Source: Prevotella sp. (GTDB taxonomy: Bacteria > Bacteroidota > Bacteroidia > Bacteroidales > Bacteroidaceae). From it: a stretch of DNA of 59,703 nt. A program made the position numbers and the translations under genes. Positions 1-59,703 of the stretch are shown here, piece after piece. Position 1 is the first letter of the stretch. Each line of letters starts with the position of its first letter. Under the pieces are notes generated by a model, which saw nothing but the letters and a program-made list of their open reading frames with translations, was not told where the DNA came from and ran no database searches. Location: positions 1 to 59,703 of the forward strand of contig JAFZCU010000229.1 in assembly GCA_017556145.1 (NCBI GenBank). Reading direction: 5' to 3'.

Positions 1-1565
1 ACGGCGAAGGCTATCTCAGTGGTCCGGCCTCGATGAACAAAGCCGGCAACGGCACACTGACCATCGCCAGCGAGCAACAGTATGAGGGGGCCACCGTATT
101 GCATGGCGGCACCTATGCCTTCGCATCGCTCAAGAACGGCGGTGAGGCCAGCGGCTTAGGCAAAAGCCAGGAGTTCGCCCAGAACTGGGTGATGGATGGC
201 GGTATCTGGCTCTATACGGGCGGTTCCACATCCACCAACCGCTCTGCCCGGCTCTACAACGACACCGAACTGAACATCGCCGACAAAGCCGCCGTCGTGA
301 CCATGAGCGGCAGCATCGAGGGACAGGGCGACCTGAGTATCAATGGCGAAGGACAGCTATTGGTAAACACACCGAATGGCTTTAAGTTTGATGGCAGCCT
401 TATCATGAGAGGCGGCACGGTGAAACTGGCTTCGAAGACGGTTTCTGACAAGGGTATCGGCACGGCTGGAAAACTCGTGATGGCAGGCGGAGAATTCATC
501 ACCATCGGCAAGAATGAGAATGCGGTGACCTACAACTTTCCCATCGAGGCAATGGCGGGCACCACGTCGAAGATCAGCTTCGACCTGTGGAACACCAACA
601 AGTGCAAGGTCTCGGGCACAGGCACGCTGATCTGGGATGTACACTACCTGCGCGAATACATCGAAGGCAACTGGGACAACTATACGGGCCATCTGATTAT
701 CAGCGGTTCAGGCAAGAGCGGACAGAGCCAGTTTGCCATCCGCAACGGAGTAGGCGTGAAGAATGCCACCATCGAGCTGAAAGGCAATGCCACTATCAAT
801 GGCGCCAAGAACCAATCAACCTATTATCTCGGCGGACTCTCCGGTGAAGCCACAAGCGCCCTCTGGGGCTTTAATGTGAAGCAGAAGGGCGAAGGCACCT
901 GGGTGGTAGGAACAGCCAATACCAATGAGACCTTCAAGGGCATGATCAGAAACCTGGACCAGGCTGGCAGCCACCCCGGAACAACAAGTATCGAAAAACA
1001 AGGCTTTGGTGACTGGCGTCTGACAGGCAAGAACGACTACAGCGGCACCACGACCATTACCAGTGGCAAGCTCATCGTCAACGGACAGCACACCGGCAAA
1101 GGGGCCGTTACCGTCCGCCAGGATGCCACGCTGGCAGGCACAGGCTCACTGGCCGGCGTCGTGACCATCCAATCAGGCGGCATCTTACAGGTGGGTGACA
1201 CCCTCGCCACCGACCGGGGACTGACCTTCAGTAGCGGCCTGAAGCTTAACAACGGCGCTATCCTCAGGCTGAACGATACCATGACCGACCACAGCTTTCA
1301 GAGCGGCAACGGCATCCAGGCGTTCAGCGGCAGTGTGAGCGGCACCTTCAGCGAGATACAGCCAGCCACACCAGGCGAAGGGCTCATCTGGGACACCTCG
1401 GAACTCTATACCAAAGGCCTGCTCAAGGTGGCCGCCGGCAGCGGCATTGGCAGCATCAGAACAAAAAAGGAAACCGGTGCCGTCTATGACTTAGGCGGGC
1501 TTCGCCAAACAAAAGCGAACAAAGGTATATTCATTCAGGACAAAAAGAAAATGGTGAGGAAATAA
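1..1565 (+). CDS. Secreted beta-strand-repeat protein, C-terminal part (5' end outside window)
   Basis: The reading frame is open to the left edge (frame begins at base 3), so the first Met at base 33 is internal and this is the last ~521 residues of a larger protein. It is a run of glycine- and threonine-rich beta-helix-type repeats of the kind called autotransporter-associated or passenger-associated strand repeats (for example GTTTITSGKLIVNG and GAVTVRQDATLAGTGSL). The end carries the Bacteroidales secretion-tail pattern VYDLGGLRQ…KGIFIQDKKKMVRK, seen also on other secreted proteins here. The repeat region resembles the one that follows the PL11 domain of the 1553-aa protein at 24612-29273, so the missing N-terminus may be a polysaccharide lyase, but that is inference. 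It converges with the SusD gene that follows. Confidence 0.8.
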   Translation, partial: GEGYLSGPASMNKAGNGTLTIASEQQYEGATVLHGGTYAFASLKNGGEASGLGKSQEFAQNWVMDGGIWLYTGGSTSTNRSARLYNDTELNIADKAAVVTMSGSIEGQGDLSINGEGQLLVNTPNGFKFDGSLIMRGGTVKLASKTVSDKGIGTAGKLVMAGGEFITIGKNENAVTYNFPIEAMAGTTSKISFDLWNTNKCKVSGTGTLIWDVHYLREYIEGNWDNYTGHLIISGSGKSGQSQFAIRNGVGVKNATIELKGNATINGAKNQSTYYLGGLSGEATSALWGFNVKQKGEGTWVVGTANTNETFKGMIRNLDQAGSHPGTTSIEKQGFGDWRLTGKNDYSGTTTITSGKLIVNGQHTGKGAVTVRQDATLAGTGSLAGVVTIQSGGILQVGDTLATDRGLTFSSGLKLNNGAILRLNDTMTDHSFQSGNGIQAFSGSVSGTFSEIQPATPGEGLIWDTSELYTKGLLKVAAGSGIGSIRTKKETGAVYDLGGLRQTKANKGIFIQDKKKMVRK

Positions 1566-1582
1566 CTTTTTCCTCACCATTT
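1549..1582. terminator. Bidirectional hairpin terminator between convergent genes
   Basis: Perfect 14-bp inverted repeat, AAATGGTGAGGAAA at 1549-1562 and its complement at 1569-1582, with a 6-nt loop. The left arm encodes the last residues (KMVRK) of the upstream gene. Read on the minus strand the stem is followed by TTTTCTTTTTG, so it suits the end of the seven-gene minus operon best; on the plus strand the tail is only weakly T-rich. Confidence 0.75.
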
Positions 1583-1602
1583 ATCAGACGTAAGAAGTAT
1601 TT

Positions 1603-1629
1603 TCTCACCTCTTACCTCTCACCTCTTAT
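1603..1629. repeat. Heptanucleotide tandem repeat at the 3' end of the SusD2 gene
   Basis: Units TCTCACC, TCTTACC, TCTCACC and TCTTATT follow each other with a period of 7. The last unit contains the stop codon of the minus-strand SusD2 gene (1626-1628). The unit is the same as the one that encodes the signal peptide of the 753-aa FAS1 protein (11128-11155), but in the opposite orientation and outside coding sequence. Confidence 0.8.
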
Positions 1630-3671
1630 TTATACGGCAGATAGCAGTTCTGCGTGGTGATGCCTGCAGCATTGTTCTCCAGCTTACGGCTGAGCCACTT
1701 GTCGCCGAAGCCGCCACCGTAGATGCCCGACTGGTTCTTGTGGAGCGCCAGACGGCGGAGGTCGGAGAAGCGGGTGCCCTCGAAGGCAAACTCCATGGCA
1801 TACTCATCACACAACAGATCCTCCATCGCATTGATGTAGTCGTCCTTCGTAGGATTCGTCAGACCCAGGCCAAACTGCCTGCTGATATCGGCAATCTTGG
1901 CCGAAACGACGGTGCTGTAACGATAGGAGGAATAGAGATCCTCGACGGCACCGGCACCGTGGAAGTGGATACCGACGAAGGCCTTCGACGCACCATTCTT
2001 GAAGATGTCAGCGTTGGTCTGGGCCAGGAACGGCAGACGGGTAGTGAGCAGTTCGTAAGACTCGGGGGTAAGATAATACTTGTCGTCGATATGCGACTGC
2101 GTCATATCAAGCACCTTATGACCACTCTCATCAATAGAGTCGTTGCCAGCCTGATCCTTCAGGAAAATCTCCTCATAACGGTAGTTGGCCAACTCGGAGT
2201 GCAGACCATTCTTCAGCACGGCGAAGGCGGCATCGGGATAACCCATGCGGTTGATAGCCTCAGCCAGGTGGAGCCAGACGGTGGCATTGCGATAAAGCAG
2301 GATATAGGCCGTAGAAGGCTTGTAGGTGTAGACATAAGCGGAGTCGGCACCCTCGCCCTGACAGATCATCGAGGCACGGGCATCGCCGAGGGGCTCGCTG
2401 CGGACTATCCAGTTGAAGGGCGCCACCTTGACCTGCTCGGTATAGTAATAATACCGAGCACGGCGTGCTGAGTCGCAATAGGCCTGTGAAGGCACCACCT
2501 GGATATCCTGCGTCTTGGGACAGTTGAAGATATTCTCCATCGGGTCGTCGACATTGACGGCGCTGGCACGCTCGGTGCCATAGTAGTTATAACCGAAGGC
2601 AGCAGGGATGTCGGTGGTCTGACCCATGGTGTAGTTGACAGCCATCGGGATATAAGAGATCACGTCGCCGGGCGCTGCACTATGCTGGAAGGAGTTCTCC
2701 CACATGGGCATCTGATTGTAGAGGGAAGAATTCTTCTGCTCGTTATAGTCGACCGGCCACTCCAGGAAGTCCTTGAAGATGGGGCTGTAGCGGCTGTAAT
2801 TAGGCGACATCATATCATTATAGTTCACGGAGATATTCGCGCTGTTGTTCAGGCCCTCATATCGCAGATACTGATAATAGCAGGTTGCAGCCTTCTCGTA
2901 TTCGCCCAGTTCGAGGTAGATGTCACCCAACACGACATTGAGCGGGATGAAGCACTTGCTGGGACGGATAAACTTCTCCTCATTACCCCAGTTGAGCATA
3001 CCTGCCGAGCGCGAACTCTGGTTGAAGGTAGGCACGGCAATCTGCTCGTCACTATAGCGGGCCTTGAGGGTTTCGAGCATCTGTGCCTCGCTCTGGAGGA
3101 TGCCCTCATAGCTGGTCATTGAGGTGTTGGCATTGATCTGCGCAATGGTGGTGACGGGCTCTGTGATGTAAGGCACAGCACCATACTGACGGGCGAGCTG
3201 CAGATAGGTCCATGCACGGAACGACGCCACGGCGGCATATTCGTTGCAGACTACGTTGCGGGCGCCTGTGGCGAGCGTGGTGTCGCGATGGGCCAAATAG
3301 TAGTTGCAGTTGTTGATGACCTTGTAATAAAGGTACACACTGTCGTACTTATTGGTGGCATCAGCCGTGAACGATGCCAGATCGCGCAGGTGCATGGAGG
3401 CCTTGTCGGTGGGTTTCACCAGCTCGCCACGCATCTCGTTCTGGAAGTAATACTGGTCGGCCAGTTGCTGCATGGCCTGCATGATGCCATAGGCATAGAA
3501 GACGGAGTCGGTCTTCTGGTCGAGTGCCGGTTCGAACAACTGACGGGAGCTGTCGGACTCAAGCATATCGGAGCAGGAAGTAAGGAGAGAAGGAGTTGAG
3601 GAGAGAAGGAATAAGTAGAATACTCCTGCCATGAAAAGCCTCACCCATTTCTTATTATTAATTCTATTCAT
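1626..3671 (-). CDS. SusD/RagB-family outer-membrane lipoprotein (SusD2)
   Basis: Surface glycan-binding lipoprotein expected to cap the TonB-dependent transporter encoded just upstream (SusC2). The 681-aa product starts MNRINNKKWVRLF and has a lipoprotein signal ending LLTSC, with acidic residues (SDMLESD) after the cysteine that fit a surface-export signal. The body has the SusD pattern: a helical N-terminal region with TPR-like segments (VCNEYAAVASFRAWTYLQLARQYG), a middle glycan-binding region, and a C-terminal DLLCDEYAMEFAFEGTRFSDLRR motif typical of RagB/SusD. An in-frame ATG five codons upstream lies inside an 8-bp repeat leader, so I place the start at 3671. Last gene of the seven-gene operon; the ligand is probably an RG-I fragment, judged from the neighbours only. 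Confidence 0.93.
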   Translation of the reverse strand: MNRINNKKWVRLFMAGVFYLFLLSSTPSLLTSCSDMLESDSSRQLFEPALDQKTDSVFYAYGIMQAMQQLADQYYFQNEMRGELVKPTDKASMHLRDLASFTADATNKYDSVYLYYKVINNCNYYLAHRDTTLATGARNVVCNEYAAVASFRAWTYLQLARQYGAVPYITEPVTTIAQINANTSMTSYEGILQSEAQMLETLKARYSDEQIAVPTFNQSSRSAGMLNWGNEEKFIRPSKCFIPLNVVLGDIYLELGEYEKAATCYYQYLRYEGLNNSANISVNYNDMMSPNYSRYSPIFKDFLEWPVDYNEQKNSSLYNQMPMWENSFQHSAAPGDVISYIPMAVNYTMGQTTDIPAAFGYNYYGTERASAVNVDDPMENIFNCPKTQDIQVVPSQAYCDSARRARYYYYTEQVKVAPFNWIVRSEPLGDARASMICQGEGADSAYVYTYKPSTAYILLYRNATVWLHLAEAINRMGYPDAAFAVLKNGLHSELANYRYEEIFLKDQAGNDSIDESGHKVLDMTQSHIDDKYYLTPESYELLTTRLPFLAQTNADIFKNGASKAFVGIHFHGAGAVEDLYSSYRYSTVVSAKIADISRQFGLGLTNPTKDDYINAMEDLLCDEYAMEFAFEGTRFSDLRRLALHKNQSGIYGGGFGDKWLSRKLENNAAGITTQNCYLPYK
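3583..3614. repeat. Octanucleotide tandem repeat inside the SusD2 signal peptide
   Basis: Plus-strand units AGGAGAGA, AGGAGTTG, AGGAGAGA and AGGAATAA, period 8. On the coding strand this pyrimidine-rich block encodes the hydrophobic core (FLLSSTPSLL) of the lipoprotein signal. Confidence 0.85.
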
Positions 3672-3674
3672 AAT

Positions 3675-3697
3675 TCTTATGTTCATATGTTTTATGT
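3675..3697. repeat. Octanucleotide repeat leader before SusD2
   Basis: Plus-strand units TCTTATGT, TCATATGT and TTTATGT (the last is 7 nt) sit directly upstream of the start codon. On the coding strand they read as A-rich ACATAAGA-type units. The same leader precedes SusD1 and two of the FAS1 genes. Confidence 0.85.
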
Positions 3698-3722
3698 CTA
3701 AAAAATCATCCGTTCCTATGTC

Positions 3723-6700
3723 TTACAAGTTAATCTTGACGCCCATGGAGAAGTTGCGGCCCTGAGCGATGTTGCCACAGTCGATGCCCTGATAGAGCTG
3801 GCTGTTGCTGGCAGAGAACTCGGGATCGCTGCCCGTATACTTGGTAAGGGTCAGGAGATTGCCGCCCTCTGCCCATACGGAGATACCCTGCAGCCACGAC
3901 TGCCACGACTCAGGAATAGGAATCTGATAAGAGAGGCGTACGTTCTTCAGACGCAGGTAGGAGCCGTCCTCGATCCAACGGTCGGAGAAGCGGTTGTTGC
4001 CCATGGGGTCGCCATAGCTGACGCGTGGGAGCGTGGCCTGCTGTCCTTCATAACGCCAATGGCCGATCTCTGCCACCTGCTGGTTGTAGAGCGTAGAACC
4101 GCTGTTAAGGATGGCGCGCTCGTAGTTATAGACATCGTTGCCCAGACTGTAGTTGCAGTTCACACCAAGTGTGAAGCGTTTCCAGTTGAGGTTGAGGAAG
4201 ATGTTACCATAAAGATCGGGGTTGGGGTCGCCGATGACGGTCTTGTCGTTCTCATCAATCTGTCCCAGGGCATTGGCACCACGGGTATTGGTAGGATTGA
4301 GATCCTCGAAGATGACATCGCCGGCAGCGAAATACTGCTTGACGCCCGTCTCGTCGATGATATAGAGGTTGGCAGCCTGTGCAGCCTCTGTGGTCGGGAA
4401 GACACCCTTGGTCTTGTAGCCATAGAACACGCCCACCGGGTTGCCCACGGCTGTCAGGATATTGTCTGAACCATAGATGGATGAGGTGTAATTGCCGTTT
4501 GCCAAGGCCTTGACCTCGTTCTTATAGTGGCCTACGGTGGCTCCGACTTCAAGGCTCAGGTCGCGGGTGGCAATGGGTTTGCCGTTGATGCCCACCTCAA
4601 AACCGGTGTTACTGATCTCACCATCGTTCGTCCAATAGTTGTTGATACCACCAATGGGATTCTCAAAGCTCTTCAGCGCCAACAGGTCTTTCGTGCTGTG
4701 GATGAAATAGTTGGCACTGATGCCCAGACGGTTGTTGAGGAAATTAGCCTGCAAGCCGATATTCAGCTTCGACGTGGTTTCCCACTTGATTTCCTCGTTA
4801 CCCACATTGGTGAGCTGCATACCGATCTCGGTGTAGTTGTAGCGCACGGTATTGAACGAGGTACGGGCGGCATAGTTGCTGATGCCGTCGTTACCGCTCA
4901 TGTCGAAGCCGACATTCAGGCGCAGGTAGTCGATGGCGGTGTTCTTCGGGAACCAGTTCTCGTTGGTCAGCACCCAACCCAGCTGCACGCTGGGGAAGAT
5001 GGCCCATTTCACGCCAGCCAACTTCACGCCGCCGTTGGCATTGCTGCCGAAACGGCTGTTAGATTCTGCCAGCAGAGAGACGGTGGCGAAGTATTTGTTC
5101 ATATAGTTATAGTCGCCAGAGACATACCACTGCATATTCTTCCAGACATCATCAGCACCCTTAACGGTAGAATAGACATCGTTACCCGTCGCGAGCTTCG
5201 GGTTCTTATCATCCTCGAGCTTCGTGGAGTACTGCGTAGCGAGGTCGCTGTTGTCAAAGGAGAAGTAGGTATAGCGGAAGCCACCCATCGCGGCGATGCT
5301 GTGCGCACCGAACATCTTGTTCCAGTCGAGGTGGGTATTGCTCAGCACGTTGATCTCCTTGGAGAAGATAGAGGCCGTCTTGGAATAGACCGTACCCAGG
5401 TTTTCGATCTCGAAGGAAGGCAGTCCGATGTTAGGACGGTAATAGGCCTGTGAGTTACGATTGAGGTAGTAACTGAAATGAGAAGTCAGTTTCCAATCCT
5501 TGTTGATCTCGTAGGTAGGTGTCAGCGTCACGTTGAAGAAGGTGTTCTCATTACGGTTCTTACGCTCGCCGCTACCATTTTGCAGCAATGCCAAGGGGTT
5601 GGCCTGCGAATAGTTGCCATCCTCCAGGGTGCTGTAGAGGTCGTCGGCATCAGCCAGCAGCGAAGTGAAGTCGTTGATATTCTTGTTATACTGATAGGGA
5701 TTGAGCAGGGGGCTCTTGATCAGTGCCAGGAACGCAGGCGAGGTAATGACACCGGCATTCAGGTCGGCAGCGATACCATCGTCGAAGAGGTTCGTATTAG
5801 AACGTGAGAACGACATATCGAATTTCGTCGTGAGATTCCACAACAGCTTGATATCCGTATTGAAGCGGACGTTAATGCGGTCGTAGCTGGTCGACTTGAT
5901 ATTCTTCATCGTCTGGATGTAAGCCACAGAGAGGTTATACATACCAATATCGTCACCACCCTGCACATTGATGCTGTAGTTATGCGTCAGCGCCGTGCGA
6001 TATACATAGTCGCTCCAATTGGTGTCGTTATGGTATGTCTGGTAATAATAGCCGTCCTTGGCATCGTTGAGGAAATTGAACAACAGCGGGTTGGTCAACG
6101 AGCCGATGCGCTGCTGTACCTCAGGAATGGTACCGAGCTGCTCAACGGCATAGTTACGATATTGTGCCGCATTCATCATGGTAGGATACTGGGGCACGAA
6201 GGTCCACCCTACCCCGAGCTTGGCATCGATACGCGTTGCCATCGAGTGACCGCGCTTGGTGTCGATGAGAATGACACCGTTGGCACCACGGGCACCATAG
6301 AGGGCTGTGGCATTCTTCAGCACCGTCACCTTGTCGATATCCTCAGGAGAGATGGTAGACAGCATATTGAAGATGTCGCCCAGATGCAGCGACGGTCTGT
6401 TCTGCTGCATATCAAGTTCCACACCATCGAGGATGACGAGGGGCTGGGCATTGGCATTGAGTGAGCTGATACCACGGATAAACATGGCAGCACCCTGCTC
6501 AAGGTTGCCGGAATGCATGTTCATGCGGATGTCGCCACCCAACTTCTCGGTCATCTCCTCATCGATGGAAAGGCCCTTGCCATTGGAAACGAAACTGTTC
6601 CGGGCCGTTATCGTGGTGCCATCCTCATACATGGGAGAGAAGGCATCGCTCAAAAGGCTGATCTGCACCTGCTGGGTGGAATCACCGGCGAGAATGGCGA

Positions 6701-7025
6701 CCTGCTGCGACATGTACTTCGGCGACTGCACAAAGAGAGCAGTGGCAAAGGTGGGCACCTTGATGGTGAACTTACCGTCGGCATCGGTCATGGCCGCATA
6801 ACGGTTGTCGTTGAGGGTCTTCAGACGCACACCTGCCAGAGGTGTCTTCGTGGCAGCGTCGACCACAACACCTCGCACATTGATGGTCGGATTCTTGTCG
6901 ACAACCTGAGCGCGCTTAGGTGCCTTGAAGGTCGTAGAAGTCTCTTCCTCATCGAACTCATCCTGCGCAAAAGCCACTGGGCTTGCTGCGAGGAATGCAA
7001 TCATAAATAGAAATATCTTTTTCAT
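3723..7025 (-). CDS. SusC/RagA-family TonB-dependent outer-membrane transporter (SusC2)
   Basis: Energy-dependent importer of oligosaccharides across the outer membrane, paired with SusD2 downstream. The 1100-aa product has a Sec signal (MKKIFLFMIAFLAASPVAFAQ), an acidic spacer, a carboxypeptidase-D-like regulatory domain (about residues 48-125: NVRGVVVDAATKTPLAGVRL and on), then the plug domain with the SusC signatures MFIRGISSLNANAQPLVILDGV and ATALYGARGANGVILI (about 180-260), and a long beta barrel. It ends GRNFSMGVKINL, a usual barrel end. The regulatory domain shows a TonB/ExbB-powered uptake system; an ExbB gene begins at the right edge of the window. A heptad repeat leader precedes the start codon. 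Confidence 0.95.
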   Translation of the reverse strand: MKKIFLFMIAFLAASPVAFAQDEFDEEETSTTFKAPKRAQVVDKNPTINVRGVVVDAATKTPLAGVRLKTLNDNRYAAMTDADGKFTIKVPTFATALFVQSPKYMSQQVAILAGDSTQQVQISLLSDAFSPMYEDGTTITARNSFVSNGKGLSIDEEMTEKLGGDIRMNMHSGNLEQGAAMFIRGISSLNANAQPLVILDGVELDMQQNRPSLHLGDIFNMLSTISPEDIDKVTVLKNATALYGARGANGVILIDTKRGHSMATRIDAKLGVGWTFVPQYPTMMNAAQYRNYAVEQLGTIPEVQQRIGSLTNPLLFNFLNDAKDGYYYQTYHNDTNWSDYVYRTALTHNYSINVQGGDDIGMYNLSVAYIQTMKNIKSTSYDRINVRFNTDIKLLWNLTTKFDMSFSRSNTNLFDDGIAADLNAGVITSPAFLALIKSPLLNPYQYNKNINDFTSLLADADDLYSTLEDGNYSQANPLALLQNGSGERKNRNENTFFNVTLTPTYEINKDWKLTSHFSYYLNRNSQAYYRPNIGLPSFEIENLGTVYSKTASIFSKEINVLSNTHLDWNKMFGAHSIAAMGGFRYTYFSFDNSDLATQYSTKLEDDKNPKLATGNDVYSTVKGADDVWKNMQWYVSGDYNYMNKYFATVSLLAESNSRFGSNANGGVKLAGVKWAIFPSVQLGWVLTNENWFPKNTAIDYLRLNVGFDMSGNDGISNYAARTSFNTVRYNYTEIGMQLTNVGNEEIKWETTSKLNIGLQANFLNNRLGISANYFIHSTKDLLALKSFENPIGGINNYWTNDGEISNTGFEVGINGKPIATRDLSLEVGATVGHYKNEVKALANGNYTSSIYGSDNILTAVGNPVGVFYGYKTKGVFPTTEAAQAANLYIIDETGVKQYFAAGDVIFEDLNPTNTRGANALGQIDENDKTVIGDPNPDLYGNIFLNLNWKRFTLGVNCNYSLGNDVYNYERAILNSGSTLYNQQVAEIGHWRYEGQQATLPRVSYGDPMGNNRFSDRWIEDGSYLRLKNVRLSYQIPIPESWQSWLQGISVWAEGGNLLTLTKYTGSDPEFSASNSQLYQGIDCGNIAQGRNFSMGVKINL

Positions 7026-7026
7026 C

Positions 7027-7053
7027 TAACTATAAACTCTAAACTATAAACCA
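7027..7053. repeat. Heptanucleotide repeat leader before SusC2
   Basis: The gap between the upstream stop codon (7058) and the SusC2 start (7025) is mostly 7-bp units on the plus strand: TAAACTC, TAAACTA and TAAACCA, plus a shortened TAACTA next to the ATG. The same unit forms the leader of SusC1. Confidence 0.8.
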
Positions 7054-7057
7054 TCAA

Positions 7058-8908
7058 CTAATTAGCCCATAAGTCGTTATAATCCTTCGGAACGAGATAG
7101 ACACCAGCCACACGCATCAGTTGGTCGTATTTCTGACGGTTGGCAGAAGAGGTGTAACTCTTGGTGTGCATCATCATCAGGCTGGGATAAGCATCCAGTC
7201 CGTAATAGCAGGCCGGGAAGGTAAACTCGCCGAGGTCGAAGACATTGACACGGCCGGGATCGCCCAGATAAGTCAACGTAGCAGTGCTCTCACCGTTGTC
7301 GGTGGTCATCTCTATCGAAGACTTGGCACCATTCGGCAGTACGGTGTACTGTTGTTTATTGGCAGCATCCGTCCAACTGAGGAAGAAGCGCAGGTAGTAT
7401 GGTTTCACAACTCTCATAGGTTCCTCTACCTGTGCCGGAACGGTGACGACATAGATGTGATAGGTTGTGGAGCGTACCCCTCTCAGGGCAAAGTTAAACT
7501 CCGGCTTACCCGTCGTACCATCGATATTGGCATCGTCAACCGCGACATAAGAGAAGAAACGCGAGGTTTTAGGAAGAATCATCTGACGTAACATGGGAGG
7601 TACTTTGGAAAAGAGACTGTCGCGTCCAGCCAGACTGTCCAGGGGGATGTTATGGGTGGTGAGTTTCGTCACCTTCATCGTATAAATCCTATCGCTGTAG
7701 TCTCTGACTGAAGGCGACCATTCAATGATGGGATTATACGTCTCCCAAGAACTAAAGGGGAATGCGTCGATGGTGCGCGTGATACCATTACTCATCTCGC
7801 TGATGGCGGTTGTGTGATCCAGAACCACCTGCATATTGGTAAGATGACTGCCACTGGTAGTATAGGCCGTATCAGTGGGTGCAAAGGCGCCATTGCCGAA
7901 GAGCGGCTGATTGCCCTTGTACCAATTCGAGAAGACGAGGTTGCTGACGATGTTACGAGAGGTCAGAGAGTCCTGCAGTTCACCGTCGGTCTCGGCAGCC
8001 TTGTCAGCCTTGGCATCGGTGGCCTTCAACGAAGAGGCAACCAGTGTCTTCTTCTCCAGATCCATATAGTCCATCTTCGGAATGTAGTTGTAGCAGGGAT
8101 TGATGGCAGCATAAGCCTCATTCCATGCCTGGTCGCTGGGAACGAGCATGCAGAAAGTGCTATCCTCATCCTCGAGGTCGGCACGCATGATGGAACGGAT
8201 GACGTTATTGCGCTTCTTCATCACAGAGTCGAGATAGGTCTGTTTGCCATCGCGAAGCGGGCCGATGACGGAGGCGTTGACATCAAGGTAGTACTCATCG
8301 TATTTCTGGATGTAGTTCTTGATCAGGTCACAGCCTGCGAGATTGTCGATGTTCTCGTAGAGGTTGGGGTAAAACTCCGATACGCCATTCAGCTTGTGCA
8401 TCACGCCATTGGAGGCAGGAATGTTGATGTCGCCATAGGAAATGCCATCGAACGATGCCTGCGTGAAGGGATGGTGCTTGGCATTGAGCGAGATGATCGT
8501 CGTGCCTGCAAGCGCACTGGATATGGGATAGTTGTACTCCGTCATGTGCTGCTGTAAGAACTGCTTGACGATAGTGGCACTATCGCTTGCCTTCAGACGA
8601 TTGTATTCCGCATCGCTGAAGGCAGCATCCACAGGCGCCCAGACAGTATAGAACCGCGGGCTGTTGAGTGCCTCAGAGAATTTGCTTTGCTGGGCAAGCG
8701 CAGCAAACTTGGTCAGTTGCGGGTCACTGGATATATTCTCCCATAACGTTTTGCCGGCACTGGGCTGATCGCCTGCAGACGGCTCTGAGTTGTAATCAGA
8801 ATAGTCAGAGCAACTGGTGAGGAGTAAAGGAGAGAAGGAGAGAAGGAGTAAGTAGAATACACCTGCCGTGAAAAGCCTCACCCATTTCATATAGTTTATC
8901 TTATTCAT
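7058..8908 (-). CDS. FAS1 (fasciclin)-domain lipoprotein, 616 aa
   Basis: Probable surface accessory lipoprotein of the SusCD system. A lipoprotein signal ending LLLTSC is followed by SDYSDYN. Residues ~30-190 form a FAS1 domain with its usual landmarks (FYTVWAPVDAAFSD near the start, NGVMHKLNGVSEFYP at the end). A second, more divergent FAS1-like unit follows (MLVPSDQAWNEAYA … NGITRTIDAF), then a C-terminal beta-rich region (~430-610) that I do not recognise. FAS1 domains mediate adhesion or ligand binding; a role in glycan capture is inferred from the position between two SusC/SusD pairs. Start set at MNKINYMKW because the ATG five codons upstream lies in the 8-bp repeat leader. The first ~30 codons are nearly identical in DNA to those of SusD2. 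Confidence 0.85.
   Translation of the reverse strand: MNKINYMKWVRLFTAGVFYLLLLSFSPLLLTSCSDYSDYNSEPSAGDQPSAGKTLWENISSDPQLTKFAALAQQSKFSEALNSPRFYTVWAPVDAAFSDAEYNRLKASDSATIVKQFLQQHMTEYNYPISSALAGTTIISLNAKHHPFTQASFDGISYGDINIPASNGVMHKLNGVSEFYPNLYENIDNLAGCDLIKNYIQKYDEYYLDVNASVIGPLRDGKQTYLDSVMKKRNNVIRSIMRADLEDEDSTFCMLVPSDQAWNEAYAAINPCYNYIPKMDYMDLEKKTLVASSLKATDAKADKAAETDGELQDSLTSRNIVSNLVFSNWYKGNQPLFGNGAFAPTDTAYTTSGSHLTNMQVVLDHTTAISEMSNGITRTIDAFPFSSWETYNPIIEWSPSVRDYSDRIYTMKVTKLTTHNIPLDSLAGRDSLFSKVPPMLRQMILPKTSRFFSYVAVDDANIDGTTGKPEFNFALRGVRSTTYHIYVVTVPAQVEEPMRVVKPYYLRFFLSWTDAANKQQYTVLPNGAKSSIEMTTDNGESTATLTYLGDPGRVNVFDLGEFTFPACYYGLDAYPSLMMMHTKSYTSSANRQKYDQLMRVAGVYLVPKDYNDLWAN
8820..8851. repeat. Octanucleotide tandem repeat inside the signal peptide of the 616-aa FAS1 lipoprotein
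   Basis: Plus-strand units AGGAGTAA, AGGAGAGA, AGGAGAGA and AGGAGTAA, exact period 8. They encode the core LLLSFSPLLL just before the lipobox. Confidence 0.9.
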
Positions 8909-8911
8909 AAT

Positions 8912-8935
8912 TATTATGTTCATATGTTCTTATGT
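8912..8935. repeat. Octanucleotide repeat leader before the 616-aa FAS1 gene
   Basis: Plus-strand units TATTATGT, TCATATGT and TCTTATGT fill the gap between the stop codon of the upstream gene (8946) and this start codon (8908). Confidence 0.85.
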
Positions 8936-8945
8936 CTAATAAAAC

Positions 8946-11207
8946 TTAGTACCAGTCTTCTGTCATGGTCTGGCTATTGACGATGTCAAGCGGCACCAGC
9001 TCAATGAAGTCGAATGACCAACCGAGGTTGGAGTCGTTCACCAGGTTCTTGATGCGCAGCCAATAGTCCTTACCCTGCTCAAAGCGCTGAGTGGTGATGA
9101 TACGGCGAAGCATCATCGTGCCGTAACCTGATTCTGTGCGACAACTGGTAGAGCCGATAATCTGGCTGGCAGCAGAGTAGATGTCATTCTCATTATAGGT
9201 GAGCGGGTCGGTAACGGTGTTGTATGTACCACGTGAGAAGGATGCCGGAGCGCGCATATAACCACGTACATGCATGCGCTGGTCGCTCTCCACGCCACAG
9301 TCGGATGTTTCATCGTCGGCACGGTTTACAATGTCCTCATAACCAATGGTTGCATCATAGTAGGGGTTGGCACAAGCATCGAAGGGGATGCCGATGGCCA
9401 CCATGTCCGACTGCTTGGAAGTATTGCCTAGATAGAACTGCATCAGTCCACCACGCGCCATCGGCGGATAGATGATACGCAATTCATAATCGCCGGTTGG
9501 CACATGCGGCAGTTTGACGGCGAAGTCGTAGACATCCCATCCCTGGAACTGGTCTGAGTTGTGGGCTCGCCAGGCGCCCATCACGCAGAAACGCAGCAGG
9601 GTTCCCGGATTATAGCAGACGATATTGTCGAAATAGTTATTCTGGAAGGCGATGCGGTTACCGTCACCACCACCATTCAAGGTGCTCACCTCTGCCGGTG
9701 TGGCAAAGCGCAAGCCATTATTAATCAATTCATAAAGGAAGGTGGAAGAATCGAGGCGCAAACGCTCATGGAGTGCATCCCGGGCATTCTGGTCGTACTT
9801 CAAGATACCCTTGATACGATGGATATAGCCGTTCAACGTCTCTATGCTCTTGTTACGGTCAATCGACACACCTTTGAACACCAGCGTATGGTCACCGTCG
9901 TTGGGCATACCGAACATACCAAGTTTCTTGGTCAGCGTGTTGTTGGTCAGATAACGGTTCAACCACAGATCCTTGGTGGTCTTTGGGTTTGTCTCCCACA
10001 CTTTCAGGAGGGTATTGGGCAACATGGTCTCAAAGTACTCCTGCGGCTCGTAGCCGAAGCAGACGTTCCAGGAAGCGTTGGTCTGGGCATTCTTCTCATA
10101 GACGATACGGTCGATAGGCATACCGGCACGCAGGATATGATAAGCCACGAACATATTCACCACATTAAACGGATTGGTATAGTCGTCGCCCGTGCTGATG
10201 GTAATGCTTTTCTCGTTGATATAGTCATACCAGGCGCCGCAATTGCCATACCACTCGATACACTTCTGCTTCAGGTCGTTGAAGTTGTTGATGCCTGCAG
10301 CACGGAACACATCGTCAGTCTCGGCAAAGACGGTCCACTTAATCATACACTCTTTGGGATAATAGATGGAGTTACCATCACGGTCGTTATGGTTGTTACC
10401 CAAGTCGTAAGTCATGGCTGTGCCGTCAGCATTGTTCTTGCGCTCAATCATGAGGGTGTCGGCATAGCCCGTTACCTCAAGGGCTGAATAGAAGATGCTG
10501 AGGTCTTTCTCGCCCTCCACACGCAACTGGTCATCGGTAGTGCGGTCGGAACGTGGAATCACATTCGAGCAGATATGCAGGATGCCGTTGATGGCCTCAA
10601 TATCGCCGTCGATAATAGCAGAGATGTCGTTGAGACTGGTGAGACCAATGAATTCCTCCTTATAGGCATCCTCACCGAAGGTGCCGACACGAATGCTACG
10701 ACCTGTCTTCATAGTGGTCCATGTGGTGGCAGTACCATCGAGGTCTACCTGCATGTGTTCCTCACCGGAGAGATGGAAACGTGCGATATCGTCACACAGA
10801 GAGTCGGACATCAGTTCTACCTTTGCCATCACGTCAAGACTATTCCAGTTGGCATCCTCGGTAATACCGTTGTGCTTCAGTTTGGCCTTGGAGATGAGGT
10901 AGGACTCATCGTTATAAAGACTGTCGAGGTAAGTGTTCACACCGTCGTTCAGCGGTGCAAAACAGGTATATTCACCATAGGTTCCCATATACTTGTCGAA
11001 CTTGCCCTTCTCCAGAATACGGTAGAACGCAGTCAGGTCAGACCGGTCACGCAGCATTTCTGCGATGGTCTTCTGATCTGAGGAGAAAAGGTTAGAGCCA
11101 TCCGGTTCCTCATTACAAGAGATAAAGAGGTAAGAGGTAAGAGGTAAGAGGTAAGAGAATACCATTACCATGAGCCTCACCCAATTTTTATTGTTTATCT
11201 TATTCAT
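8946..11207 (-). CDS. FAS1 (fasciclin)-domain lipoprotein, 753 aa
   Basis: Surface lipoprotein candidate of the SusCD operon. The signal is MNKINNKNWVRLMVMVFSYL continuing LPLTSYLFISC, followed by the acidic NEEPDGS. Two FAS1-like units are visible: the first runs from DRSDLTAFYRILEKG and YTCFAPLNDGV to INGILHICSNVIPR (about residues 45-225); the second from IKWTVFAETDDVFRAAGI to LNGYIHRIKGILKYD (about 285-480). The remaining ~270 residues are beta-rich (GDYELRIIYPPMARGGLMQFYLG) and end in YWLRIKNLVNDSNLGWSFDFIELVPLDIV, which looks like a jelly-roll carbohydrate-binding type fold; that is a guess from style. Follows SusD1 with a 27-bp gap filled by 8-bp repeats. Its signal peptide contains a perfect (AGGTAAG)4 repeat. 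Confidence 0.85.
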   Translation of the reverse strand: MNKINNKNWVRLMVMVFSYLLPLTSYLFISCNEEPDGSNLFSSDQKTIAEMLRDRSDLTAFYRILEKGKFDKYMGTYGEYTCFAPLNDGVNTYLDSLYNDESYLISKAKLKHNGITEDANWNSLDVMAKVELMSDSLCDDIARFHLSGEEHMQVDLDGTATTWTTMKTGRSIRVGTFGEDAYKEEFIGLTSLNDISAIIDGDIEAINGILHICSNVIPRSDRTTDDQLRVEGEKDLSIFYSALEVTGYADTLMIERKNNADGTAMTYDLGNNHNDRDGNSIYYPKECMIKWTVFAETDDVFRAAGINNFNDLKQKCIEWYGNCGAWYDYINEKSITISTGDDYTNPFNVVNMFVAYHILRAGMPIDRIVYEKNAQTNASWNVCFGYEPQEYFETMLPNTLLKVWETNPKTTKDLWLNRYLTNNTLTKKLGMFGMPNDGDHTLVFKGVSIDRNKSIETLNGYIHRIKGILKYDQNARDALHERLRLDSSTFLYELINNGLRFATPAEVSTLNGGGDGNRIAFQNNYFDNIVCYNPGTLLRFCVMGAWRAHNSDQFQGWDVYDFAVKLPHVPTGDYELRIIYPPMARGGLMQFYLGNTSKQSDMVAIGIPFDACANPYYDATIGYEDIVNRADDETSDCGVESDQRMHVRGYMRAPASFSRGTYNTVTDPLTYNENDIYSAASQIIGSTSCRTESGYGTMMLRRIITTQRFEQGKDYWLRIKNLVNDSNLGWSFDFIELVPLDIVNSQTMTEDWY
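11128..11155. repeat. Perfect (AGGTAAG)4 heptanucleotide repeat in a signal peptide
   Basis: Four identical 7-bp units at 11128-11134, 11135-11141, 11142-11148 and 11149-11155 (plus strand). On the coding strand three units encode one turn of the heptapeptide SYLLPLT. Because 7 is not a multiple of 3, a gain or loss of one unit would shift the frame of the rest of the protein. Confidence 0.95.
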
Positions 11208-11210
11208 AAT

Positions 11211-11234
11211 ACTTATGTTCTTTTGTTCTTATGT
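11211..11234. repeat. Octanucleotide repeat leader before the 753-aa FAS1 gene
   Basis: Plus-strand units ACTTATGT, TCTTTTGT and TCTTATGT fill the whole 27-bp gap between the SusD1 stop codon and this start codon, apart from three bases. Confidence 0.9.
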
Positions 11235-13004
11235 CTAATACTTCGAAGCAGATTTGTATACAGGATTCTGTACAAGACTGGTATTGATTTCCACCTCGTC
11301 CTGATTGATAGGCATGTAGAGATAACGCTCGTCACGCATCTTAGCCTTCATGGCAGTGGGTACGGCATACTTACGCAATGCCAACTCAAAGAACACATCA
11401 CTGTTGGTGACATAGCTCTCTGTCAGCTTCTTGGTCAGGTCTGCCTGTTTCTCTGTGTGACGATAGTTGTAACGCATCAGGTCGAACCAGCGTTTGCCCT
11501 CGAAGCACAACTCACGCGCACGCTCGGCCAGTACCAGTTCCTCCATCTTGTCTCTGTAGACAGAATACTTCATGCCGTAAGAGCCCTTGTTGGCATCAGA
11601 GAGCGCACGGTCGTTGATGAGCTTACAGATAGCAAATGCCTCCTCGTTGCGCGAATCGCCTTCGGCCTTACCACCCATGTTGTAGAGCTGCACAAGGGCC
11701 TCAGCCTTCATCAGCATCACGTCAGTCAGACGATACAGAATCCAATTCTGATAGACTGCAGAACGGGTGTCGCGCTTGCTGTCGGCACTATTGTTGGTTC
11801 CTGCCGATGCGGTTGCCACGAATTTGCGGACGCCAAACTGCTCGGTATTCGTACTGGCGGCATCGTAGAGATATTCATAGAGGCGCTGATCCACGCTGTT
11901 GGTCCAGACACCATTACCGGTTTGATCCACTTTTCCATAGATCGGTGCCGCCTTCAGATAGCCATAACCGTTGCTGCTGGCATTGTTATAGCGGAAATAC
12001 ATCTGGTCGAGACCGGTATTGGTGGCGTTAGAGTTACGGAACTGCAACTCGAAGATGCTCTCGTCGGCATTCTGTCCCGTCTGTCCAAAGATGTCAGCAT
12101 ACATATTGTTATATTCGGAAAGATAGTAATCCTTCTCCACTTCATCACCATATCGACGGCGGCGAGGATTCTCTTCGTAGGCTGTCTTCTTGGCCTGGAT
12201 CACTCTGTCGCAATAGTCCACACATGCTTCATAATCGCTCGCATCACGGTTGACAGAAGCACGCCAGAGATAGATGTCGGCCAGAATGGCATTGATACCG
12301 TCCTGATTCAGGTAGCCCTTGTCGCGCCAGTCACCATAGGTTGAACCAGAGATGGCATATTTAGAAGCCTCTTTCAGGTCATTGATACACATGTTGAGGA
12401 CAGAGTCAGGATTTGCCTGCGGGGCATTCAGATCGTCACTACTGTTCAGGTAGGCGCCCGGCGTCACAGGGATGTCATGGAATACCTTTGTGAGGTAGAA
12501 GTAACAGAATGCGCGCAAAGCTAACATCTGAGCCTTGTTGGCGTCATAGTCACCCCGCGTATAGTCCGGGTCAACAGCTATCACACCCTCAGCCTTCTCT
12601 AATACCAGGTTGCAGTAGTTGATGGCAGAATAGAACGGATACCAGGAGGTAAACGCATTCTCTGTCTCGATGTTGCAGGAATAGATCTGCGCCAAAGCTG
12701 TCTTGTAGGTCGCAGAGGAAGGCAATGTGGAAGTCACCACGAGTTCATCGGAACGGAAGTCACCCCAAATAATCATATTGCGTATGGCAGAAGCATCACG
12801 CAACTGTGCGTAGGCCGTTGCTACAACGGCATCCACTTCGCTTTTCTTCTGCCAATAGTCGTCATCGACGGTCTTGTTGTCAGGCAAAATCACCGTATCG
12901 ACACAGCTGGTGAAGAGGAGACAGGAGACAGGAGTCAGGAGACTGTAGATCACACCTGCCATGAAGATCCTCACCCGATTTTTATAATTTGTCTTCGTAT
13001 TCAT
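11235..13004 (-). CDS. SusD/RagB-family outer-membrane lipoprotein (SusD1)
   Basis: Glycan-binding partner of SusC1, which is encoded directly upstream. The 589-aa product has a lipoprotein signal (MNTKTNYKNRVRIFMAGVIY, then SLLTPVSCLLFTSC) and typical SusD landmarks: DDDYWQKKSEVDAVVATAYAQLRD and the N-terminal helical part, DANKAQMLALRAFCYFYLTKVFHDIP (TPR-like helix with the usual RAxxYxxLxxxFGxVP pattern), and a C-terminal region with ELVLAERARELCFEGKRWFDLMRYNYRH, the strongest RagB/SusD signature. It ends INQDEVEINTSLVQNPVYKSASKY, again usual for the family. The position after SusC in the same operon is the standard order. Which RG-I fragment it binds cannot be told from sequence. Confidence 0.95.
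   Translation of the reverse strand: MNTKTNYKNRVRIFMAGVIYSLLTPVSCLLFTSCVDTVILPDNKTVDDDYWQKKSEVDAVVATAYAQLRDASAIRNMIIWGDFRSDELVVTSTLPSSATYKTALAQIYSCNIETENAFTSWYPFYSAINYCNLVLEKAEGVIAVDPDYTRGDYDANKAQMLALRAFCYFYLTKVFHDIPVTPGAYLNSSDDLNAPQANPDSVLNMCINDLKEASKYAISGSTYGDWRDKGYLNQDGINAILADIYLWRASVNRDASDYEACVDYCDRVIQAKKTAYEENPRRRRYGDEVEKDYYLSEYNNMYADIFGQTGQNADESIFELQFRNSNATNTGLDQMYFRYNNASSNGYGYLKAAPIYGKVDQTGNGVWTNSVDQRLYEYLYDAASTNTEQFGVRKFVATASAGTNNSADSKRDTRSAVYQNWILYRLTDVMLMKAEALVQLYNMGGKAEGDSRNEEAFAICKLINDRALSDANKGSYGMKYSVYRDKMEELVLAERARELCFEGKRWFDLMRYNYRHTEKQADLTKKLTESYVTNSDVFFELALRKYAVPTAMKAKMRDERYLYMPINQDEVEINTSLVQNPVYKSASKY
12917..12944. repeat. Heptanucleotide tandem repeat inside the SusD1 signal peptide
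   Basis: Plus-strand units GGAGACA, GGAGACA, GGAGTCA and GGAGACT, period 7. They encode the core SLLTPVSCLL of the lipoprotein signal, so an extra cysteine (PVSC) stands upstream of the real lipobox FTSC. Confidence 0.9.
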
Positions 13005-13009
13005 AATTC

Positions 13010-13033
13010 TCTTTTGTTCTTATGTTCTTATGT
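13010..13033. repeat. Octanucleotide repeat leader before SusD1
   Basis: Plus-strand units TCTTTTGT, TCTTATGT and TCTTATGT, exact period 8, lie between the SusC1 stop codon and the SusD1 start codon. On the coding strand they read ACATAAGA, ACATAAGA, ACAAAAGA. Confidence 0.9.
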
Positions 13034-13041
13034 CTAAAAAT

Positions 13042-16000
13042 TTAGAAGCCGAAGCTCAGGCTGGCTGTGATAGATTTAGACCTTGGTGTGGTCGCACCGT
13101 CAGAGGCTGGCGTATAGGTTCCGGAGGCAATTTCCGGATCAATACCAGTGTACTTCGTCCAGCAGAAGAGGTTGTTCATTGTCACATAAGCCGAGAGAGA
13201 GTTCAGACCAAGTTTCTTGATCTTATTCTTGGGTACGCTGTAAGAGAGTTGCAGGTTGTTGAAACGCAGGAATGAGCCGTCCTCCACAAAACGTGAGCTC
13301 ACCTGATAGTTATAGCCTGTTCCGTAGAGTGCGCGTGGTATCACTGTCACGTCACCATCCTTACGCCAGCGGTAGGTAACCGATGAGCACTGGTTCTCTG
13401 TACCATACATGCTCTCCAGGCCCATACGTGCCGTATTGATAATCTTATTACCCCAACGGAAGTTGAAACGTGAGATCAATCTCCAGTTACCATACTGCAA
13501 AGTGAAGCTGAAACCGCCCTGCATCTTTGGCAGTGAATTACCAAGATACTTGATATCGAGCTCATTGATAGTACCATCGTGATTCACATCCTCGTAGATG
13601 GCATCACCACCCTTGAACTCATATTCAGTATCGCCATAATAATAAGTAAGGTGCTTGGGCACACCGGTATTCGTCATGATCACCTTACCCTCTTCATCGG
13701 TAGCCACGGGGAATGTCTTACCCTCAGCAAGCTGCTGGTTGATCCATGCCTCATAGTTCCACTCGTAAGACTCGCCACGGGCTGCAGCCTGCGACTGCAA
13801 CTGGAGTTGCTTCGTGTTATAATTGGTCAGGTAATCGTAAGTATACTGGAAAACGCCTAAGCTATTGAATCCGTAGATGGAGCAAAGCGGGTCACCCACC
13901 ACAACGCGGCTGAGGATGGATCTGGAACCACGGTTACCCCAACTGGGCTGTGAGTTCAGATTGTCGAGTACACGCTGGTCCATCTCGAGCAACTTATTGA
14001 CGTTCTGGGCCAAGTTGACACTGGCAGAGACTGAGAACTTCTTAATCTTGACAAACCGATTCGCCGTAACCGACAACTCCCAACCTTTGTTCTCCATCTC
14101 ACCCACATTTCCGAACGAGAGTGTGGTGGATGTGTTCCATGTAGCTGAGGTGGGAATAGGTATTTTCTGCATAATCAGATCCTTGGTATTCTCCTTATAG
14201 AGGTTCAGGTCGAACTCGAACATATCGTTGAGGAGGCCTACGTTGAAGCCAAGGTTCACACCCGTCTTCTTCTGGGGACGCAGGTCATCGAGCTTCATAC
14301 CGCTCATTGTGGTGTAGTAGCTGGTTCCGTAGCGTCCGGCACGTGAATTGTACTGGTTGAAGTAATTGTCAACAGAGACACTGGAACTACCTGTTATACC
14401 CCATGAACCACGAATACCGAACATTGACACAATATTACGCAAAGGTGTAAAGAAAGCCTCTTCGCTGAGATTGTAACGCAATGAAACCGAGGGCGAAATG
14501 AACCACGGATTCTTAGGACCGAACTTTGAGTTACCATCAGCACGCAGTGAGAAGCCTACATTGTAACGCGACTTATAAGAGAAGTGGGCGTTATAGACGG
14601 CGTTCTGCCAGGCCGACTTGGTAGTACCGGGCTGGTTGTCCATACTGATCAGACTGGCATCGATGGTAGCCGACTCTATACCATTAGGTATGGCGTTCTG
14701 ACCGATATACTGGTAGGTATTCTTCTGTGTACCAGCCTCATAACGTGCCAACATCGTCAGATTAAAATCTTCATTCTTGAAGGCCGGCGTAAAGATCAGT
14801 TCCAGACGAGAGCCCATCTTGAACTGGTTGGATTCCGTATTCGTGATAAAGTTATAATCACTATCGGTATAACTGCCGTTAGAGAGACTTCCCGGCATAT
14901 AAGTAGGCTTCGAATAAGCATAGATGTCAAAGTAGACACGGCCATTGAAAGTCAGACGGGTCTGTCCGTTTCCTGTACCGAGCAACTCGTACTTGATGTT
15001 GAAGTCGGGCACGATGCTGTAGGTCTTTTCCTTCTGCCATGATCTGTTGGCATAGGCCACAGGGTTACCGATGGCTACGACGTCGGACAGCTGTTCGGAA
15101 GTGTAGTTTCCGTCATCAGGCGTCATGCCGCTCACCGTCGGGTTCATCAGAAAATACTCACCCGTGTTGTTATTATACTGGTCCATGCGCCAGATGCTGG
15201 CATTCGGTGCCATCGTCAAGGCCATTGCCAGCAGATTGTTATGGGAACCGCTGCTCTTGCTGCTACCATAAGTATAATTCTTCAGGTTGTCGGTATAGGT
15301 CAACGCGAAGTTGGTAGAGAAGCGGATGCGGTCAGACACGTTGTAGTCGAGGACCAGGCGTGTTGTCAATCGATCCATCTTCTGTTTGATGATGGTTCCC
15401 AACTGGTGGCTGTAGCTACCGGAAATACGGAAAGTGGCTTTCTGACCACCACCGGAGATATTGAAGTTGGCCTCATGCTGTTCACCGAACTGCTTGATAG
15501 CGCCTACCCAATCGGTGTTCTTGTTCCAGTTGTTAGCCTCAGCCCACGACTCTGCGGGAATATAGTTGATCTCGTTGATGGTCGAGGTGGCAGAACTGCT
15601 CTGTGTGGGGTTGTAGAACTCCTCCTTGAGCATCATGGTGTAGTTGTCACCATTGAGCAGGTCGTAGCCGGCAGGCATCCAGGTGCCGGTGAACTTATAG
15701 CCCAGCGTCACCTTTGGTTTTCCGCGTGCACCACGCTTGGTGGTAATCTGAATCACACCATTGGCACCCTGCGATCCCCAGATGGCCGTAGCGGCGGCAT
15801 CCTTCAAGACGGTGATGTTGGCGATATCATCCACACTCACAGCGAGCAGCGACGAGAAGGCCTCCTCATCGATATTCTCAGGATCGAAGTCGGCCTTATC
15901 ATATTCAAAGATCTTGTCGTCGACCACAATCAGCGGTTCTGCGTTACCACTCAGCGTTGACACACCACGCAGACGCATGGACGTTCCAGCACCGAGGTTA

Positions 16001-16494
16001 CCTGAATTGCTGACGATATCCAGACCGGCAATCTCACCTTGCAGAGCCTCATCGGCAGAGGTGAAGGCCATACCATCCACCTTGTCCATGCTGAAGGTCT
16101 GCTGAGAAACGGAAATCTCGCGCTTGTCAATATTCAGACCGCCAGAACTGGTGCGACGTCCCTTGACTACGACTTCAGATACGGTCGTATTCTCACTTTC
16201 CATCTTGATATTGAAAGTGGTCTGGTTGCCGATATTTACAATCTTGGTTTTATTGCCTACATAAGAAAATACAAGTTTATTCTTAGGGTTCTTAATCTCC
16301 ATGGAGAAGTTACCCATCATATCAGTCTGTGTAGCGCTGACGATACGATTGTTAGCGTCACGCTCCACCACGTTGGCCATCATGATCGGCCCCATGGCAT
16401 CTTCCACCGTACCTGATATGACTTTACTCTGTGCCATCATCGTCTGCGCAATGACAGTGAACAGGAGCGTCAATAGGAATTTATATTTTGACAT
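13042..16494 (-). CDS. SusC/RagA-family TonB-dependent outer-membrane transporter (SusC1)
   Basis: Outer-membrane oligosaccharide importer paired with SusD1. The 1150-aa product has a Sec signal ending MMAQ, a carboxypeptidase-D-like domain (KVISGTVEDAMGPIMMANVV, residues ~23-105), a linker VSEVVVKGRR that resembles the TonB-box/plug entry, and a plug domain with SMRLRGVSTLSGNAEPLIVVDD and AAATAIWGSQGANGVIQI, the hallmark SusC motifs. The barrel ends SITASLSFGF with a terminal phenylalanine, the usual BAM recognition end. It lies 39 bp downstream of the 962-aa FAS1 gene, and the gap is a heptad repeat. Compared with SusC2 the barrel sequences are quite different, so the two pairs probably handle different ligands (inference). 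Confidence 0.95.
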   Translation of the reverse strand: MSKYKFLLTLLFTVIAQTMMAQSKVISGTVEDAMGPIMMANVVERDANNRIVSATQTDMMGNFSMEIKNPKNKLVFSYVGNKTKIVNIGNQTTFNIKMESENTTVSEVVVKGRRTSSGGLNIDKREISVSQQTFSMDKVDGMAFTSADEALQGEIAGLDIVSNSGNLGAGTSMRLRGVSTLSGNAEPLIVVDDKIFEYDKADFDPENIDEEAFSSLLAVSVDDIANITVLKDAAATAIWGSQGANGVIQITTKRGARGKPKVTLGYKFTGTWMPAGYDLLNGDNYTMMLKEEFYNPTQSSSATSTINEINYIPAESWAEANNWNKNTDWVGAIKQFGEQHEANFNISGGGQKATFRISGSYSHQLGTIIKQKMDRLTTRLVLDYNVSDRIRFSTNFALTYTDNLKNYTYGSSKSSGSHNNLLAMALTMAPNASIWRMDQYNNNTGEYFLMNPTVSGMTPDDGNYTSEQLSDVVAIGNPVAYANRSWQKEKTYSIVPDFNIKYELLGTGNGQTRLTFNGRVYFDIYAYSKPTYMPGSLSNGSYTDSDYNFITNTESNQFKMGSRLELIFTPAFKNEDFNLTMLARYEAGTQKNTYQYIGQNAIPNGIESATIDASLISMDNQPGTTKSAWQNAVYNAHFSYKSRYNVGFSLRADGNSKFGPKNPWFISPSVSLRYNLSEEAFFTPLRNIVSMFGIRGSWGITGSSSVSVDNYFNQYNSRAGRYGTSYYTTMSGMKLDDLRPQKKTGVNLGFNVGLLNDMFEFDLNLYKENTKDLIMQKIPIPTSATWNTSTTLSFGNVGEMENKGWELSVTANRFVKIKKFSVSASVNLAQNVNKLLEMDQRVLDNLNSQPSWGNRGSRSILSRVVVGDPLCSIYGFNSLGVFQYTYDYLTNYNTKQLQLQSQAAARGESYEWNYEAWINQQLAEGKTFPVATDEEGKVIMTNTGVPKHLTYYYGDTEYEFKGGDAIYEDVNHDGTINELDIKYLGNSLPKMQGGFSFTLQYGNWRLISRFNFRWGNKIINTARMGLESMYGTENQCSSVTYRWRKDGDVTVIPRALYGTGYNYQVSSRFVEDGSFLRFNNLQLSYSVPKNKIKKLGLNSLSAYVTMNNLFCWTKYTGIDPEIASGTYTPASDGATTPRSKSITASLSFGF

Positions 16495-16533
16495 AATCTC
16501 TAATCTCTAAACTATAAACTTTAAACTTCAAAC
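16495..16533. repeat. Heptanucleotide repeat leader before SusC1
   Basis: The entire 39-bp gap between the stop codon of the upstream gene and the SusC1 ATG is 7-bp units on the plus strand: AATCTC, TAATCTC, TAAACTA, TAAACTT, TAAACTT and CAAACTT. It shares the TAAACTN unit with the SusC2 leader. Confidence 0.9.
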
Positions 16534-19422
16534 TTAATACCGCCTGTTACTATTGAAGCACAACGGTGTGTCAATACCGTGAACCGTCACGAAGGCCGAT
16601 GTCTCGATAATGTTGTAACGTCCGTACGTGGCGTTACTCTTCTCGGAGGTCGTGATGTCACGGGCAATCAGATTGGCAGTGTTTGAAGAAGCATTGATGG
16701 TCACCGCCGTATTGGAGGCATCCTTCACCGTGAGTTTGTTGTCACCGCCAGAGACGGTCAGCGTCTGGGCAATACCGAGCGCGTTCGAACAGAAAGTGGA
16801 GTAAACAGGCTCCGGTGTTGTCAGACCTGTCTCGGGATTGTAATTCTTGAAATAACGGTCGGCGAAGAGCGAACTGTTCTGTGTGTGGTAGCGCACGAAC
16901 TTGGCCATCTTGTCCAACTGCTCCTTCACATAGTTTGAAGCATCGCTCTGACTCTTGAATCCGTACTGGGCAGCCACGCTCTCCCAATTGTCAATAATAG
17001 CCATCACCTCTTTCCAGGTAGGCAGGCCCATGGTCTGCTGTGCCTTGACCATCGCCTCATAAGTTGGTGCATAGATGGTGTAATTATAGGCACTAAGCAT
17101 GCCCCAGTTGTCGTTATCGTCAATCACACGATAAGCCTTCATCTTGTTTTTCTTCTGCGACTCGGTTTCGTTCTTGTCACCAGTCACGATGCCGGCGAAG
17201 GTGTAGATCTCCTCGTTGTTGAACTGCAGACAGAAGTTGAGGAAGTGGTCATATTCAGGCGCATTATTGTCGTAGTCGGCATTCTCGTCATAGAACTCAG
17301 GACGCGACAATGTCTCCATCACGCTTGTAATAGTAGGCTGGATAGGATAGTCCAAACGATAAACGGTACCATTCTCTATCTTGGCATCGGCACTGTTGGC
17401 ATCGAAAACCTCCGTGATGGTTGACCACTGTGAGGGATCAGACAGTTGCAGACCGCCAGCGACTTTGTTGTCGTTGGCAACGACAACCACACCACCGTGC
17501 TTTGTTTTGTAGTATTTGTTGCCATAAAGGGCGTACTGCGGATTGCCCTGTCCCGTTTCGGTAGAATCGGCAAGCACGATGGTACAATAGTCCAGGAGAT
17601 CCTTGATCTGACTGTTGAACATGCCGGTCTCGATATTGATATCCTGTGCACCTGCCGTTTCCACATAAGAACTGAGCTGATTGTAAGGACCTGACTGATA
17701 GATGTATCTCTTTACGAGTACGTGGAAAGATCCGTCTGCCTGCGGATCGAAGCGGAAGCGCAATCCCTTCAGCCCGTCCTCATCCTTCACTGAAGTGGGG
17801 TCAATCACAATGAACTGCGTCTCATTGTCAGTAGGAATAAAGAGACCATAGCGGGCCTTCATCGAGAGCAGATAGTAGTACATGTCGGCACCCAGTTTCG
17901 AGGCGGTACCGGCAGTGGTCTGGTGGTCATTCAGCATCTCACCCATCGTGCGCATGTCATTATAGACCGATGCAGGACCGAGAACGGAGTTGTACAGTTT
18001 CGGACCGAAGAGCTTATTCATCTTATACACCACACCATTGTTGGCGATGGTGACATCATAGTTGCCGTCGCTCTTTCGGATAATATCATCCCTTTTCACA
18101 TCGAGGAACTCGAAAGCATCATTCTGCACCGTGGAGAAGGTGCTGGGCACCGTCTTGGTGAGATAGGGCTTCATCACATTGTTCAGAATACTGGCAAAGA
18201 TCGACGGATCGTTGTTATAGATTGCATCGAGATGCTCGTTAAGTGTGGATACCGAGAGTTCAAGACCCGGAACACCCAGGTTCTTGAGAATATAGGCCGA
18301 CTCCTTGAGGAAATAATCTTCCACGGCCTTATCGTCAGGCGCCAGGAAAGCACCTATCTCCGCATCGTCATCCACAGGCTGTCCTTTCAGGGTTGGATTA
18401 TAATAGTTCCATCCCGGGTCGAAGTCGAGCAGGCGGTTATCTGCAACGGTCATGCCGCGTATGGGCTGCGACAGCTTGGCACGCTGTGAGTTCTTGCTCA
18501 GATAGCGGATGGCAAACACGGTATCCTGACTGCTGGAGCCCGAAGTCTCATTATACTGCTCCGTCAACGTCATGTCCGGATCGGGGAAACAGTAGTAGTC
18601 CAGCATACGTGAGATATAACGGGTGTCGTTGCCTGCGCGCAGAATCTCTGCCATATTGCCGGGATTCACGAGCACCTCGTTCAACTGGTGGATATAACCG
18701 TTCTGGCATACCACATCACCCTTAATCACTTTGCGGTCGAAGACGTATGCGTCACCATCAACATAGTCCTGACCGGTGAGAACCTTAAAGTCGCTGTAAT
18801 CGCCAGTCACGGTCATGTTGTTGTTCAGCATATACTCACCCGTCAGATGAACCATCGGTGCTACCGTGTTGTCGAACACTGCCAGCATGGAATTGCGGCT
18901 TCCCGTCTGGAAACGTGAGAAATACTTGTTGTTGGCAGGCATGTCCTGAGCCTTGAAAGGGACTACTGAGTAAGAAAGACGCATGTTAGTAGCGTGTTTT
19001 ACCAACTGGCCCTGCAACATGTTGCCGGCAGCATTCTGCTTGTTGGAAAGCGTTCCCACGAGGATGGCGTTGTCAATCATCGTAGAAAAAAGCAGTTCTG
19101 CCTTCTGGGAGTGACTCAACTCCTCATAGCTACTCACGCCAAACTTATTGTTTCCGCCCGCAAAGAATCTTGCGAAGGCATCATCATTGGCTGGGAAAAT
19201 CGTCTTACTACCAGTTTTGCTCAGCACCTCCGTGTAACCCAAGTCATCGATCAACCTGCAGTACGTATTGAACGTACCATCAAGTTGCGAAGACTGCTGA
19301 AGCTCTTTGTAGATACTCTCGCCAAGCCAAGATGGCAATTCTCCCTCCGGCACCAGGTAATCCTTCTTACAGGACACCAGGCCTATGCACAAAAGGGATG
19401 CATACAAAAAGAGTTTTTTCAT
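16534..19422 (-). CDS. Multi-FAS1-domain lipoprotein, 962 aa
   Basis: First gene of the seven-gene operon. The signal MKKLFLYASLLCIGLVSC predicts a lipoprotein with Cys18. Repeated FAS1 landmarks are visible: TIFPANDDAFARFF … NGYIHQLNEVLVNPGNM (residues ~30-260), a second around NNGVVYKMNKLFGPKLY, a third around YGLFIPTDNETQFIVID, and a fourth around YTIYAPTYEAMVKAQQTMG near residue 790. So most of the protein may be three or four FAS1 units of varying quality. It differs from the other two FAS1 proteins in having an ordinary signal peptide without DNA repeats. FAS1 proteins are extracellular adhesion or binding modules; here a role in holding pectin fragments at the surface is inferred from context. 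Confidence 0.85.
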   Translation of the reverse strand: MKKLFLYASLLCIGLVSCKKDYLVPEGELPSWLGESIYKELQQSSQLDGTFNTYCRLIDDLGYTEVLSKTGSKTIFPANDDAFARFFAGGNNKFGVSSYEELSHSQKAELLFSTMIDNAILVGTLSNKQNAAGNMLQGQLVKHATNMRLSYSVVPFKAQDMPANNKYFSRFQTGSRNSMLAVFDNTVAPMVHLTGEYMLNNNMTVTGDYSDFKVLTGQDYVDGDAYVFDRKVIKGDVVCQNGYIHQLNEVLVNPGNMAEILRAGNDTRYISRMLDYYCFPDPDMTLTEQYNETSGSSSQDTVFAIRYLSKNSQRAKLSQPIRGMTVADNRLLDFDPGWNYYNPTLKGQPVDDDAEIGAFLAPDDKAVEDYFLKESAYILKNLGVPGLELSVSTLNEHLDAIYNNDPSIFASILNNVMKPYLTKTVPSTFSTVQNDAFEFLDVKRDDIIRKSDGNYDVTIANNGVVYKMNKLFGPKLYNSVLGPASVYNDMRTMGEMLNDHQTTAGTASKLGADMYYYLLSMKARYGLFIPTDNETQFIVIDPTSVKDEDGLKGLRFRFDPQADGSFHVLVKRYIYQSGPYNQLSSYVETAGAQDINIETGMFNSQIKDLLDYCTIVLADSTETGQGNPQYALYGNKYYKTKHGGVVVVANDNKVAGGLQLSDPSQWSTITEVFDANSADAKIENGTVYRLDYPIQPTITSVMETLSRPEFYDENADYDNNAPEYDHFLNFCLQFNNEEIYTFAGIVTGDKNETESQKKNKMKAYRVIDDNDNWGMLSAYNYTIYAPTYEAMVKAQQTMGLPTWKEVMAIIDNWESVAAQYGFKSQSDASNYVKEQLDKMAKFVRYHTQNSSLFADRYFKNYNPETGLTTPEPVYSTFCSNALGIAQTLTVSGGDNKLTVKDASNTAVTINASSNTANLIARDITTSEKSNATYGRYNIIETSAFVTVHGIDTPLCFNSNRRY

Positions 19423-19511
19423 AAATGGTTTGTTATATTAATAATTCATTGATTTGCCAGTAGGATAGCACTCAAACCACACATTTCTGCGTGGTATACA
19501 AATTCGACTTG

Positions 19512-19543
19512 CAAAATAACAAAAAATTATTGAATCTTGCAAC
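19512..19543 (-). promoter_or_regulatory. Possible promoter of the seven-gene operon
   Basis: In the 229-bp gap 19423-19651 the best Bacteroidota-type match on the minus strand is TTATTTTG (19512-19519; one mismatch to TAnnTTTG) with GTTG 20 nt upstream. This would give a leader of roughly 85 nt. The rest of the gap is AT-rich and I see no other strong signal in it. Confidence 0.3.
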
Positions 19544-19651
19544 TATTTAACACGCTAATTTCAAAAAAGAGGCTCATTTAGCAAATTCCAAAGTGAAACT
19601 ATCAAAAAACAAAGTTTCTGTCAGGCGTTCGTTCTATTGAGTGGGTTATTG

Positions 19652-21583
19652 TTATTTCAAAAACGGATTAACCGTTTCGTCCGGTCCGAGATAGAATCCC
19701 GTCTCAGGCGGCTGGTTATAACCCGTATTCTCTGAGGCTACGCTCAGTCGGTAGGGGATATCTTCCATCAAACAATTGATACGATAGTCTGTTGGAATGG
19801 TGGTGACATACAGTCTCAATTCCGTGCTTTCCTGATTACGGACGAGCACCTCTTCACGCCAATCGCCTAAGATATCTGCAGACAGGCAGGGATTCGACTT
19901 GGAGCCATTGTTAAACCGTCCTTCAAATCTATGCACATTGGTGATGGCACGGCTTTTCCAATCATACTTGCTGACCGTCTCATGATCGAGTAGTTCACGC
20001 AACAGATCGCCATCCCACCAGATGCCGAAATTGACTGACAGGTAACGGCCATTCATAACTAAATGCTCCTGATGCTGCGGATTATCCGAATTCTCTGCCA
20101 TATTCAGCACCTCACCCTTGATTGTCCTGATGCCGTGGCTGTCGGTACTCCACATCTCCACACCAGGATTAGTAGGGTCGATATCGGCAGCCATGGCACG
20201 TCCGACATCACTCTTGCTGGGTACCTGGAAGATGACTTCACCCGTTCCGGCATCGCGGAAGTCAGTGCCGTCGCGACGGTTCTCATGGCAGTCCCATACC
20301 TGCAAACGGTCTGTAGTGGGATCGAAGGCAGTCAGGTGGATGGCATCACCATGTCCAAAGCCAGTATTGTACAGGCCTCGTCCATTATGGTCTACCGCCA
20401 TCGAACCATAGGTAATCTCATCACATCCGTCACCGTCGACATCAGCCACCCGCAGATTGTGGTTGCCTTGTCCGGCATAGCTTTTCCAATCAGGGTTATT
20501 GGTGTCGAATGTCCAGTAATTCTTAAGTTCCTTACCGTCCCAGTTCCAGGCAGCAATGACTGTGCGGGTGTAATAGCCCCTGCAAAAGATACCGCTGGCA
20601 TGTTTGCCGTCCAGATACCCCACGGCAGCCAGGAACCTGTCGGAACGGTTGGCATATTCGTCGCCCCATTCGTTCAGGATGCCCCGCTCAGGGATATAAT
20701 CCTTGGTATCGAGCACACGTCCTGTCAAGCCCTCGAAGACAGAAATGTATTCCGGTCCAGTCAGAATACGTCCCGTCATGGGTCTTCTGCCATTGTTATC
20801 GCGTGCCCATACCTCCTGGTTAAAGCTACGGTCACCCTGGGGATAGTGGCGATAGTCGGCACTGGCATCACCGATGATCTTACCCTGTCCGTCGACGGTA
20901 CCATCTGAGGTTCTTACCATCAGCTCGGCCTTGCCGTCGCCGTCGAAATCATAGACCATAAAGGGCGTATAGTGCGCACCGCTACGGACATTATGTCCCA
21001 GACTGATTCGCCAGAGTTGGGTGCCATCCAGACGATAGCAGTCCAGGAGTGTAGGCCCAGTGAAACCGTCATGGGCATTATCATGGGCGTTTGAGGGTTC
21101 CCATTTCATGATAATCTCATATTGTCCGTCGCCATCCACATCACCCACGCTGGCGTCATTGGCGGAATAGAAGAACGTCCTTCCGTCAGGGGCCGTACCT
21201 TCCTTGGGTTTATTGATTCTAATGGGCAGGTAGCCGTCAGGGGCATCTGCTTTCAATGTATAATGACCGTTTCTGCCGCCTCCTTTCACTTCGTAAATTG
21301 CGCCATCTGAAAGTGGGTGTTCGTCTATAAAGAAAGTGCCACCAGAGGTCAATGGCTGTGGGTTCAGCTTTTTACCGTTTCTGTAGACATCATACTGCTG
21401 ATGAACGGTATCCGAACGGAGCGTCCGCCAGCTGACTACCACCTGTTGGCCGTTTTTGATGGCCACAACACCGCGATCCAGCATCTCGCGGTTTATCTTC
21501 TCCATATCATACCGTGGCTGAGCAGCGGCAGCAGCCCAACTTCCCACCAAGAGTGTGGCACAAATAGTTTTTAAATAGTTCAT
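19652..21583 (-). CDS. Rhamnogalacturonan lyase, PL11 family (643 aa)
   Basis: Cleaves the rhamnose-galacturonic acid backbone of RG-I by beta-elimination, leaving an unsaturated uronyl end for GH105. The 643-aa product has a Sec signal (MNYLKTICATLLVGSWAAAAAQ) followed by the PL11 N-terminal pattern LDRGVVAIKNGQQVVVSWR and QYDVYRNG. The body has the beta-propeller Asp-rich repeats with calcium-type loops (SVGDVDGDGQYEIIMKWEPSN, YDFDGDGKAELMVRT, VADVDGDGCDEITYGS), the GLYNTGFGHGDAIHL motif and a final DILGDWREEVLVR … YNQPPETGFYLGPD segment, all typical of this family. The length is that of a single catalytic domain. It follows a terminator, so it probably has its own promoter in 21584-21685. 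Confidence 0.95.
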   Translation of the reverse strand: MNYLKTICATLLVGSWAAAAAQPRYDMEKINREMLDRGVVAIKNGQQVVVSWRTLRSDTVHQQYDVYRNGKKLNPQPLTSGGTFFIDEHPLSDGAIYEVKGGGRNGHYTLKADAPDGYLPIRINKPKEGTAPDGRTFFYSANDASVGDVDGDGQYEIIMKWEPSNAHDNAHDGFTGPTLLDCYRLDGTQLWRISLGHNVRSGAHYTPFMVYDFDGDGKAELMVRTSDGTVDGQGKIIGDASADYRHYPQGDRSFNQEVWARDNNGRRPMTGRILTGPEYISVFEGLTGRVLDTKDYIPERGILNEWGDEYANRSDRFLAAVGYLDGKHASGIFCRGYYTRTVIAAWNWDGKELKNYWTFDTNNPDWKSYAGQGNHNLRVADVDGDGCDEITYGSMAVDHNGRGLYNTGFGHGDAIHLTAFDPTTDRLQVWDCHENRRDGTDFRDAGTGEVIFQVPSKSDVGRAMAADIDPTNPGVEMWSTDSHGIRTIKGEVLNMAENSDNPQHQEHLVMNGRYLSVNFGIWWDGDLLRELLDHETVSKYDWKSRAITNVHRFEGRFNNGSKSNPCLSADILGDWREEVLVRNQESTELRLYVTTIPTDYRINCLMEDIPYRLSVASENTGYNQPPETGFYLGPDETVNPFLK

Positions 21584-21685
21584 TTATTGTTGTTCTATAT
21601 TTAGAAGACGGGAAAACAGCAGAATTGTAACTCACTTGTTGCAACATACTGTCACTTCTGTACACATCAGACTATCTCAATAAAA

Positions 21686-21714
21686 ATTCCCCCACAGCAG
21701 GGCTGCAGGGGAAT
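21686..21714 (-). terminator. Rho-independent terminator after the 934-aa gene
   Basis: ATTCCCC and AGGGGAAT form the outer stem and CAGC/GCTG an inner one. Read on the minus strand the hairpin is followed by TTTTTATTG, just downstream of the stop codon at 21738. Confidence 0.85.
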
Positions 21715-21737
21715 GATTATTAGGATAAAAGGAGAGA

Positions 21738-24542
21738 TTACCTCTGAATCATCTTCTTACCTTCCTTCACTACTACGCCCTTGTAGTTCTCGTCTACCCT
21801 CTGGCCTGCGAGATTGTAGATGGCATTATTAAACATGCCAGAGGCCTTCACACGCTCTATAGCAGTTGGGTCAAACGGCTCCGTTGCACCGGCGGTAATG
21901 CGCTGGATCAACAGGTTATCGAACCAGGCACGACGATCGTTGACATTGTAGTCGCTCTGGAGCACAAACTTAGAAGGAATCGCGTCAAGCGCGAACTCGC
22001 TAGAGGTGGTTGAACCCTCAGGACTACTGATGGTGCAATATATACTCTTTCTGCCATAGTCCATTATCACCTCAAAGTGCGTCTTCTGTAAAGGATTAGC
22101 GGTTACAGAGTCTGTTGCATCAGCAGGAGAAGCATTGTTATAGCTACTACCTGAACGAGCCCAAATCTTAGTCAAATCAGCCTCACAGGTATTCGTAGTG
22201 GTCGTTCCATTATAGAAATTGTGGAAAATACCGAAGATATTTACATCTTCTGCATCCTTCAGGTAGAAACCAAGTGATTTGCCACTGAGGCCCTGTACGT
22301 AGAAGTCGCAAGCCACCTTCAGGATGTTGGTACCCATAGAACCGTTTTCTGTCGGGTCGAAGAGCACAGTACCTGTACCGTTACCAATACGTAGGTAACC
22401 CTTCCAAAGCTGCTCACCATTAGCCCAATAGCCCTTCTCAAACTCCTGAGAGGCACCTTCCTGCTCACTAAATGCAGATAATATCATTGAACCTACGGCT
22501 CCAGGATTGGTGTAGAGAGAACCGCCAGTATCCCAATCGATCTCAGTGGTTACGCCTTGCTCGAAGTCGATGTCGACAATCGTTGCGATACAGTTAGCAG
22601 GTATCGTCGTTGTAAATACAGTAACAGCCTCATTCAGTTCAGCATTGGCTGCAACGATGGTAGCAGCATTCTCCTCGCTGTACTGTGAAGCCTTCATCTG
22701 AGCCTGAATACCCTTTGCCTTATCAATGGCTGCCTGAAGGGCATCCTTACCTGTGGCAGAGTCATAGATACGCATGGATATTGTCGTCTCAGCATTATCA
22801 ATGACTGCCTGCATCGAAGTCAACGTATCGTTTTCAGCCAAGAACTCACGATTAGCAGCAATGATGAGCTTCGTAGCCTCCTGATAAACCTCATATTGCA
22901 GCAGACCGGTCTCTTCTGATGTCGTATTTACATACGTATCTCTGTCGAATGTTGCAATAATATCATCCTGACTCAAAGCCTCGTATCCAGCAATCTTAGG
23001 CTCTACTTCGTCAGCTACAGCCTTCAGAGCATCCTTACCCCAAAGGTATGACGCATCAGCCAAATATTCTGCTGCCATTGTCAGATTCTCACGTCCTGTG
23101 GTAATCTGCGTACGCACATTGGTCTCATAACGCAACTGCTTCTGATTATACTTATTATCGTTCTTACCATAAAGCCTTGCATCTTTCACGACAACAACAG
23201 AGCCATTCTTCAACTCCTTATAAGCATCTTTACACCATGCCTTAAAGGCAATCTCGTAGGTGCCGCCCTCGGTAATCTGAACAGGAACGTTGAACGGCGT
23301 ATAAACACGGGAGTCCAAACCTTTGACAACAGAAACTATGGTATCTCCAGTTGCGGTATTCACAATAGAAGCCACACCATAGGCAGGGTTCCAGCCTTCA
23401 TTAAACGTCCAAGATGTAGAGGTGGGATCTGCACGAAGAGCGGAGAGTGCCTCAATCGTGAACACATAGGAACCTGGATCAAACTGCACTTGCATATAAA
23501 CACCCATTGGCGTGTCAGGATTGCTATACGCCCAAGAATTGTTACCTCCGAAGTGACCTAAGTCAGGATATGCACCACTATTCCAGAAAGCACGTCCAGT
23601 AGGCAGACAAGTCCAATCACCATAATTGCTGACTTTCTGTGTATTACCATCGGTTTGCTTAATGCCCAGATAGTTATCAGTATTGCCATCCAGATAGTCA
23701 TCCATCTTTTCATAAAGGAACTCAGCAATGACTTCCTCTGCTACTGCCAACAGCTCGTCAAGCTCTGCCTGACCGCTTTCATCACCGATAGCCTCGAGGC
23801 CAGCAATCGTTTCGGGATAGCCATCGAACTGTGCCCAAACTTCATCCGGCCAGTTGTAGCAGTCCCTGTACGCTTTCAGTTTCTCCAGCATGGCATCACG
23901 CTGATGGAGGTCAGCAAACTGCATAGCAGGGGCAATCTGAAAGTCGGCAATCTCAACAGTCGTTGCCATTGTCATGAACGAAATGAACCAGGTGCGGGCT
24001 GTGCCGTCACCAACGATGGCATAGTTGAAGGTTTGCCACTCTTCTGACAATTCCTCCCAAGTATTAACAACTACTTCCTCTGCAGTTTCCGGGTAGGTAT
24101 AGGAACCAGCCGTATTACCTGCCACCTTCACAAGATTCGTTGGTGTCTGGTAGCCATCACCAGGGATAAAAGTTCTCACAAAATCCAAGGCAGCACCCTT
24201 CAGCTTGAAACTAACCACATAAACACCATCTGCTGATGTTGGCTCAAACTTAAAGTACATACCCTCACCCTTATTGTTGTCGTCGGTAGGATCATCCACA
24301 CAAACAACAGAGTTAAGACCTGCTGCATAGCCATTAGCATTGGTATTAAACTTTTCAGCCAAAGATTTACCTGCACTAACGACAGTCCAACCTGACCAAT
24401 CAGCGAAAGTGCTTTTTGCGACAAGATCACCAGTAATCTGGAAGCGTCCCTGCGGGGTGTAGACGAACTCACCTTTCTTGAGCGCATAACCTGAAACAGC
24501 AACGCACATAGCCATAAAGGCAAAAAGTAAACGTTTTCTCAT
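21738..24542 (-). CDS. Large secreted protein of unknown function, 934 aa, with Bacteroidales secretion tail
   Basis: I do not recognise a catalytic family. A Sec signal (MRKRLLFAFMAMCVAVSGYA) precedes an N-terminal beta-rich region (~25-210), helical stretches (~210-270 and ~490-660) with the spacing of FIVAR-like repeats (DALQAAIDKAKGIQAQMKAS, then EENAATIVAANAELNEAVTVF), a second beta-rich domain with aromatic residues (~290-470), and a C-terminal concanavalin-like jelly-roll candidate (DIDFEQGV … WFDNLLIQRI, ~665-890). The end AIYNLAGQRVDENYKGVVVK + EGKKMIQR is the short secretion tail. The make-up suggests a carbohydrate-binding or surface-anchoring protein working with the neighbouring lyases. 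It has its own promoter in the 3' end of the upstream gene and a terminator after it. Confidence 0.8.
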   Translation of the reverse strand: MRKRLLFAFMAMCVAVSGYALKKGEFVYTPQGRFQITGDLVAKSTFADWSGWTVVSAGKSLAEKFNTNANGYAAGLNSVVCVDDPTDDNNKGEGMYFKFEPTSADGVYVVSFKLKGAALDFVRTFIPGDGYQTPTNLVKVAGNTAGSYTYPETAEEVVVNTWEELSEEWQTFNYAIVGDGTARTWFISFMTMATTVEIADFQIAPAMQFADLHQRDAMLEKLKAYRDCYNWPDEVWAQFDGYPETIAGLEAIGDESGQAELDELLAVAEEVIAEFLYEKMDDYLDGNTDNYLGIKQTDGNTQKVSNYGDWTCLPTGRAFWNSGAYPDLGHFGGNNSWAYSNPDTPMGVYMQVQFDPGSYVFTIEALSALRADPTSTSWTFNEGWNPAYGVASIVNTATGDTIVSVVKGLDSRVYTPFNVPVQITEGGTYEIAFKAWCKDAYKELKNGSVVVVKDARLYGKNDNKYNQKQLRYETNVRTQITTGRENLTMAAEYLADASYLWGKDALKAVADEVEPKIAGYEALSQDDIIATFDRDTYVNTTSEETGLLQYEVYQEATKLIIAANREFLAENDTLTSMQAVIDNAETTISMRIYDSATGKDALQAAIDKAKGIQAQMKASQYSEENAATIVAANAELNEAVTVFTTTIPANCIATIVDIDFEQGVTTEIDWDTGGSLYTNPGAVGSMILSAFSEQEGASQEFEKGYWANGEQLWKGYLRIGNGTGTVLFDPTENGSMGTNILKVACDFYVQGLSGKSLGFYLKDAEDVNIFGIFHNFYNGTTTTNTCEADLTKIWARSGSSYNNASPADATDSVTANPLQKTHFEVIMDYGRKSIYCTISSPEGSTTSSEFALDAIPSKFVLQSDYNVNDRRAWFDNLLIQRITAGATEPFDPTAIERVKASGMFNNAIYNLAGQRVDENYKGVVVKEGKKMIQR

Positions 24543-24601
24543 ACGGTTTGTTTTTAGAGAGTTATTAATTAATTAAAATATATGATTTGTCTTAATTCGG
24601 C

Positions 24602-24633
24602 GCAAAGTTACTCATTTTTTTGTTATCGACAAA
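24602..24633 (-). promoter_or_regulatory. Promoter of the 934-aa gene, overlapping the end of the T9SS lyase gene
   Basis: On the minus strand TTTG (24630-24633), 20-nt spacer, TAACTTTG (24602-24609), an exact Bacteroidota sigma-factor consensus. The -33 box lies inside the last codons of the gene ending at 24612; the expected leader to the ATG at 24542 is about 55 nt. Confidence 0.8.
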
Positions 24634-27600
24634 CTATTTAAGCTTTTTTTGCTTCTGACACGCAGGATGTAGACTCCCTCTGGCAATGGCTGACGGTAAA
24701 AGACGGCCTTGGCCTCAGCAAACAAAGCCTCGTAACTGGCTACCAAGATGCCACTTGGAGCAAAGACTTCCACATGGACTTTCTCACCAGCTGCGATGTC
24801 CATAATGTCTGTCGAACCGGTATAACGGATATACAGGAAACCACTGTTAAACTTGTCGGTGTCCCAATAATAATGCTCAGGCAACTCTGGCAGTTCAAAC
24901 TTTACGTCACCTATTGTAGCCTTCGGGAAGTTAAACACCATAAAAGAGTCAGCCTTGGCCTCGTCGTTGCCGATACTGGCTATCGGATTATAGGTTGAAT
25001 CGAGATAGACACAGACCGTAGCACCATCCTTGAAGGTAATTGAGCCGTTTGACTCATCACCCCAAAGATGGGTACAGCCAGGCGCCGATTCAGAAGTAGC
25101 GCACTTCTGCACTCCGACATAGAGCCGACCCGTTGCACCAAAGGTAAGCGGCTTGGCCCCGAAATACCAATAACCTGCAGAAGAGTTGCCATCTGAGCCT
25201 ACACGCAGGATACCATTAATCGTGACAGAGCTATTGGTAAAGGGATGACTCTTGGATATTGATCTAATCACAGAACTCATACCCATCAACGAAGCACCGT
25301 CAGCCACTGTGAGGTCACCTGTGCCAAGCGTCTTGCCCTGTCCGAGAATCATCGTACCCTCCGAAATAGTCACCGTTCCACTGTTCTTCCATGTGCCTCC
25401 AACGGTCATCGCACAATCGCCCACCTTCTCAAAGTTCGACTTGTTCTTACCGCCAGCATCATAAATAACGCCATTGAAAGTAAAATCACCCAAGTCGGAA
25501 GAGCCGACTTTCCAGGTTACATTACCCGATACGCTGTTCTGGTTTCCGAAGTTCATCTCCTTATGACGCAGGGTACCAGAGCCAATGAGTTTACCGATAG
25601 GATAAGTCACCGAGGCGTTATCGCCGGATGCGGCAATACCGATATTGGTGCCTGTACCCGTGTTGAGCGTTGCATGGGGCATACCACTGTTCTTCAGAGG
25701 CATAAGAATAGAGGTATTGTTGTAAACAATCGTACCCTTAAAGTTCGTCCAGTTACCCGTAAGCGAGACGCGGTTCACGGTGTTCGTAGGATTGATGGTC
25801 AGCTGTCCCGTACCTGTCAGAGCACCAGAATAGCCCACATAGTTGTTTTTCGTCAACGTCAGCGTAGCCTTGGCATCTTCAGCCACCTCAATTGGGGAGG
25901 GAATAAAACCATCACCCGAGATGGTGACCGTCCCCTGCAATTCTACTGGCTTAGTATTGTTGTTACCACTATAGTCCATACTTCCTCCCTTGATGATGGT
26001 ACGAGCCACATTAAGATTGCCAGTCATGTTGAACGAGCCAGAACCTGTCTTCACCAACGTGTCGCCAGCGATGAAGGCCTGCTGTGTGAATGAGGCATCG
26101 GTCTTGATGACACCCTTTCCTATCAATCGGATGGCAGAGCCATTAGTCACAGCCGCCGTGTTCTGTAGTACGGCACCATTCTCAATCGTAAATTTATTTG
26201 CCGAAGTATTAACACCGCCAAGGTTGCCATAAGCCTGTGTCGCACTGGAGAGTGAACTCACGATGGTCGTACCGCCCGTGAGATGGTTACCACCCGTATA
26301 GGTATTGGCATTTTTTATCGTAATGGAGCCCGTACCCTGATGATAGAATGTACCTGCGGCAATCTTTCCACCACCGTTAATGGTATAAGCCTTGGAACCC
26401 GTATAGTAGATATTGGCAGGTTTCACCTCTACCCCATCGGGAATCGTCACTGTCGTACTCTTGGCGTTATCGGTGAAATAGATATTATCTTCCTCGATGA
26501 ATGTTTCTGAAGCACGGGTGGCATCATGGGTGACGAAATTCTCGGTTGTAGCCACATCCCACACATTTGACTGCGTGGCATCCCACTCGATGTCGGCAGC
26601 ATCACGTGTACCCTCTATGTTCAGCACAAGACTGCCATCTTTCATAGCCAACGATGCCTTCACTTTAGCAATACCCTCTATCTTCAAATTGGCAATATCG
26701 CCTTCAACGGCAGTAACTGTACCGAGGTTATACTGACCTGCAGCAAGCTTGGTCTCTCCATTGGCAAAATGACAGTTGAACTCGATGACAGGCTGCATAT
26801 ACTCAGGACCGTACTTCCAGTCCTTGGTCTCAATAATCAGCCTGGCCGTATGGATCTGATCGGCCTTGGTGCCATCGCTATAGAGATCCATCTTCAGACG
26901 GGAACCGAAGCCCAACTTCAATGAGTCGGTAGCAGTGAGTGAACCGATGGCATCTGCGCCACCGATAGTCATAACAGCACCATAGTCAGCTGTCAGCGAT
27001 TTCACTTTGATGGCCTTAGCCAGGGTATTAAGATTGGTCAGGCGGTTGAGCCACAGCGGTGAATTGGCGACAGAACCATTCAAATTGAGGGTACCAGCCC
27101 ATACATCGGTATTTCCGCTGTATGTCATATCCTTTTCTGGATAAGACAAGATGCCGTCCCCCTGCTTTACCACACGGGTTGAGCCAGCAAATCCGCCCCC
27201 CTGAAGGGTATGGGTATAATAGTCATATTTGATGGTATAGGAAGCTGCCGTCGCCTCAGACGGTGCAGAACCCTGAACCCATGACGGGGCATTGTCTATA
27301 TATAAATAAGGTGAGGCACCATCGGCAATATTGATGGTCATATCGTTGGTCTCACAAGTAATGACCTCCTCATCATTATTGGAGATCGTGCCGCCGTTGG
27401 CAATCTCTGTACGTCCCTCCATGGTGAGTGCTGGCGGAGCAGCGGTGATAGCCTCCAGCTCGCCTAAGAAATAAGAGGTATGAGGCGGTTGGTTGTAGCC
27501 ACACATCTGCCAAACCATGGCATTACGATACTGGTGGTCGTACCAGAGTGAGTAGTTACGCCACGGTGTCTCGATGGCGGTGGTATAGATACGGATTCTG

Positions 27601-29273
27601 TTGTTAGCAGTACGCATGATGACCTCCTCACGCCAGTCACCGAGGATATCGCCCTGATAGCAGGGGGTACCCTTGGTATCATTGTTGGTCAATGAGCCCG
27701 TCAGTGTAGCAATCAGACCTTTGCCATATTTGAAGATACCGCCAGCCGTATTCTTGCCGTTGGTATAGTCGAACGTCTCCTCACACAGGTCGCCATCCCA
27801 GTAGATACGCATATCCTGAGTAACACCCGATTCCTTAATTCCACTGACAGTTCCTGAGGTCACAAGACTGATGGGACCAATATCTGTCGGCGTACCCATT
27901 GCTCCGGGGAAATCGTTGCTGAAATTGCCAGCCATACAGCGGCCTACGTCTTTTCCAGCCATATAGCGGTAATAGAGCTTCGAAGTAGTGGCATCACGGT
28001 AGTTCGTGCCGGGATTGCTCTCCATACATGAGAAAACCTCCTGTCCGTGAGCATAGGGGTTCAGGTCGCTGATGTGCTGGGCGTCGCCATGACCTAAGCC
28101 TGTCGTCGAGAGGCCCTTGCCGTTGTCATCGATGACCATGCTGCCCCATAAGATCTCATCGCGGCCATCCCAATCCACATCGGCAATGGCGTAGTTGTGA
28201 TACCCCTGACCATACCAGGGAGAGCCGGCTTGGTTGTTGGTCCAGCGCCAACGCTCCGTCAGCTGGTGGGTAGCCGGATCAACATCGTATGCCACGAACT
28301 TGTGGCGGGTGTAGATGCCACGTCCGAGGAAGATGCTCGGTTTGCGACCGTCAAGGTAAGGCGCACCGAAGAAATATTTCGAAGAACGGTGACCATAACC
28401 ATCGCCCCAAGCTGCATTCAGGTCTGTCTCGCCCTTCTCTAGACGCTTCAGCGGATAATCCATCGTGACGTAAGGCACACCAGTAGTACCATTCATGTAG
28501 ACGAGGTATTCTGCGCCCTCATGCATAAACCAGCTGCTACCGCCACCTGTGGCAGCACGGTAGTTGACAGAGGCATCGCCAATAACGTAGGTCTTACCGT
28601 CGGCGGCATGAATGGTCGTGCCATCAGCCGCACGCATAATGGCCTCGGCTTTGCCGTCGAGGTCCCAGTCGTAGGCCACGATATTCTGTTCATTGTTTTG
28701 GAAGTCGCCCATGTTCGGGCCGCAGTTCACCCACCAAAGTACTGTGCCGTCGAGTTTCAGGCACTCAAAGATGCTGTATTCACCGTTATATCCTTCACGG
28801 GGGAAACTCGCATTGATTTCGCTTTGGTTGTCATACTTCAAAAGAATTTCCACTTCACCGTCGCCATCGACGTCTGCACAGCAGGCATCGTTGGGCACAA
28901 GGGTAGAGGTGATGGATTTGTCATGCTTGGGTGTAATCTCCAAATAGCTATTACTCCAAGGGGTGGCAGCGGCACTCTTGGGCTGCTTCACACCGCGCTT
29001 CACGGCCTCTACAGAATAACTGTCAGAGGTAGCGCCAGCTACATCGGTGTAGTTGGAGGTGGTCAGGTTCTCTGCAATCAGCGAACCATTGCGATATAGG
29101 TTGTAAGTGACATCATAGTATTCATCGGATTGGATGCGCCAGCTGACGAAGACACCACCTGTGGTCTTCACCGCCACCATGCCACGATCCAGTTTGTCGA
29201 TCACGCGCTGTGCGTTAGCATCCGAAGCTACCGACAGCAATACAGTTAGAAATAGTATAAGTAGTTTGTTCAT
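24612..29273 (-). CDS. Giant rhamnogalacturonan lyase: PL11 + beta-strand repeats + T9SS C-terminal domain (1553 aa)
   Basis: RG-I backbone lyase exported to the cell surface or medium. After the signal MNKLLILFLTVLLSVASDANA come the PL11 landmarks: IDKLDRGMVAVKTTGGVFVS and YNLYRNG, the calcium-type propeller loops CADVDGDGEVEILLKYDNQS, YDWDLDGKAEAIMRAADGT, IADVDWDGRDEILWGS, the GLSTTGLGHGDAQHISDLNP motif and DILGDWREEVIMR … YNQPPHTSYFLGE (catalytic part ~20-625). Residues ~640-1480 are long runs of autotransporter-associated strand repeats (GGTWKNSGTVTISEGTMILG is one). The last ~75 residues (VHVEVFAPSGILVASYEALF … LPEGVYILRVRSKK) are a T9SS type A sorting domain. Usual PL11 enzymes are ~600 aa, so this one carries about 900 extra residues. 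Confidence 0.92.
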   Translation of the reverse strand: MNKLLILFLTVLLSVASDANAQRVIDKLDRGMVAVKTTGGVFVSWRIQSDEYYDVTYNLYRNGSLIAENLTTSNYTDVAGATSDSYSVEAVKRGVKQPKSAAATPWSNSYLEITPKHDKSITSTLVPNDACCADVDGDGEVEILLKYDNQSEINASFPREGYNGEYSIFECLKLDGTVLWWVNCGPNMGDFQNNEQNIVAYDWDLDGKAEAIMRAADGTTIHAADGKTYVIGDASVNYRAATGGGSSWFMHEGAEYLVYMNGTTGVPYVTMDYPLKRLEKGETDLNAAWGDGYGHRSSKYFFGAPYLDGRKPSIFLGRGIYTRHKFVAYDVDPATHQLTERWRWTNNQAGSPWYGQGYHNYAIADVDWDGRDEILWGSMVIDDNGKGLSTTGLGHGDAQHISDLNPYAHGQEVFSCMESNPGTNYRDATTSKLYYRYMAGKDVGRCMAGNFSNDFPGAMGTPTDIGPISLVTSGTVSGIKESGVTQDMRIYWDGDLCEETFDYTNGKNTAGGIFKYGKGLIATLTGSLTNNDTKGTPCYQGDILGDWREEVIMRTANNRIRIYTTAIETPWRNYSLWYDHQYRNAMVWQMCGYNQPPHTSYFLGELEAITAAPPALTMEGRTEIANGGTISNNDEEVITCETNDMTINIADGASPYLYIDNAPSWVQGSAPSEATAASYTIKYDYYTHTLQGGGFAGSTRVVKQGDGILSYPEKDMTYSGNTDVWAGTLNLNGSVANSPLWLNRLTNLNTLAKAIKVKSLTADYGAVMTIGGADAIGSLTATDSLKLGFGSRLKMDLYSDGTKADQIHTARLIIETKDWKYGPEYMQPVIEFNCHFANGETKLAAGQYNLGTVTAVEGDIANLKIEGIAKVKASLAMKDGSLVLNIEGTRDAADIEWDATQSNVWDVATTENFVTHDATRASETFIEEDNIYFTDNAKSTTVTIPDGVEVKPANIYYTGSKAYTINGGGKIAAGTFYHQGTGSITIKNANTYTGGNHLTGGTTIVSSLSSATQAYGNLGGVNTSANKFTIENGAVLQNTAAVTNGSAIRLIGKGVIKTDASFTQQAFIAGDTLVKTGSGSFNMTGNLNVARTIIKGGSMDYSGNNNTKPVELQGTVTISGDGFIPSPIEVAEDAKATLTLTKNNYVGYSGALTGTGQLTINPTNTVNRVSLTGNWTNFKGTIVYNNTSILMPLKNSGMPHATLNTGTGTNIGIAASGDNASVTYPIGKLIGSGTLRHKEMNFGNQNSVSGNVTWKVGSSDLGDFTFNGVIYDAGGKNKSNFEKVGDCAMTVGGTWKNSGTVTISEGTMILGQGKTLGTGDLTVADGASLMGMSSVIRSISKSHPFTNSSVTINGILRVGSDGNSSAGYWYFGAKPLTFGATGRLYVGVQKCATSESAPGCTHLWGDESNGSITFKDGATVCVYLDSTYNPIASIGNDEAKADSFMVFNFPKATIGDVKFELPELPEHYYWDTDKFNSGFLYIRYTGSTDIMDIAAGEKVHVEVFAPSGILVASYEALFAEAKAVFYRQPLPEGVYILRVRSKKSLNSLSITKK

Positions 29274-29287
29274 AAAATCTATAAAAA

Positions 29288-29333
29288 ACCACAGATTTCA
29301 CAGATTAAACAGATTATCCGTGAAATCTGTGGT
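29288..29333. repeat. Palindromic intergenic element with internal CACAGATT-type direct repeats
   Basis: Perfect 14-bp inverted repeat, ACCACAGATTTCAC (29288-29301) and its complement (29320-29333), with an 18-nt loop. The left half also reads as three direct copies, CACAGATTT, CACAGATTA, ACAGATTA. On the minus strand the hairpin is followed by TTTTTTAT, so it can end transcription from the 569-aa gene, yet it sits only ~15 nt before the ATG of the T9SS lyase. The same architecture recurs at 51480-51595. Confidence 0.8.
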
Positions 29334-29353
29334 CGTTATTAGTATATAATCAA

Positions 29354-31063
29354 TTACTTCATTTGAACGCCGAGGGCGTTGAAGATACCGGCTTCGGTCT
29401 CAATGAGAACCTGACCGTTCTTAACAACTTTACGGACAGCTTTCTGAGTATTCGACTTCACCTCAACGATGCCGTCAGGATCCTCAGTAGCAGCGTAGAT
29501 CATGATGACATCGACACCCTGATTATCACCACCGCCAGCCTTCAGCGTAATGTCGGTAGCCTCGGTAATGGTCAGCAGATCTGACTCTCTCTCATCAAAA
29601 TTGGTTGCAGTAGCTGAAATGTAAATCTCATTCTCTTCGCCTTCACCCTTGGTCAACGTGCAGATATAGCTGGGTTCCTTGTTTGCATCAAAGAGCACGG
29701 CACGGATCTTATAGGTACCGGGTTGCAGCGTCACAAGCTTCAGATCTTCTGTTACATAACCAGCCTTAGCCATCGACGAACGGACAGCAGCATTACCGCT
29801 GGTACACTCAACAGCACCCTGAAGGTCCTCACCCTCAGAGAGGAATACCACACCCTCAAACTCAGTCTTCTTATAATTAACGACAAAAGTAGTATCGCCT
29901 TCGCCATTCTTCAGGTCGAATGTCTCGACAAACTCGGATCCCTTTGTGCCATGTGTATAAGCTTTGGCATCGGTATCAAGAAGCCAATAAGGATAAGTCA
30001 CCTTCACCGTTGAACCTGTGACACCTTCAGTCTTGCCGACAAGTTCCTTCAGCACCGTCGTATTGTCCTCATCCACATAAGCAGCGACAATATTGTAATT
30101 ACGCGGTAATTTCTCCTGAGCCTCAGAAATCTCAATAGTCTTTACATAGCAGTTGCTAAAGCGGAACGTGATGTCACCAGCAGTCTGCACCTCAAACTTG
30201 AAATTGGCGTAAGCCGAACCTAACTGCACTGAGTCCTGAAGTTCTGTAGAAGATACGATACCCTCAGGCGCAATAGCTGCGCCGTTCATAGCCTGGATGC
30301 AAGTGCGTTTGCTATCGCTGGCTTTAGTGGCACGATTGGCATTGAAAGTAATCACATCACCCTCCTGACAGTCGGGAATCACCATAAACTGGTCATTGCC
30401 ATTAAAGACAATAGCATCGGCCCAACCACCGCCATGACCACTGACATAGAATGCACTCGAACCAAACTTGAACAGCAGATCCTCAGATGCGGGCAGTGCT
30501 GTGCCGTCGGGGAGCATAATCTCCTCGTAGTTGCGGGCAGGAACGTAGTAGCGTGCATTACCGCTCTTCGTGATATCAACGTATCTTGATACATCGCCAT
30601 CAGCATTATCTGCTGCATCAGCAGCGATCTGCTCTAATGAAGCATCGTCAATCTTAAACGACCAGCTCATCTTGCGCTCGGCACCGCGGGTCTTGAAGTT
30701 GAGTGAATAACCCTCAGCAGGAGCCAACTCAGTACCGCCTACCTTCACAGAGGTGATTCTCAGCGTATAGTCTGTAGCGGGTTGCAATTCAAACTCTGCA
30801 AGATCCAGCGTCACACCAGCGGCAAATGTACCTTCAATTTCATCGAAATCAATTTCGTTGAAAGCGCCAGCTATCATGAAACTCGTAGCGGTAGGATCGG
30901 CAATACCCGTGACATTAGGGAACGTCACCGTAATTTTACCTGTTGTGGGATTGATCTTCTGTCCCTCTTTAAGGCTGAAGTTGATGTCGCCCAAGACCAC
31001 CTGAGCCATAGAGTTAAAGCAAAAAAAGAAAGCCAGAAAGGCAAGCGTAGATAATTTTTTCAT
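29354..31063 (-). CDS. Secreted beta-rich protein of unknown function, 569 aa
   Basis: Not assigned to a family. The Sec signal MKKLSTLAFLAFFFCFNSMA is followed by a beta-sandwich-like N-terminal domain (VVLGDINFSLKEGQKINPTT … NFKTRG, ~20-115) with the character of a Big/Ig-like module. A middle region (~120-320) contains KSGNARYYVPARNYEEIMLP and GHGGGWADAIVFNG, and later beta-rich domains follow. The final RKVVKNGQVLIETEAGIFNA + LGVQMK is a short secretion tail of the Bacteroidales type. Start chosen at the ATG at 31063; a TTG two codons upstream would be an unlikely start. It lies between a terminator (31085-31115) and a palindromic hairpin (29288-29333), so its expression may depend on read-through. 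Probably a binding or accessory protein of the pectin locus. Confidence 0.75.
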   Translation of the reverse strand: MKKLSTLAFLAFFFCFNSMAQVVLGDINFSLKEGQKINPTTGKITVTFPNVTGIADPTATSFMIAGAFNEIDFDEIEGTFAAGVTLDLAEFELQPATDYTLRITSVKVGGTELAPAEGYSLNFKTRGAERKMSWSFKIDDASLEQIAADAADNADGDVSRYVDITKSGNARYYVPARNYEEIMLPDGTALPASEDLLFKFGSSAFYVSGHGGGWADAIVFNGNDQFMVIPDCQEGDVITFNANRATKASDSKRTCIQAMNGAAIAPEGIVSSTELQDSVQLGSAYANFKFEVQTAGDITFRFSNCYVKTIEISEAQEKLPRNYNIVAAYVDEDNTTVLKELVGKTEGVTGSTVKVTYPYWLLDTDAKAYTHGTKGSEFVETFDLKNGEGDTTFVVNYKKTEFEGVVFLSEGEDLQGAVECTSGNAAVRSSMAKAGYVTEDLKLVTLQPGTYKIRAVLFDANKEPSYICTLTKGEGEENEIYISATATNFDERESDLLTITEATDITLKAGGGDNQGVDVIMIYAATEDPDGIVEVKSNTQKAVRKVVKNGQVLIETEAGIFNALGVQMK

Positions 31064-31084
31064 AAGCAATTGTTTTTTGTTTAA

Positions 31085-31115
31085 AAGCCCTCACGCTTTT
31101 TGAGCGCGAGGGCTT
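31085..31115 (-). terminator. Hairpin terminator after the 581-aa lipoprotein gene
   Basis: AAGCCCTC (31085-31092) pairs with GAGGGCTT (31108-31115), and an inner CGC/GCG extends the stem. On the minus strand the hairpin is followed by TTTAAAC. Confidence 0.75.
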
Positions 31116-31148
31116 ATATAATATTATTGGGATTTTGTCCCCTAGTTA

Positions 31149-32894
31149 TTACTCGGCAGCAGGCTTAGACACCGTGATATCGTCGAGCGTAATCAAATTA
31201 GAAGCAACGGGATTCTTAACAACCAGTGATGAACCTGCAGGAATCGAAACACCCTCAATAACGCTTGTACCAGTTACTGCTCCACCCCATGACGGAATCG
31301 TCAGGCCGTCGAACCATGTAATATTGCCTTCAGCATCGCGAAGACCAAGTTCATAAGGTACGTCAGCTGCATCACCAGCATCATTACGTCCGTAGATGGT
31401 TACGGTATAGGTACCTGCTACTGTAATAGGCTCCGTCCAAACATATGAGTCAGCATCAAGACGAATACCACGACCACCATCTAAGCGCTCCCATAGACCA
31501 TTTGTGAAGTTATACCAGTTATTAACGGTTCCTACAAGCTGACCGAGACCAGTACCATCACCGGCATCTACTGTAGGCAGAGCCAGATCCTCGAAGTTTG
31601 CGAAATAAACGATGCTCTCATCCACCTCATAGTTCTGAATACCGGTGTAGAGGATTCTACCGTTACTAACAGTAGGAGTAATAGTACCGGGGAAGGTAAA
31701 CTGAGTACCATTCCATGTCGTAGCAGGAGTGGTATAGTAAACACCGTCCTTACCATAGCAACGAGCTGGATGGATGGTGAGGTTGTCACCCTCGAAGAAC
31801 CAGTATTTCTGAGTATCAAAGAATCTATTCAATTGGATACCACCAGCCATACAATTCAGCACAGCATAGCAAATCTCAGCCTGACGGAACACAACTTTAA
31901 TCACTGTACCCTTCTGGGCAATCGGATTGAACTGAGTATTGTCATAAGCGTAGAGATACTTCTTGGAATTGTCAGCAGTATAAATCGCAGCCTTGTCTAC
32001 TCCAGCCAGCTTTACGATAGAACCTACACGGCCACTAATTACCTTGGATTCCTTCAACTCGTTGCCCTCATAGTCAACGTACATAATCTTAACGTCATCA
32101 GCATACTTGATAGCAGGATCCTGTGCATTTGTAATACTCAAATTATCGATATAGCTGACATTATTGTTGACATAGCCAAAGCAGTCAATCTGAGTGCACT
32201 CATCTGCATCTTCCTGCCAATAGCCAACTCTACCAGGCGTGAATACGGCCTCTTCGCCTTCACCCTCGGTAATACCACTCTGAGCCACAATTTCTTCGCC
32301 ATCGAAGATCTTCCACTCCACCTCACGAAGGATGGTATAAATATCAACTTCAACAGTAAGCCACTTGTTGCACCAGTCGGCAGCTGTGCCAAGAATATCA
32401 TCGTTTACAAAGTAGTTCTTACCATCAGAAGTAGCACCTACAGCAAAGATGGCACCCTTCTTACCATAAGTGTATCTTGCAAAACCGGCATTAGCACCAT
32501 TGGTACCGCGAACAACACCGTCGCCAATGGTCATACAACCACGACCACCACCGTTGAAATAATCAAACTTAACGGTAATCTTTGTAGGTTTCTGTACCTT
32601 GTCAGCAAAATTGTAGTAAGAAAAACCATAACCATTCTGGGTGTTACCCGCATTTTTCAGAGCCAACACCTTTGATTCCTTATCAGCGTTGTCCTGAATT
32701 TCGACTGACATACGGCTGGTAGCAGTAAATACTGCGTTTCCATCCTCAAAGTTAAACACTGTTTCTGCCTTGTCCCATGTATCCTCAGGATCCACAGGCA
32801 GTGGTTCAACGGGAAAGTCATTAGTTGAACAAGCTGTAAATGCAAGTCCACTGGTCAAGATGGCTGCGGCCATCCACAAAAGATTCTTTTTCAT
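31149..32894 (-). CDS. Lipoprotein of unknown function, beta-rich, 581 aa
   Basis: I do not recognise the family. The signal MKKNLLWMAAAILTSGLAFTAC predicts a lipoprotein (Cys22). Residues ~40-245 look like a concanavalin-like or LamG-type sandwich (ETVFNFEDGNAVFTATSRMS, GYGFSYYNFADKVQKPTKIT, then VSYIDNLSITNA at the end). The middle part (~255-420) is of unclear fold. A C-terminal beta sandwich (WERLDGGRGIRLDADSYVWT … LDDITVSKP) resembles a carbohydrate-binding module. A surface binding role in the pectin locus is inferred from the lipoprotein signal, the beta-sandwich style and the position. It reads divergently from the PL11 gene at 33084 and has its own promoter. Confidence 0.75.
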   Translation of the reverse strand: MKKNLLWMAAAILTSGLAFTACSTNDFPVEPLPVDPEDTWDKAETVFNFEDGNAVFTATSRMSVEIQDNADKESKVLALKNAGNTQNGYGFSYYNFADKVQKPTKITVKFDYFNGGGRGCMTIGDGVVRGTNGANAGFARYTYGKKGAIFAVGATSDGKNYFVNDDILGTAADWCNKWLTVEVDIYTILREVEWKIFDGEEIVAQSGITEGEGEEAVFTPGRVGYWQEDADECTQIDCFGYVNNNVSYIDNLSITNAQDPAIKYADDVKIMYVDYEGNELKESKVISGRVGSIVKLAGVDKAAIYTADNSKKYLYAYDNTQFNPIAQKGTVIKVVFRQAEICYAVLNCMAGGIQLNRFFDTQKYWFFEGDNLTIHPARCYGKDGVYYTTPATTWNGTQFTFPGTITPTVSNGRILYTGIQNYEVDESIVYFANFEDLALPTVDAGDGTGLGQLVGTVNNWYNFTNGLWERLDGGRGIRLDADSYVWTEPITVAGTYTVTIYGRNDAGDAADVPYELGLRDAEGNITWFDGLTIPSWGGAVTGTSVIEGVSIPAGSSLVVKNPVASNLITLDDITVSKPAAE

Positions 32895-32949
32895 ACTGTT
32901 TTTAAATAATTTATTAATAATGATTGAATAATAGGCTCATAAATCGGTG

Positions 32950-32957
32950 CAAATTTA
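32950..32957 (-). promoter_or_regulatory. -7 box of the 581-aa lipoprotein gene
   Basis: TAAATTTG on the minus strand matches TAnnTTTG exactly, 55 nt before the ATG at 32894. No good TTTG box at the ideal spacing. Confidence 0.6.
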
Positions 32958-33054
32958 GGTTAATTTTTCCAAATCGCCATGCTTTTTAATGAATAAAATC
33001 ACAAATTTTAGTTTTTTTATCATTTCGACCAATCTTAATACCGGGTCTTTTTCA

Positions 33055-33062
33055 TACCTTTG
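33055..33062 (+). promoter_or_regulatory. -7 box of the PL11 gene at 33084
   Basis: TACCTTTG followed by CA, an exact match to the Bacteroidota -7 consensus, 21 nt upstream of the chosen ATG. It would place the transcription start near 33067, which rules out the ATG-like start at 33060. Confidence 0.7.
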
Positions 33063-33083
33063 CACCCGGATAACAATAAAATA

Positions 33084-35231
33084 ATGAACAAGACAAGACT
33101 TTACGCCACCATTTTCTTATCAGCAATGCTTCTTTGTAGCATGGCGCAGATTACGCCTATCAGTCAAATGGAGAAACTCGATCGTGGACTTGTGGCACTG
33201 CCTGCTAACAGTGGCAACGGCATTTTTGTCAGTTGGCGATTTCTCGGTACAGACGATAACAACACCCGTTTCGACCTCATACGCAACGGTACGACCATCG
33301 CCACCGACTTAGAGGTAAGCAATTTCAAAGATGATAGTGGCAATAGCAGTTCTGAATATCAGGTTATTACCAAGGTCAACGGTGAGACCATCAGCACCTC
33401 AGCCCCCGTTAAGGCTTGGGGGGAAATTTATAAGAAACTGAAACTCGACCGGCCTGCCACGGGTGCACAGGGTGGTACTTATTCCCCCAACGACTGTTCA
33501 GTAGGCGATGTTGACGGAGATGGTGAATATGAGATCTTTGTGAAATGGGATCCAAGCAATTCTCAGGATAATTCCAATGGTGGAAAGACCGATAATGTTT
33601 ATCTGGATTGCTATAAACTCGACGGCACCAAACTCTGGCGCATTGACCTGGGCGTGAACATACGTGCTGGCGCCCACTACACCCAATTCCAAGTCTACGA
33701 TTATGACGGTGACGGCAAGGCCGAGTTGATGTGCAAGACAGCCCCGGGCTCCAAAGACGGAAAAGGGAATTATGTGAACCAGGCTGCTACCGATGATAAG
33801 ATCAAGGCTGCCAACAACGCCAAAGACTGGCGCAGCAGCGCCGGACGCATCAATGGCGGTCACGAATACCTGACAGTCTTCAATGGCGAGACAGGCGAAG
33901 CGATCCACACCATCGCCTACTACCCCACCCGCAACGCTAAAGCAGAACTGAGTGAAGCTGCAGGCACCTACAATTGGGACGACCGCGACGGCAAGAACGA
34001 CAAGGGCGACTACGGCAACCGCGGAGAACGCTACCTCGCCGCCACCGCCTACCTCGACGGGCCTGACCACAACCCCAGCGGTATCTTCTGCCGTGGCTAT
34101 TATACCTACGCTCACATTTGGGCGGTCGATTTCGACGGACAACAGTTGAAGACCCGCTGGCTCCATAGCTCAGACGCAAGGACCACTTATAAGTTGAGGG
34201 ATGCCGACGGCAATTCGAGAACATACAAAGGCAACACGTGTTTCTCAGGCTTGAAACGCTATACAATGTATGCCAATGGCAATCACAATATGTCCATCGC
34301 TGATGTCGATGGCGATGGAAAGGATGAGATCATCTGGGGTTCCGCAGCCCTCGACGACGATGGCAAAATGCTTTATAGTGTTGGCTTCGGCCATGGCGAC
34401 GCCATTCACTTGGCAGACCTCGACCCCGATCGTCCAGGACTGGAACTCTTCGATGTGCATGAGGAGAAAGGCGACTATGCCTGGGATATCCACGATGCTG
34501 CTACAGGCGAGATCATATGGAAAGGGGGACCCAAGGGTGCCGATAACGGTCGTGGACTGGCAGCCGACATCGTTGCCAGCAACCGAGGCTATGAATTCTG
34601 GTCATCCTACGGTGGTGCGGAAAACGCTACCGACAGAAACCAAAACCCCTTCAGTGCTCAGACCGCCGCGCAGGTCATCAGTAAGAAAGGCTCGATGAAC
34701 TTCCGCATCTACTGGGATGGTGACCTGCAGGATGAACTCTTCGACGGCACCAACATCAGCAATTGGGACGGCAGCAGCTTCGTCACCACAGCTTTAGGGA
34801 ACTACAATGCCTCCAGCAGCTGCAATGGTACTAAGGCAACCCCCAACCTCCTGGCCGATCTTTTCGGCGACTGGCGCGAAGAAGTCATCCTATGGTCGGC
34901 AAACGACAACGCCACACTGAACATCTTCACCACAAACATTCCGACCACCTATAGGGTACCCACCCTGATGCACGACCATACCTACCGCATGGGCATCTGC
35001 TGGCAGAATACCGCCTACAACCAGCCGCCACACCTGGGCTACTATCTGCCCGACTATATTGACGGTAAGTTGACAGGTATTGAAAGCATCAAGACCAACA
35101 CCCAAACAGAGGAGTCTGTCATCTACGACCTGTCTGGCCGCCGTCTGCCCACGTCCGACCTCAATATTCTGCCGAAGGGCATATACATCATTAAACAAGG
35201 AACCATAATCATCAAATTCAACAAACAATGA
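33084..35231 (+). CDS. Rhamnogalacturonan lyase, PL11 family (715 aa)
   Basis: Third RG-I lyase of the window. The Sec signal MNKTRLYATIFLSAMLLCSM is followed by MEKLDRGLVALPANSGNGIF and RFDLIRNG, then calcium-type loops SVGDVDGDGEYEIFVKWDPS, YDYDGDGKAELMCKTAPGS, IADVDGDGKDEIIWGSAALD, the MLYSVGFGHGDAIHLADLDP motif and LLADLFGDWREEVILWS … YNQPPHLGYYLPDY. Residues ~665-715 are the short secretion tail (SVIYDLSGRRLPTSDLNILP + KGIYIIK), so surface or extracellular delivery is likely. Compared with the 643-aa PL11 it has an insertion around residues 225-300. Start taken at the ATG behind the -7 box rather than at 33060. It overlaps the next gene by 4 bp. Confidence 0.95.
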   Translation: MNKTRLYATIFLSAMLLCSMAQITPISQMEKLDRGLVALPANSGNGIFVSWRFLGTDDNNTRFDLIRNGTTIATDLEVSNFKDDSGNSSSEYQVITKVNGETISTSAPVKAWGEIYKKLKLDRPATGAQGGTYSPNDCSVGDVDGDGEYEIFVKWDPSNSQDNSNGGKTDNVYLDCYKLDGTKLWRIDLGVNIRAGAHYTQFQVYDYDGDGKAELMCKTAPGSKDGKGNYVNQAATDDKIKAANNAKDWRSSAGRINGGHEYLTVFNGETGEAIHTIAYYPTRNAKAELSEAAGTYNWDDRDGKNDKGDYGNRGERYLAATAYLDGPDHNPSGIFCRGYYTYAHIWAVDFDGQQLKTRWLHSSDARTTYKLRDADGNSRTYKGNTCFSGLKRYTMYANGNHNMSIADVDGDGKDEIIWGSAALDDDGKMLYSVGFGHGDAIHLADLDPDRPGLELFDVHEEKGDYAWDIHDAATGEIIWKGGPKGADNGRGLAADIVASNRGYEFWSSYGGAENATDRNQNPFSAQTAAQVISKKGSMNFRIYWDGDLQDELFDGTNISNWDGSSFVTTALGNYNASSSCNGTKATPNLLADLFGDWREEVILWSANDNATLNIFTTNIPTTYRVPTLMHDHTYRMGICWQNTAYNQPPHLGYYLPDYIDGKLTGIESIKTNTQTEESVIYDLSGRRLPTSDLNILPKGIYIIKQGTIIIKFNKQ

Positions 35232-35872
35232 AGAAATTAGTTTTATTATCAACTATGCTATTAATGGCCGCTTTCAAGGGTGCCGCCCAGGAAGTGACAC
35301 CACAACTGACGGTCTTCCCCGATTTCCGTCCTGCCACTGCGTATCTGGCTGATGGTAAAAAACTGGACATTCCGATGGCCAACATCTTCCTGAAAAACAG
35401 TTCGCTGCTCTATATCAGCGGGGAGGTCACCAAAGAAGCCAGCACCAAGAACCTACTGCGTGTTGATTTCAAGGACCGTACCTATTTCCGCATCGATTCG
35501 GTATTGGCTTATCAGGTGGACACCGTGGGAAAGAATGCACTCTTCTGCGCCAAAGTACTCGACCTCAAGGCATACAGGCAACTGATTGCGAATAATTCGA
35601 ACATCACAAATCTCGACATCAACGATCTCGCCTCGATGAATATGTTCCAATACACTACCATCGACATCAACGATGTGAAGGACATTCATTTCCCCGTGAT
35701 TCCCCTCTATTATTACCGGCTCAACAATCAGTATGTCCTCGTTCATGAGCGCAACCTCAAACGGGCTCTCAACAAGGAGGAACGCCGTCGGATGGAATCG
35801 GTGATGAACCTGCCTAACTTCAGTTGGACTGACGAGAAGTTCCTCCTTAAGATTCTGGAAGTCATTCAATAA
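35228..35872 (+). CDS. Small exported protein of unknown function, 214 aa
   Basis: Not recognised. A Sec signal MKKLVLLSTMLLMAAFKGAA followed by Gln suggests a periplasmic or secreted protein. The body has alternating beta strands and charged helices (NIFLKNSSLLYISGEVTKEA, RVDFKDRTYFRIDSVLAYQV) and a helical, basic C-terminus (HERNLKRALNKEERRRMESV). No catalytic motif is evident. The ATG overlaps the stop codon of the PL11 lyase (ATGA), which indicates translational coupling, so a role with that lyase, such as folding, assembly or product sensing, is possible. Confidence 0.8.
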   Translation: MKKLVLLSTMLLMAAFKGAAQEVTPQLTVFPDFRPATAYLADGKKLDIPMANIFLKNSSLLYISGEVTKEASTKNLLRVDFKDRTYFRIDSVLAYQVDTVGKNALFCAKVLDLKAYRQLIANNSNITNLDINDLASMNMFQYTTIDINDVKDIHFPVIPLYYYRLNNQYVLVHERNLKRALNKEERRRMESVMNLPNFSWTDEKFLLKILEVIQ

Positions 35873-35885
35873 TAACAACTAAAAC

Positions 35886-35893
35886 TATTTTTG
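35886..35893 (+). promoter_or_regulatory. Possible -7 box just before the esterase gene
   Basis: TATTTTTG matches TAnnTTTG, but ends only 4 nt before the ATG at 35898 and lacks a clear -33 box. If real, the mRNA would be leaderless. Confidence 0.3.
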
Positions 35894-35897
35894 CCTT

Positions 35898-36830
35898 ATG
35901 AAAAAGAAACTATTTATGACGCTGATGCTTGGCTTAGCCATGAGCACAAGCACGTTTGCACAAACCGAGCCAACCGTCCTCGAAGAAGGTGGGACAGGCC
36001 CTTACAAAGCAGTGATGTACGAAGTAGAAGGTTTCAAGGAGCACACCATTTTCGCTCCAAAAGACCTGTCGGTATTCAATGCCAAGAAAGCCCTGCCAGT
36101 ACTGGTGTGGGGTAATGGCGGCTGTGCCAATTCACCGCGCGGCCATGAGAAGTTCCTCAACGACATTGCCTCCTACGGCTATCTCGTACTCGCTACAGGC
36201 CTCATGCCCAAGCAGGATGCACCCCGTGGCATGGGCGGCATGGGACGTGGCAATCAGTCGCGCTCGGAACAGCAGGTAGAGTCGATGGACTGGGCCTTCG
36301 CACAGAATGCCGACAAGAACAGCCCGTTCTATCAGAAGATTGACACCAAGAACATCTGCATCTCGGGCATGTCATGCGGCGGTCTGCAGGCACTCTTCAA
36401 TTGCTTCGATCCGCGTGTCACCTCTATCATGATCTGCAATAGCGGTCTGTTCGAACAGCCTGAGGGCGACGAAGGTGGCGCCAATGCCCGTCGGATGCCC
36501 GGTATGCCTAGCGTTCCCAAGGCTAAGCTGAAGGAGATCCACTGTCCGATCATCTACATCCTGGGCGGTGAGAGCGACATCGCCTATGCCAACGGTATGG
36601 ACGATTTCAAGCGCATCGACCATGTACCTGCCATTGCCGTCAACCTGCCTGTAGGTCACGGAGGCACCTACAATCAGCCCAATGGCGGTGAGTTCGCCAT
36701 CGTGGCCCGTGCTTGGCTCGATTGGCAACTGAAGGGCGACAAGGAAGCCTCAAAAATGTTTACTGGCGATAGCCCGGCCATCTTGCAGCGCAAGGACTGG
36801 ACCCTTGAAAAGAACGCCAAAGTAAAATAA
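35898..36830 (+). CDS. Alpha/beta-hydrolase, probable secreted esterase (310 aa)
   Basis: Likely removes acyl groups (acetyl or similar) from pectin fragments; the exact ester is unknown. The Sec signal MKKKLFMTLMLGLAMSTSTF + AQ is followed by a compact alpha/beta-hydrolase domain: LPVLVWGNGGCANSPRGHEK (oxyanion region), nucleophile elbow ISGMSCGGLQAL with Ser159, Asp227 in ILGGESDIAY, and His254 in LPVGHGGTY. The triad is therefore complete in the right order. The family resembles chlorophyllase/PET-hydrolase-like and dienelactone-hydrolase-like esterases. It lies 25 bp after the 214-aa gene, so it is probably the third gene of the PL11 operon, which supports a role in deacylating RG-I. Confidence 0.88.
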   Translation: MKKKLFMTLMLGLAMSTSTFAQTEPTVLEEGGTGPYKAVMYEVEGFKEHTIFAPKDLSVFNAKKALPVLVWGNGGCANSPRGHEKFLNDIASYGYLVLATGLMPKQDAPRGMGGMGRGNQSRSEQQVESMDWAFAQNADKNSPFYQKIDTKNICISGMSCGGLQALFNCFDPRVTSIMICNSGLFEQPEGDEGGANARRMPGMPSVPKAKLKEIHCPIIYILGGESDIAYANGMDDFKRIDHVPAIAVNLPVGHGGTYNQPNGGEFAIVARAWLDWQLKGDKEASKMFTGDSPAILQRKDWTLEKNAKVK

Positions 36831-36856
36831 ATGCGTTAAATATTATAATAGCAGAA

Positions 36857-39316
36857 CTACGGCATCATCATCTGAGTCTGGATGGTGATGCCGCTTGTTT
36901 TCAGACCGTCACTCTGACAATTCAGAACAAGCGTAGCAGGCACTTCTGAACTCTGGATGATGATTTGAGCCAGACCATTGAAAGCCGGGATGCTGAACAG
37001 ATGGCAATCCGTTTCTTTCGGATGGTCGGCCCCAAGATACATCGGATCACCATTGCCGGTACCAAGGATTCGTCCTTTACCTTCGAGCGTGAAGTGAAGC
37101 ATCGGACAAGCATCGGGCACGATACGACCCTTCTGATCCTGCACTTCAACAGTAATCACAGCGAGGTCGTGCCCATCGGCAGAAATCTCCTGACGGTCTG
37201 CCTTCAGTACCGTCTTATAGGCAGGTTGGGTGGTCTCAAGGGTCTCAGTCATCACGCGCTTGCCGTTCTTATAACCATAAGCCACCACACGACCAGGCTG
37301 ATAGGTAACCTTCCACTTCAAATGTCCGTTCTTAGGCATTGGCTGACGACCAGACTTCTTACCATTGACAATGAGTTCCACCTCATCGCAATTACTGTAG
37401 ACCCACAGTTCTATCTCCTCGCCCTCATGGCCTTGTAGGTTCCAATGCGGGAAGATATGCAACACAGGTTCATCGGTCCACCACGACTTCAGATAGTACG
37501 CTTCATCCTTGGGAAATCCGCAGTAGTCGAAGATACCGAATTCAGAATCGTGGGCAGGAAAACTGAGCGGATTGGGTTCACCCCGATAGTCGAAGCCCGT
37601 CCAGTAGAAGAGTCCTGCAGCCCACTCACGCTCGTCATAGAATTTCCAACCCCGTTCGATGATATTCTCATAGTTCTGCTCATTTGTACGGTTCAGACTG
37701 ACCATACGTCCAGGATAATCCTTTTGATTAAAATACCAACCACGCGTGCCGCAGCCCGACGTCTCCTCAGTACCCACAATCTTCCACGAGGGATTGGCCG
37801 CTTTACGGTTGTCGACATCGTTCTGTACGATATAGTTAAAACCAACCACATCGAGACCTTTGATGAGTTCTGTGCCGCCTGCATTCGCCACAGTACTGGG
37901 ACGTGTCGGGTCGAACAATCGGGTATATTCACGCATGGCCTCAGCCACACGAGTACCTTGAATCGTGTTCTCCAGTCCCCACTCCTCGTTACCGTCACTC
38001 CAAAGGATAATCGATGGATGATTCCGGTCACGTTTGATCATACGTTCTAACAGACGCAGGTGTTCTTCGTTGATGCCCATCAGTCGGTTCTCGTTGATGA
38101 CCAGGATGCCCTCACGGTCGCACACGTCGAGCAAAGCAGGCGTTATGGGATTATGCGAAGCCCGATAAGCGTTACAACCAATCGTCTTCAATTGTTTGAT
38201 GCGCCAAGCCTGCAGGGCATCAGGGATAGCAGCACCCACGCCAGCATGGTCCTGATGCAGGTTGACACCCTTCAGTTTCAGCGGCTTTCCGTTCAGCAGG
38301 AAGCCTTTCTCTGCATCGAAGGCAATGTCGCGGATACCGATAGTGGTCGTATAGACATCGGTCACCTTATCATCCACTTTCACAATGTGCTCTACCTTAT
38401 AAAGATAAGGATCGTCGGGACTCCACAGACGGGGGCTGTCGACACTTAATGTATGTAGACTCTCACGTGTATCCTTGGCACTCACAACGTCAGGACGACC
38501 ATTGTCATATAACAGTTCACGCCCCTCGGCATCGAGCAACCGGATATCCACCTCATAACGCTGTTCCTGCAATCCGCTATTAGTCACCTCCGTCCTGACC
38601 AAGAGAATGGCATCACCTGGTTTTTTCTTCAGGTCAGATTGGACAAATGTGCCGAAGGGAGCCACGCTGACCTCAGCCGATTTCTCGAGCCACACATCGC
38701 GATAGATACCGGCCCCCTCATAGAACCAGCCCTCCTCAAGCGAAGCATCAGCCCGCACACAGATCAGATTCTCTCCACCGTAATTAACATAAGGTGTGAT
38801 ATCGTATAGTTGTGTGACATACCCACTTGGTTCTGTGCCCATATAAAAGCCATTGAACCACAACTGTGCATTTCGGAAAATACCGTCGAAGCGCAGTATA
38901 AGACGCTTGCCCAGATCATCCTCACCTATCTTAAATACTTTGCGATACCACCCTACACTCGTCTCTGGATATTTCCAGCCCACGGTCTTATAGCCGTGCG
39001 AGTGGCTCGCCTCCGGGGCATAAGGTAAGATCGTCACCCAGTCGTGTGGAATCTGAATCTCTTGCCAAATGCTATCATTATATTTCTGCGCATACGGTCC
39101 TTCATTATGAATCGAACTGGCCTTCGTCAGATAATTAAAATACTCCGTACCGCAACCAAAATCCTTCTGTGGATCGGTAGCATGTCCAAATGCAAACTTC
39201 CAACCTTTGTCCAACCGGATGGTTTCACGTACAGCCCCTTTCGTTGTTTCCTGCGCTCCACAGAGCTGTCCGGAAAACAGCAGAGACAAGATTAGTAATA
39301 AAGTCGTTCGTTTCAT
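36857..39316 (-). CDS. GH2 glycoside hydrolase, probable beta-galactosidase (819 aa)
   Basis: Exo-acting retaining glycosidase, probably removing beta-galactose (or beta-glucuronate-type) residues from RG-I side chains. The product has a Sec signal (MKRTTLLLILSLLFSGQLCG + AQ), an N-terminal jelly-roll sugar-binding domain (~25-215: RLDKGWKFAFGHATDP … VSWYRKVF-type strand), an immunoglobulin-like domain (~215-320) and the TIM barrel (~320-600). The acid/base is in LWSDGNEEWG and the nucleophile in IVGTEETSGCGTRG. C-terminal beta domains follow (ELWVYSNCDEVELIVNGKKS). A 60-codon N-terminal extension of the reading frame is rejected because it lacks signal-peptide character. The -7 box ends 4 nt before this ATG. 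Convergent with the esterase gene. Confidence 0.92.
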   Translation of the reverse strand: MKRTTLLLILSLLFSGQLCGAQETTKGAVRETIRLDKGWKFAFGHATDPQKDFGCGTEYFNYLTKASSIHNEGPYAQKYNDSIWQEIQIPHDWVTILPYAPEASHSHGYKTVGWKYPETSVGWYRKVFKIGEDDLGKRLILRFDGIFRNAQLWFNGFYMGTEPSGYVTQLYDITPYVNYGGENLICVRADASLEEGWFYEGAGIYRDVWLEKSAEVSVAPFGTFVQSDLKKKPGDAILLVRTEVTNSGLQEQRYEVDIRLLDAEGRELLYDNGRPDVVSAKDTRESLHTLSVDSPRLWSPDDPYLYKVEHIVKVDDKVTDVYTTTIGIRDIAFDAEKGFLLNGKPLKLKGVNLHQDHAGVGAAIPDALQAWRIKQLKTIGCNAYRASHNPITPALLDVCDREGILVINENRLMGINEEHLRLLERMIKRDRNHPSIILWSDGNEEWGLENTIQGTRVAEAMREYTRLFDPTRPSTVANAGGTELIKGLDVVGFNYIVQNDVDNRKAANPSWKIVGTEETSGCGTRGWYFNQKDYPGRMVSLNRTNEQNYENIIERGWKFYDEREWAAGLFYWTGFDYRGEPNPLSFPAHDSEFGIFDYCGFPKDEAYYLKSWWTDEPVLHIFPHWNLQGHEGEEIELWVYSNCDEVELIVNGKKSGRQPMPKNGHLKWKVTYQPGRVVAYGYKNGKRVMTETLETTQPAYKTVLKADRQEISADGHDLAVITVEVQDQKGRIVPDACPMLHFTLEGKGRILGTGNGDPMYLGADHPKETDCHLFSIPAFNGLAQIIIQSSEVPATLVLNCQSDGLKTSGITIQTQMMMP

Positions 39317-39320
39317 GCTG

Positions 39321-39328
39321 CAAAGATA
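39321..39328 (-). promoter_or_regulatory. -7 box directly before the GH2 start codon
   Basis: TATCTTTG on the minus strand matches TAnnTTTG exactly and ends 4 nt before the ATG at 39316. Transcription would start at or near the A of the ATG, so the message may be leaderless. No clear -33 box. Confidence 0.5.
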
Positions 39329-39445
39329 GATGATTCCGATTATATCCGACTGCACTTTTTGACATTCCGACCCTATTTTATGGCAATTAAAAAAACATCC
39401 ATAAAAAAAGAGAGAGTATTTCTTGCAATATTGAGCAATAATTCG

Positions 39446-39453
39446 TATATTTG
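39446..39453 (+). promoter_or_regulatory. -7 box of the five-gene operon at 39482
   Basis: TATATTTG followed by CAC, an exact consensus match, with CTTG 20 nt upstream (39422-39425). The leader to the ATG at 39482 is about 25 nt, so the ATG at 39359 lies upstream of the promoter and cannot be the start. Confidence 0.75.
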
Positions 39454-39481
39454 CACACAAGAAACTAATAACAATAACGAC

Positions 39482-41842
39482 ATGAAAAGAATCCACTTAT
39501 CCGCATGGATGCTCATCGCAGCATCGATTCTCGCCCTAACAGCATGTACGAGCGGAAAACCGTCGGAAGAAGGTCATAAAAGGGCCATCCGACAAATCCA
39601 AAATGCCCATGAGGAGAGAAACTACCAAGAGCTGCTGCAACTGGCAGACAGTCTGTACAACATCGGTGAACTGAGCGAGCCCGAGGCCTACTACTGGCAA
39701 GGATATGCCTGCGACCGTACCAATCAGTTGCGCATGGCCGAGTTCTATTGGAAAACGGCCGTTGCCCAGACCAGCAACTCCACAACCCCCGAGGATCTGG
39801 CCATTTACGCCAAATCGGCCAGTCATCTGGCCAACGTGTTAGGGTCCCGTGGCGAATATAGTGCTGTGCTGGATATGGGAGAACCGGTGGTCAAGCGATT
39901 AGAGGAACTGAAATGCGACACCATGAGCGACTATACCAACCTGCTGCTCATCATGGGCTTGTGCCAGACGCGCTTCGGTCTGTCGGCAGATGCTGCCAAT
40001 GAGAGTTATGAGCGGGCCTATCAGACGCACATGAAGAATATTGAGGAACACCGTTCCGACGAGGCCTACAAGAATGCCATTGCCGGTGTGGTAAACATCG
40101 CCTTCAACTGCAACGAGACCCAGTCTTACCGCCAAGCCATCATCTGGATAGACCGTTATGCCGAACTCATCCGTCAGTATGAGCAGCGCAATGGTATCGA
40201 CCCTGCTTACATCGACCGTCAGTGGGCCCGCTACGATATCTACCGCGCCATTGCACTCGACGGATTAGAAAAAAAGGATGAGGCAGCAAAGGTCTACGAG
40301 CACTATCTGACCACCCAATACAGTCAGACTCCAGAAGGCCGCATCGCCGCTATCGACTACCTGGCAGTCGCCGGACGCTGGGCAGAGGCGGCTGACAATT
40401 ACGAGAGTCTTGACGCCTTGCTTGGTCACAAGAATTACACCATTGAAGATTTCCAGAAGATGGTACTGCCGAAATTCAAAGCCAACATTCAGGCCGGCCG
40501 AAGCGACACAGCGATGGCTGTCGCCCTCGACATCAGCCATTCACTCGACTCTGCCATCACCCAGGCCCGACGTCAGGATGCTGAGGAACTGTCGACCATT
40601 CGTCTGAAGGCGACCCAGAAGGCCGATGAGGAAGCAAACCGCACCCATCTACGGACCCTCAACCTACTGATAGCCATCGGCATTATCTTTGTAGGTTTCT
40701 CGCTCTTCACACTCTATCGCCGCCACAAGACCCATGGTCTGGTCAGGAAATATAAGAATCTGAAGGAGGCCTACAGCGAAATGGAGACTCTCAAGACGAT
40801 ACACAACCAGGGACTTCTGGAACAGAATATCGCCCGCAACATCCAGTTGGCGATGGCTCCAGACGCCCTACCCCAGCAAGACGATATCCGTCTGTTTGCC
40901 ACCTTGAAGCCTGCCGACGAGACCGACTGCGACCTCTACGACTATCTCGTACGTGACAACAAGCTCTTCTTCTGCATTGGGGATGCGAAGGGCAAGGGCA
41001 TCAACGCTTCAACAGCGATGGCCATCACCCGGACAGAATTCCGCAGTCTATCTGTCGACACGACCGATCCGGCTCAGATTGTGGAAGCCATCAATAAGAC
41101 GCTGACCAGCCGCCAGAACCCCGACATGGCCGTCACACTCTTCATAGGTATCCTCGATCTCGCCACCGGTCGTCTGTGCTATACCAATGCCGAGCAGACA
41201 GCCCCCATGCTCGTAGGCTCCGGCATCGGACTGCTACCCGTCGACCAGAATTCAGCTGTCGGAACCCATACCGACTATCTATACAAAACCCAGGAAACAC
41301 GTATCGACCCAGGCACGCTGATTTTCCTCTATACACAAGATCTGTTGGAGGTGAAGAATGCCGCCAACGATGCCTACGGCCAGCGTCGTATGATGGGCGA
41401 AAGTCTGCAGGCTACAAAGGTGCTGAACGAGAAACTGTCGGCCGAAACGTTCGCCAACTGGATGAAGGAGTCCATCAGGCGCTTTGTGGGCGAGGGAGCC
41501 GAAGAGCAGCAGTTGACCATGCTCACCTTGCAATACAAGGAACGCAAGCCGGGTGCACCCTATCAGCGCAGCATCTCCATCTCTAATGACCCGAAGGATG
41601 AACCCTATATCGCCTACTTTGCCACGGAAGTCTGCACGGCCGTCGGTCTGAAACCGAAAACCAGTGCCCCTATCACTGAGGAAATGGGAAGTGTGGTGAA
41701 ACGCCTGATGAAGGAAGCCTTTCCCGATGGCACTAAGGGAGACATACATATCGAGGCGCAGGCCGATGATACCACCCTGAAGTTCGTCATCTCAGCAGCC
41801 GATAAATTATTGACATTAACAAAAGACATATCAAAACAATGA
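39482..41842 (+). CDS. TPR membrane protein with degenerate SpoIIE/PP2C-type domain (786 aa)
   Basis: Putative signalling protein that opens the GH105-GH2-AmmeMemoRadiSam operon. It has a lipoprotein-type signal (MKRIHLSAWMLIAASILALT + AC), then TPR-like helices in the periplasm (~30-380), one membrane span (LNLLIAIGIIFVGFSLFTLY, ~393-412), a short coiled region (KYKNLKEAYSEMETLKTIHN), and a cytoplasmic SpoIIE-type phosphatase domain (~445-685) followed by a small RsbW-like tail. The first metal motif GDAKGKG (~500) is intact, but the usual NAGHxP is NAEQTAP, LYTDG is LYTQD (~616), and the final DD is QQ in EEQQLTML (~674). It may have lost phosphatase activity. With both a signal and a membrane span the topology fits a sensor. 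Gene overlaps the next by 4 bp. Confidence 0.82.
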   Translation: MKRIHLSAWMLIAASILALTACTSGKPSEEGHKRAIRQIQNAHEERNYQELLQLADSLYNIGELSEPEAYYWQGYACDRTNQLRMAEFYWKTAVAQTSNSTTPEDLAIYAKSASHLANVLGSRGEYSAVLDMGEPVVKRLEELKCDTMSDYTNLLLIMGLCQTRFGLSADAANESYERAYQTHMKNIEEHRSDEAYKNAIAGVVNIAFNCNETQSYRQAIIWIDRYAELIRQYEQRNGIDPAYIDRQWARYDIYRAIALDGLEKKDEAAKVYEHYLTTQYSQTPEGRIAAIDYLAVAGRWAEAADNYESLDALLGHKNYTIEDFQKMVLPKFKANIQAGRSDTAMAVALDISHSLDSAITQARRQDAEELSTIRLKATQKADEEANRTHLRTLNLLIAIGIIFVGFSLFTLYRRHKTHGLVRKYKNLKEAYSEMETLKTIHNQGLLEQNIARNIQLAMAPDALPQQDDIRLFATLKPADETDCDLYDYLVRDNKLFFCIGDAKGKGINASTAMAITRTEFRSLSVDTTDPAQIVEAINKTLTSRQNPDMAVTLFIGILDLATGRLCYTNAEQTAPMLVGSGIGLLPVDQNSAVGTHTDYLYKTQETRIDPGTLIFLYTQDLLEVKNAANDAYGQRRMMGESLQATKVLNEKLSAETFANWMKESIRRFVGEGAEEQQLTMLTLQYKERKPGAPYQRSISISNDPKDEPYIAYFATEVCTAVGLKPKTSAPITEEMGSVVKRLMKEAFPDGTKGDIHIEAQADDTTLKFVISAADKLLTLTKDISKQ

Positions 41843-42990
41843 GAAAAACGATTTTGAGCCTTCTCACCCTAATAGTTGTCAGCACTGCTTCTGCCAAAGG
41901 CGAGGCGGCAACCGACGTAATCAGCACCCTGCGTAAGGTGAACGACTACTTCATGATGAAATATGCCGACCCCACGCTACCCACCAACGTCAACCGCGTA
42001 CGCCCCTCGTCGCTGTGGACGCGTGCCGTCTATTACGAAGGTCTGATGGCCCTCTACGAGATAGACAACGATCAGCGCTACATCGACTATACCGACCGTT
42101 GGGGCAATTTCCACAAATGGACTCCCCGCAACGGCGTGAAGACCAACGATGCCGACGACCAGTGCTGCGGGCAGACCTATCTGGAACGGTATATGCAGAG
42201 CGGTGGCGAAGAGAAGATTAAGCCGATACTCGAGAACCTCGACAATCAGATGCAGACACCCAATACACACAAGCCTGAGGCCGAAGGTTCGCTCTACGGC
42301 TGGTGGACGTGGATTGATGCCATCCAGATGGCTATGCCCGTCTACATGCAAGCCTATAAGATTACCGGTGAACGCAAATATGCCGATCATGCGATGAAGA
42401 TGTACCTTTGGACACGTAACACCCTCGCGGGTGGACTCTTCAACGTGAAGGAAGGTCTCTGGTGGCGCGACAAAGACTATGTGGCACCCTATCAGACGCC
42501 TGACGGTAAGAACTGCTACTGGAGTCGCGGCAACGGTTGGGTATACGCCGCTCTCGTGCGTTGCATGAACCTGCTCTCGCCAAAGGATCAGTATTATAAG
42601 CAACTGAAGAAGGACTTCCTTCTGATGAGCGAGGCACTGAGGAAGTGCCAGCGTCAGGAGGACGGTCTGTGGAATCCCAGTCTTGTTTCGTATGCCGACT
42701 ATGGCGGCAAGGAGATGACTGGCACCGCGCTGTTCCTCTACGGTATGGCTTGGGGCATCCAAAAGGGCTACCTCAAGGCCGATGTCTATCGTCCCGTCTG
42801 CGACCGTGCGTGGCAGGCTCTCGTGCGCGATTGTGTCCATCCCGACGGTTTCCTCGGCTGGGCGCAGGGCACTGGCAAGGACCCCTCAGCCGGCCAGCCC
42901 CTCTCCTATACCAAAGTACCCGATTTCGAGGACTACGGCACTGGCTGCTTCCTTTTGGGAGGCGTCGAATATTATAAGCTTGTGAAATGA
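41839..42990 (+). CDS. GH105 unsaturated rhamnogalacturonyl hydrolase (383 aa)
   Basis: Removes the 4,5-unsaturated galacturonyl residue that PL11 lyases leave at the non-reducing end of RG-I oligosaccharides. The Sec signal MRKTILSLLTLIVVSTASA suggests a periplasmic enzyme. The remainder is one (alpha/alpha)6-barrel domain of the normal size. Landmarks are SSLWTRAVYYEGLMALYE (~57-74), TNDADDQCCGQTYLERY (~102-118, with the Asp cluster expected to protonate the double bond), SRGNGWVYAALVRCM, and LGWAQGTGKDPSAGQPLSYT. These fit the YteR/YesR class of GH105; GH88 is the close alternative. The start overlaps the previous stop codon by 4 bp (ATGA), so translation is probably coupled. Its presence ties the five-gene operon to RG-I breakdown. 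Confidence 0.93.
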   Translation: MRKTILSLLTLIVVSTASAKGEAATDVISTLRKVNDYFMMKYADPTLPTNVNRVRPSSLWTRAVYYEGLMALYEIDNDQRYIDYTDRWGNFHKWTPRNGVKTNDADDQCCGQTYLERYMQSGGEEKIKPILENLDNQMQTPNTHKPEAEGSLYGWWTWIDAIQMAMPVYMQAYKITGERKYADHAMKMYLWTRNTLAGGLFNVKEGLWWRDKDYVAPYQTPDGKNCYWSRGNGWVYAALVRCMNLLSPKDQYYKQLKKDFLLMSEALRKCQRQEDGLWNPSLVSYADYGGKEMTGTALFLYGMAWGIQKGYLKADVYRPVCDRAWQALVRDCVHPDGFLGWAQGTGKDPSAGQPLSYTKVPDFEDYGTGCFLLGGVEYYKLVK

Positions 42991-45350
42991 TGAGAAGAGT
43001 CCTGTTTTTCATAGCTTGTACGTTTGCACTGGGGGTATCCGCACAGAATCATGTGCAGAACCTGAACTTTGGGTGGGAGTTTCGTTTGAATAATGAGGGC
43101 GAGTGGCGGAAGATTGACATTCCTCATGATTTTCAGATCGAACAGCCCTGGGTGGCACCTGCTGCCGATGAGAAAGCCGACAACACCGACGTCGCCGCCA
43201 ACATCAAGAGCCGCCTCTCCAGTCGCGGTTTCAAGGAGATGGGCAAAGGCTACTACCGCTACCACCTCACCCCCGATGCCTCTTGGAAAGGCCGTCGCGT
43301 CCTGATTGACTTCGAGGGCATTATGTACACCGCCGATGTGCTGCTAAACGGCCAGCTCGCAGGTGGCACCAACTACGGCTATGTGGGTTTCGAGATTGAC
43401 CTCTCGGACCGTCTGAAATACGGTGAGGAGAATCTCATCGAGGTCATCGCCGATACCCGTGAGCCCGGCAACTCCCGTTGGTACACCGGTGGCGGACTCT
43501 TCCGTAATGTCAGCCTCATCGTCACCCCAAAGGACCTCTACTTCGAGCGACATCCACTCTATATCACCACTTGCGACAACCGCTATGTGAGCATCTCTGC
43601 CGAGTTCACCAACCGTACCAACAAAGCCACGCACATCGCGCTGCAGATACTCGACCCCGACGGACAGATAGCCTACTGCGATACCGTAGCCATCAAGCGT
43701 CATCGCGGCACCCGCCGTCAGGAGGCACGCATCGCCACCGACATCGCCATCAGCAATCCGAAGATCTGGGATCTCGATACACCTTATTTATATACCGCGA
43801 AGGCCCAACTATTACGTGACGACGGAACAGTGGCCGATGAGACCAGTGATACATTCGGCATCCGCACCATCGAGTTCGGTCCCAAATTCGGTCTGAAACT
43901 CAACGGCCGCAAGGTGCTGCTCAAGGGCTATGCCAACCACCACACCCTCGGTGCCCTCGGAGCAGCCGCCTACCCCAAGGCCATCGAAAAGCGCATCCTC
44001 TTGATGAAGCAGTTCGGTATGAACCATATCCGCACCTCTCACAACCCCTACAGCCGCGACTTCATCCGTCTCTGCGACAAGCACGGCATTCTCATCGTCG
44101 ACGAGCTTTACGACAAGTGGACCCGTCAGCACACAGGCGGCAAGGTGCCCTTCGAACAGCTCTGGCAGTATGATATACCAGAATGGATCAAGCGCGACCG
44201 CAATTCTCCCTCCGTCATTCTCTGGAGTCTCGGCAATGAGCTGCAGCAGGACCCCAACCAGCCGTTCAACGACTTCGGCGTGACGATGTTCAAGTTGCAG
44301 AAGACGCTCCTCCAGCGTTACGACTCCACACGACTGGTGACTGTTGCCATGCACCCCCGTTACCGCAACTGGGACACTGACTCCCTACCCCACGACCTCG
44401 CCATCCAGACCGACATACAGGCCTATAATTACAGGTATATGTACTTCCCTGGCGATGGACGCCGCTTCCCCTGGATGACCTTCTACCAGAGCGAGGCCTC
44501 CATCTCCGCCATGGGGCAGAACTACTTCGAGATGGATCTCGACCGTGTGATCGGCCTTGCCTACTGGGGTGCCATCGACTACCTCGGCGAGAGTCAGGGC
44601 TGGCCCGCAAAGGGTTGGGCACAGGGAGTGTTTGACATCTCGCTCGAGCCCAAGCCCAAGGCCTATTACATGCGCTCATTCTTCAAACCTGACGAGCCGT
44701 TGGTACATATCGCCGTTATCGACTCCAAGAACGAGATCATGTGGAACGGCGTGCAAACGGGCAACGACGGTATGAGCGATCATTGGAACCGTCAGTCTGG
44801 CTCCAAACTCAACCTCATCACCTATACCAATGCCGACGAGGTGGAGTTGCTGCTCAACGGCAAGAGCCTCGGGCGCAAGCCTAACCCCACGAACGACCCC
44901 AAGCTGCGTAACCAGATCCGTTGGAACGACATCCCCTATGCCGACGGCCGTCTCGAAGCCGTTGCCTACGTCAAGAATTGTGTCGTGGCACGACACAAGA
45001 CAGAAACCACTGGCAAAGCCGTTCGCCTCATCGCCACCCCCGAGGACAATAGCTGGCAGGCCGACGGCACCGACCTGATGCACATCCGCATCCAAGCCGT
45101 CGACAGCAAGGGCCGTCGCGTACCGATGGCACAGGATGAGCTCCACTTTGCCGTCGAGGGCGATGCCACCATCGTGGCCGTCAGCAACGGCAACCACAAC
45201 TCCGACGAGCTGAACGTCACCGATCACCGCCGCCTCTGGAACGGTTCCGCACTGGTCATCCTCCGAGCCGGCAGGAGTCCTTCGAAAATCGTGCTCAAGA
45301 CCTCCGCCGACGGTTTCAAGACCGTCGCTACCAAATTGGAGACGAAATGA
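42987..45350 (+). CDS. GH2 glycoside hydrolase, probable beta-galactosidase (787 aa)
   Basis: Retaining exo-glycosidase, exported (signal MMRRVLFFIACTFALGVSA + Q). The domains are in GH2 order: sugar-binding jelly roll (~20-190, LNFGWEFRLNNEGEWRKIDI, then GTNYGYVGFEIDLS), immunoglobulin-like (~195-295), TIM barrel (~295-580) with FGMNHIRTSHNPYSRDFIRL, the acid/base in LWSLGNELQQ, and the nucleophile in FYQSEASIS, followed by DUF4982-like and Ig-like C-terminal domains (ITYTNADEVELLLNGKSLGR; ADGTDLMHIRIQAVDSKGRR). Most close relatives are beta-galactosidases; other beta-linked sugars cannot be ruled out. The sequence differs markedly from the GH2 at 36857-39316, so the pair likely splits substrates. 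Overlaps the genes on both sides by 4 bp. Confidence 0.92.
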   Translation: MMRRVLFFIACTFALGVSAQNHVQNLNFGWEFRLNNEGEWRKIDIPHDFQIEQPWVAPAADEKADNTDVAANIKSRLSSRGFKEMGKGYYRYHLTPDASWKGRRVLIDFEGIMYTADVLLNGQLAGGTNYGYVGFEIDLSDRLKYGEENLIEVIADTREPGNSRWYTGGGLFRNVSLIVTPKDLYFERHPLYITTCDNRYVSISAEFTNRTNKATHIALQILDPDGQIAYCDTVAIKRHRGTRRQEARIATDIAISNPKIWDLDTPYLYTAKAQLLRDDGTVADETSDTFGIRTIEFGPKFGLKLNGRKVLLKGYANHHTLGALGAAAYPKAIEKRILLMKQFGMNHIRTSHNPYSRDFIRLCDKHGILIVDELYDKWTRQHTGGKVPFEQLWQYDIPEWIKRDRNSPSVILWSLGNELQQDPNQPFNDFGVTMFKLQKTLLQRYDSTRLVTVAMHPRYRNWDTDSLPHDLAIQTDIQAYNYRYMYFPGDGRRFPWMTFYQSEASISAMGQNYFEMDLDRVIGLAYWGAIDYLGESQGWPAKGWAQGVFDISLEPKPKAYYMRSFFKPDEPLVHIAVIDSKNEIMWNGVQTGNDGMSDHWNRQSGSKLNLITYTNADEVELLLNGKSLGRKPNPTNDPKLRNQIRWNDIPYADGRLEAVAYVKNCVVARHKTETTGKAVRLIATPEDNSWQADGTDLMHIRIQAVDSKGRRVPMAQDELHFAVEGDATIVAVSNGNHNSDELNVTDHRRLWNGSALVILRAGRSPSKIVLKTSADGFKTVATKLETK

Positions 45351-46834
45351 AAACAGTCGTAACAATCTTAGCAGCAATCATCATGATGAATTCGTGCAAC
45401 GGACAGACACGTACACCGGTGGTGCGACCTGCCACCCAGGCCAACCGATTCTACACGGGCGACCCGAAGGCGCTAAGCCACGAGGTCGACAGTTTCCTGG
45501 CGCTCCACAGAAAGAGCTCTCAGTTCGAGAACCTGGCTGCGGTGATTGTGCCGCATGCGGGCTATTACTATTCGGGCAACGTAGCGGCATCGGCCTATAT
45601 GACCATTAACCCCAAGAAACCATACAAGCGGATCTTCCTGTTAGGGCCGAGTCACCACGAGTGGCTCGACGGAGCATCAGTAAATACCGAGGCTGACTAC
45701 TATGCCACTCCGCTGGGCAACGTGAAAGTAGACCGCGAAACAGCGCTGAAACTATCAAACACATATGATGCAGCTCTGACGGATTCTGACCCTGTGTTTC
45801 TCTATTGTCCGGAGGCTCACGACCGCGAACACTGTCTCGAAGTCCAACTACCCTTCCTGCAGCAAAGGTTTGAAGACGTGCCCCCCATCGTACCCATCAT
45901 CATCTCCACCAACGACTTCCGAAAACTGAAGCGGATGGCAGAATTGCTGAAGCCGTATTTCAATGATGAGAATCTCTTTGTTATCAGCAGCGACTTCTCG
46001 CACTATCCCACCTACAACGATGCCTGCGAGGCAGACAGCTGCACAGGCAAGGCCATCGAAAGCGGCAACGTGGAGGAATTCATAGCCGCCATAGAAAAGA
46101 ACGCCCGCAGCGGAAAACCCAACTTAGCAACAAGTGCCTGCGGCCAGTTCGCCATCATCACCCTGATGCTGATGCTCGACAATCGTTATGAGGTGAAACA
46201 CCTGATGTACCAGAACTCCGGTGACATCAGCGACGACCATTCCCGGGTGGTAGGCTATCATGCCTTTGCCTTCCTCCGCAAGCAGTCATCCGACTTCACC
46301 CTCACCTCTGAGGACAAACGACTCCTGAAGGAGATTGCTCTCACCAGCATCCGCGACTCTTTGGAGAACAAACCGGCAGCCCCCTCTTCCATCCCACATC
46401 TTCCTGTTTCCCTGCAAAGCAAATGCGGCGCATTTGTCTCGTTGCACAAGCACGGCCGCCTGCGGGGATGCATCGGCCACTTCGGTGAGGATGTCCCCCT
46501 GCACAAGATCGTGGCGTCGATGGCGCGTGCCGCCGCCTTCGAAGACCCGCGTTTTCCACCCGTCACACGTGACGAACTCGACGACCTCGACATCGAGATC
46601 TCCGTACTTACCCCCATGCGGCGCATCCAGAGCCTCGACGAGTTTGAGCTCCACCATCATGGCATTTATATCCGCAAAGGCTACCGCAGCGGCACCTACC
46701 TGCCACAGGTTGCCGACGAGGTCAACTGGACCAAGGAGGAGTTTGTCAGCCATTGCGCTCAGGACAAGGCCGGCCTCGGCTGGGACGGTTGGCGCGATGC
46801 CGAGCTCTACGTCTACGAAGCAATCGTGTTTTGA
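45347..46834 (+). CDS. amrA/amrB-type: AmmeMemoRadiSam fusion: MEMO-like + AMMECR1 domains with lipoprotein signal (495 aa)
   Basis: Two components of the AmmeMemoRadiSam system in one chain. Residues ~30-312 are the MEMO domain (system protein B) with the metal-site residues kept: His70 in VPHAGYYYSG, His103 in LGPSHHEW and Cys265 in ATSACGQF, plus SSDFSHYPTY. Residues ~320-495 are the AMMECR1 domain (protein A) with its hallmark LRGCIGHF (372-379) and EDPRFPPVTRDELDDLDIEI. The chemistry of the system is not settled; MEMO proteins bind metal, and AMMECR1 has an invariant motif of unclear use. Unusually, the N-terminus MKTVVTILAAIIMMNSCNGQ looks like a lipoprotein signal (Cys17), which would put it in the periplasm. 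The gene overlaps the GH2 gene by 4 bp and the radical-SAM gene by 1 bp. Confidence 0.93.
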   Translation: MKTVVTILAAIIMMNSCNGQTRTPVVRPATQANRFYTGDPKALSHEVDSFLALHRKSSQFENLAAVIVPHAGYYYSGNVAASAYMTINPKKPYKRIFLLGPSHHEWLDGASVNTEADYYATPLGNVKVDRETALKLSNTYDAALTDSDPVFLYCPEAHDREHCLEVQLPFLQQRFEDVPPIVPIIISTNDFRKLKRMAELLKPYFNDENLFVISSDFSHYPTYNDACEADSCTGKAIESGNVEEFIAAIEKNARSGKPNLATSACGQFAIITLMLMLDNRYEVKHLMYQNSGDISDDHSRVVGYHAFAFLRKQSSDFTLTSEDKRLLKEIALTSIRDSLENKPAAPSSIPHLPVSLQSKCGAFVSLHKHGRLRGCIGHFGEDVPLHKIVASMARAAAFEDPRFPPVTRDELDDLDIEISVLTPMRRIQSLDEFELHHHGIYIRKGYRSGTYLPQVADEVNWTKEEFVSHCAQDKAGLGWDGWRDAELYVYEAIVF

Positions 46835-47703
46835 TGGAGTGCAGGTATTATCAGCGTCTTGATGATGGGAAGGTCGAGTGCCAACTCTGTCCGCACCATT
46901 GCCACATCGCCAAAGGCAAGACTGGCATCTGCCGCAGCCGCAGAAATCAAAGTGGCGTGCTTATCAGCGAGGTCTATGCCAAACCCTGTGCCCTCGCCAT
47001 CGACCCTATCGAGAAGAAGCCCCTCTACCATTTCCATCCCGGCACCACATGTCTCTCCCTCGCCTGTACGGGTTGCAATTTCCGCTGTCTGAACTGTCAG
47101 AACCACGATATCTCGCAGGCCGCACCTGCCGACACCGACCACTATAATCTCACCCCTGAGGCCGTTGTCGCCCTTTGTCAGAAGCACCATTGTCCTGGCA
47201 TCGCCTACACCTACACCGAACCCCTCACCTATCTCGAATACATCACCGACTGCGCCCGTCTAGCCCATGAGGCAAGACTCTGGAACATCCTCGTCACCGC
47301 AGGCTACGTCTGTCAGAAGCCATTACTAGACCTGTTGCCCTACCTCGATGCCGCCAACATCGACCTGAAATCCTTCAGCGATGCCATCTACAACCGAGTC
47401 AGCGGCGGCCATTTGCAACCCGTGCTCGACACCATTCTCGCTATGCGCGATGCCGGTGTGTGGATAGAGCTTACCAACCTCGTCATTCCAGATATTAACG
47501 ACGATATGGACATGATCCGCCAGATGTGCCGTTGGCTCACCAACCACCACCTTGCCGACGCCCCACTCCACTTCAGCCGCTTCTTCCCCCGCTACAAGCT
47601 CACCGACACGCCGCCTACCCCCCTCTCCACGCTCCGCGCTGCCCAGCGCATCGCCCAGGAGGAAGGTATCAGGCATGTATATCTGGGAAATGTTTATATT
47701 TAA
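46834..47703 (+). CDS. amrS: AmmeMemoRadiSam system radical SAM enzyme (289 aa)
   Basis: Cytoplasmic radical S-adenosylmethionine enzyme, the third part of the AmmeMemoRadiSam system; its substrate is not settled. The 4Fe-4S motif CNFRCLNC (Cys81, Cys85, Cys88) is present, and an N-terminal cluster of cysteines (CQLCPHHC at 16-23 and GICR at 31-34) marks this subfamily. The barrel continues with GIAYTYTEPLTYLEYITDCA, AANIDLKSFSDAIYNRVSGG and LTNLVIPDINDDMDMIRQMC. Start chosen at the ATG that overlaps the preceding stop codon (TGATG), which gives MECRYYQRLDDG; a longer frame from 46753 runs inside the fusion gene. It is the last gene of the operon and overlaps the convergent gene by 4 bp. Confidence 0.94.
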   Translation: MECRYYQRLDDGKVECQLCPHHCHIAKGKTGICRSRRNQSGVLISEVYAKPCALAIDPIEKKPLYHFHPGTTCLSLACTGCNFRCLNCQNHDISQAAPADTDHYNLTPEAVVALCQKHHCPGIAYTYTEPLTYLEYITDCARLAHEARLWNILVTAGYVCQKPLLDLLPYLDAANIDLKSFSDAIYNRVSGGHLQPVLDTILAMRDAGVWIELTNLVIPDINDDMDMIRQMCRWLTNHHLADAPLHFSRFFPRYKLTDTPPTPLSTLRAAQRIAQEEGIRHVYLGNVYI

Positions 47704-48299
47704 TCTTTGGGATTCTTGTTTGTGAATGTCTTGTTCCCCTTCTCGTCGAAGGTGACAGTGTAGACGTTGTCGAAAATTCCCTTTTCCATATTCTGCAGCA
47801 TCTTTTCACCAGGAGCCTCGCCATGGATGCCGGGCGTATCTCCTATGTAAATACCAGGAATGAGCTTCCTGTCGGCATTGTAAAGACCGTATGAATGGAT
47901 TACTTTATTGGTGTAATCAAACTTTTCTAAAGAAGCAAAACTTTCTTTATATTCATCTTTCACCGTGACTTTGCGGTAAAAGGTAAGCTTGACGGGAATC
48001 TTGGGGGCAGACTCCAAGCCGAACACGTTCTCAGAATTGACATCCTTATCTGTGAGTGGACCAAACGTTTGGGGTTGTTCTTCATTTACCTGATACACAA
48101 TTTCGATATTGAGATATTTCAACATGTCCGCTGTGTTGTCGAATTTGAAGTTTACATACGCATAAACCGGAGTGGTGGCAGAAGTGTTGTCAGTCGTGTC
48201 GGGCTTGCTGTCATCGTCGTCGTCACCGCAAGCGGTGAACACTGTGGTTGTCATTGCGCAGCAAAGGACGGCCGCGAGCGTCATCATAATCTTTTTCAT
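47700..48299 (-). CDS. Lipoprotein of unknown function with surface-export signal, 199 aa
   Basis: Not recognised. The signal MKKIMMTLAAVLCCAMTTTV + FTAC is followed by GDDDDDSKPD, a strong match to the acidic surface-lipoprotein export signal of Bacteroidota, so it should be outside the cell. After a Thr/Asp linker comes one beta-rich domain of ~150 residues (VYAYVNFKFDNTADMLKYLN, KIPVKLTFYRKVTVKDEYKE, NVYTVTFDEKGNKTF). No catalytic motif is seen. Its stop codon overlaps that of the radical-SAM gene (TTAA), so the two convergent genes share no spacer at all. It is probably transcribed alone. Confidence 0.8.
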   Translation of the reverse strand: MKKIMMTLAAVLCCAMTTTVFTACGDDDDDSKPDTTDNTSATTPVYAYVNFKFDNTADMLKYLNIEIVYQVNEEQPQTFGPLTDKDVNSENVFGLESAPKIPVKLTFYRKVTVKDEYKESFASLEKFDYTNKVIHSYGLYNADRKLIPGIYIGDTPGIHGEAPGEKMLQNMEKGIFDNVYTVTFDEKGNKTFTNKNPKD

Positions 48300-48400
48300 A
48301 CTTTTGTTTGTTTAATTGTTAATAAATTGGGATTACTATCCGTTCTATAGCTGTATTCAGTTTTGGATTTCCCCTTCGCGCTCTACTTGGATTTTCGCTG

Positions 48401-48408
48401 CAAATCTA
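48401..48408 (-). promoter_or_regulatory. -7 box of the 199-aa lipoprotein gene
   Basis: TAGATTTG followed by CAGC on the minus strand fits TAnnTTTG, about 100 nt before the ATG at 48299. No good -33 box. The rest of the 48300-48532 gap is AT-rich with nothing further I can support. Confidence 0.5.
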
Positions 48409-48532
48409 AATAAAATTTCTGAGATTATAAACCATTCGAGATGAAAATTTTCACAAATTACCAAAAAAAGTGAGAAATCAAGGACTAAAGCAGATAGCTT
48501 ATGTATGAAGTATGATGCCTGATTAAAATATA

Positions 48533-48563
48533 AGCGGCAGACTCCATTACAAAATCTGCCGCT
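48533..48563 (-). terminator. Hairpin terminator overlapping the end of the phosphatase gene
   Basis: AGCGGCAGA (48533-48541) and its exact complement (48555-48563). The stop codon (48547-48549) lies in the loop; on the minus strand TTATATTTTA follows the stem. Confidence 0.8.
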
Positions 48564-49011
48564 CTTTTAGTGTTTCCAACAGCGCCTGACAGCCTTCGAG
48601 GACGTCGCGCCAGGTGGCTTCGAAATTGCCGGTATACCAAGGGTCGGCCACTTCGCCAGGACGTGAGGTATAGTCCATCAACAAGCGGATCTTGCCATCG
48701 GGGTCGCCACCACTGATGCGGTTCATGTTGCGGATGTTCCATTCGTCCATGCCTATCAGCAGGTCGAAGCGATCATAGTCGCGGCTGGTCATCTGGCGGG
48801 CGCGTTTGCCCTTGCAGCCGATACCGTGCTCAGCCAGCTTCCGACGGGCGGGCGGATATACCTCGTTACCGATCTCCTCAGTCGAGGTAGCTGCCGACTC
48901 GATGTCGAACCCATCATCAAGCCCTGCCTTCCTGACAAGGTCCTTCATCACAAACTCCGCCATCGGACTGCGACAGATATTACCGTGACAGACGAAGAGT
49001 ATCCGTTTCAT
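48547..49011 (-). CDS. Low-molecular-weight protein-tyrosine phosphatase (154 aa)
   Basis: Cytoplasmic tyrosine phosphatase. The N-terminal active-site loop VCHGNICRSPMAEFV has Cys8 and Arg14 (CX5RS), and the general-acid aspartate is in VADPWYTGNF near residue 123. The size is normal for the family. Start taken at MKRILFVCHGNIC; the reading frame extends 15 codons upstream but the family begins here. It lies 16 bp downstream of the CE1-like esterase gene, so the two are likely one operon. In Bacteroidales such phosphatases often regulate polysaccharide export or other tyrosine-kinase targets; none is in this window. Confidence 0.95.
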   Translation of the reverse strand: MKRILFVCHGNICRSPMAEFVMKDLVRKAGLDDGFDIESAATSTEEIGNEVYPPARRKLAEHGIGCKGKRARQMTSRDYDRFDLLIGMDEWNIRNMNRISGGDPDGKIRLLMDYTSRPGEVADPWYTGNFEATWRDVLEGCQALLETLKERQIL

Positions 49012-49027
49012 CTTCAAGCCACAAGTA

Positions 49028-50797
49028 TTACTGGATGATGGTCTTATGTCCGTCAATGATATACATGCCAGGCTTCAACTGATCGGCCTCCACACGCCGA
49101 CCACTCAGATCATAAACCTGAGAAACAGGCATTTGCTGGCACTCGGTGACCTGGTGGATACCCGTCTCGAGGAAATCCTTCACCTGAATACTGGCCTGTG
49201 CCAGCACAAAATCAGAATTACGAGCAGCATCGGTGTAGAAGACAACGACATAATCACCCGTTTCTGCTATTTCAAACTCGAAGGTCTGCAGACTCACAGC
49301 AGAGAAAATATTACTGGTTTTGCCACCGATGTTAACGGTTGGTGTATATGTCTGAGAGGCCACTTCCTGACCATCGGGCTTCTCGATAGCAATAGTGACG
49401 GGGGTGAAATCAGGCTGATTCCAGTTGCACACCTTATACTTGACGGCATAATGCCCAGTGTGCAACGTCAGGCTTGAGCGGGCTGCCGGATCGCCAAATT
49501 TGGCCCAGGCATCCTTATCGTTGCCCGTGTTGTTCTGAATGAGCAGGCCGTATTCAAAGCCCTTCGTGGAACCAGTAAAGCGTAACAGACGGGGACCGCC
49601 GGTGTTGGGGAGGCCACCGCCCACACGCTTCATTGAGCCATTTGACACATACCAGTTCTGCGGCACAATGCCCTCCGTATTAAAACGTGCAGAGAGACCG
49701 TGTGCCCCTTGTATCGAAACATAATTGACCAAGCATGTGGTCTCGCCCGTCTTGCCCTTGTCATCGGTCACCTCCACGCGCAAGTTGTGTTTGCCGGCTA
49801 CAGGGGCTGTTAGCGTAGCCTGGTATGGAGCCTCTGTCTTCGTGTCAATCAGCGTCGCACCGTCATAGAAATCAACCTTCACGATTTCACCATTGGTGGC
49901 TTTGGCGGTGGCTTCAAGGGTGATGTCGGGGAATATGACTTCTTCTTTCGGTGCCAGACAGAGATGTGTGGTTTCGCCAGTAGGCACGGTGATGCGCGCT
50001 GTGGGCTGATTGAGCGAGAAGCGCTTGCAGAAGTTCCAGATGAGGTGGCGGTTCAGGTCCATGGGGTAGTGGCCGCCGTTGTTATAGGAGTAGAGCCACA
50101 CCTCGCCGCCGTTGGGCCCGCCCGTCCATTTCTCAAGGTCGCCGTTGTACCAGCTGCTGCTGATGGTCTTGTAGTTGGTGGTCTTGCTGTAGGCGGTGTG
50201 CTTGTCATGCTTGGCATAGTTTTCGATATAGGCATGAATGCCATATTGCTCGTAGTTGAACACATCGTCGGCGTAGGCGATGCACTCGAGCAAGTTGACG
50301 GGTTTCTTACAGTTGTTCCAAGGCTGTTCGGAGAACTGGATGCCGCTTGTAGGCGCAAAGGCAGCAATCTTATCCTGCATCTTGCTGATGCAATGGTGGA
50401 TGAGCATAGAGCCCATCGAGAAGCCCGACCAATACACGCGATCCTTATCAATATCGAAACGGGAGGCCATCTCGTCGATGGTCTTGATGACGAAGTTCTG
50501 GTCCTTCGTACCACCAGTCTCCCACGTGGTGCCTTCGCTGCGCAGGTAGGTGATGACGAACTTGGCGGTGTCGATCATCTCATACATCTTGTCGGCGCCA
50601 TATTGGTATTCGGGGTCTTGGTTCATACCGTGGGTGACGATGAAGAGGGGCGATTTGGCGGGAAAGGTGTTAGGGGTAAAGACCACCATACTGCGTTGCT
50701 TTCCGTTAACGTCGATTTTGATTTCCTGTTTCTTGTAGGCAGAGGTTTGCAACACGAGAAGCAGGATGAGGAACAGAGGTAGTAATGAACGTTTCAT
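49028..50797 (-). CDS. CE1-like esterase with Ig-like and carbohydrate-binding-type domains (589 aa)
   Basis: Exported ester hydrolase, perhaps acetyl- or feruloyl-esterase of plant polysaccharides. The signal MKRSLLPLFLILLLVLQTSA leads into a CE1/PHB-depolymerase-like domain (~25-280): FIVTHGMNQDPEYQYG (oxyanion region), YWSGFSMGSMLIHHC with nucleophile Ser127, and NNGGHYPMDLNRHLIWNFCK with the catalytic His. An Ig-like domain (~285-375, DITLEATAKATNGEIVKVDF), a jelly-roll module (~380-545, LRFTGSTKGFEYGLLIQNNT) and the short secretion tail (SQVYDLSGRRVEADQLKPGM + YII) follow. Start set at MKRSLLP rather than 12 codons upstream. Upstream are a terminator and tRNA-Met; no clear promoter of its own is seen. 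Confidence 0.85.
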   Translation of the reverse strand: MKRSLLPLFLILLLVLQTSAYKKQEIKIDVNGKQRSMVVFTPNTFPAKSPLFIVTHGMNQDPEYQYGADKMYEMIDTAKFVITYLRSEGTTWETGGTKDQNFVIKTIDEMASRFDIDKDRVYWSGFSMGSMLIHHCISKMQDKIAAFAPTSGIQFSEQPWNNCKKPVNLLECIAYADDVFNYEQYGIHAYIENYAKHDKHTAYSKTTNYKTISSSWYNGDLEKWTGGPNGGEVWLYSYNNGGHYPMDLNRHLIWNFCKRFSLNQPTARITVPTGETTHLCLAPKEEVIFPDITLEATAKATNGEIVKVDFYDGATLIDTKTEAPYQATLTAPVAGKHNLRVEVTDDKGKTGETTCLVNYVSIQGAHGLSARFNTEGIVPQNWYVSNGSMKRVGGGLPNTGGPRLLRFTGSTKGFEYGLLIQNNTGNDKDAWAKFGDPAARSSLTLHTGHYAVKYKVCNWNQPDFTPVTIAIEKPDGQEVASQTYTPTVNIGGKTSNIFSAVSLQTFEFEIAETGDYVVVFYTDAARNSDFVLAQASIQVKDFLETGIHQVTECQQMPVSQVYDLSGRRVEADQLKPGMYIIDGHKTIIQ

Positions 50798-50825
50798 TTT
50801 GTTTTGTTTAAAGTATCTTATAAAA

Positions 50826-50859
50826 ATCAGCAAGCTGCGTGGATTTGCGGCCTGCTGAT
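50826..50859 (-). terminator. Hairpin terminator behind tRNA-Met
   Basis: ATCAGCA (50826-50832) pairs with TGCTGAT (50853-50859), with an extra GC/GC pair inside. On the minus strand it is followed by TTTTTA, as expected after a tRNA gene. Confidence 0.7.
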
Positions 50860-50864
50860 GCTTT

Positions 50865-50941
50865 TGGTAGCGGGAGCCGGGATTGAACCGGCGACCTCAT
50901 GATTATGAATCATGCGCTCTAACCAGCTGAGCTATCCCGCC
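50865..50941 (-). tRNA. tRNA-Met (anticodon CAT), probably elongator
   Basis: A complete cloverleaf on the minus strand, with the acceptor stem GGCGGGA/TCCCGCT, D-arm AGCTCAGCTGGTTAGAGC, anticodon stem CATGA/TCATG around the loop TTCATAA, T-arm GCCGGTTCAATCCCGGC and an encoded CCA. The anticodon stem lacks the GGG/CCC pairs of initiator tRNA, so it is elongator Met. A tRNA-Ile with lysidine-modified CAT is the alternative; the CATGA/TCATG stem makes Met more likely. Confidence 0.93.
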
Positions 50942-50963
50942 ATCATCTTTTGTTAAGCGGGTG

Positions 50964-50994
50964 CAAAGGTACTACTTTTTTGGAAACTACCAAA
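50964..50994 (-). promoter_or_regulatory. Promoter of tRNA-Met
   Basis: On the minus strand TTTG (50991-50994), 19-nt spacer, TACCTTTG (50964-50971): a perfect Bacteroidota promoter, 22 nt before the tRNA 5' end. Confidence 0.85.
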
Positions 50995-51011
50995 ATTTTT
51001 CAGGAAAATAT

Positions 51012-51042
51012 TTTGTGATTCGATATTTTTTCCGTAATTTTG
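51012..51042 (+). promoter_or_regulatory. Promoter of the START-like gene
   Basis: TTTG (51012-51015), 19-nt spacer, TAATTTTG (51035-51042): a perfect consensus pair, back to back with the tRNA promoter. The leader to the ATG at 51078 is about 30 nt. Confidence 0.85.
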
Positions 51043-51077
51043 TAGCGGTGATTAACAATAACCAACTCCTAAAGCGT

Positions 51078-51473
51078 ATGGGAAAGCAGAAAATTGACAT
51101 TGAATACCCCCTGACAACATCGTCGCCCAACATTATCTGGGAGCAAATCAGCAGTGCGCACGGCCTAGAGCGCTGGCTGGCAGACCATGTAACCGAAGAA
51201 GAAGGTGTATTCACCTTCACCTGGGGGGAGCCTTGGACGGAACAGGATGTGCGCCGGGCGCAACTGATAGAATATGTGAAACACGACCACATCCGCCTGC
51301 AATGGGAAGAGGAGGACGATGACACCTATTGGGAGATGCGTATCGAGAAGAGTCCACTGACAAACCATCTGAACCTGCTGATTACCGACTTTGCGGAGGA
51401 CGATGATGCCGATGGTCTGAAGATTCTCTGGGAGAGCAATCTCGACAGGCTCCACCGCGCCAGCGGACTGTGA
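51078..51473 (+). CDS. START-like (AHSA1-type) domain protein, 131 aa
   Basis: Small cytoplasmic protein with a Bet v1/START-like fold, of the kind conserved in Bacteroidales; its ligand and role are not known. It begins MGKQKIDIEYPLTTSSPNII, the usual strand plus helix, then HGLERWLADHVTEEEGVFTF, EYVKHDHIRLQWEEEDDDTY and NHLNLLITDFAEDDDADGLK, then a last helix (WESNLDRLHRASGL). This start lies behind a perfect promoter; an in-frame ATG at 50961 lies upstream of it and is rejected. It is transcribed away from tRNA-Met, and a palindromic element separates it from the permease gene. Confidence 0.88.
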   Translation: MGKQKIDIEYPLTTSSPNIIWEQISSAHGLERWLADHVTEEEGVFTFTWGEPWTEQDVRRAQLIEYVKHDHIRLQWEEEDDDTYWEMRIEKSPLTNHLNLLITDFAEDDDADGLKILWESNLDRLHRASGL

Positions 51474-51479
51474 TTCATG

Positions 51480-51595
51480 AAACTACGAATTTCGCGGATT
51501 ACACTAATTATATGCACTGACAACCACAATTCTTTCTTATGAATTGAGGTGATTTAACTAATTATAATTCGTAAAATTCGTGTAATTCGTTGTTT
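51480..51595. repeat. Large imperfect palindrome, same family as 29288-29333
   Basis: Left arm 51480-51512 and right arm 51562-51595 are complementary at about 26 of 34 positions, with a loop of about 50 nt. Each arm has three direct ACGAATT-like units (on the right strand ATAATTCG, TAAAATTCG, TGTAATTCG), the same design as the CACAGATT units of the other element. The right arm ends directly before the -7 box of the permease gene. Confidence 0.7.
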
Positions 51596-51600
51596 TTTTA

Positions 51601-51608
51601 TACCTTTG
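51601..51608 (+). promoter_or_regulatory. -7 box of the LptF/G-RibBA operon
   Basis: TACCTTTG followed by CAC, exact match, with TTCG about 19 nt upstream. It ends 10 nt before the ATG at 51619, so the leader is very short. Confidence 0.7.
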
Positions 51609-51618
51609 CACGCTGATT

Positions 51619-53514
51619 ATGTTCCGAATCAAGAAATTAGACATATTCATCGTCAAGCAGTTCGGACTGCTATTTATAGGCACTTTCTTCATCTGCCAAT
51701 TTGTGCTGATGATGCAGTTCTTATGGCGATACGTCGACGAACTCATCGGAAAAGGTCTGTCGCTTGAGATTATGGCGCAGTTCTTCTGGTACATGGGGCT
51801 GATGCTCATTCCGCAGGCCCTGCCGCTGGCTATTCTGCTATCTTCGCTCATCACATTCGGTAATCTGGGCGAAAGTTCGGAGCTGACAGCCATCAAGGCA
51901 GCGGGTGTCTCGCTGATGCAGGCCTTCCGGCCGCTGATCTTTATTGTCATCCTCATAGCGGGTGTTTCGTTCTATTTCCAGAACGTCGTGGCGCCGATGG
52001 CCAACCAATCATTCTACCGGCTACTATTAGGCGTGAAGCAGAAGAGTCCTGAGGTGGAAATCCCAGAGGGCATCTTCTACGATGGTATTCAGGGCAGCAA
52101 CATCTATGTACAGAAGAAGGACCTGAAGACGGGCATGCTCTATGGTGTGATGATCTACCGGCAGTCGGGCAGTTACGAGGACCAGGCGATTATCCTGGCC
52201 GACTCGGGCATGATGCAGTCGACGGCTGAAAAAAAGCACCTCGTGCTGAACCTGTTTAGCGGCGAATGGTTTGAGAACATGCGTTCGCAGGACCTGGGCA
52301 ACAGTGCCGCCGTGCCTTACCGTCGAGAGACATTCTCAACAAAACGCATCGTGCTCGACTTCGACGGCGACTTCAACCTAGCCGATCTGGCCGACATCTC
52401 CGGCGACGCCCGTGCCAAGAGTTTGGGCAAGATCCTGCATGACATGGACTCGATCAGGGAATTTAACGACAGCGTAGGCCATGCCTACTACCGCGAAGCC
52501 CAGCGCTATACCTACCGGCACCCCGAGCTCTCGAACAACGACTCGTTGAAGGTGCTCAGGGAAGTGAAGAGCGGGAAGGTGAACTTCGACTCGGTGTTTG
52601 CAAAGCTGAGCAACCGCCAAAAGCAAGAGGCGGTGACCGATGCCATGAACAGCATACGTATATCGATGACCGACATGGAATATAAAGGTGAATACACCCA
52701 ATACCTGCACCGCAGGATGCGAACCCACCAGATTGAGGCCATCGGCAAGTTTACGCTAGCACTATCGTGTATCATCTTCTTCTTTATCGGTGCGCCACTG
52801 GGTGCCATCATCCGCAAAGGTGGTCTTGGTGTGCCCGTCATCGTATCGGTGCTGGTGTTCATCGTCTACTTCATCTTTGAGAACTCGGGCATGAAGATGG
52901 CACGTGACGACCAGTGGACGGTGTGGTTCGGCAAGCTCATCTCTACCGCCGTACTCACGCCGATAGCCGTGTTCTTCACCTATAAGGCCAACAACGACTC
53001 AGTGGTGTTCAACCTTGACCTCTATAAGAACCTGGCGATGAAGGCGCTGGGTCTGCGCTCGAAACGACACATCTTCCGCAAGGAGGTAATCATTGAAGAT
53101 CCGAAGTATCAGGAGGATGCCGAGAAGCTGCTGAGCCTGAACCAAGACATCTACCGTTATACCCACGAGCACAAGCTGCTCCACTGGCCCAGTCCCATTA
53201 TGGTATTCTTCCATGCTGGCGACGACCAGGAGATGGAAACCATCAGCGACCGGTTGGAGGAGGTGATTGATGACTTGGGCTACACGAAGGACAAGATCAT
53301 CCTGTCGGAACTGAACAACTACCCCATACTGGCGACAACCGCCCACACGCGGCCCTTCCGGAAGAAGTGGCTCAACATCATCGCCGGACTGATAATCCCG
53401 CTGGGTATCTTCTTCTATATCCGCATGCTGCGCTTCAGGATGCGGCTCTATCGCGACCTCCGCACCATCCGACACACCAGCGACCACATTGTGGAGCGTA
53501 TTAATAATATGTAA
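51619..53514 (+). CDS. lptG: LptF/LptG-family permease (YjgP/YjgQ), 631 aa
   Basis: Inner-membrane part of the lipopolysaccharide exporter LptB2FG. The N-terminus has the family start [20 protein letters not shown] with spans at ~13-35, ~58-80 ([20 protein letters not shown]) and ~98-120, then the periplasmic beta-jellyroll domain (~130-370), and further spans at ~385-440 ([20 protein letters not shown]). The typical length is ~360 aa; the extra ~170 residues at the C-terminus (~455-631) end in another membrane hairpin ([20 protein letters not shown]) and are a common variation in Bacteroidales. Whether it is F or G cannot be told from sequence alone. First gene of a probable operon with RibBA and the two genes after it. 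Confidence 0.92.
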
Positions 53515-53527
53515 ACATTACTTATAT

Positions 53528-54745
53528 ATGTATATGGACCCACTACGACTGAACAAGATAGAAGAGGCCATCGAGGACTTCAAGGAAGGCAAGTTTGTAA
53601 TTGTGGTCGACGACGAGGACCGCGAGAACGAGGGCGACCTGATTATCGCCGCCGAGAAAATCACCGCCGAGAAAGTGAACTTCATGCTAAAATACGCACG
53701 AGGCGTGCTCTGCGCCCCCATCACCATCGAGCGCTGTAAGGAACTGGAACTGCCCCATCAGGTGGAAGACAACACCTCGGTGCTTGGCACCCCCTTTACT
53801 GTGACCGTAGACAAACTGGAAGGCTGTGCGACAGGCGTTTCGGCCCACGACCGTGCGGAGACCATCAAGGCGCTGGCCGACCCCGCCTCTACCCCGCAAA
53901 CTTTCGGCCGACCTGGACACGTAAACCCCCTTTACGCCCAGGACAATGGTGTGCTGCGGCGCAGCGGACATACGGAAGCCGCCATTGACCTGTGCCGCAT
54001 GGCCGGACTCTATCCCGCCGGTGCACTGATGGAGATTATGAACGAAGACGGCACAATGGCCCGTCTGCCACAATTATTGGAGATGGCGCAGGAGTGGGAT
54101 ATGAAGGTGATCAGCATCAAAGACATGATTGCCTACCGTCTGCGTACGGAGTCGCTCATTGAGGTGGGCGATGAGGTGGATATGCCCACCGACTACGGGC
54201 ATTTCCGACTGATTCCCTTCCGTCAGAAGAGCAACGGTCAGGAGCATCTGGCACTCATCAAGGGCGAGTGGAAGGAAGACGAACCCGTGCTGGTACGTGT
54301 GCACTCGTCGTGTATGACGGGCGACATCCTCGGTTCGAAGCGCTGCGACTGCGGTGAGCAGCTGCACAAGGCCATGCAGGCCATCGAGAAAGAGGGCAAG
54401 GGCGTGGTGGTCTATATGCAGCAGGAGGGTCGCGGTATCGGCCTGATGAACAAGATTGCCGCCTATAAGCTGCAGGAGGAAGGACTTGACACCGTGGATG
54501 CCAATATCCACCTAGGGTTCAAGCCCGATGAGCGCGACTACGGCTGCGGTGCCCAGATGCTCAGGTATTTAGGTGTACACAAGATGCGTCTACTGACGAA
54601 CAATCCCGTGAAGCGCGTGGGTCTTGAGGCCTATGGACTGGAGATTGTGGAGAACGTACCCATCGAGGTGACACCCAACCCCTATAACCTCCGCTATCTG
54701 GAGACAAAGAAAAACCGGATGGGGCACACGCTCCACTTGAAATAG
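53528..54745 (+). CDS. ribBA: RibBA: DHBP synthase / GTP cyclohydrolase II (405 aa)
   Basis: Bifunctional riboflavin biosynthesis enzyme: the N-terminal half makes 3,4-dihydroxy-2-butanone 4-phosphate from ribulose 5-phosphate, the C-terminal half opens GTP. The DHBP synthase half (~1-205) has [32 protein letters not shown] and [20 protein letters not shown]. The GTP cyclohydrolase II half (~210-405) has the zinc cysteines CX10CXC in [18 protein letters not shown] and [20 protein letters not shown]. Two start codons, 53528 and 53534, are possible; the first gives MYMDPLRLN. It begins 13 bp after the permease stop. A longer reading frame reaching into the permease gene is rejected. Confidence 0.96.
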
Positions 54746-54749
54746 TGAG

Positions 54750-56570
54750 ATGATGAAAAGATTTATTCCGATAGCATTATGGCTAGTAGCACTGGCTGCG
54801 ATTGCCATCGCCCTGCTAACCGTTGAATCCGATGTGCTGTGGAAGGTGCAGCAGTACAACCTCTTCCTCTCATCATCGCTATTTTTCAAGCAGCAGATGG
54901 TGGCGTCGGGAGGTCTGCTCTCGTATCTGGGCACCTTCTTTACCCAATTCTTCTATCATCCGTGGATAGGCGTTGTGCTGCTTTGCAGCTGGTGGCTTCT
55001 GCTCATGTGGTTCGTAAAGCGAACCTTCTGCATACCCGACAAATGGTGCGCCGTGACTTTGATACCAATCGCCCTTCTGTTGACAGCTAATATGGATCTG
55101 GGCTATTGGATCTATACCATGAAGCTGCCAGGCTATTTCTTCTCAGCCACAATAGGAACGACGGCTGCCGTTGCCCTGATGTGGGCATTCCGCGAGTTAC
55201 CTGCCAATCTATGGGTGCGCATCGCATATCTCTTGCTCGTCGTGCCGGCCTGCTATCCCCTAATGGGCGTCTATGCGCTGGCAGCCACCCTGCTGATGGG
55301 AATCTGGACGTGGCGACTGTCTGACAACCGTCAGCAAAACATCATTCTCTCAGCAACTGCCCTGCTAGCCATTGTGGCGATTCCCCTGATATACTACCGT
55401 TTTGTGTATTACCAAACCAACATCATCGACATCTACCGCACGGCGCTGCCCGACTTCACGTTCATCGAGGAATACCCCAACTACCTGATTCCCTATTATC
55501 TGCTAGCCGTCTGTTTCCTGGCTTTCGTCATACTATACCGTCACCCCCAAACCGAGGTGGTGAGAAAGCCTATCTTGCACTGGACTGTACAGGCGGTGCT
55601 GCTGGCTGTGATAGTGGTCGGTGTCAAGTACTTCTGGTATAAGGACGACAACTTCCACCACGAGCTGAGGATGGAGCACTGCATCGAGAATGTCGACTGG
55701 GAAGGTGTGCTGGAAGAGGGTAAGAAGCAGCAAAACGAGCCTACGCGTGCCATTGTGATGATGCACAATCTGGCGCTGAGCCGTCTGGGAAGGCAGTGCG
55801 ACGAGATGTACAACTTCAATAAAGGCTCCAACCGGATCAACACCAAGCTCCCCATCTATATGTTTAAGATAGCCGGACGACTGATCTATTATCAGTATGG
55901 TGTTATCAACGAAGTCCACCGTATGTGTATGGAGGATGGCGTGAACTGGGGTTGGAGCGTAGAAGTGTTGCAATATATGGCCCGTGCCGCCATACTGGGC
56001 AACGAGCCACAGGTGGCCAGGAAGTATCTGAACCTACTCAGACAAACCTGTTATTATGGTGACTGGGCAGACCACATGGAGGCATTGCTCAACACCAGAG
56101 ACCTCCTGGAACGCGATTGTGAGACCGGTCCCATCACCCACATGATGCAATACCCCGACATTCAGAGCAAGGGCGACGGTTATGTGGAGAAAAACCTGAT
56201 GGTCATGCTGTCAAAGACAGATTCCGAAGACCCCTTCTTCCAGGAGCAGGCCGTATTGGCAGCAATGTGGACCCGTAACAGCAGCGACTTCTGGCCTCGC
56301 TTCGACCAATACCTCGGTCTGAATCCCGGTAGGCCCATCCCCCGCATCATGCAGGAGGCGGCCTATTTCTTTGGCACGCTCGAGCAGCAGCCGTTCATCG
56401 ACCAGTTGCCTATCGACCAAAGTGTCAAGGATAGTTTCGAGGCCTTCATGACCCCAATGGAAGAGTGTCAGGGAAAGCCTTCGGCGCAGTTGAGGAGCTG
56501 GCTATTCCAGAATTACGGGAACACCTATTATTTCGAATATTTCTTTTTAAGGAACATCACATATTATTGA
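54750..56570 (+). CDS. DUF6057-like polytopic membrane protein, 606 aa
   Basis: Inner-membrane protein of unknown role. The first half has about eight hydrophobic spans (IPIALWLVALAAIAIALLTV, GVVLLCSWWLLLMWFV, WCAVTLIPIALLLTANMDLG, and on to VQAVLLAVIVVGVKYFW near residue 300). The second half (~310-606) is soluble, with TPR-like helices (AIVMMHNLALSRLGRQCDEM, ARKYLNLLRQTCYYGDWADH). This build, together with the position before a TolB-like lipoprotein, fits the Bacteroidales family DUF6057, from memory. No catalytic motif is seen. The next gene starts 2 bp after its stop, so the two are surely co-transcribed and perhaps act together at the envelope. Confidence 0.82.
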   Translation: MMKRFIPIALWLVALAAIAIALLTVESDVLWKVQQYNLFLSSSLFFKQQMVASGGLLSYLGTFFTQFFYHPWIGVVLLCSWWLLLMWFVKRTFCIPDKWCAVTLIPIALLLTANMDLGYWIYTMKLPGYFFSATIGTTAAVALMWAFRELPANLWVRIAYLLLVVPACYPLMGVYALAATLLMGIWTWRLSDNRQQNIILSATALLAIVAIPLIYYRFVYYQTNIIDIYRTALPDFTFIEEYPNYLIPYYLLAVCFLAFVILYRHPQTEVVRKPILHWTVQAVLLAVIVVGVKYFWYKDDNFHHELRMEHCIENVDWEGVLEEGKKQQNEPTRAIVMMHNLALSRLGRQCDEMYNFNKGSNRINTKLPIYMFKIAGRLIYYQYGVINEVHRMCMEDGVNWGWSVEVLQYMARAAILGNEPQVARKYLNLLRQTCYYGDWADHMEALLNTRDLLERDCETGPITHMMQYPDIQSKGDGYVEKNLMVMLSKTDSEDPFFQEQAVLAAMWTRNSSDFWPRFDQYLGLNPGRPIPRIMQEAAYFFGTLEQQPFIDQLPIDQSVKDSFEAFMTPMEECQGKPSAQLRSWLFQNYGNTYYFEYFFLRNITYY

Positions 56571-56571
56571 T

Positions 56572-58077
56572 ATGAAGAATCTTATTGCCATCATCGCTGC
56601 TACGGCATTGCTCGTTGCCTGCGGAAACAAGATACCGGAAACGTTTGATGAGTCAAGGGATCTGCCACATATCTATCCTGACTACACCAACGTCACCGTA
56701 CCTGTCAATATCGCCCCGCTGACGTTTGAGTCAGATGCCAAAGCAGAATGTATCGTGGCCAAGCTGACGGCAGGAGAAGAAGAGGTGATCTGCGGGGGCA
56801 CCAAGATACAGCCCGATGCTGATGACTGGCGAAGACTGACGGAAAGCGCGAAGGGGAAGTCCATCAGCGTGGAGGTCTATATCCGGCAAGACAGCTATTG
56901 GACGCACTACAAACCCTTCGATATCTTCGTGTCGCCCGACTCTATTGACCCCTATATCAGCTACCGCCTGATTCCGCCTTCATACATCAGTTACAGAGAG
57001 CTGACCATCAATCAGCGCTGTCTGGAAAACTATGACGAAGAGGTGATTTACGACAATATGCTCTGTATGGAGGGAAAGAACGGACAGTGTATCAACTGTC
57101 ACAATTACCAGTACTACAACCCCGACCGTATGCAGTTTCATGCCCGTCAGTATATGGGTGGAACGGTGATTGCCTACGATGGGAAGATACAGAAAATCAA
57201 CATGTCGAACGACTCTATCCTGTCGGCTGGTGTCTATCCGACCTGGCACCCACACCTCCCGCTCATCGTCTATTCCACCAACAAGACCGTACAAGCATTC
57301 CACATCACCAATCCAGACAAGATTGAAGTATACGACTCACATAGCGACCTGATTGCCTACAATGTGGAAAAGAACGAGGTGACAAACATCGAGAAAGACC
57401 CGCTGGAGATGGAGGTTTTCCCCTTCTGGGCGCCTGACGGGAAGACGCTCTACTATTGCAGTGCCCATTTCGAGTTCAACGACTCCATCGATCCCGGTTT
57501 GGAAGTCCTCAACCGCTTTAAAGAAGTAAAATACAACATCTACAAGAAGAGTTTCGACCCTGAGACCTATCAGTTCGGCCCCAGGGAACTGGTGTTTGAT
57601 GCAGCAGCTATGGACAAGAGTGCCACCCTGCCGCGCATCTCGCCCGACGGCCGCTATCTGATGTTTGCCCTCGGGCCGTATGGTGTGTTCCATATCTGGC
57701 ATCATGAGGCCGACCTGTGGCTGATGAACCTCACGACTGGTGAGGCGCACAACATGGAAGAGATCAACTCGCCTGACATGGAGAGTTATCACTCGTGGTC
57801 GTCGAACGGCAAATGGGTGGTCTTTAGCAGCCGTCGCTATGACGGCAACTACACCCGTCCGTTCATTGCCCATATCGATAAGGACGGGAAAGGTACGAAA
57901 CCCTTTGAACTACCCAGTAAGGATCCCGACTTCCACCGTCAGTTCCTGAAATGCTATAACATCCCAGAGTTCATGCGAGGACCCGTCACCATTCAGCCAC
58001 AGGCATTTGCCGATGCCCTTAAACAAGACGCTAAACCCGTGAAATACGTCAGACATATGACTCCTAATGGCCGGTAA
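56572..58077 (+). CDS. TolB-like (PD40 propeller) lipoprotein with a CxxCH motif, 501 aa
   Basis: Periplasmic or outer-membrane lipoprotein (MKNLIAIIAATALLVAC, Cys17). After an N-terminal beta region (~30-150) comes CINCHNYQYYNP with the heme-attachment-type motif CxxCH at 173-177, then six-bladed TolB/WD40-like propeller repeats (FPFWAPDGKTLYYCSAHFEF, LPRISPDGRYLMFALG, HSWSSNGKWVVFSSRRYDGN). The C-terminus IPEFMRGPVTIQPQAFADAL is common in this family. The single CxxCH could hold a c-type heme, or could be a metal/thiol site; no other cytochrome gene is nearby. Co-transcribed with the DUF6057-like protein. Confidence 0.82.
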   Translation: MKNLIAIIAATALLVACGNKIPETFDESRDLPHIYPDYTNVTVPVNIAPLTFESDAKAECIVAKLTAGEEEVICGGTKIQPDADDWRRLTESAKGKSISVEVYIRQDSYWTHYKPFDIFVSPDSIDPYISYRLIPPSYISYRELTINQRCLENYDEEVIYDNMLCMEGKNGQCINCHNYQYYNPDRMQFHARQYMGGTVIAYDGKIQKINMSNDSILSAGVYPTWHPHLPLIVYSTNKTVQAFHITNPDKIEVYDSHSDLIAYNVEKNEVTNIEKDPLEMEVFPFWAPDGKTLYYCSAHFEFNDSIDPGLEVLNRFKEVKYNIYKKSFDPETYQFGPRELVFDAAAMDKSATLPRISPDGRYLMFALGPYGVFHIWHHEADLWLMNLTTGEAHNMEEINSPDMESYHSWSSNGKWVVFSSRRYDGNYTRPFIAHIDKDGKGTKPFELPSKDPDFHRQFLKCYNIPEFMRGPVTIQPQAFADALKQDAKPVKYVRHMTPNGR

Positions 58078-58115
58078 AAGAAAAGAGACTTTGGAATTCA
58101 GATAGAAAAAACAGC

Positions 58116-58137
58116 AAAAAAAGAGCCGCTTTTTTTT
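58116..58137 (+). terminator. Weak terminator after the TolB-like gene
   Basis: AAAAAAAG and CTTTTTTT flank AGCCG, with a run of T at the 3' end. The stem is nearly all A-T, so its strength is uncertain. Confidence 0.4.
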
Positions 58138-58158
58138 CGTATTGACGAAATAATTGTG

Positions 58159-58166
58159 TAATTTTG
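58159..58166 (+). promoter_or_regulatory. -7 box of the aminotransferase gene
   Basis: TAATTTTG followed by CAC, exact consensus, with TTCG 19 nt upstream (58136-58139). The ATG follows about 28 nt downstream. Confidence 0.7.
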
Positions 58167-58194
58167 CACGCTGAAAGTAACAATTCATAGAAAA

Positions 58195-59388
58195 ATGGCA
58201 AAACTATCCGATCGTTTGCAGCGTCTGGCCCCCTCGGCCACGCTGGCAATGTCGCAGAAAAGCGCCGAAATGAAGGCGCAAGGCATTGATGTGATCAACA
58301 TGAGTGTGGGCGAACCAGACTTCAACACCCCCGATCCCATTAAGCAGGCCGCCAAATTGGCCATCGATGAGAACTACTCGAGATATTCGCCTGTACCAGG
58401 TTATCCAGACCTGCGTCAGGCCATAGCCCGTAAGCTGGAGCGAGAGAACCACCTGCACTACACCCCAGCCGAAATCCTCGTGTCGAACGGTGCCAAGCAG
58501 AGTGTCTGCAACACCGTGATGGCGCTGGTGAATGATGGTGAGGAGGTGATCATCCCCGCCCCCTACTGGGTGAGCTATCCCCAGATGGTGAAGCTCGCTG
58601 GCGGTGAGCCCGTAATCGTGGAGGCCGGCTTCGACCAGAACTTCAAGATGACGTCTGCACAGTTAGAGGCCGCCATTACCCCCAAGACCCGTATGATCAT
58701 TCTCTGCTCACCCAGCAATCCGACGGGAAGCGTGTATAGCAAGGATGAACTGCAGGCGCTGGCCGAAGTGATTCTGAAACATGAAGACCTCTTCGTGCTG
58801 GCCGACGAGATCTACGAGCATATCAACTATATCGGCAGGCATGAGTCGATTGCCCAGTTCCCCGGCATGAAAGAAAGAGCCATCATCGTCAATGGTGTGT
58901 CAAAGGCCTATGCGATGACGGGCTGGCGTATCGGCTATATCGCAGCCCCCGAATGGATTGTGAAAGGTTGTAACAAATTGCAGGGACAATATACCAGCGG
59001 TCCTTGCTCTGTAAGTCAGAAGGCAGCGGAGTTCGCCTATGTGGGCGATCAGCAGTGCGTGGAGGATATGCGTCAGGCGTTTGAGCGTCGGCGTAACCTC
59101 ATCGTGAAGCTGGCCAAGGAAATCCCCGGTCTGGAGGTGAACGTGCCGGAAGGCGCCTTCTACCTATTCCCCAAATGTAGCTCGTTCTTCGGCAAGAGCG
59201 ACGGCGTGACCACCATCAACAACTCCACCGACTTCGCCATGTACCTTCTTGAGAAAGGTCATGTGGCAACGGTTGGTGGCGACGCCTTCGGTGATCCGGA
59301 ATGCTTCCGTATGAGCTATGCCACGAGCGACGAAAATATCATCGAGGCAATGAGGCGTATGAAACAGGTACTGACCGATTTGAAGTGA
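58195..59388 (+). CDS. aspC: Class I PLP-dependent aminotransferase, probable aspartate aminotransferase (397 aa)
   Basis: Transfers the amino group between aspartate and 2-oxoglutarate, using pyridoxal phosphate. The chain is complete and of normal length. Landmarks are NMSVGEPDFNTPDPIKQAA (~35-53), VSNGAKQSVCNTVMALV (PLP phosphate site), ILCSPSNPTGSVYS (~169-182), LADEIYEHINY (Asp and Tyr ligands of PLP) and NGVSKAYAMTGWRIGY with Schiff-base Lys237. The closest type is the prokaryotic subgroup Ib AspC. It has its own promoter, so it is not part of the preceding operon. Confidence 0.95.
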   Translation: MAKLSDRLQRLAPSATLAMSQKSAEMKAQGIDVINMSVGEPDFNTPDPIKQAAKLAIDENYSRYSPVPGYPDLRQAIARKLERENHLHYTPAEILVSNGAKQSVCNTVMALVNDGEEVIIPAPYWVSYPQMVKLAGGEPVIVEAGFDQNFKMTSAQLEAAITPKTRMIILCSPSNPTGSVYSKDELQALAEVILKHEDLFVLADEIYEHINYIGRHESIAQFPGMKERAIIVNGVSKAYAMTGWRIGYIAAPEWIVKGCNKLQGQYTSGPCSVSQKAAEFAYVGDQQCVEDMRQAFERRRNLIVKLAKEIPGLEVNVPEGAFYLFPKCSSFFGKSDGVTTINNSTDFAMYLLEKGHVATVGGDAFGDPECFRMSYATSDENIIEAMRRMKQVLTDLK

Positions 59389-59447
59389 TTATTAATTATT
59401 AACGAGTTAAATCTTGTTAATCCGTGCGGTAGTCCCGTGAAATTTGC

Positions 59448-59455
59448 TATCTTTG
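59448..59455 (+). promoter_or_regulatory. -7 box of the ExbB gene
   Basis: TATCTTTG followed by CC, exact consensus, about 110 nt upstream of the ATG at 59567. The -33 box is unclear. The leader region is AT-rich with no hairpin I can support. Confidence 0.55.
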
Positions 59456-59566
59456 CCAAGTGATTTCGGCGAAAGTCGGAAAAGACTATCTACGGAACAG
59501 GTTGAAGCATTGTAAAACGAATATTTTTAAACTCAATTTTAATAACTAAAAAATTTTAATTAAATT

Positions 59567-59703
59567 ATGGCAACAACAACAAAGGCTGCAGCCCCAGCCA
59601 AAAAGAATTCGGGCTTCCAAGGTGTTAAAGCTGCATGGATTATCCTCGTTATCTGTGCTATCGCAGGTTACAGTGTATGGTATTTCGTAATGGGTAACCC
59701 CGA
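59567..59703 (+). CDS. exbB: ExbB/TolQ-type proton channel, N-terminal fragment (cut by window end)
   Basis: Only the first 45 codons are present (MATTTKAAAPAKKNSGFQGV … AWIILVICAIAGYSVWYFVM + GNP). The Ala/Lys-rich cytoplasmic start and the first membrane span followed by GNP match the Bacteroidales ExbB (MotA/TolQ/ExbB family), which with ExbD and TonB energises outer-membrane receptors such as SusC1 and SusC2. The continuation is outside the window. The short length keeps confidence moderate. Confidence 0.75.
   Translation, partial: MATTTKAAAPAKKNSGFQGVKAAWIILVICAIAGYSVWYFVMGNP

Follow-up and report, generated by a model that had tools for sequence, protein, structure and literature searches.

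We consider it probable that the four short tandem-repeat arrays encoding the signal-peptide cores of four lipoproteins in this Prevotella DNA are members of a genome-wide population of 7-bp (some 8-bp) tandem arrays, which were kept as lipoprotein cores and spread by exchange. Taken as a whole, the explanation we favor also holds that new signal peptides are built and old ones replaced by means of repeat arrays and 5' module exchange, and that the arrays, as far as their sequences indicate, would act as ordinary hydrophobic cores and not as switches.

Signal-core arrays and their 5' modules

All four arrays form the hydrophobic core of a lipoprotein signal peptide and are located on the minus strand of the window, i.e. 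the whole stretch of 59,703 nt that was analyzed. The genes and their 5' parts are as follows.

1626..3686, minus strand, SusD2 lipoprotein gene (PF14322, PF07980)
3584..3611, minus strand, SusD2 signal-core array, degenerate 8-bp units with the 13-mer CTCCTTCTCTCCT occurring twice, 16 bp apart
3612..3671, minus strand, SusD2 n-region module ATGAATAGAATTAATAATAAGAAATGGGTGAGG...GGCAGGAGTATTCTACTTA, like those of the other three genes
3672..3701, minus strand, SusD2 5' leader of (ACATAAGA)-like 8-bp units
7058..8923, minus strand, FAS1-616 fasciclin lipoprotein gene (PF02469)
8820..8848, minus strand, FAS1-616 signal-core array, (CTCCTTCT)n, peptide LLLSFSP
8849..8908, minus strand, FAS1-616 n-region module
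8909..8939, minus strand, FAS1-616 5' leader, 8-bp units
8946..11207, minus strand, FAS1-753 fasciclin lipoprotein gene (PF02469)
11125..11157, minus strand, FAS1-753 signal-core array, (CTCTTAC)4.7, peptide LLPLTSY
11158..11207, minus strand, FAS1-753 n-region module
11208..11238, minus strand, FAS1-753 5' leader, 8-bp units
11235..13004, minus strand, SusD1 lipoprotein gene (PF07980, PF14322)
12916..12941, minus strand, SusD1 signal-core array, (CTCCTGT/A)n, peptide LLTPVSC
12945..13004, minus strand, SusD1 n-region module
13005..13037, minus strand, SusD1 5' leader, 8-bp units

The first-pass annotation had placed all four arrays in signal cores, which stands, with the exact ends revised to those listed. 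It had also counted four copies in each array, and this is correct for two of them and roughly so for a third. The FAS1-753 array comprises 4.7 units and is the only one in the window that is perfect throughout, the SusD1 array has approximately 4 units with a 90% match, and the FAS1-616 array has 2.8 perfect 8-bp units with degenerate flanks. The count fails for SusD2, whose weak array (71% matches at period 8) is a degenerate copy. Overall the unit number of the window arrays is about 3–5.

The DNA of the leaders and n-regions is 72–89% identical across the four unrelated genes, and by this resemblance they are copies of one 5' module. Because this part is common to all four genes, we rejected the idea that the arrays represent four independent gains. 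In sister species the orthologous signals carry other arrays or none at the same site, with proteins that are 80–95% identical, and an array found on one gene here occurs on another gene there: the 27-bp SusD1 core of the window is present in FAS1-753 of L122, and the 31-bp FAS1-616 core in SusD2 of L122. Signal regions are replaced between sister species with little change of the mature protein. This ortholog comparison supports the earlier claims that the repeats belong to the signal region and not to the protein, and that repeat DNA is used for building signal peptides.

The sharing within genomes was assessed by permutation of the signals. In eight close genomes the cross-gene signal score within a genome was 37.6 compared to 22.4 after permutation, and in 27 genomes it was 25.5 compared to 17.5, with 0 of 2000 permutations as high in both cases. 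This test comprised 103 of the 108 gene-genome pairs, as three without a lipobox pattern and two SusD2 without a usable match were left out. Signal regions consisting of leader, n-region, core and lipobox are common to unrelated lipoprotein genes within a genome. Exchange does not need arrays, since some of the shared signals (L102, L111) carry none.

Heptamer arrays throughout the genome

Three further heptamer arrays of the window lie at gene ends or between genes.

1603..1626, strand not assigned, CTCTYAC-family heptamer array at the SusD2 3' end
7023..7060, minus strand, intergenic array of GTTTATA/GTTTAGA heptamers, in the gap from the FAS1-616 stop to the SusC start (gene 3723-7025)
16492..16535, minus strand, intergenic AGTTTAT-type heptamer array that runs up to the SusC start codon (gene 13042-16494)

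In 586 kb we counted 59 period-7 arrays with a score of at least 12 (about 100 per Mb) and 0 in one dinucleotide shuffle. They fall into 24 unit classes, the commonest of which has 8 arrays. Of 88 arrays of period 7 or 8, 49 are outside and 39 inside called genes, which is a concentration between genes, since the called genes cover 92.5% of the sequence. The sites are found between genes, inside the core enzymes SufE, MurB and LigA, and in signal peptides. Dozens of places carry members of the same few unit families, for which local slippage starting from random seeds does not account; this counts against the explanation we favor.

Because neither 7 nor 8 is divisible by 3, an array yields one peptide cycle in every frame, and the first-pass statement that pure units are free of stop codons and hydrophobic in every frame is correct. 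The strand that is read decides what an array makes. Read on the pyrimidine-rich strand, which lacks stops, an array encodes a hydrophobic peptide whatever the frame, and this orientation occurs at signal cores. The complement encodes a hydrophilic peptide and occurs within other proteins, and stop-bearing units are found between genes. One 27-bp string occurs both in the SusD1 signal and, on the opposite strand, in SufE (PF02657). Among 30 of 78 matches that were opened there were 3 signals, 9 antisense coding cases, 2 intergenic ones, 11 repeats of the same array and 5 loci without an array; (TGTCTCC)n in sense was a signal core in 3 out of 3 cases and in antisense a hydrophilic stretch in 9 out of 9. 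In another set, 30 of 46 matches were classed by eye as 9 signals, 5 other sense coding cases, 7 intergenic and 2 antisense ones, 3 repeats and 4 loci without an array.

The placement of the arrays goes with what the read strand encodes. Hydrophobic peptides are encoded by 15 out of 21 N-terminal arrays compared to 11 out of 35 internal ones (Fisher p 0.006); these 11 are contrary to the strand rule, and an internal sense TGACTCC-type stretch in LigA of G000 is a further counter-example. Stop-bearing arrays make up 50 out of 60 just upstream of genes compared to 8 out of 56 in genes; this part of the rule is to some extent circular, as the genes had been defined as open frames with a simple length criterion.

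The core enzymes are conserved genes with extra sequence in frame, at sites that are shorter in relatives. The SufE site comprises 24–25 residues in 23 of the 30 loci read and 82 in G000; it exceeds that of G013 by 21 bp in G031 and by 168 bp in G000, in each case a multiple of three units. The LigA site is shorter than in G000 in all 25 other readable loci, the MurB site in only 13 out of 19, with 4 of 30 LigA and 10 of 30 MurB loci not fitting the pattern and outside these counts. LigA contains one array in each orientation, 73 bp apart.

Such extra sequence in core enzymes is one argument for a dedicated dispersal, i.e. a templated or mobile process that inserts heptamer arrays of a few set sequences in the manner of the Rickettsia palindromic elements. 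The latter are palindromic elements of 105–146 bp that occur in frame inside conserved proteins and also between genes (PMC2229807), and the likeness lies in small repeats fused in frame in conserved proteins together with intergenic copies. The recurrence of few unit families at dozens of places, the sites that are shorter in many relatives and the different dispersed repeat at the SufE site of G018 also speak for such a process. However, what G000 carries in SufE and MurB is tandem heptamers and not a palindromic element bounded by terminal inverted repeats. In SufE the growth is graded, starting from a similar short stretch (G013, G031, G000), and not a one-step insertion, and in a non-systematic look no conserved ends, terminal repeats or target duplications were noticed. 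We regard a dedicated mechanism as rather unlikely.

In the explanation we favor, namely arrays kept as cores and spread by exchange, arrays would begin as small seeds and be lengthened when replication slips or switches template. Inside coding regions, only changes that keep the frame (three units) would survive. A pyrimidine-rich array would represent a ready-made lipoprotein h-region and could therefore be retained at the signal, and ectopic gene conversion between 5' modules might then spread it.

A further aspect is the potential pairing of leader and core in the mRNA. As a general function this was rejected: FAS1-753 and SusD1 have no complementary run of at least 6 nt, and the ACATAAG-type leaders of FAS1-616 and SusD2, whose arrays (one a duplicate, one weak) were outside this comparison, are, by eye only, not complementary to the core. 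With identical arrays counted once, since some loci represent the same contig (e.g. L104, L143), a complementary run of at least 10 was found in 14 out of 50 signals compared to 26 out of 232 mismatched pairs from the same genome (Fisher p 0.006), and a minority of signal arrays have an inverted array partner upstream. We retain a putative leader-core hairpin as a minority feature, in signals elsewhere than in the window. A more far-reaching joint reading, which we put forward tentatively and think rather doubtful, is that rumen Prevotella may have an active process writing and spreading 7-bp arrays as two-faced coding modules, in which one strand would give a frame-independent signal core and the opposite strand either a hydrophilic loop or a spacer with stops in three frames. 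Signals would then be born de novo, traded as 5' cassettes and, in some genes, caged by a complementary leader array folding over the start codon.

Phase variation, assembly and codon usage

The first-pass annotation had suggested phase variation by slipped-strand change of frame. In this reading a change of unit number would shift the frame of the signal and switch the lipoproteins on or off, as in gonococcal opa. The 7- or 8-bp pyrimidine-rich units in leader-coding DNA fit this idea, and the SufE unit number does differ between species. By computation a change of one unit would end the proteins of the window genes 3–55 codons past the array, so that switching is possible in principle. The opa genes themselves are a precedent: they form one gene family with (CTCTT)n leader repeats that is reported to switch at high frequency (PMC3960869, PMC3745409). 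Of the known systems opa is the closest, as it too has pyrimidine-rich repeats in tandem, with a unit length not divisible by 3, in DNA for a leader peptide. It differs in its pentamer and single family, compared to 7- and 8-mers of many sequences in many unrelated genes here, and in its frequent switching, compared to equal unit numbers here where species were compared; the Prevotella arrays also occur outside signals, on the opposite strand.

The comparison of orthologs does not support switching. The window arrays have about 3–5 units and only one is perfect throughout, and the same kind of array is present in SufE, MurB and LigA, genes not expected to be switched. Among 103 orthologs, 20 signals bear an array (17 within 90 nt, three from other comparisons) and all 20 are in frame, where one must keep in mind that at least one entry of the score-9 array list (SusD2 of L117) is unlike a true array. 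Where the same array was compared its length was equal, with the exception of one copy. The FAS1-753 region has the same length in the two species sharing the array, with a substitution in one unit. Measured from GTATTC to the cysteine, FAS1-616 and SusD2 of the window, SusD2 of L122 and SusD1 of L121 all have 48 nt, and a fifth copy on C156 has 51 nt. Between species, with one genome each, neither out-of-frame arrays nor differences in unit number were found among the signal orthologs. Phase variation therefore appears improbable to us.

An assembly or binning artefact of metagenome-assembled genomes is very improbable. While the genome of the window is a draft of 242 contigs and 82.7% complete, arrays of like kinds occur at these genes in other assemblies too, and in finished sequence there are 11 period-7 arrays in 400 kb from three single-contig genomes of the genus, and 3 in 21.6 kb of the complete Prevotella communis E15-14 chromosome. 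The density in the single-contig genomes is lower, however (27.5 per Mb, 0 of them N-terminal), which is a point against the explanation we favor.

Chance codon use was addressed by synonymous recoding of the 21 residues before the cysteine, using the codon usage of the genome or of signal peptides. The period-7/8 scores of FAS1-616 and FAS1-753 were matched by 0 out of 20,000 recodings each and that of SusD1 by 0 or 1 out of 20,000, depending on codon usage, which rules out chance for these three arrays. The SusD2 score was matched by 449 or 764 out of 20,000 and is thus within reach, so that a clean array of four units was rejected for SusD2; when the best score over all periods from 4 to 20 is taken, its 16-bp repeat was matched by 0 or 1 out of 3000. 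In a survey of 73 of the 80 loci (L194-L200 left out), a period-7/8 score of at least 10 was reached by 6 out of 68 lipoprotein signals in the sampled genome (recoded expectation 0.00) and by 16 out of 301 in relatives (0.25), the majority (62 and 285) being without an array, which counts against the explanation we favor. In the same sets period 6, a codon-friendly length, gave 0 and 0 and period 9 gave 0 and 1.

Coincidental codon use in leucine- and serine-rich lipoprotein signals, the condition under which the repeats were to be dismissed as a common chance pattern, is hardly credible: signal cores are narrow in composition and SusD2 alone is reachable at period 7/8, but 6 and 16 signals face an expectation of 0.00 and 0.25, and recoding excludes it for the signal set as well. 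The arrays arise at the DNA level and not by protein selection alone, because there is an excess of periods 7 and 8 over recoding and none of period 6 in signals.

Relation to known heptamer repeats and meaning

The STRRs of cyanobacteria are heptamer simple repeats. TAACTGA heptamers are described in PMC4679880 for marine Beggiatoaceae, five Bacteroidetes and some Cyanobacteria; most of them lie shortly before a start codon, with two to six copies in the main genome and up to 43 elsewhere. They resemble the arrays reported here as genome-wide 7-bp tandem sets, but consist of one fixed unit and are mostly intergenic, whereas here there are many families, often coding and including signal cores; the main text of that article contains neither “signal peptide” nor “Prevotella”. 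According to Mrazek 2007, as cited in PMC4679880 and PMC4692102, heptamers are the commonest long simple sequence repeats in many genomes, and slippage tied to a 7-nt contact of the polymerase has been proposed. The heptamer predominance is shared, but a coding logic by strand and a use in signal peptides are absent from these cited accounts. The Rickettsia elements differ in being palindromic, compared to tandem heptamers in Prevotella. Among the matches listed, in a collection with few subscription journals, no paper dealt with Prevotella heptamer arrays or with heptamers as the material of signal peptides.

The usual view is that a signal peptide is inherited together with its protein. In this case the signals behave as replaceable parts: species that are approximately 85% identical in this locus have cores made of different simple repeats. 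This provides a concrete, testable route by which secretion signals could be born from repeat DNA. That the peptide is identical in every frame suggests why coding DNA can tolerate units of 7 or 8, and the long-standing puzzle of the predominance of heptamers among simple repeats in bacteria becomes one that can be studied in core genes, e.g. sufE. For this rumen Prevotella and its sister species the arrays may represent a way to make and exchange signal peptides.

Signal cores of the locus and their reading frames

Pfam assigns two proteins each of the locus to the SusD, fasciclin and TonB-dependent receptor families; the gene order is as follows:

13042-16494, minus strand, SusC
11235-13004, minus strand, SusD1
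8946-11207, minus strand, FAS1-753
7058-8923, minus strand, FAS1-616
3723-7025, minus strand, SusC
1626-3686, minus strand, SusD2

In all four lipoproteins the core of the lipobox signal peptide is repeat DNA. FAS1-753 carries (CTCTTAC)4.7, SusD1 (CTCCTGT/A)n and FAS1-616 (CTCCTTCT)n; the SusD2 array is a degenerate relative of the FAS1-616 one. As a chance test, the 21 residues preceding the cysteine were recoded using the codon usage of either the genome or signal peptides. None of 20,000 recodings matched the observed period-7/8 score for FAS1-616 and none for FAS1-753, and 0 or 1 of 20,000 did so for SusD1; these three arrays therefore stand by themselves. The first-pass annotation had counted SusD2 as a fourth repeat-encoded core. 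Its score taken alone was matched in 449 or 764 of 20,000 recodings (its 16-bp repeat in 0 or 1 of 3000), and the SusD2 array thus rests on its likeness to FAS1-616, the leader and n-region of the two being 89% identical.

As 7 and 8 leave remainders of 1 and 2 when divided by three, a pure array passes all three frames and thereby yields one cycle of seven or eight residues whatever the entry frame: LLPLTSY from CTCTTAC, LLSPVSC from CTCCTGT and LLLSFSPS from CTCCTTCT. Read from the complementary strand, these pyrimidine units yield either stops or a hydrophilic cycle, such as RRQETGD from AGGAGAC. Array placement depends on the strand, with exceptions. Among 30 of the 78 matches of the SusD1 region in the window's own genome (11 duplicates of the same array, 5 matches without array and 2 intergenic ones being set aside), all 3 sense arrays were signal cores and all 9 antisense arrays were hydrophilic stretches of RSQESGDRRQ type, of which one lies at a C-terminus. 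One 27-bp string lies within the SusD1 signal core on one strand and in SufE on the other. A counter-example from outside these 30 is an internal sense TGACTCC-type stretch in LigA of this genome, read QTPDSRLLTP. If three sets are pooled, 15 of 21 N-terminal arrays are hydrophobic vs 11 of 35 internal ones (Fisher p 0.006); the hydrophobic share among all heptamers is 28%.

Heptamer arrays in the genome and in core enzymes

To sample the window's own genome we took 40 stretches amounting to 586 kb out of 3.46 Mb. Twenty were picked by stepping through the list of contigs and the remaining 20 came from long contigs, 18 of these stretches lying on contigs with a match in an earlier genome search. 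The sample holds 59 period-7 arrays with a score of at least 12, compared to 5, 0 and 7 at periods 8, 6 and 9, and one dinucleotide shuffle of it gave none at periods 6 to 9. With the window included, 63 period-7 arrays occur in 646 kb. Of 88 period-7/8 arrays (score at least 11, window included) 49 lie outside and 39 inside called genes, which make up 92.5% of the sequence. A small number of unit families turn up again and again, at dozens of sites in the genome, and an active dispersal mechanism may stand behind them.

Period-7 density was 107 and 98 per Mb in the two samples of this genome, 90.6 in seven near relatives, 71 around the FAS1/SusD locus of 20 genus relatives, 47 in Prevotella-type relatives and 8 in Bacteroidaceae drafts; Paraprevotella had no period-7 array in 107 kb. 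Six outgroup loci gave 32 per Mb, three of their four arrays coming from one Pinibacter locus. Three single-contig genomes of the genus reached 27.5 per Mb (11 arrays in 400 kb, none of them N-terminal). From these differences the heptamer-array trait is strong in the rumen lineage of the window and uneven within the genus.

If lipoprotein signals are picked by a simple lipobox rule, arrays (period-7/8 score at least 10) are in excess: they occur in 6 of 68 signals of the sampled genome and in 16 of 301 of named relatives, compared to 0.00 and 0.25 in recoded signals and 0.05 and 0.15 in mature-gene windows. Period-6 arrays occur in neither signal set, period-9 arrays in 0 and 1 signals. Units common to several species are ATTGGTT (VIGYCLLVIG), ATTCTTC (FFILHSSFFIS), ATTTATC (FIICHLSF), CTATTCA, CTCTTTA and CATTGTA. 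Classed by eye, 30 of the 46 matches of the FAS1-753 region in the window's own genome comprised 9 different signal cores, 5 further arrays in sense coding DNA, 7 intergenic and 2 antisense arrays, 3 duplicates of the same array and 4 matches without array.

Arrays also occur in frame inside core enzymes of this genome (names from NCBIfam or Pfam models; SufE is under the NCBIfam and over the Pfam cut-off), where they encode ESGDRRQ-, NSQLSTL- or ERGERRE-type stretches:

L091 17743-17922, in frame, SufE array
L091 13494-13527, in frame, RpoN array
L096 9445-9481, in frame, MurB array
L096 17184-17318, in frame, LigA arrays
L034 699-738, in frame, ThiL array

SufE was matched in 76 of 80 genomes and compared at 30 loci. 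Its site comprises 24-25 residues in 23 loci and 26 in genome G013. Relative to G013 it is 21 bp longer in G031 (33 residues) and 168 bp longer in the window's genome (82 residues); both length steps are multiples of three units. Four other loci have 28, 33, 33 and 43 residues; the longest (G018) carries a different dispersed repeat and both 33-residue loci are without heptamers, which indicates that the site also changes by other means. At 25 of 25 other readable loci the LigA stretch falls short of the 65 residues found in this genome. For MurB (42 residues here), 13 of 19 other loci have fewer residues, 5 have more and 1 has the same number.

Several further repeats were seen. A second array of great length (GGAGWCA units, 196 bp; contig C146 ~32735-32922, within L368) encodes nine RSQESGD-type repeats within a long open frame. 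Octamer repeats lie upstream of genes in L015, L019, L020, L021, L029 and L030, beside a TAnnTTTG-like promoter motif. At several of these sites they are paired in inverted orientation (AGACAAAAGAACAAAAGAA ... TATGTTCTTATGTTCTTATGTCT), the arm being similar to the repeat in the leaders of the four window genes. Period-18 arrays of TCTGATTACTCGGAGTAT type (L036 462-519, L042 19039-19088, L043 9927-9967) could read as acidic SDYSEY-type peptides, and a similar peptide lies within RpoN of L091. Period-11 arrays (AAGGGAAGTTA) form inverted pairs at L041 1785-1950 and 6061-6215.

Sharing of signals between genes and their turnover between species

Of 119 genomes searched, 24 have FAS1-753, a count that includes the window's own, and all four lipoprotein genes are present in the 20 relatives whose stretch was compared. 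The sister-species stretches L121 (rumen draft Prevotella sp. RGIG9705) and L122 (rumen draft RUG10880) are 85.1% and 84.3% identical to the window over 12.7 kb and 17.9 kb. Their proteins are 80-95% identical to those of the window while their signals differ, which supports the first-pass proposal that the signal region acquired the repeats independently of the protein. The SusD1 core is CTCCTGT in the window, CTCCTTCT in L121 and ATTGGTT in the relative L103, and the SusD1 signals of L122, L101, L102, L123 and L124 have no array. In FAS1-753 the window and L121 both use CTCTTAC (equal length, one substitution within the array) and L122 uses CTCCTGT; in FAS1-616 the window has CTCCTTCT, L121 CTCTTAC/CTCTCAC, L122 a degenerate CTCCTTCT and L103 ATTTATC. 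SusD2 of L122 carries the exact 31-bp core of the window's FAS1-616, and in L103 one nearly identical signal is common to FAS1-753 and SusD2.

5' regions are thus common to unrelated genes. In a local alignment of 103 signals from 27 genomes the mean score was 25.5 for different genes within a genome, 21.0 for orthologs and 17.2 for different genes of different genomes; permuting genomes within genes gave 17.5 on average and at most 20.7 in 2000 permutations. In the eight closest genomes the values were 37.6, 27.3 and 20.3, with a permuted mean of 22.4 and a maximum of 33.6. Signals common to several genes yet without array (L102, L111) indicate that exchange is broader than the repeats. In L103, the end of the leader, the n-region and the (ATTGGTT)n core are common to SusD1 (7206-8978) and a 1110-residue gene in SusC position (13192-16524). 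As the signal of the latter (TVIGYWLLVIG...AFAQ) looks unlike that of a lipoprotein, exchange may, judged by this likeness, cross signal-peptide classes.

A lipoprotein signal on contig C156 (L090 ~2490-2651) has the exact FAS1-616 core array and an extra insert (PACRLLPQGRKN, by eye) within its n-region. A CCCCTCC...GGAGGGG-type dispersed repeat (by eye) is the signal core of FAS1-753 in L108 and of SusD1 and SusD2 in L115 and is also inserted in SufE of L204, the carriers being sister species.

The phase-variation proposal and the probable formation of arrays

Slipped-strand phase variation had been proposed for the four arrays, and a change by one unit would, as computed, lead to a stop 3-55 codons after the array. 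We found 20 ortholog signals with a period-7/8 array of score at least 9; all are in frame, 17 with an in-frame ATG within 90 nt and the remaining three with one further upstream. Where compared, copies of the same array are equal in length, save one that is 3 nt longer. In this comparison between species, in-frame arrays of equal length speak against frequent switching.

The reverse complement of the array lies upstream of some array signals (L094, L096, L099, L103, L110, L113, L142, L334, L339). Complementary runs of at least 10 nt occur in 14 of 50 signals vs 26 of 232 mismatched pairs from the same genome, same-strand runs of this length upstream of array signals in 0 of 50, and ten folds had z-scores of -1.2 to -7.7. 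In some array signals the mRNA could therefore fold over the start codon.

Related systems are known. According to two papers (PMC3960869, PMC3745409), gonococcal opa genes carry CTCTT repeats in the DNA that encodes the leader, and their switching rate is about 1 in 1000 per cell per generation; the Prevotella arrays have 7/8-bp units in signal cores. A paper on Rickettsia (PMC2229807) describes in-frame repeat elements inside conserved proteins, and the Prevotella heptamers are likewise in frame in core enzymes. A bacterial heptamer excess and the idea of polymerase slippage are cited in PMC4679880 and PMC4692102. Among the matches listed from the open-access literature there was no description of heptamer arrays as interchangeable signal cores.

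We propose that arrays would be made by slippage or template switching, that selection would retain those whose read strand fits their location, and that gene conversion via the common n-region could carry them between genes, where they would act as plain hydrophobic cores.
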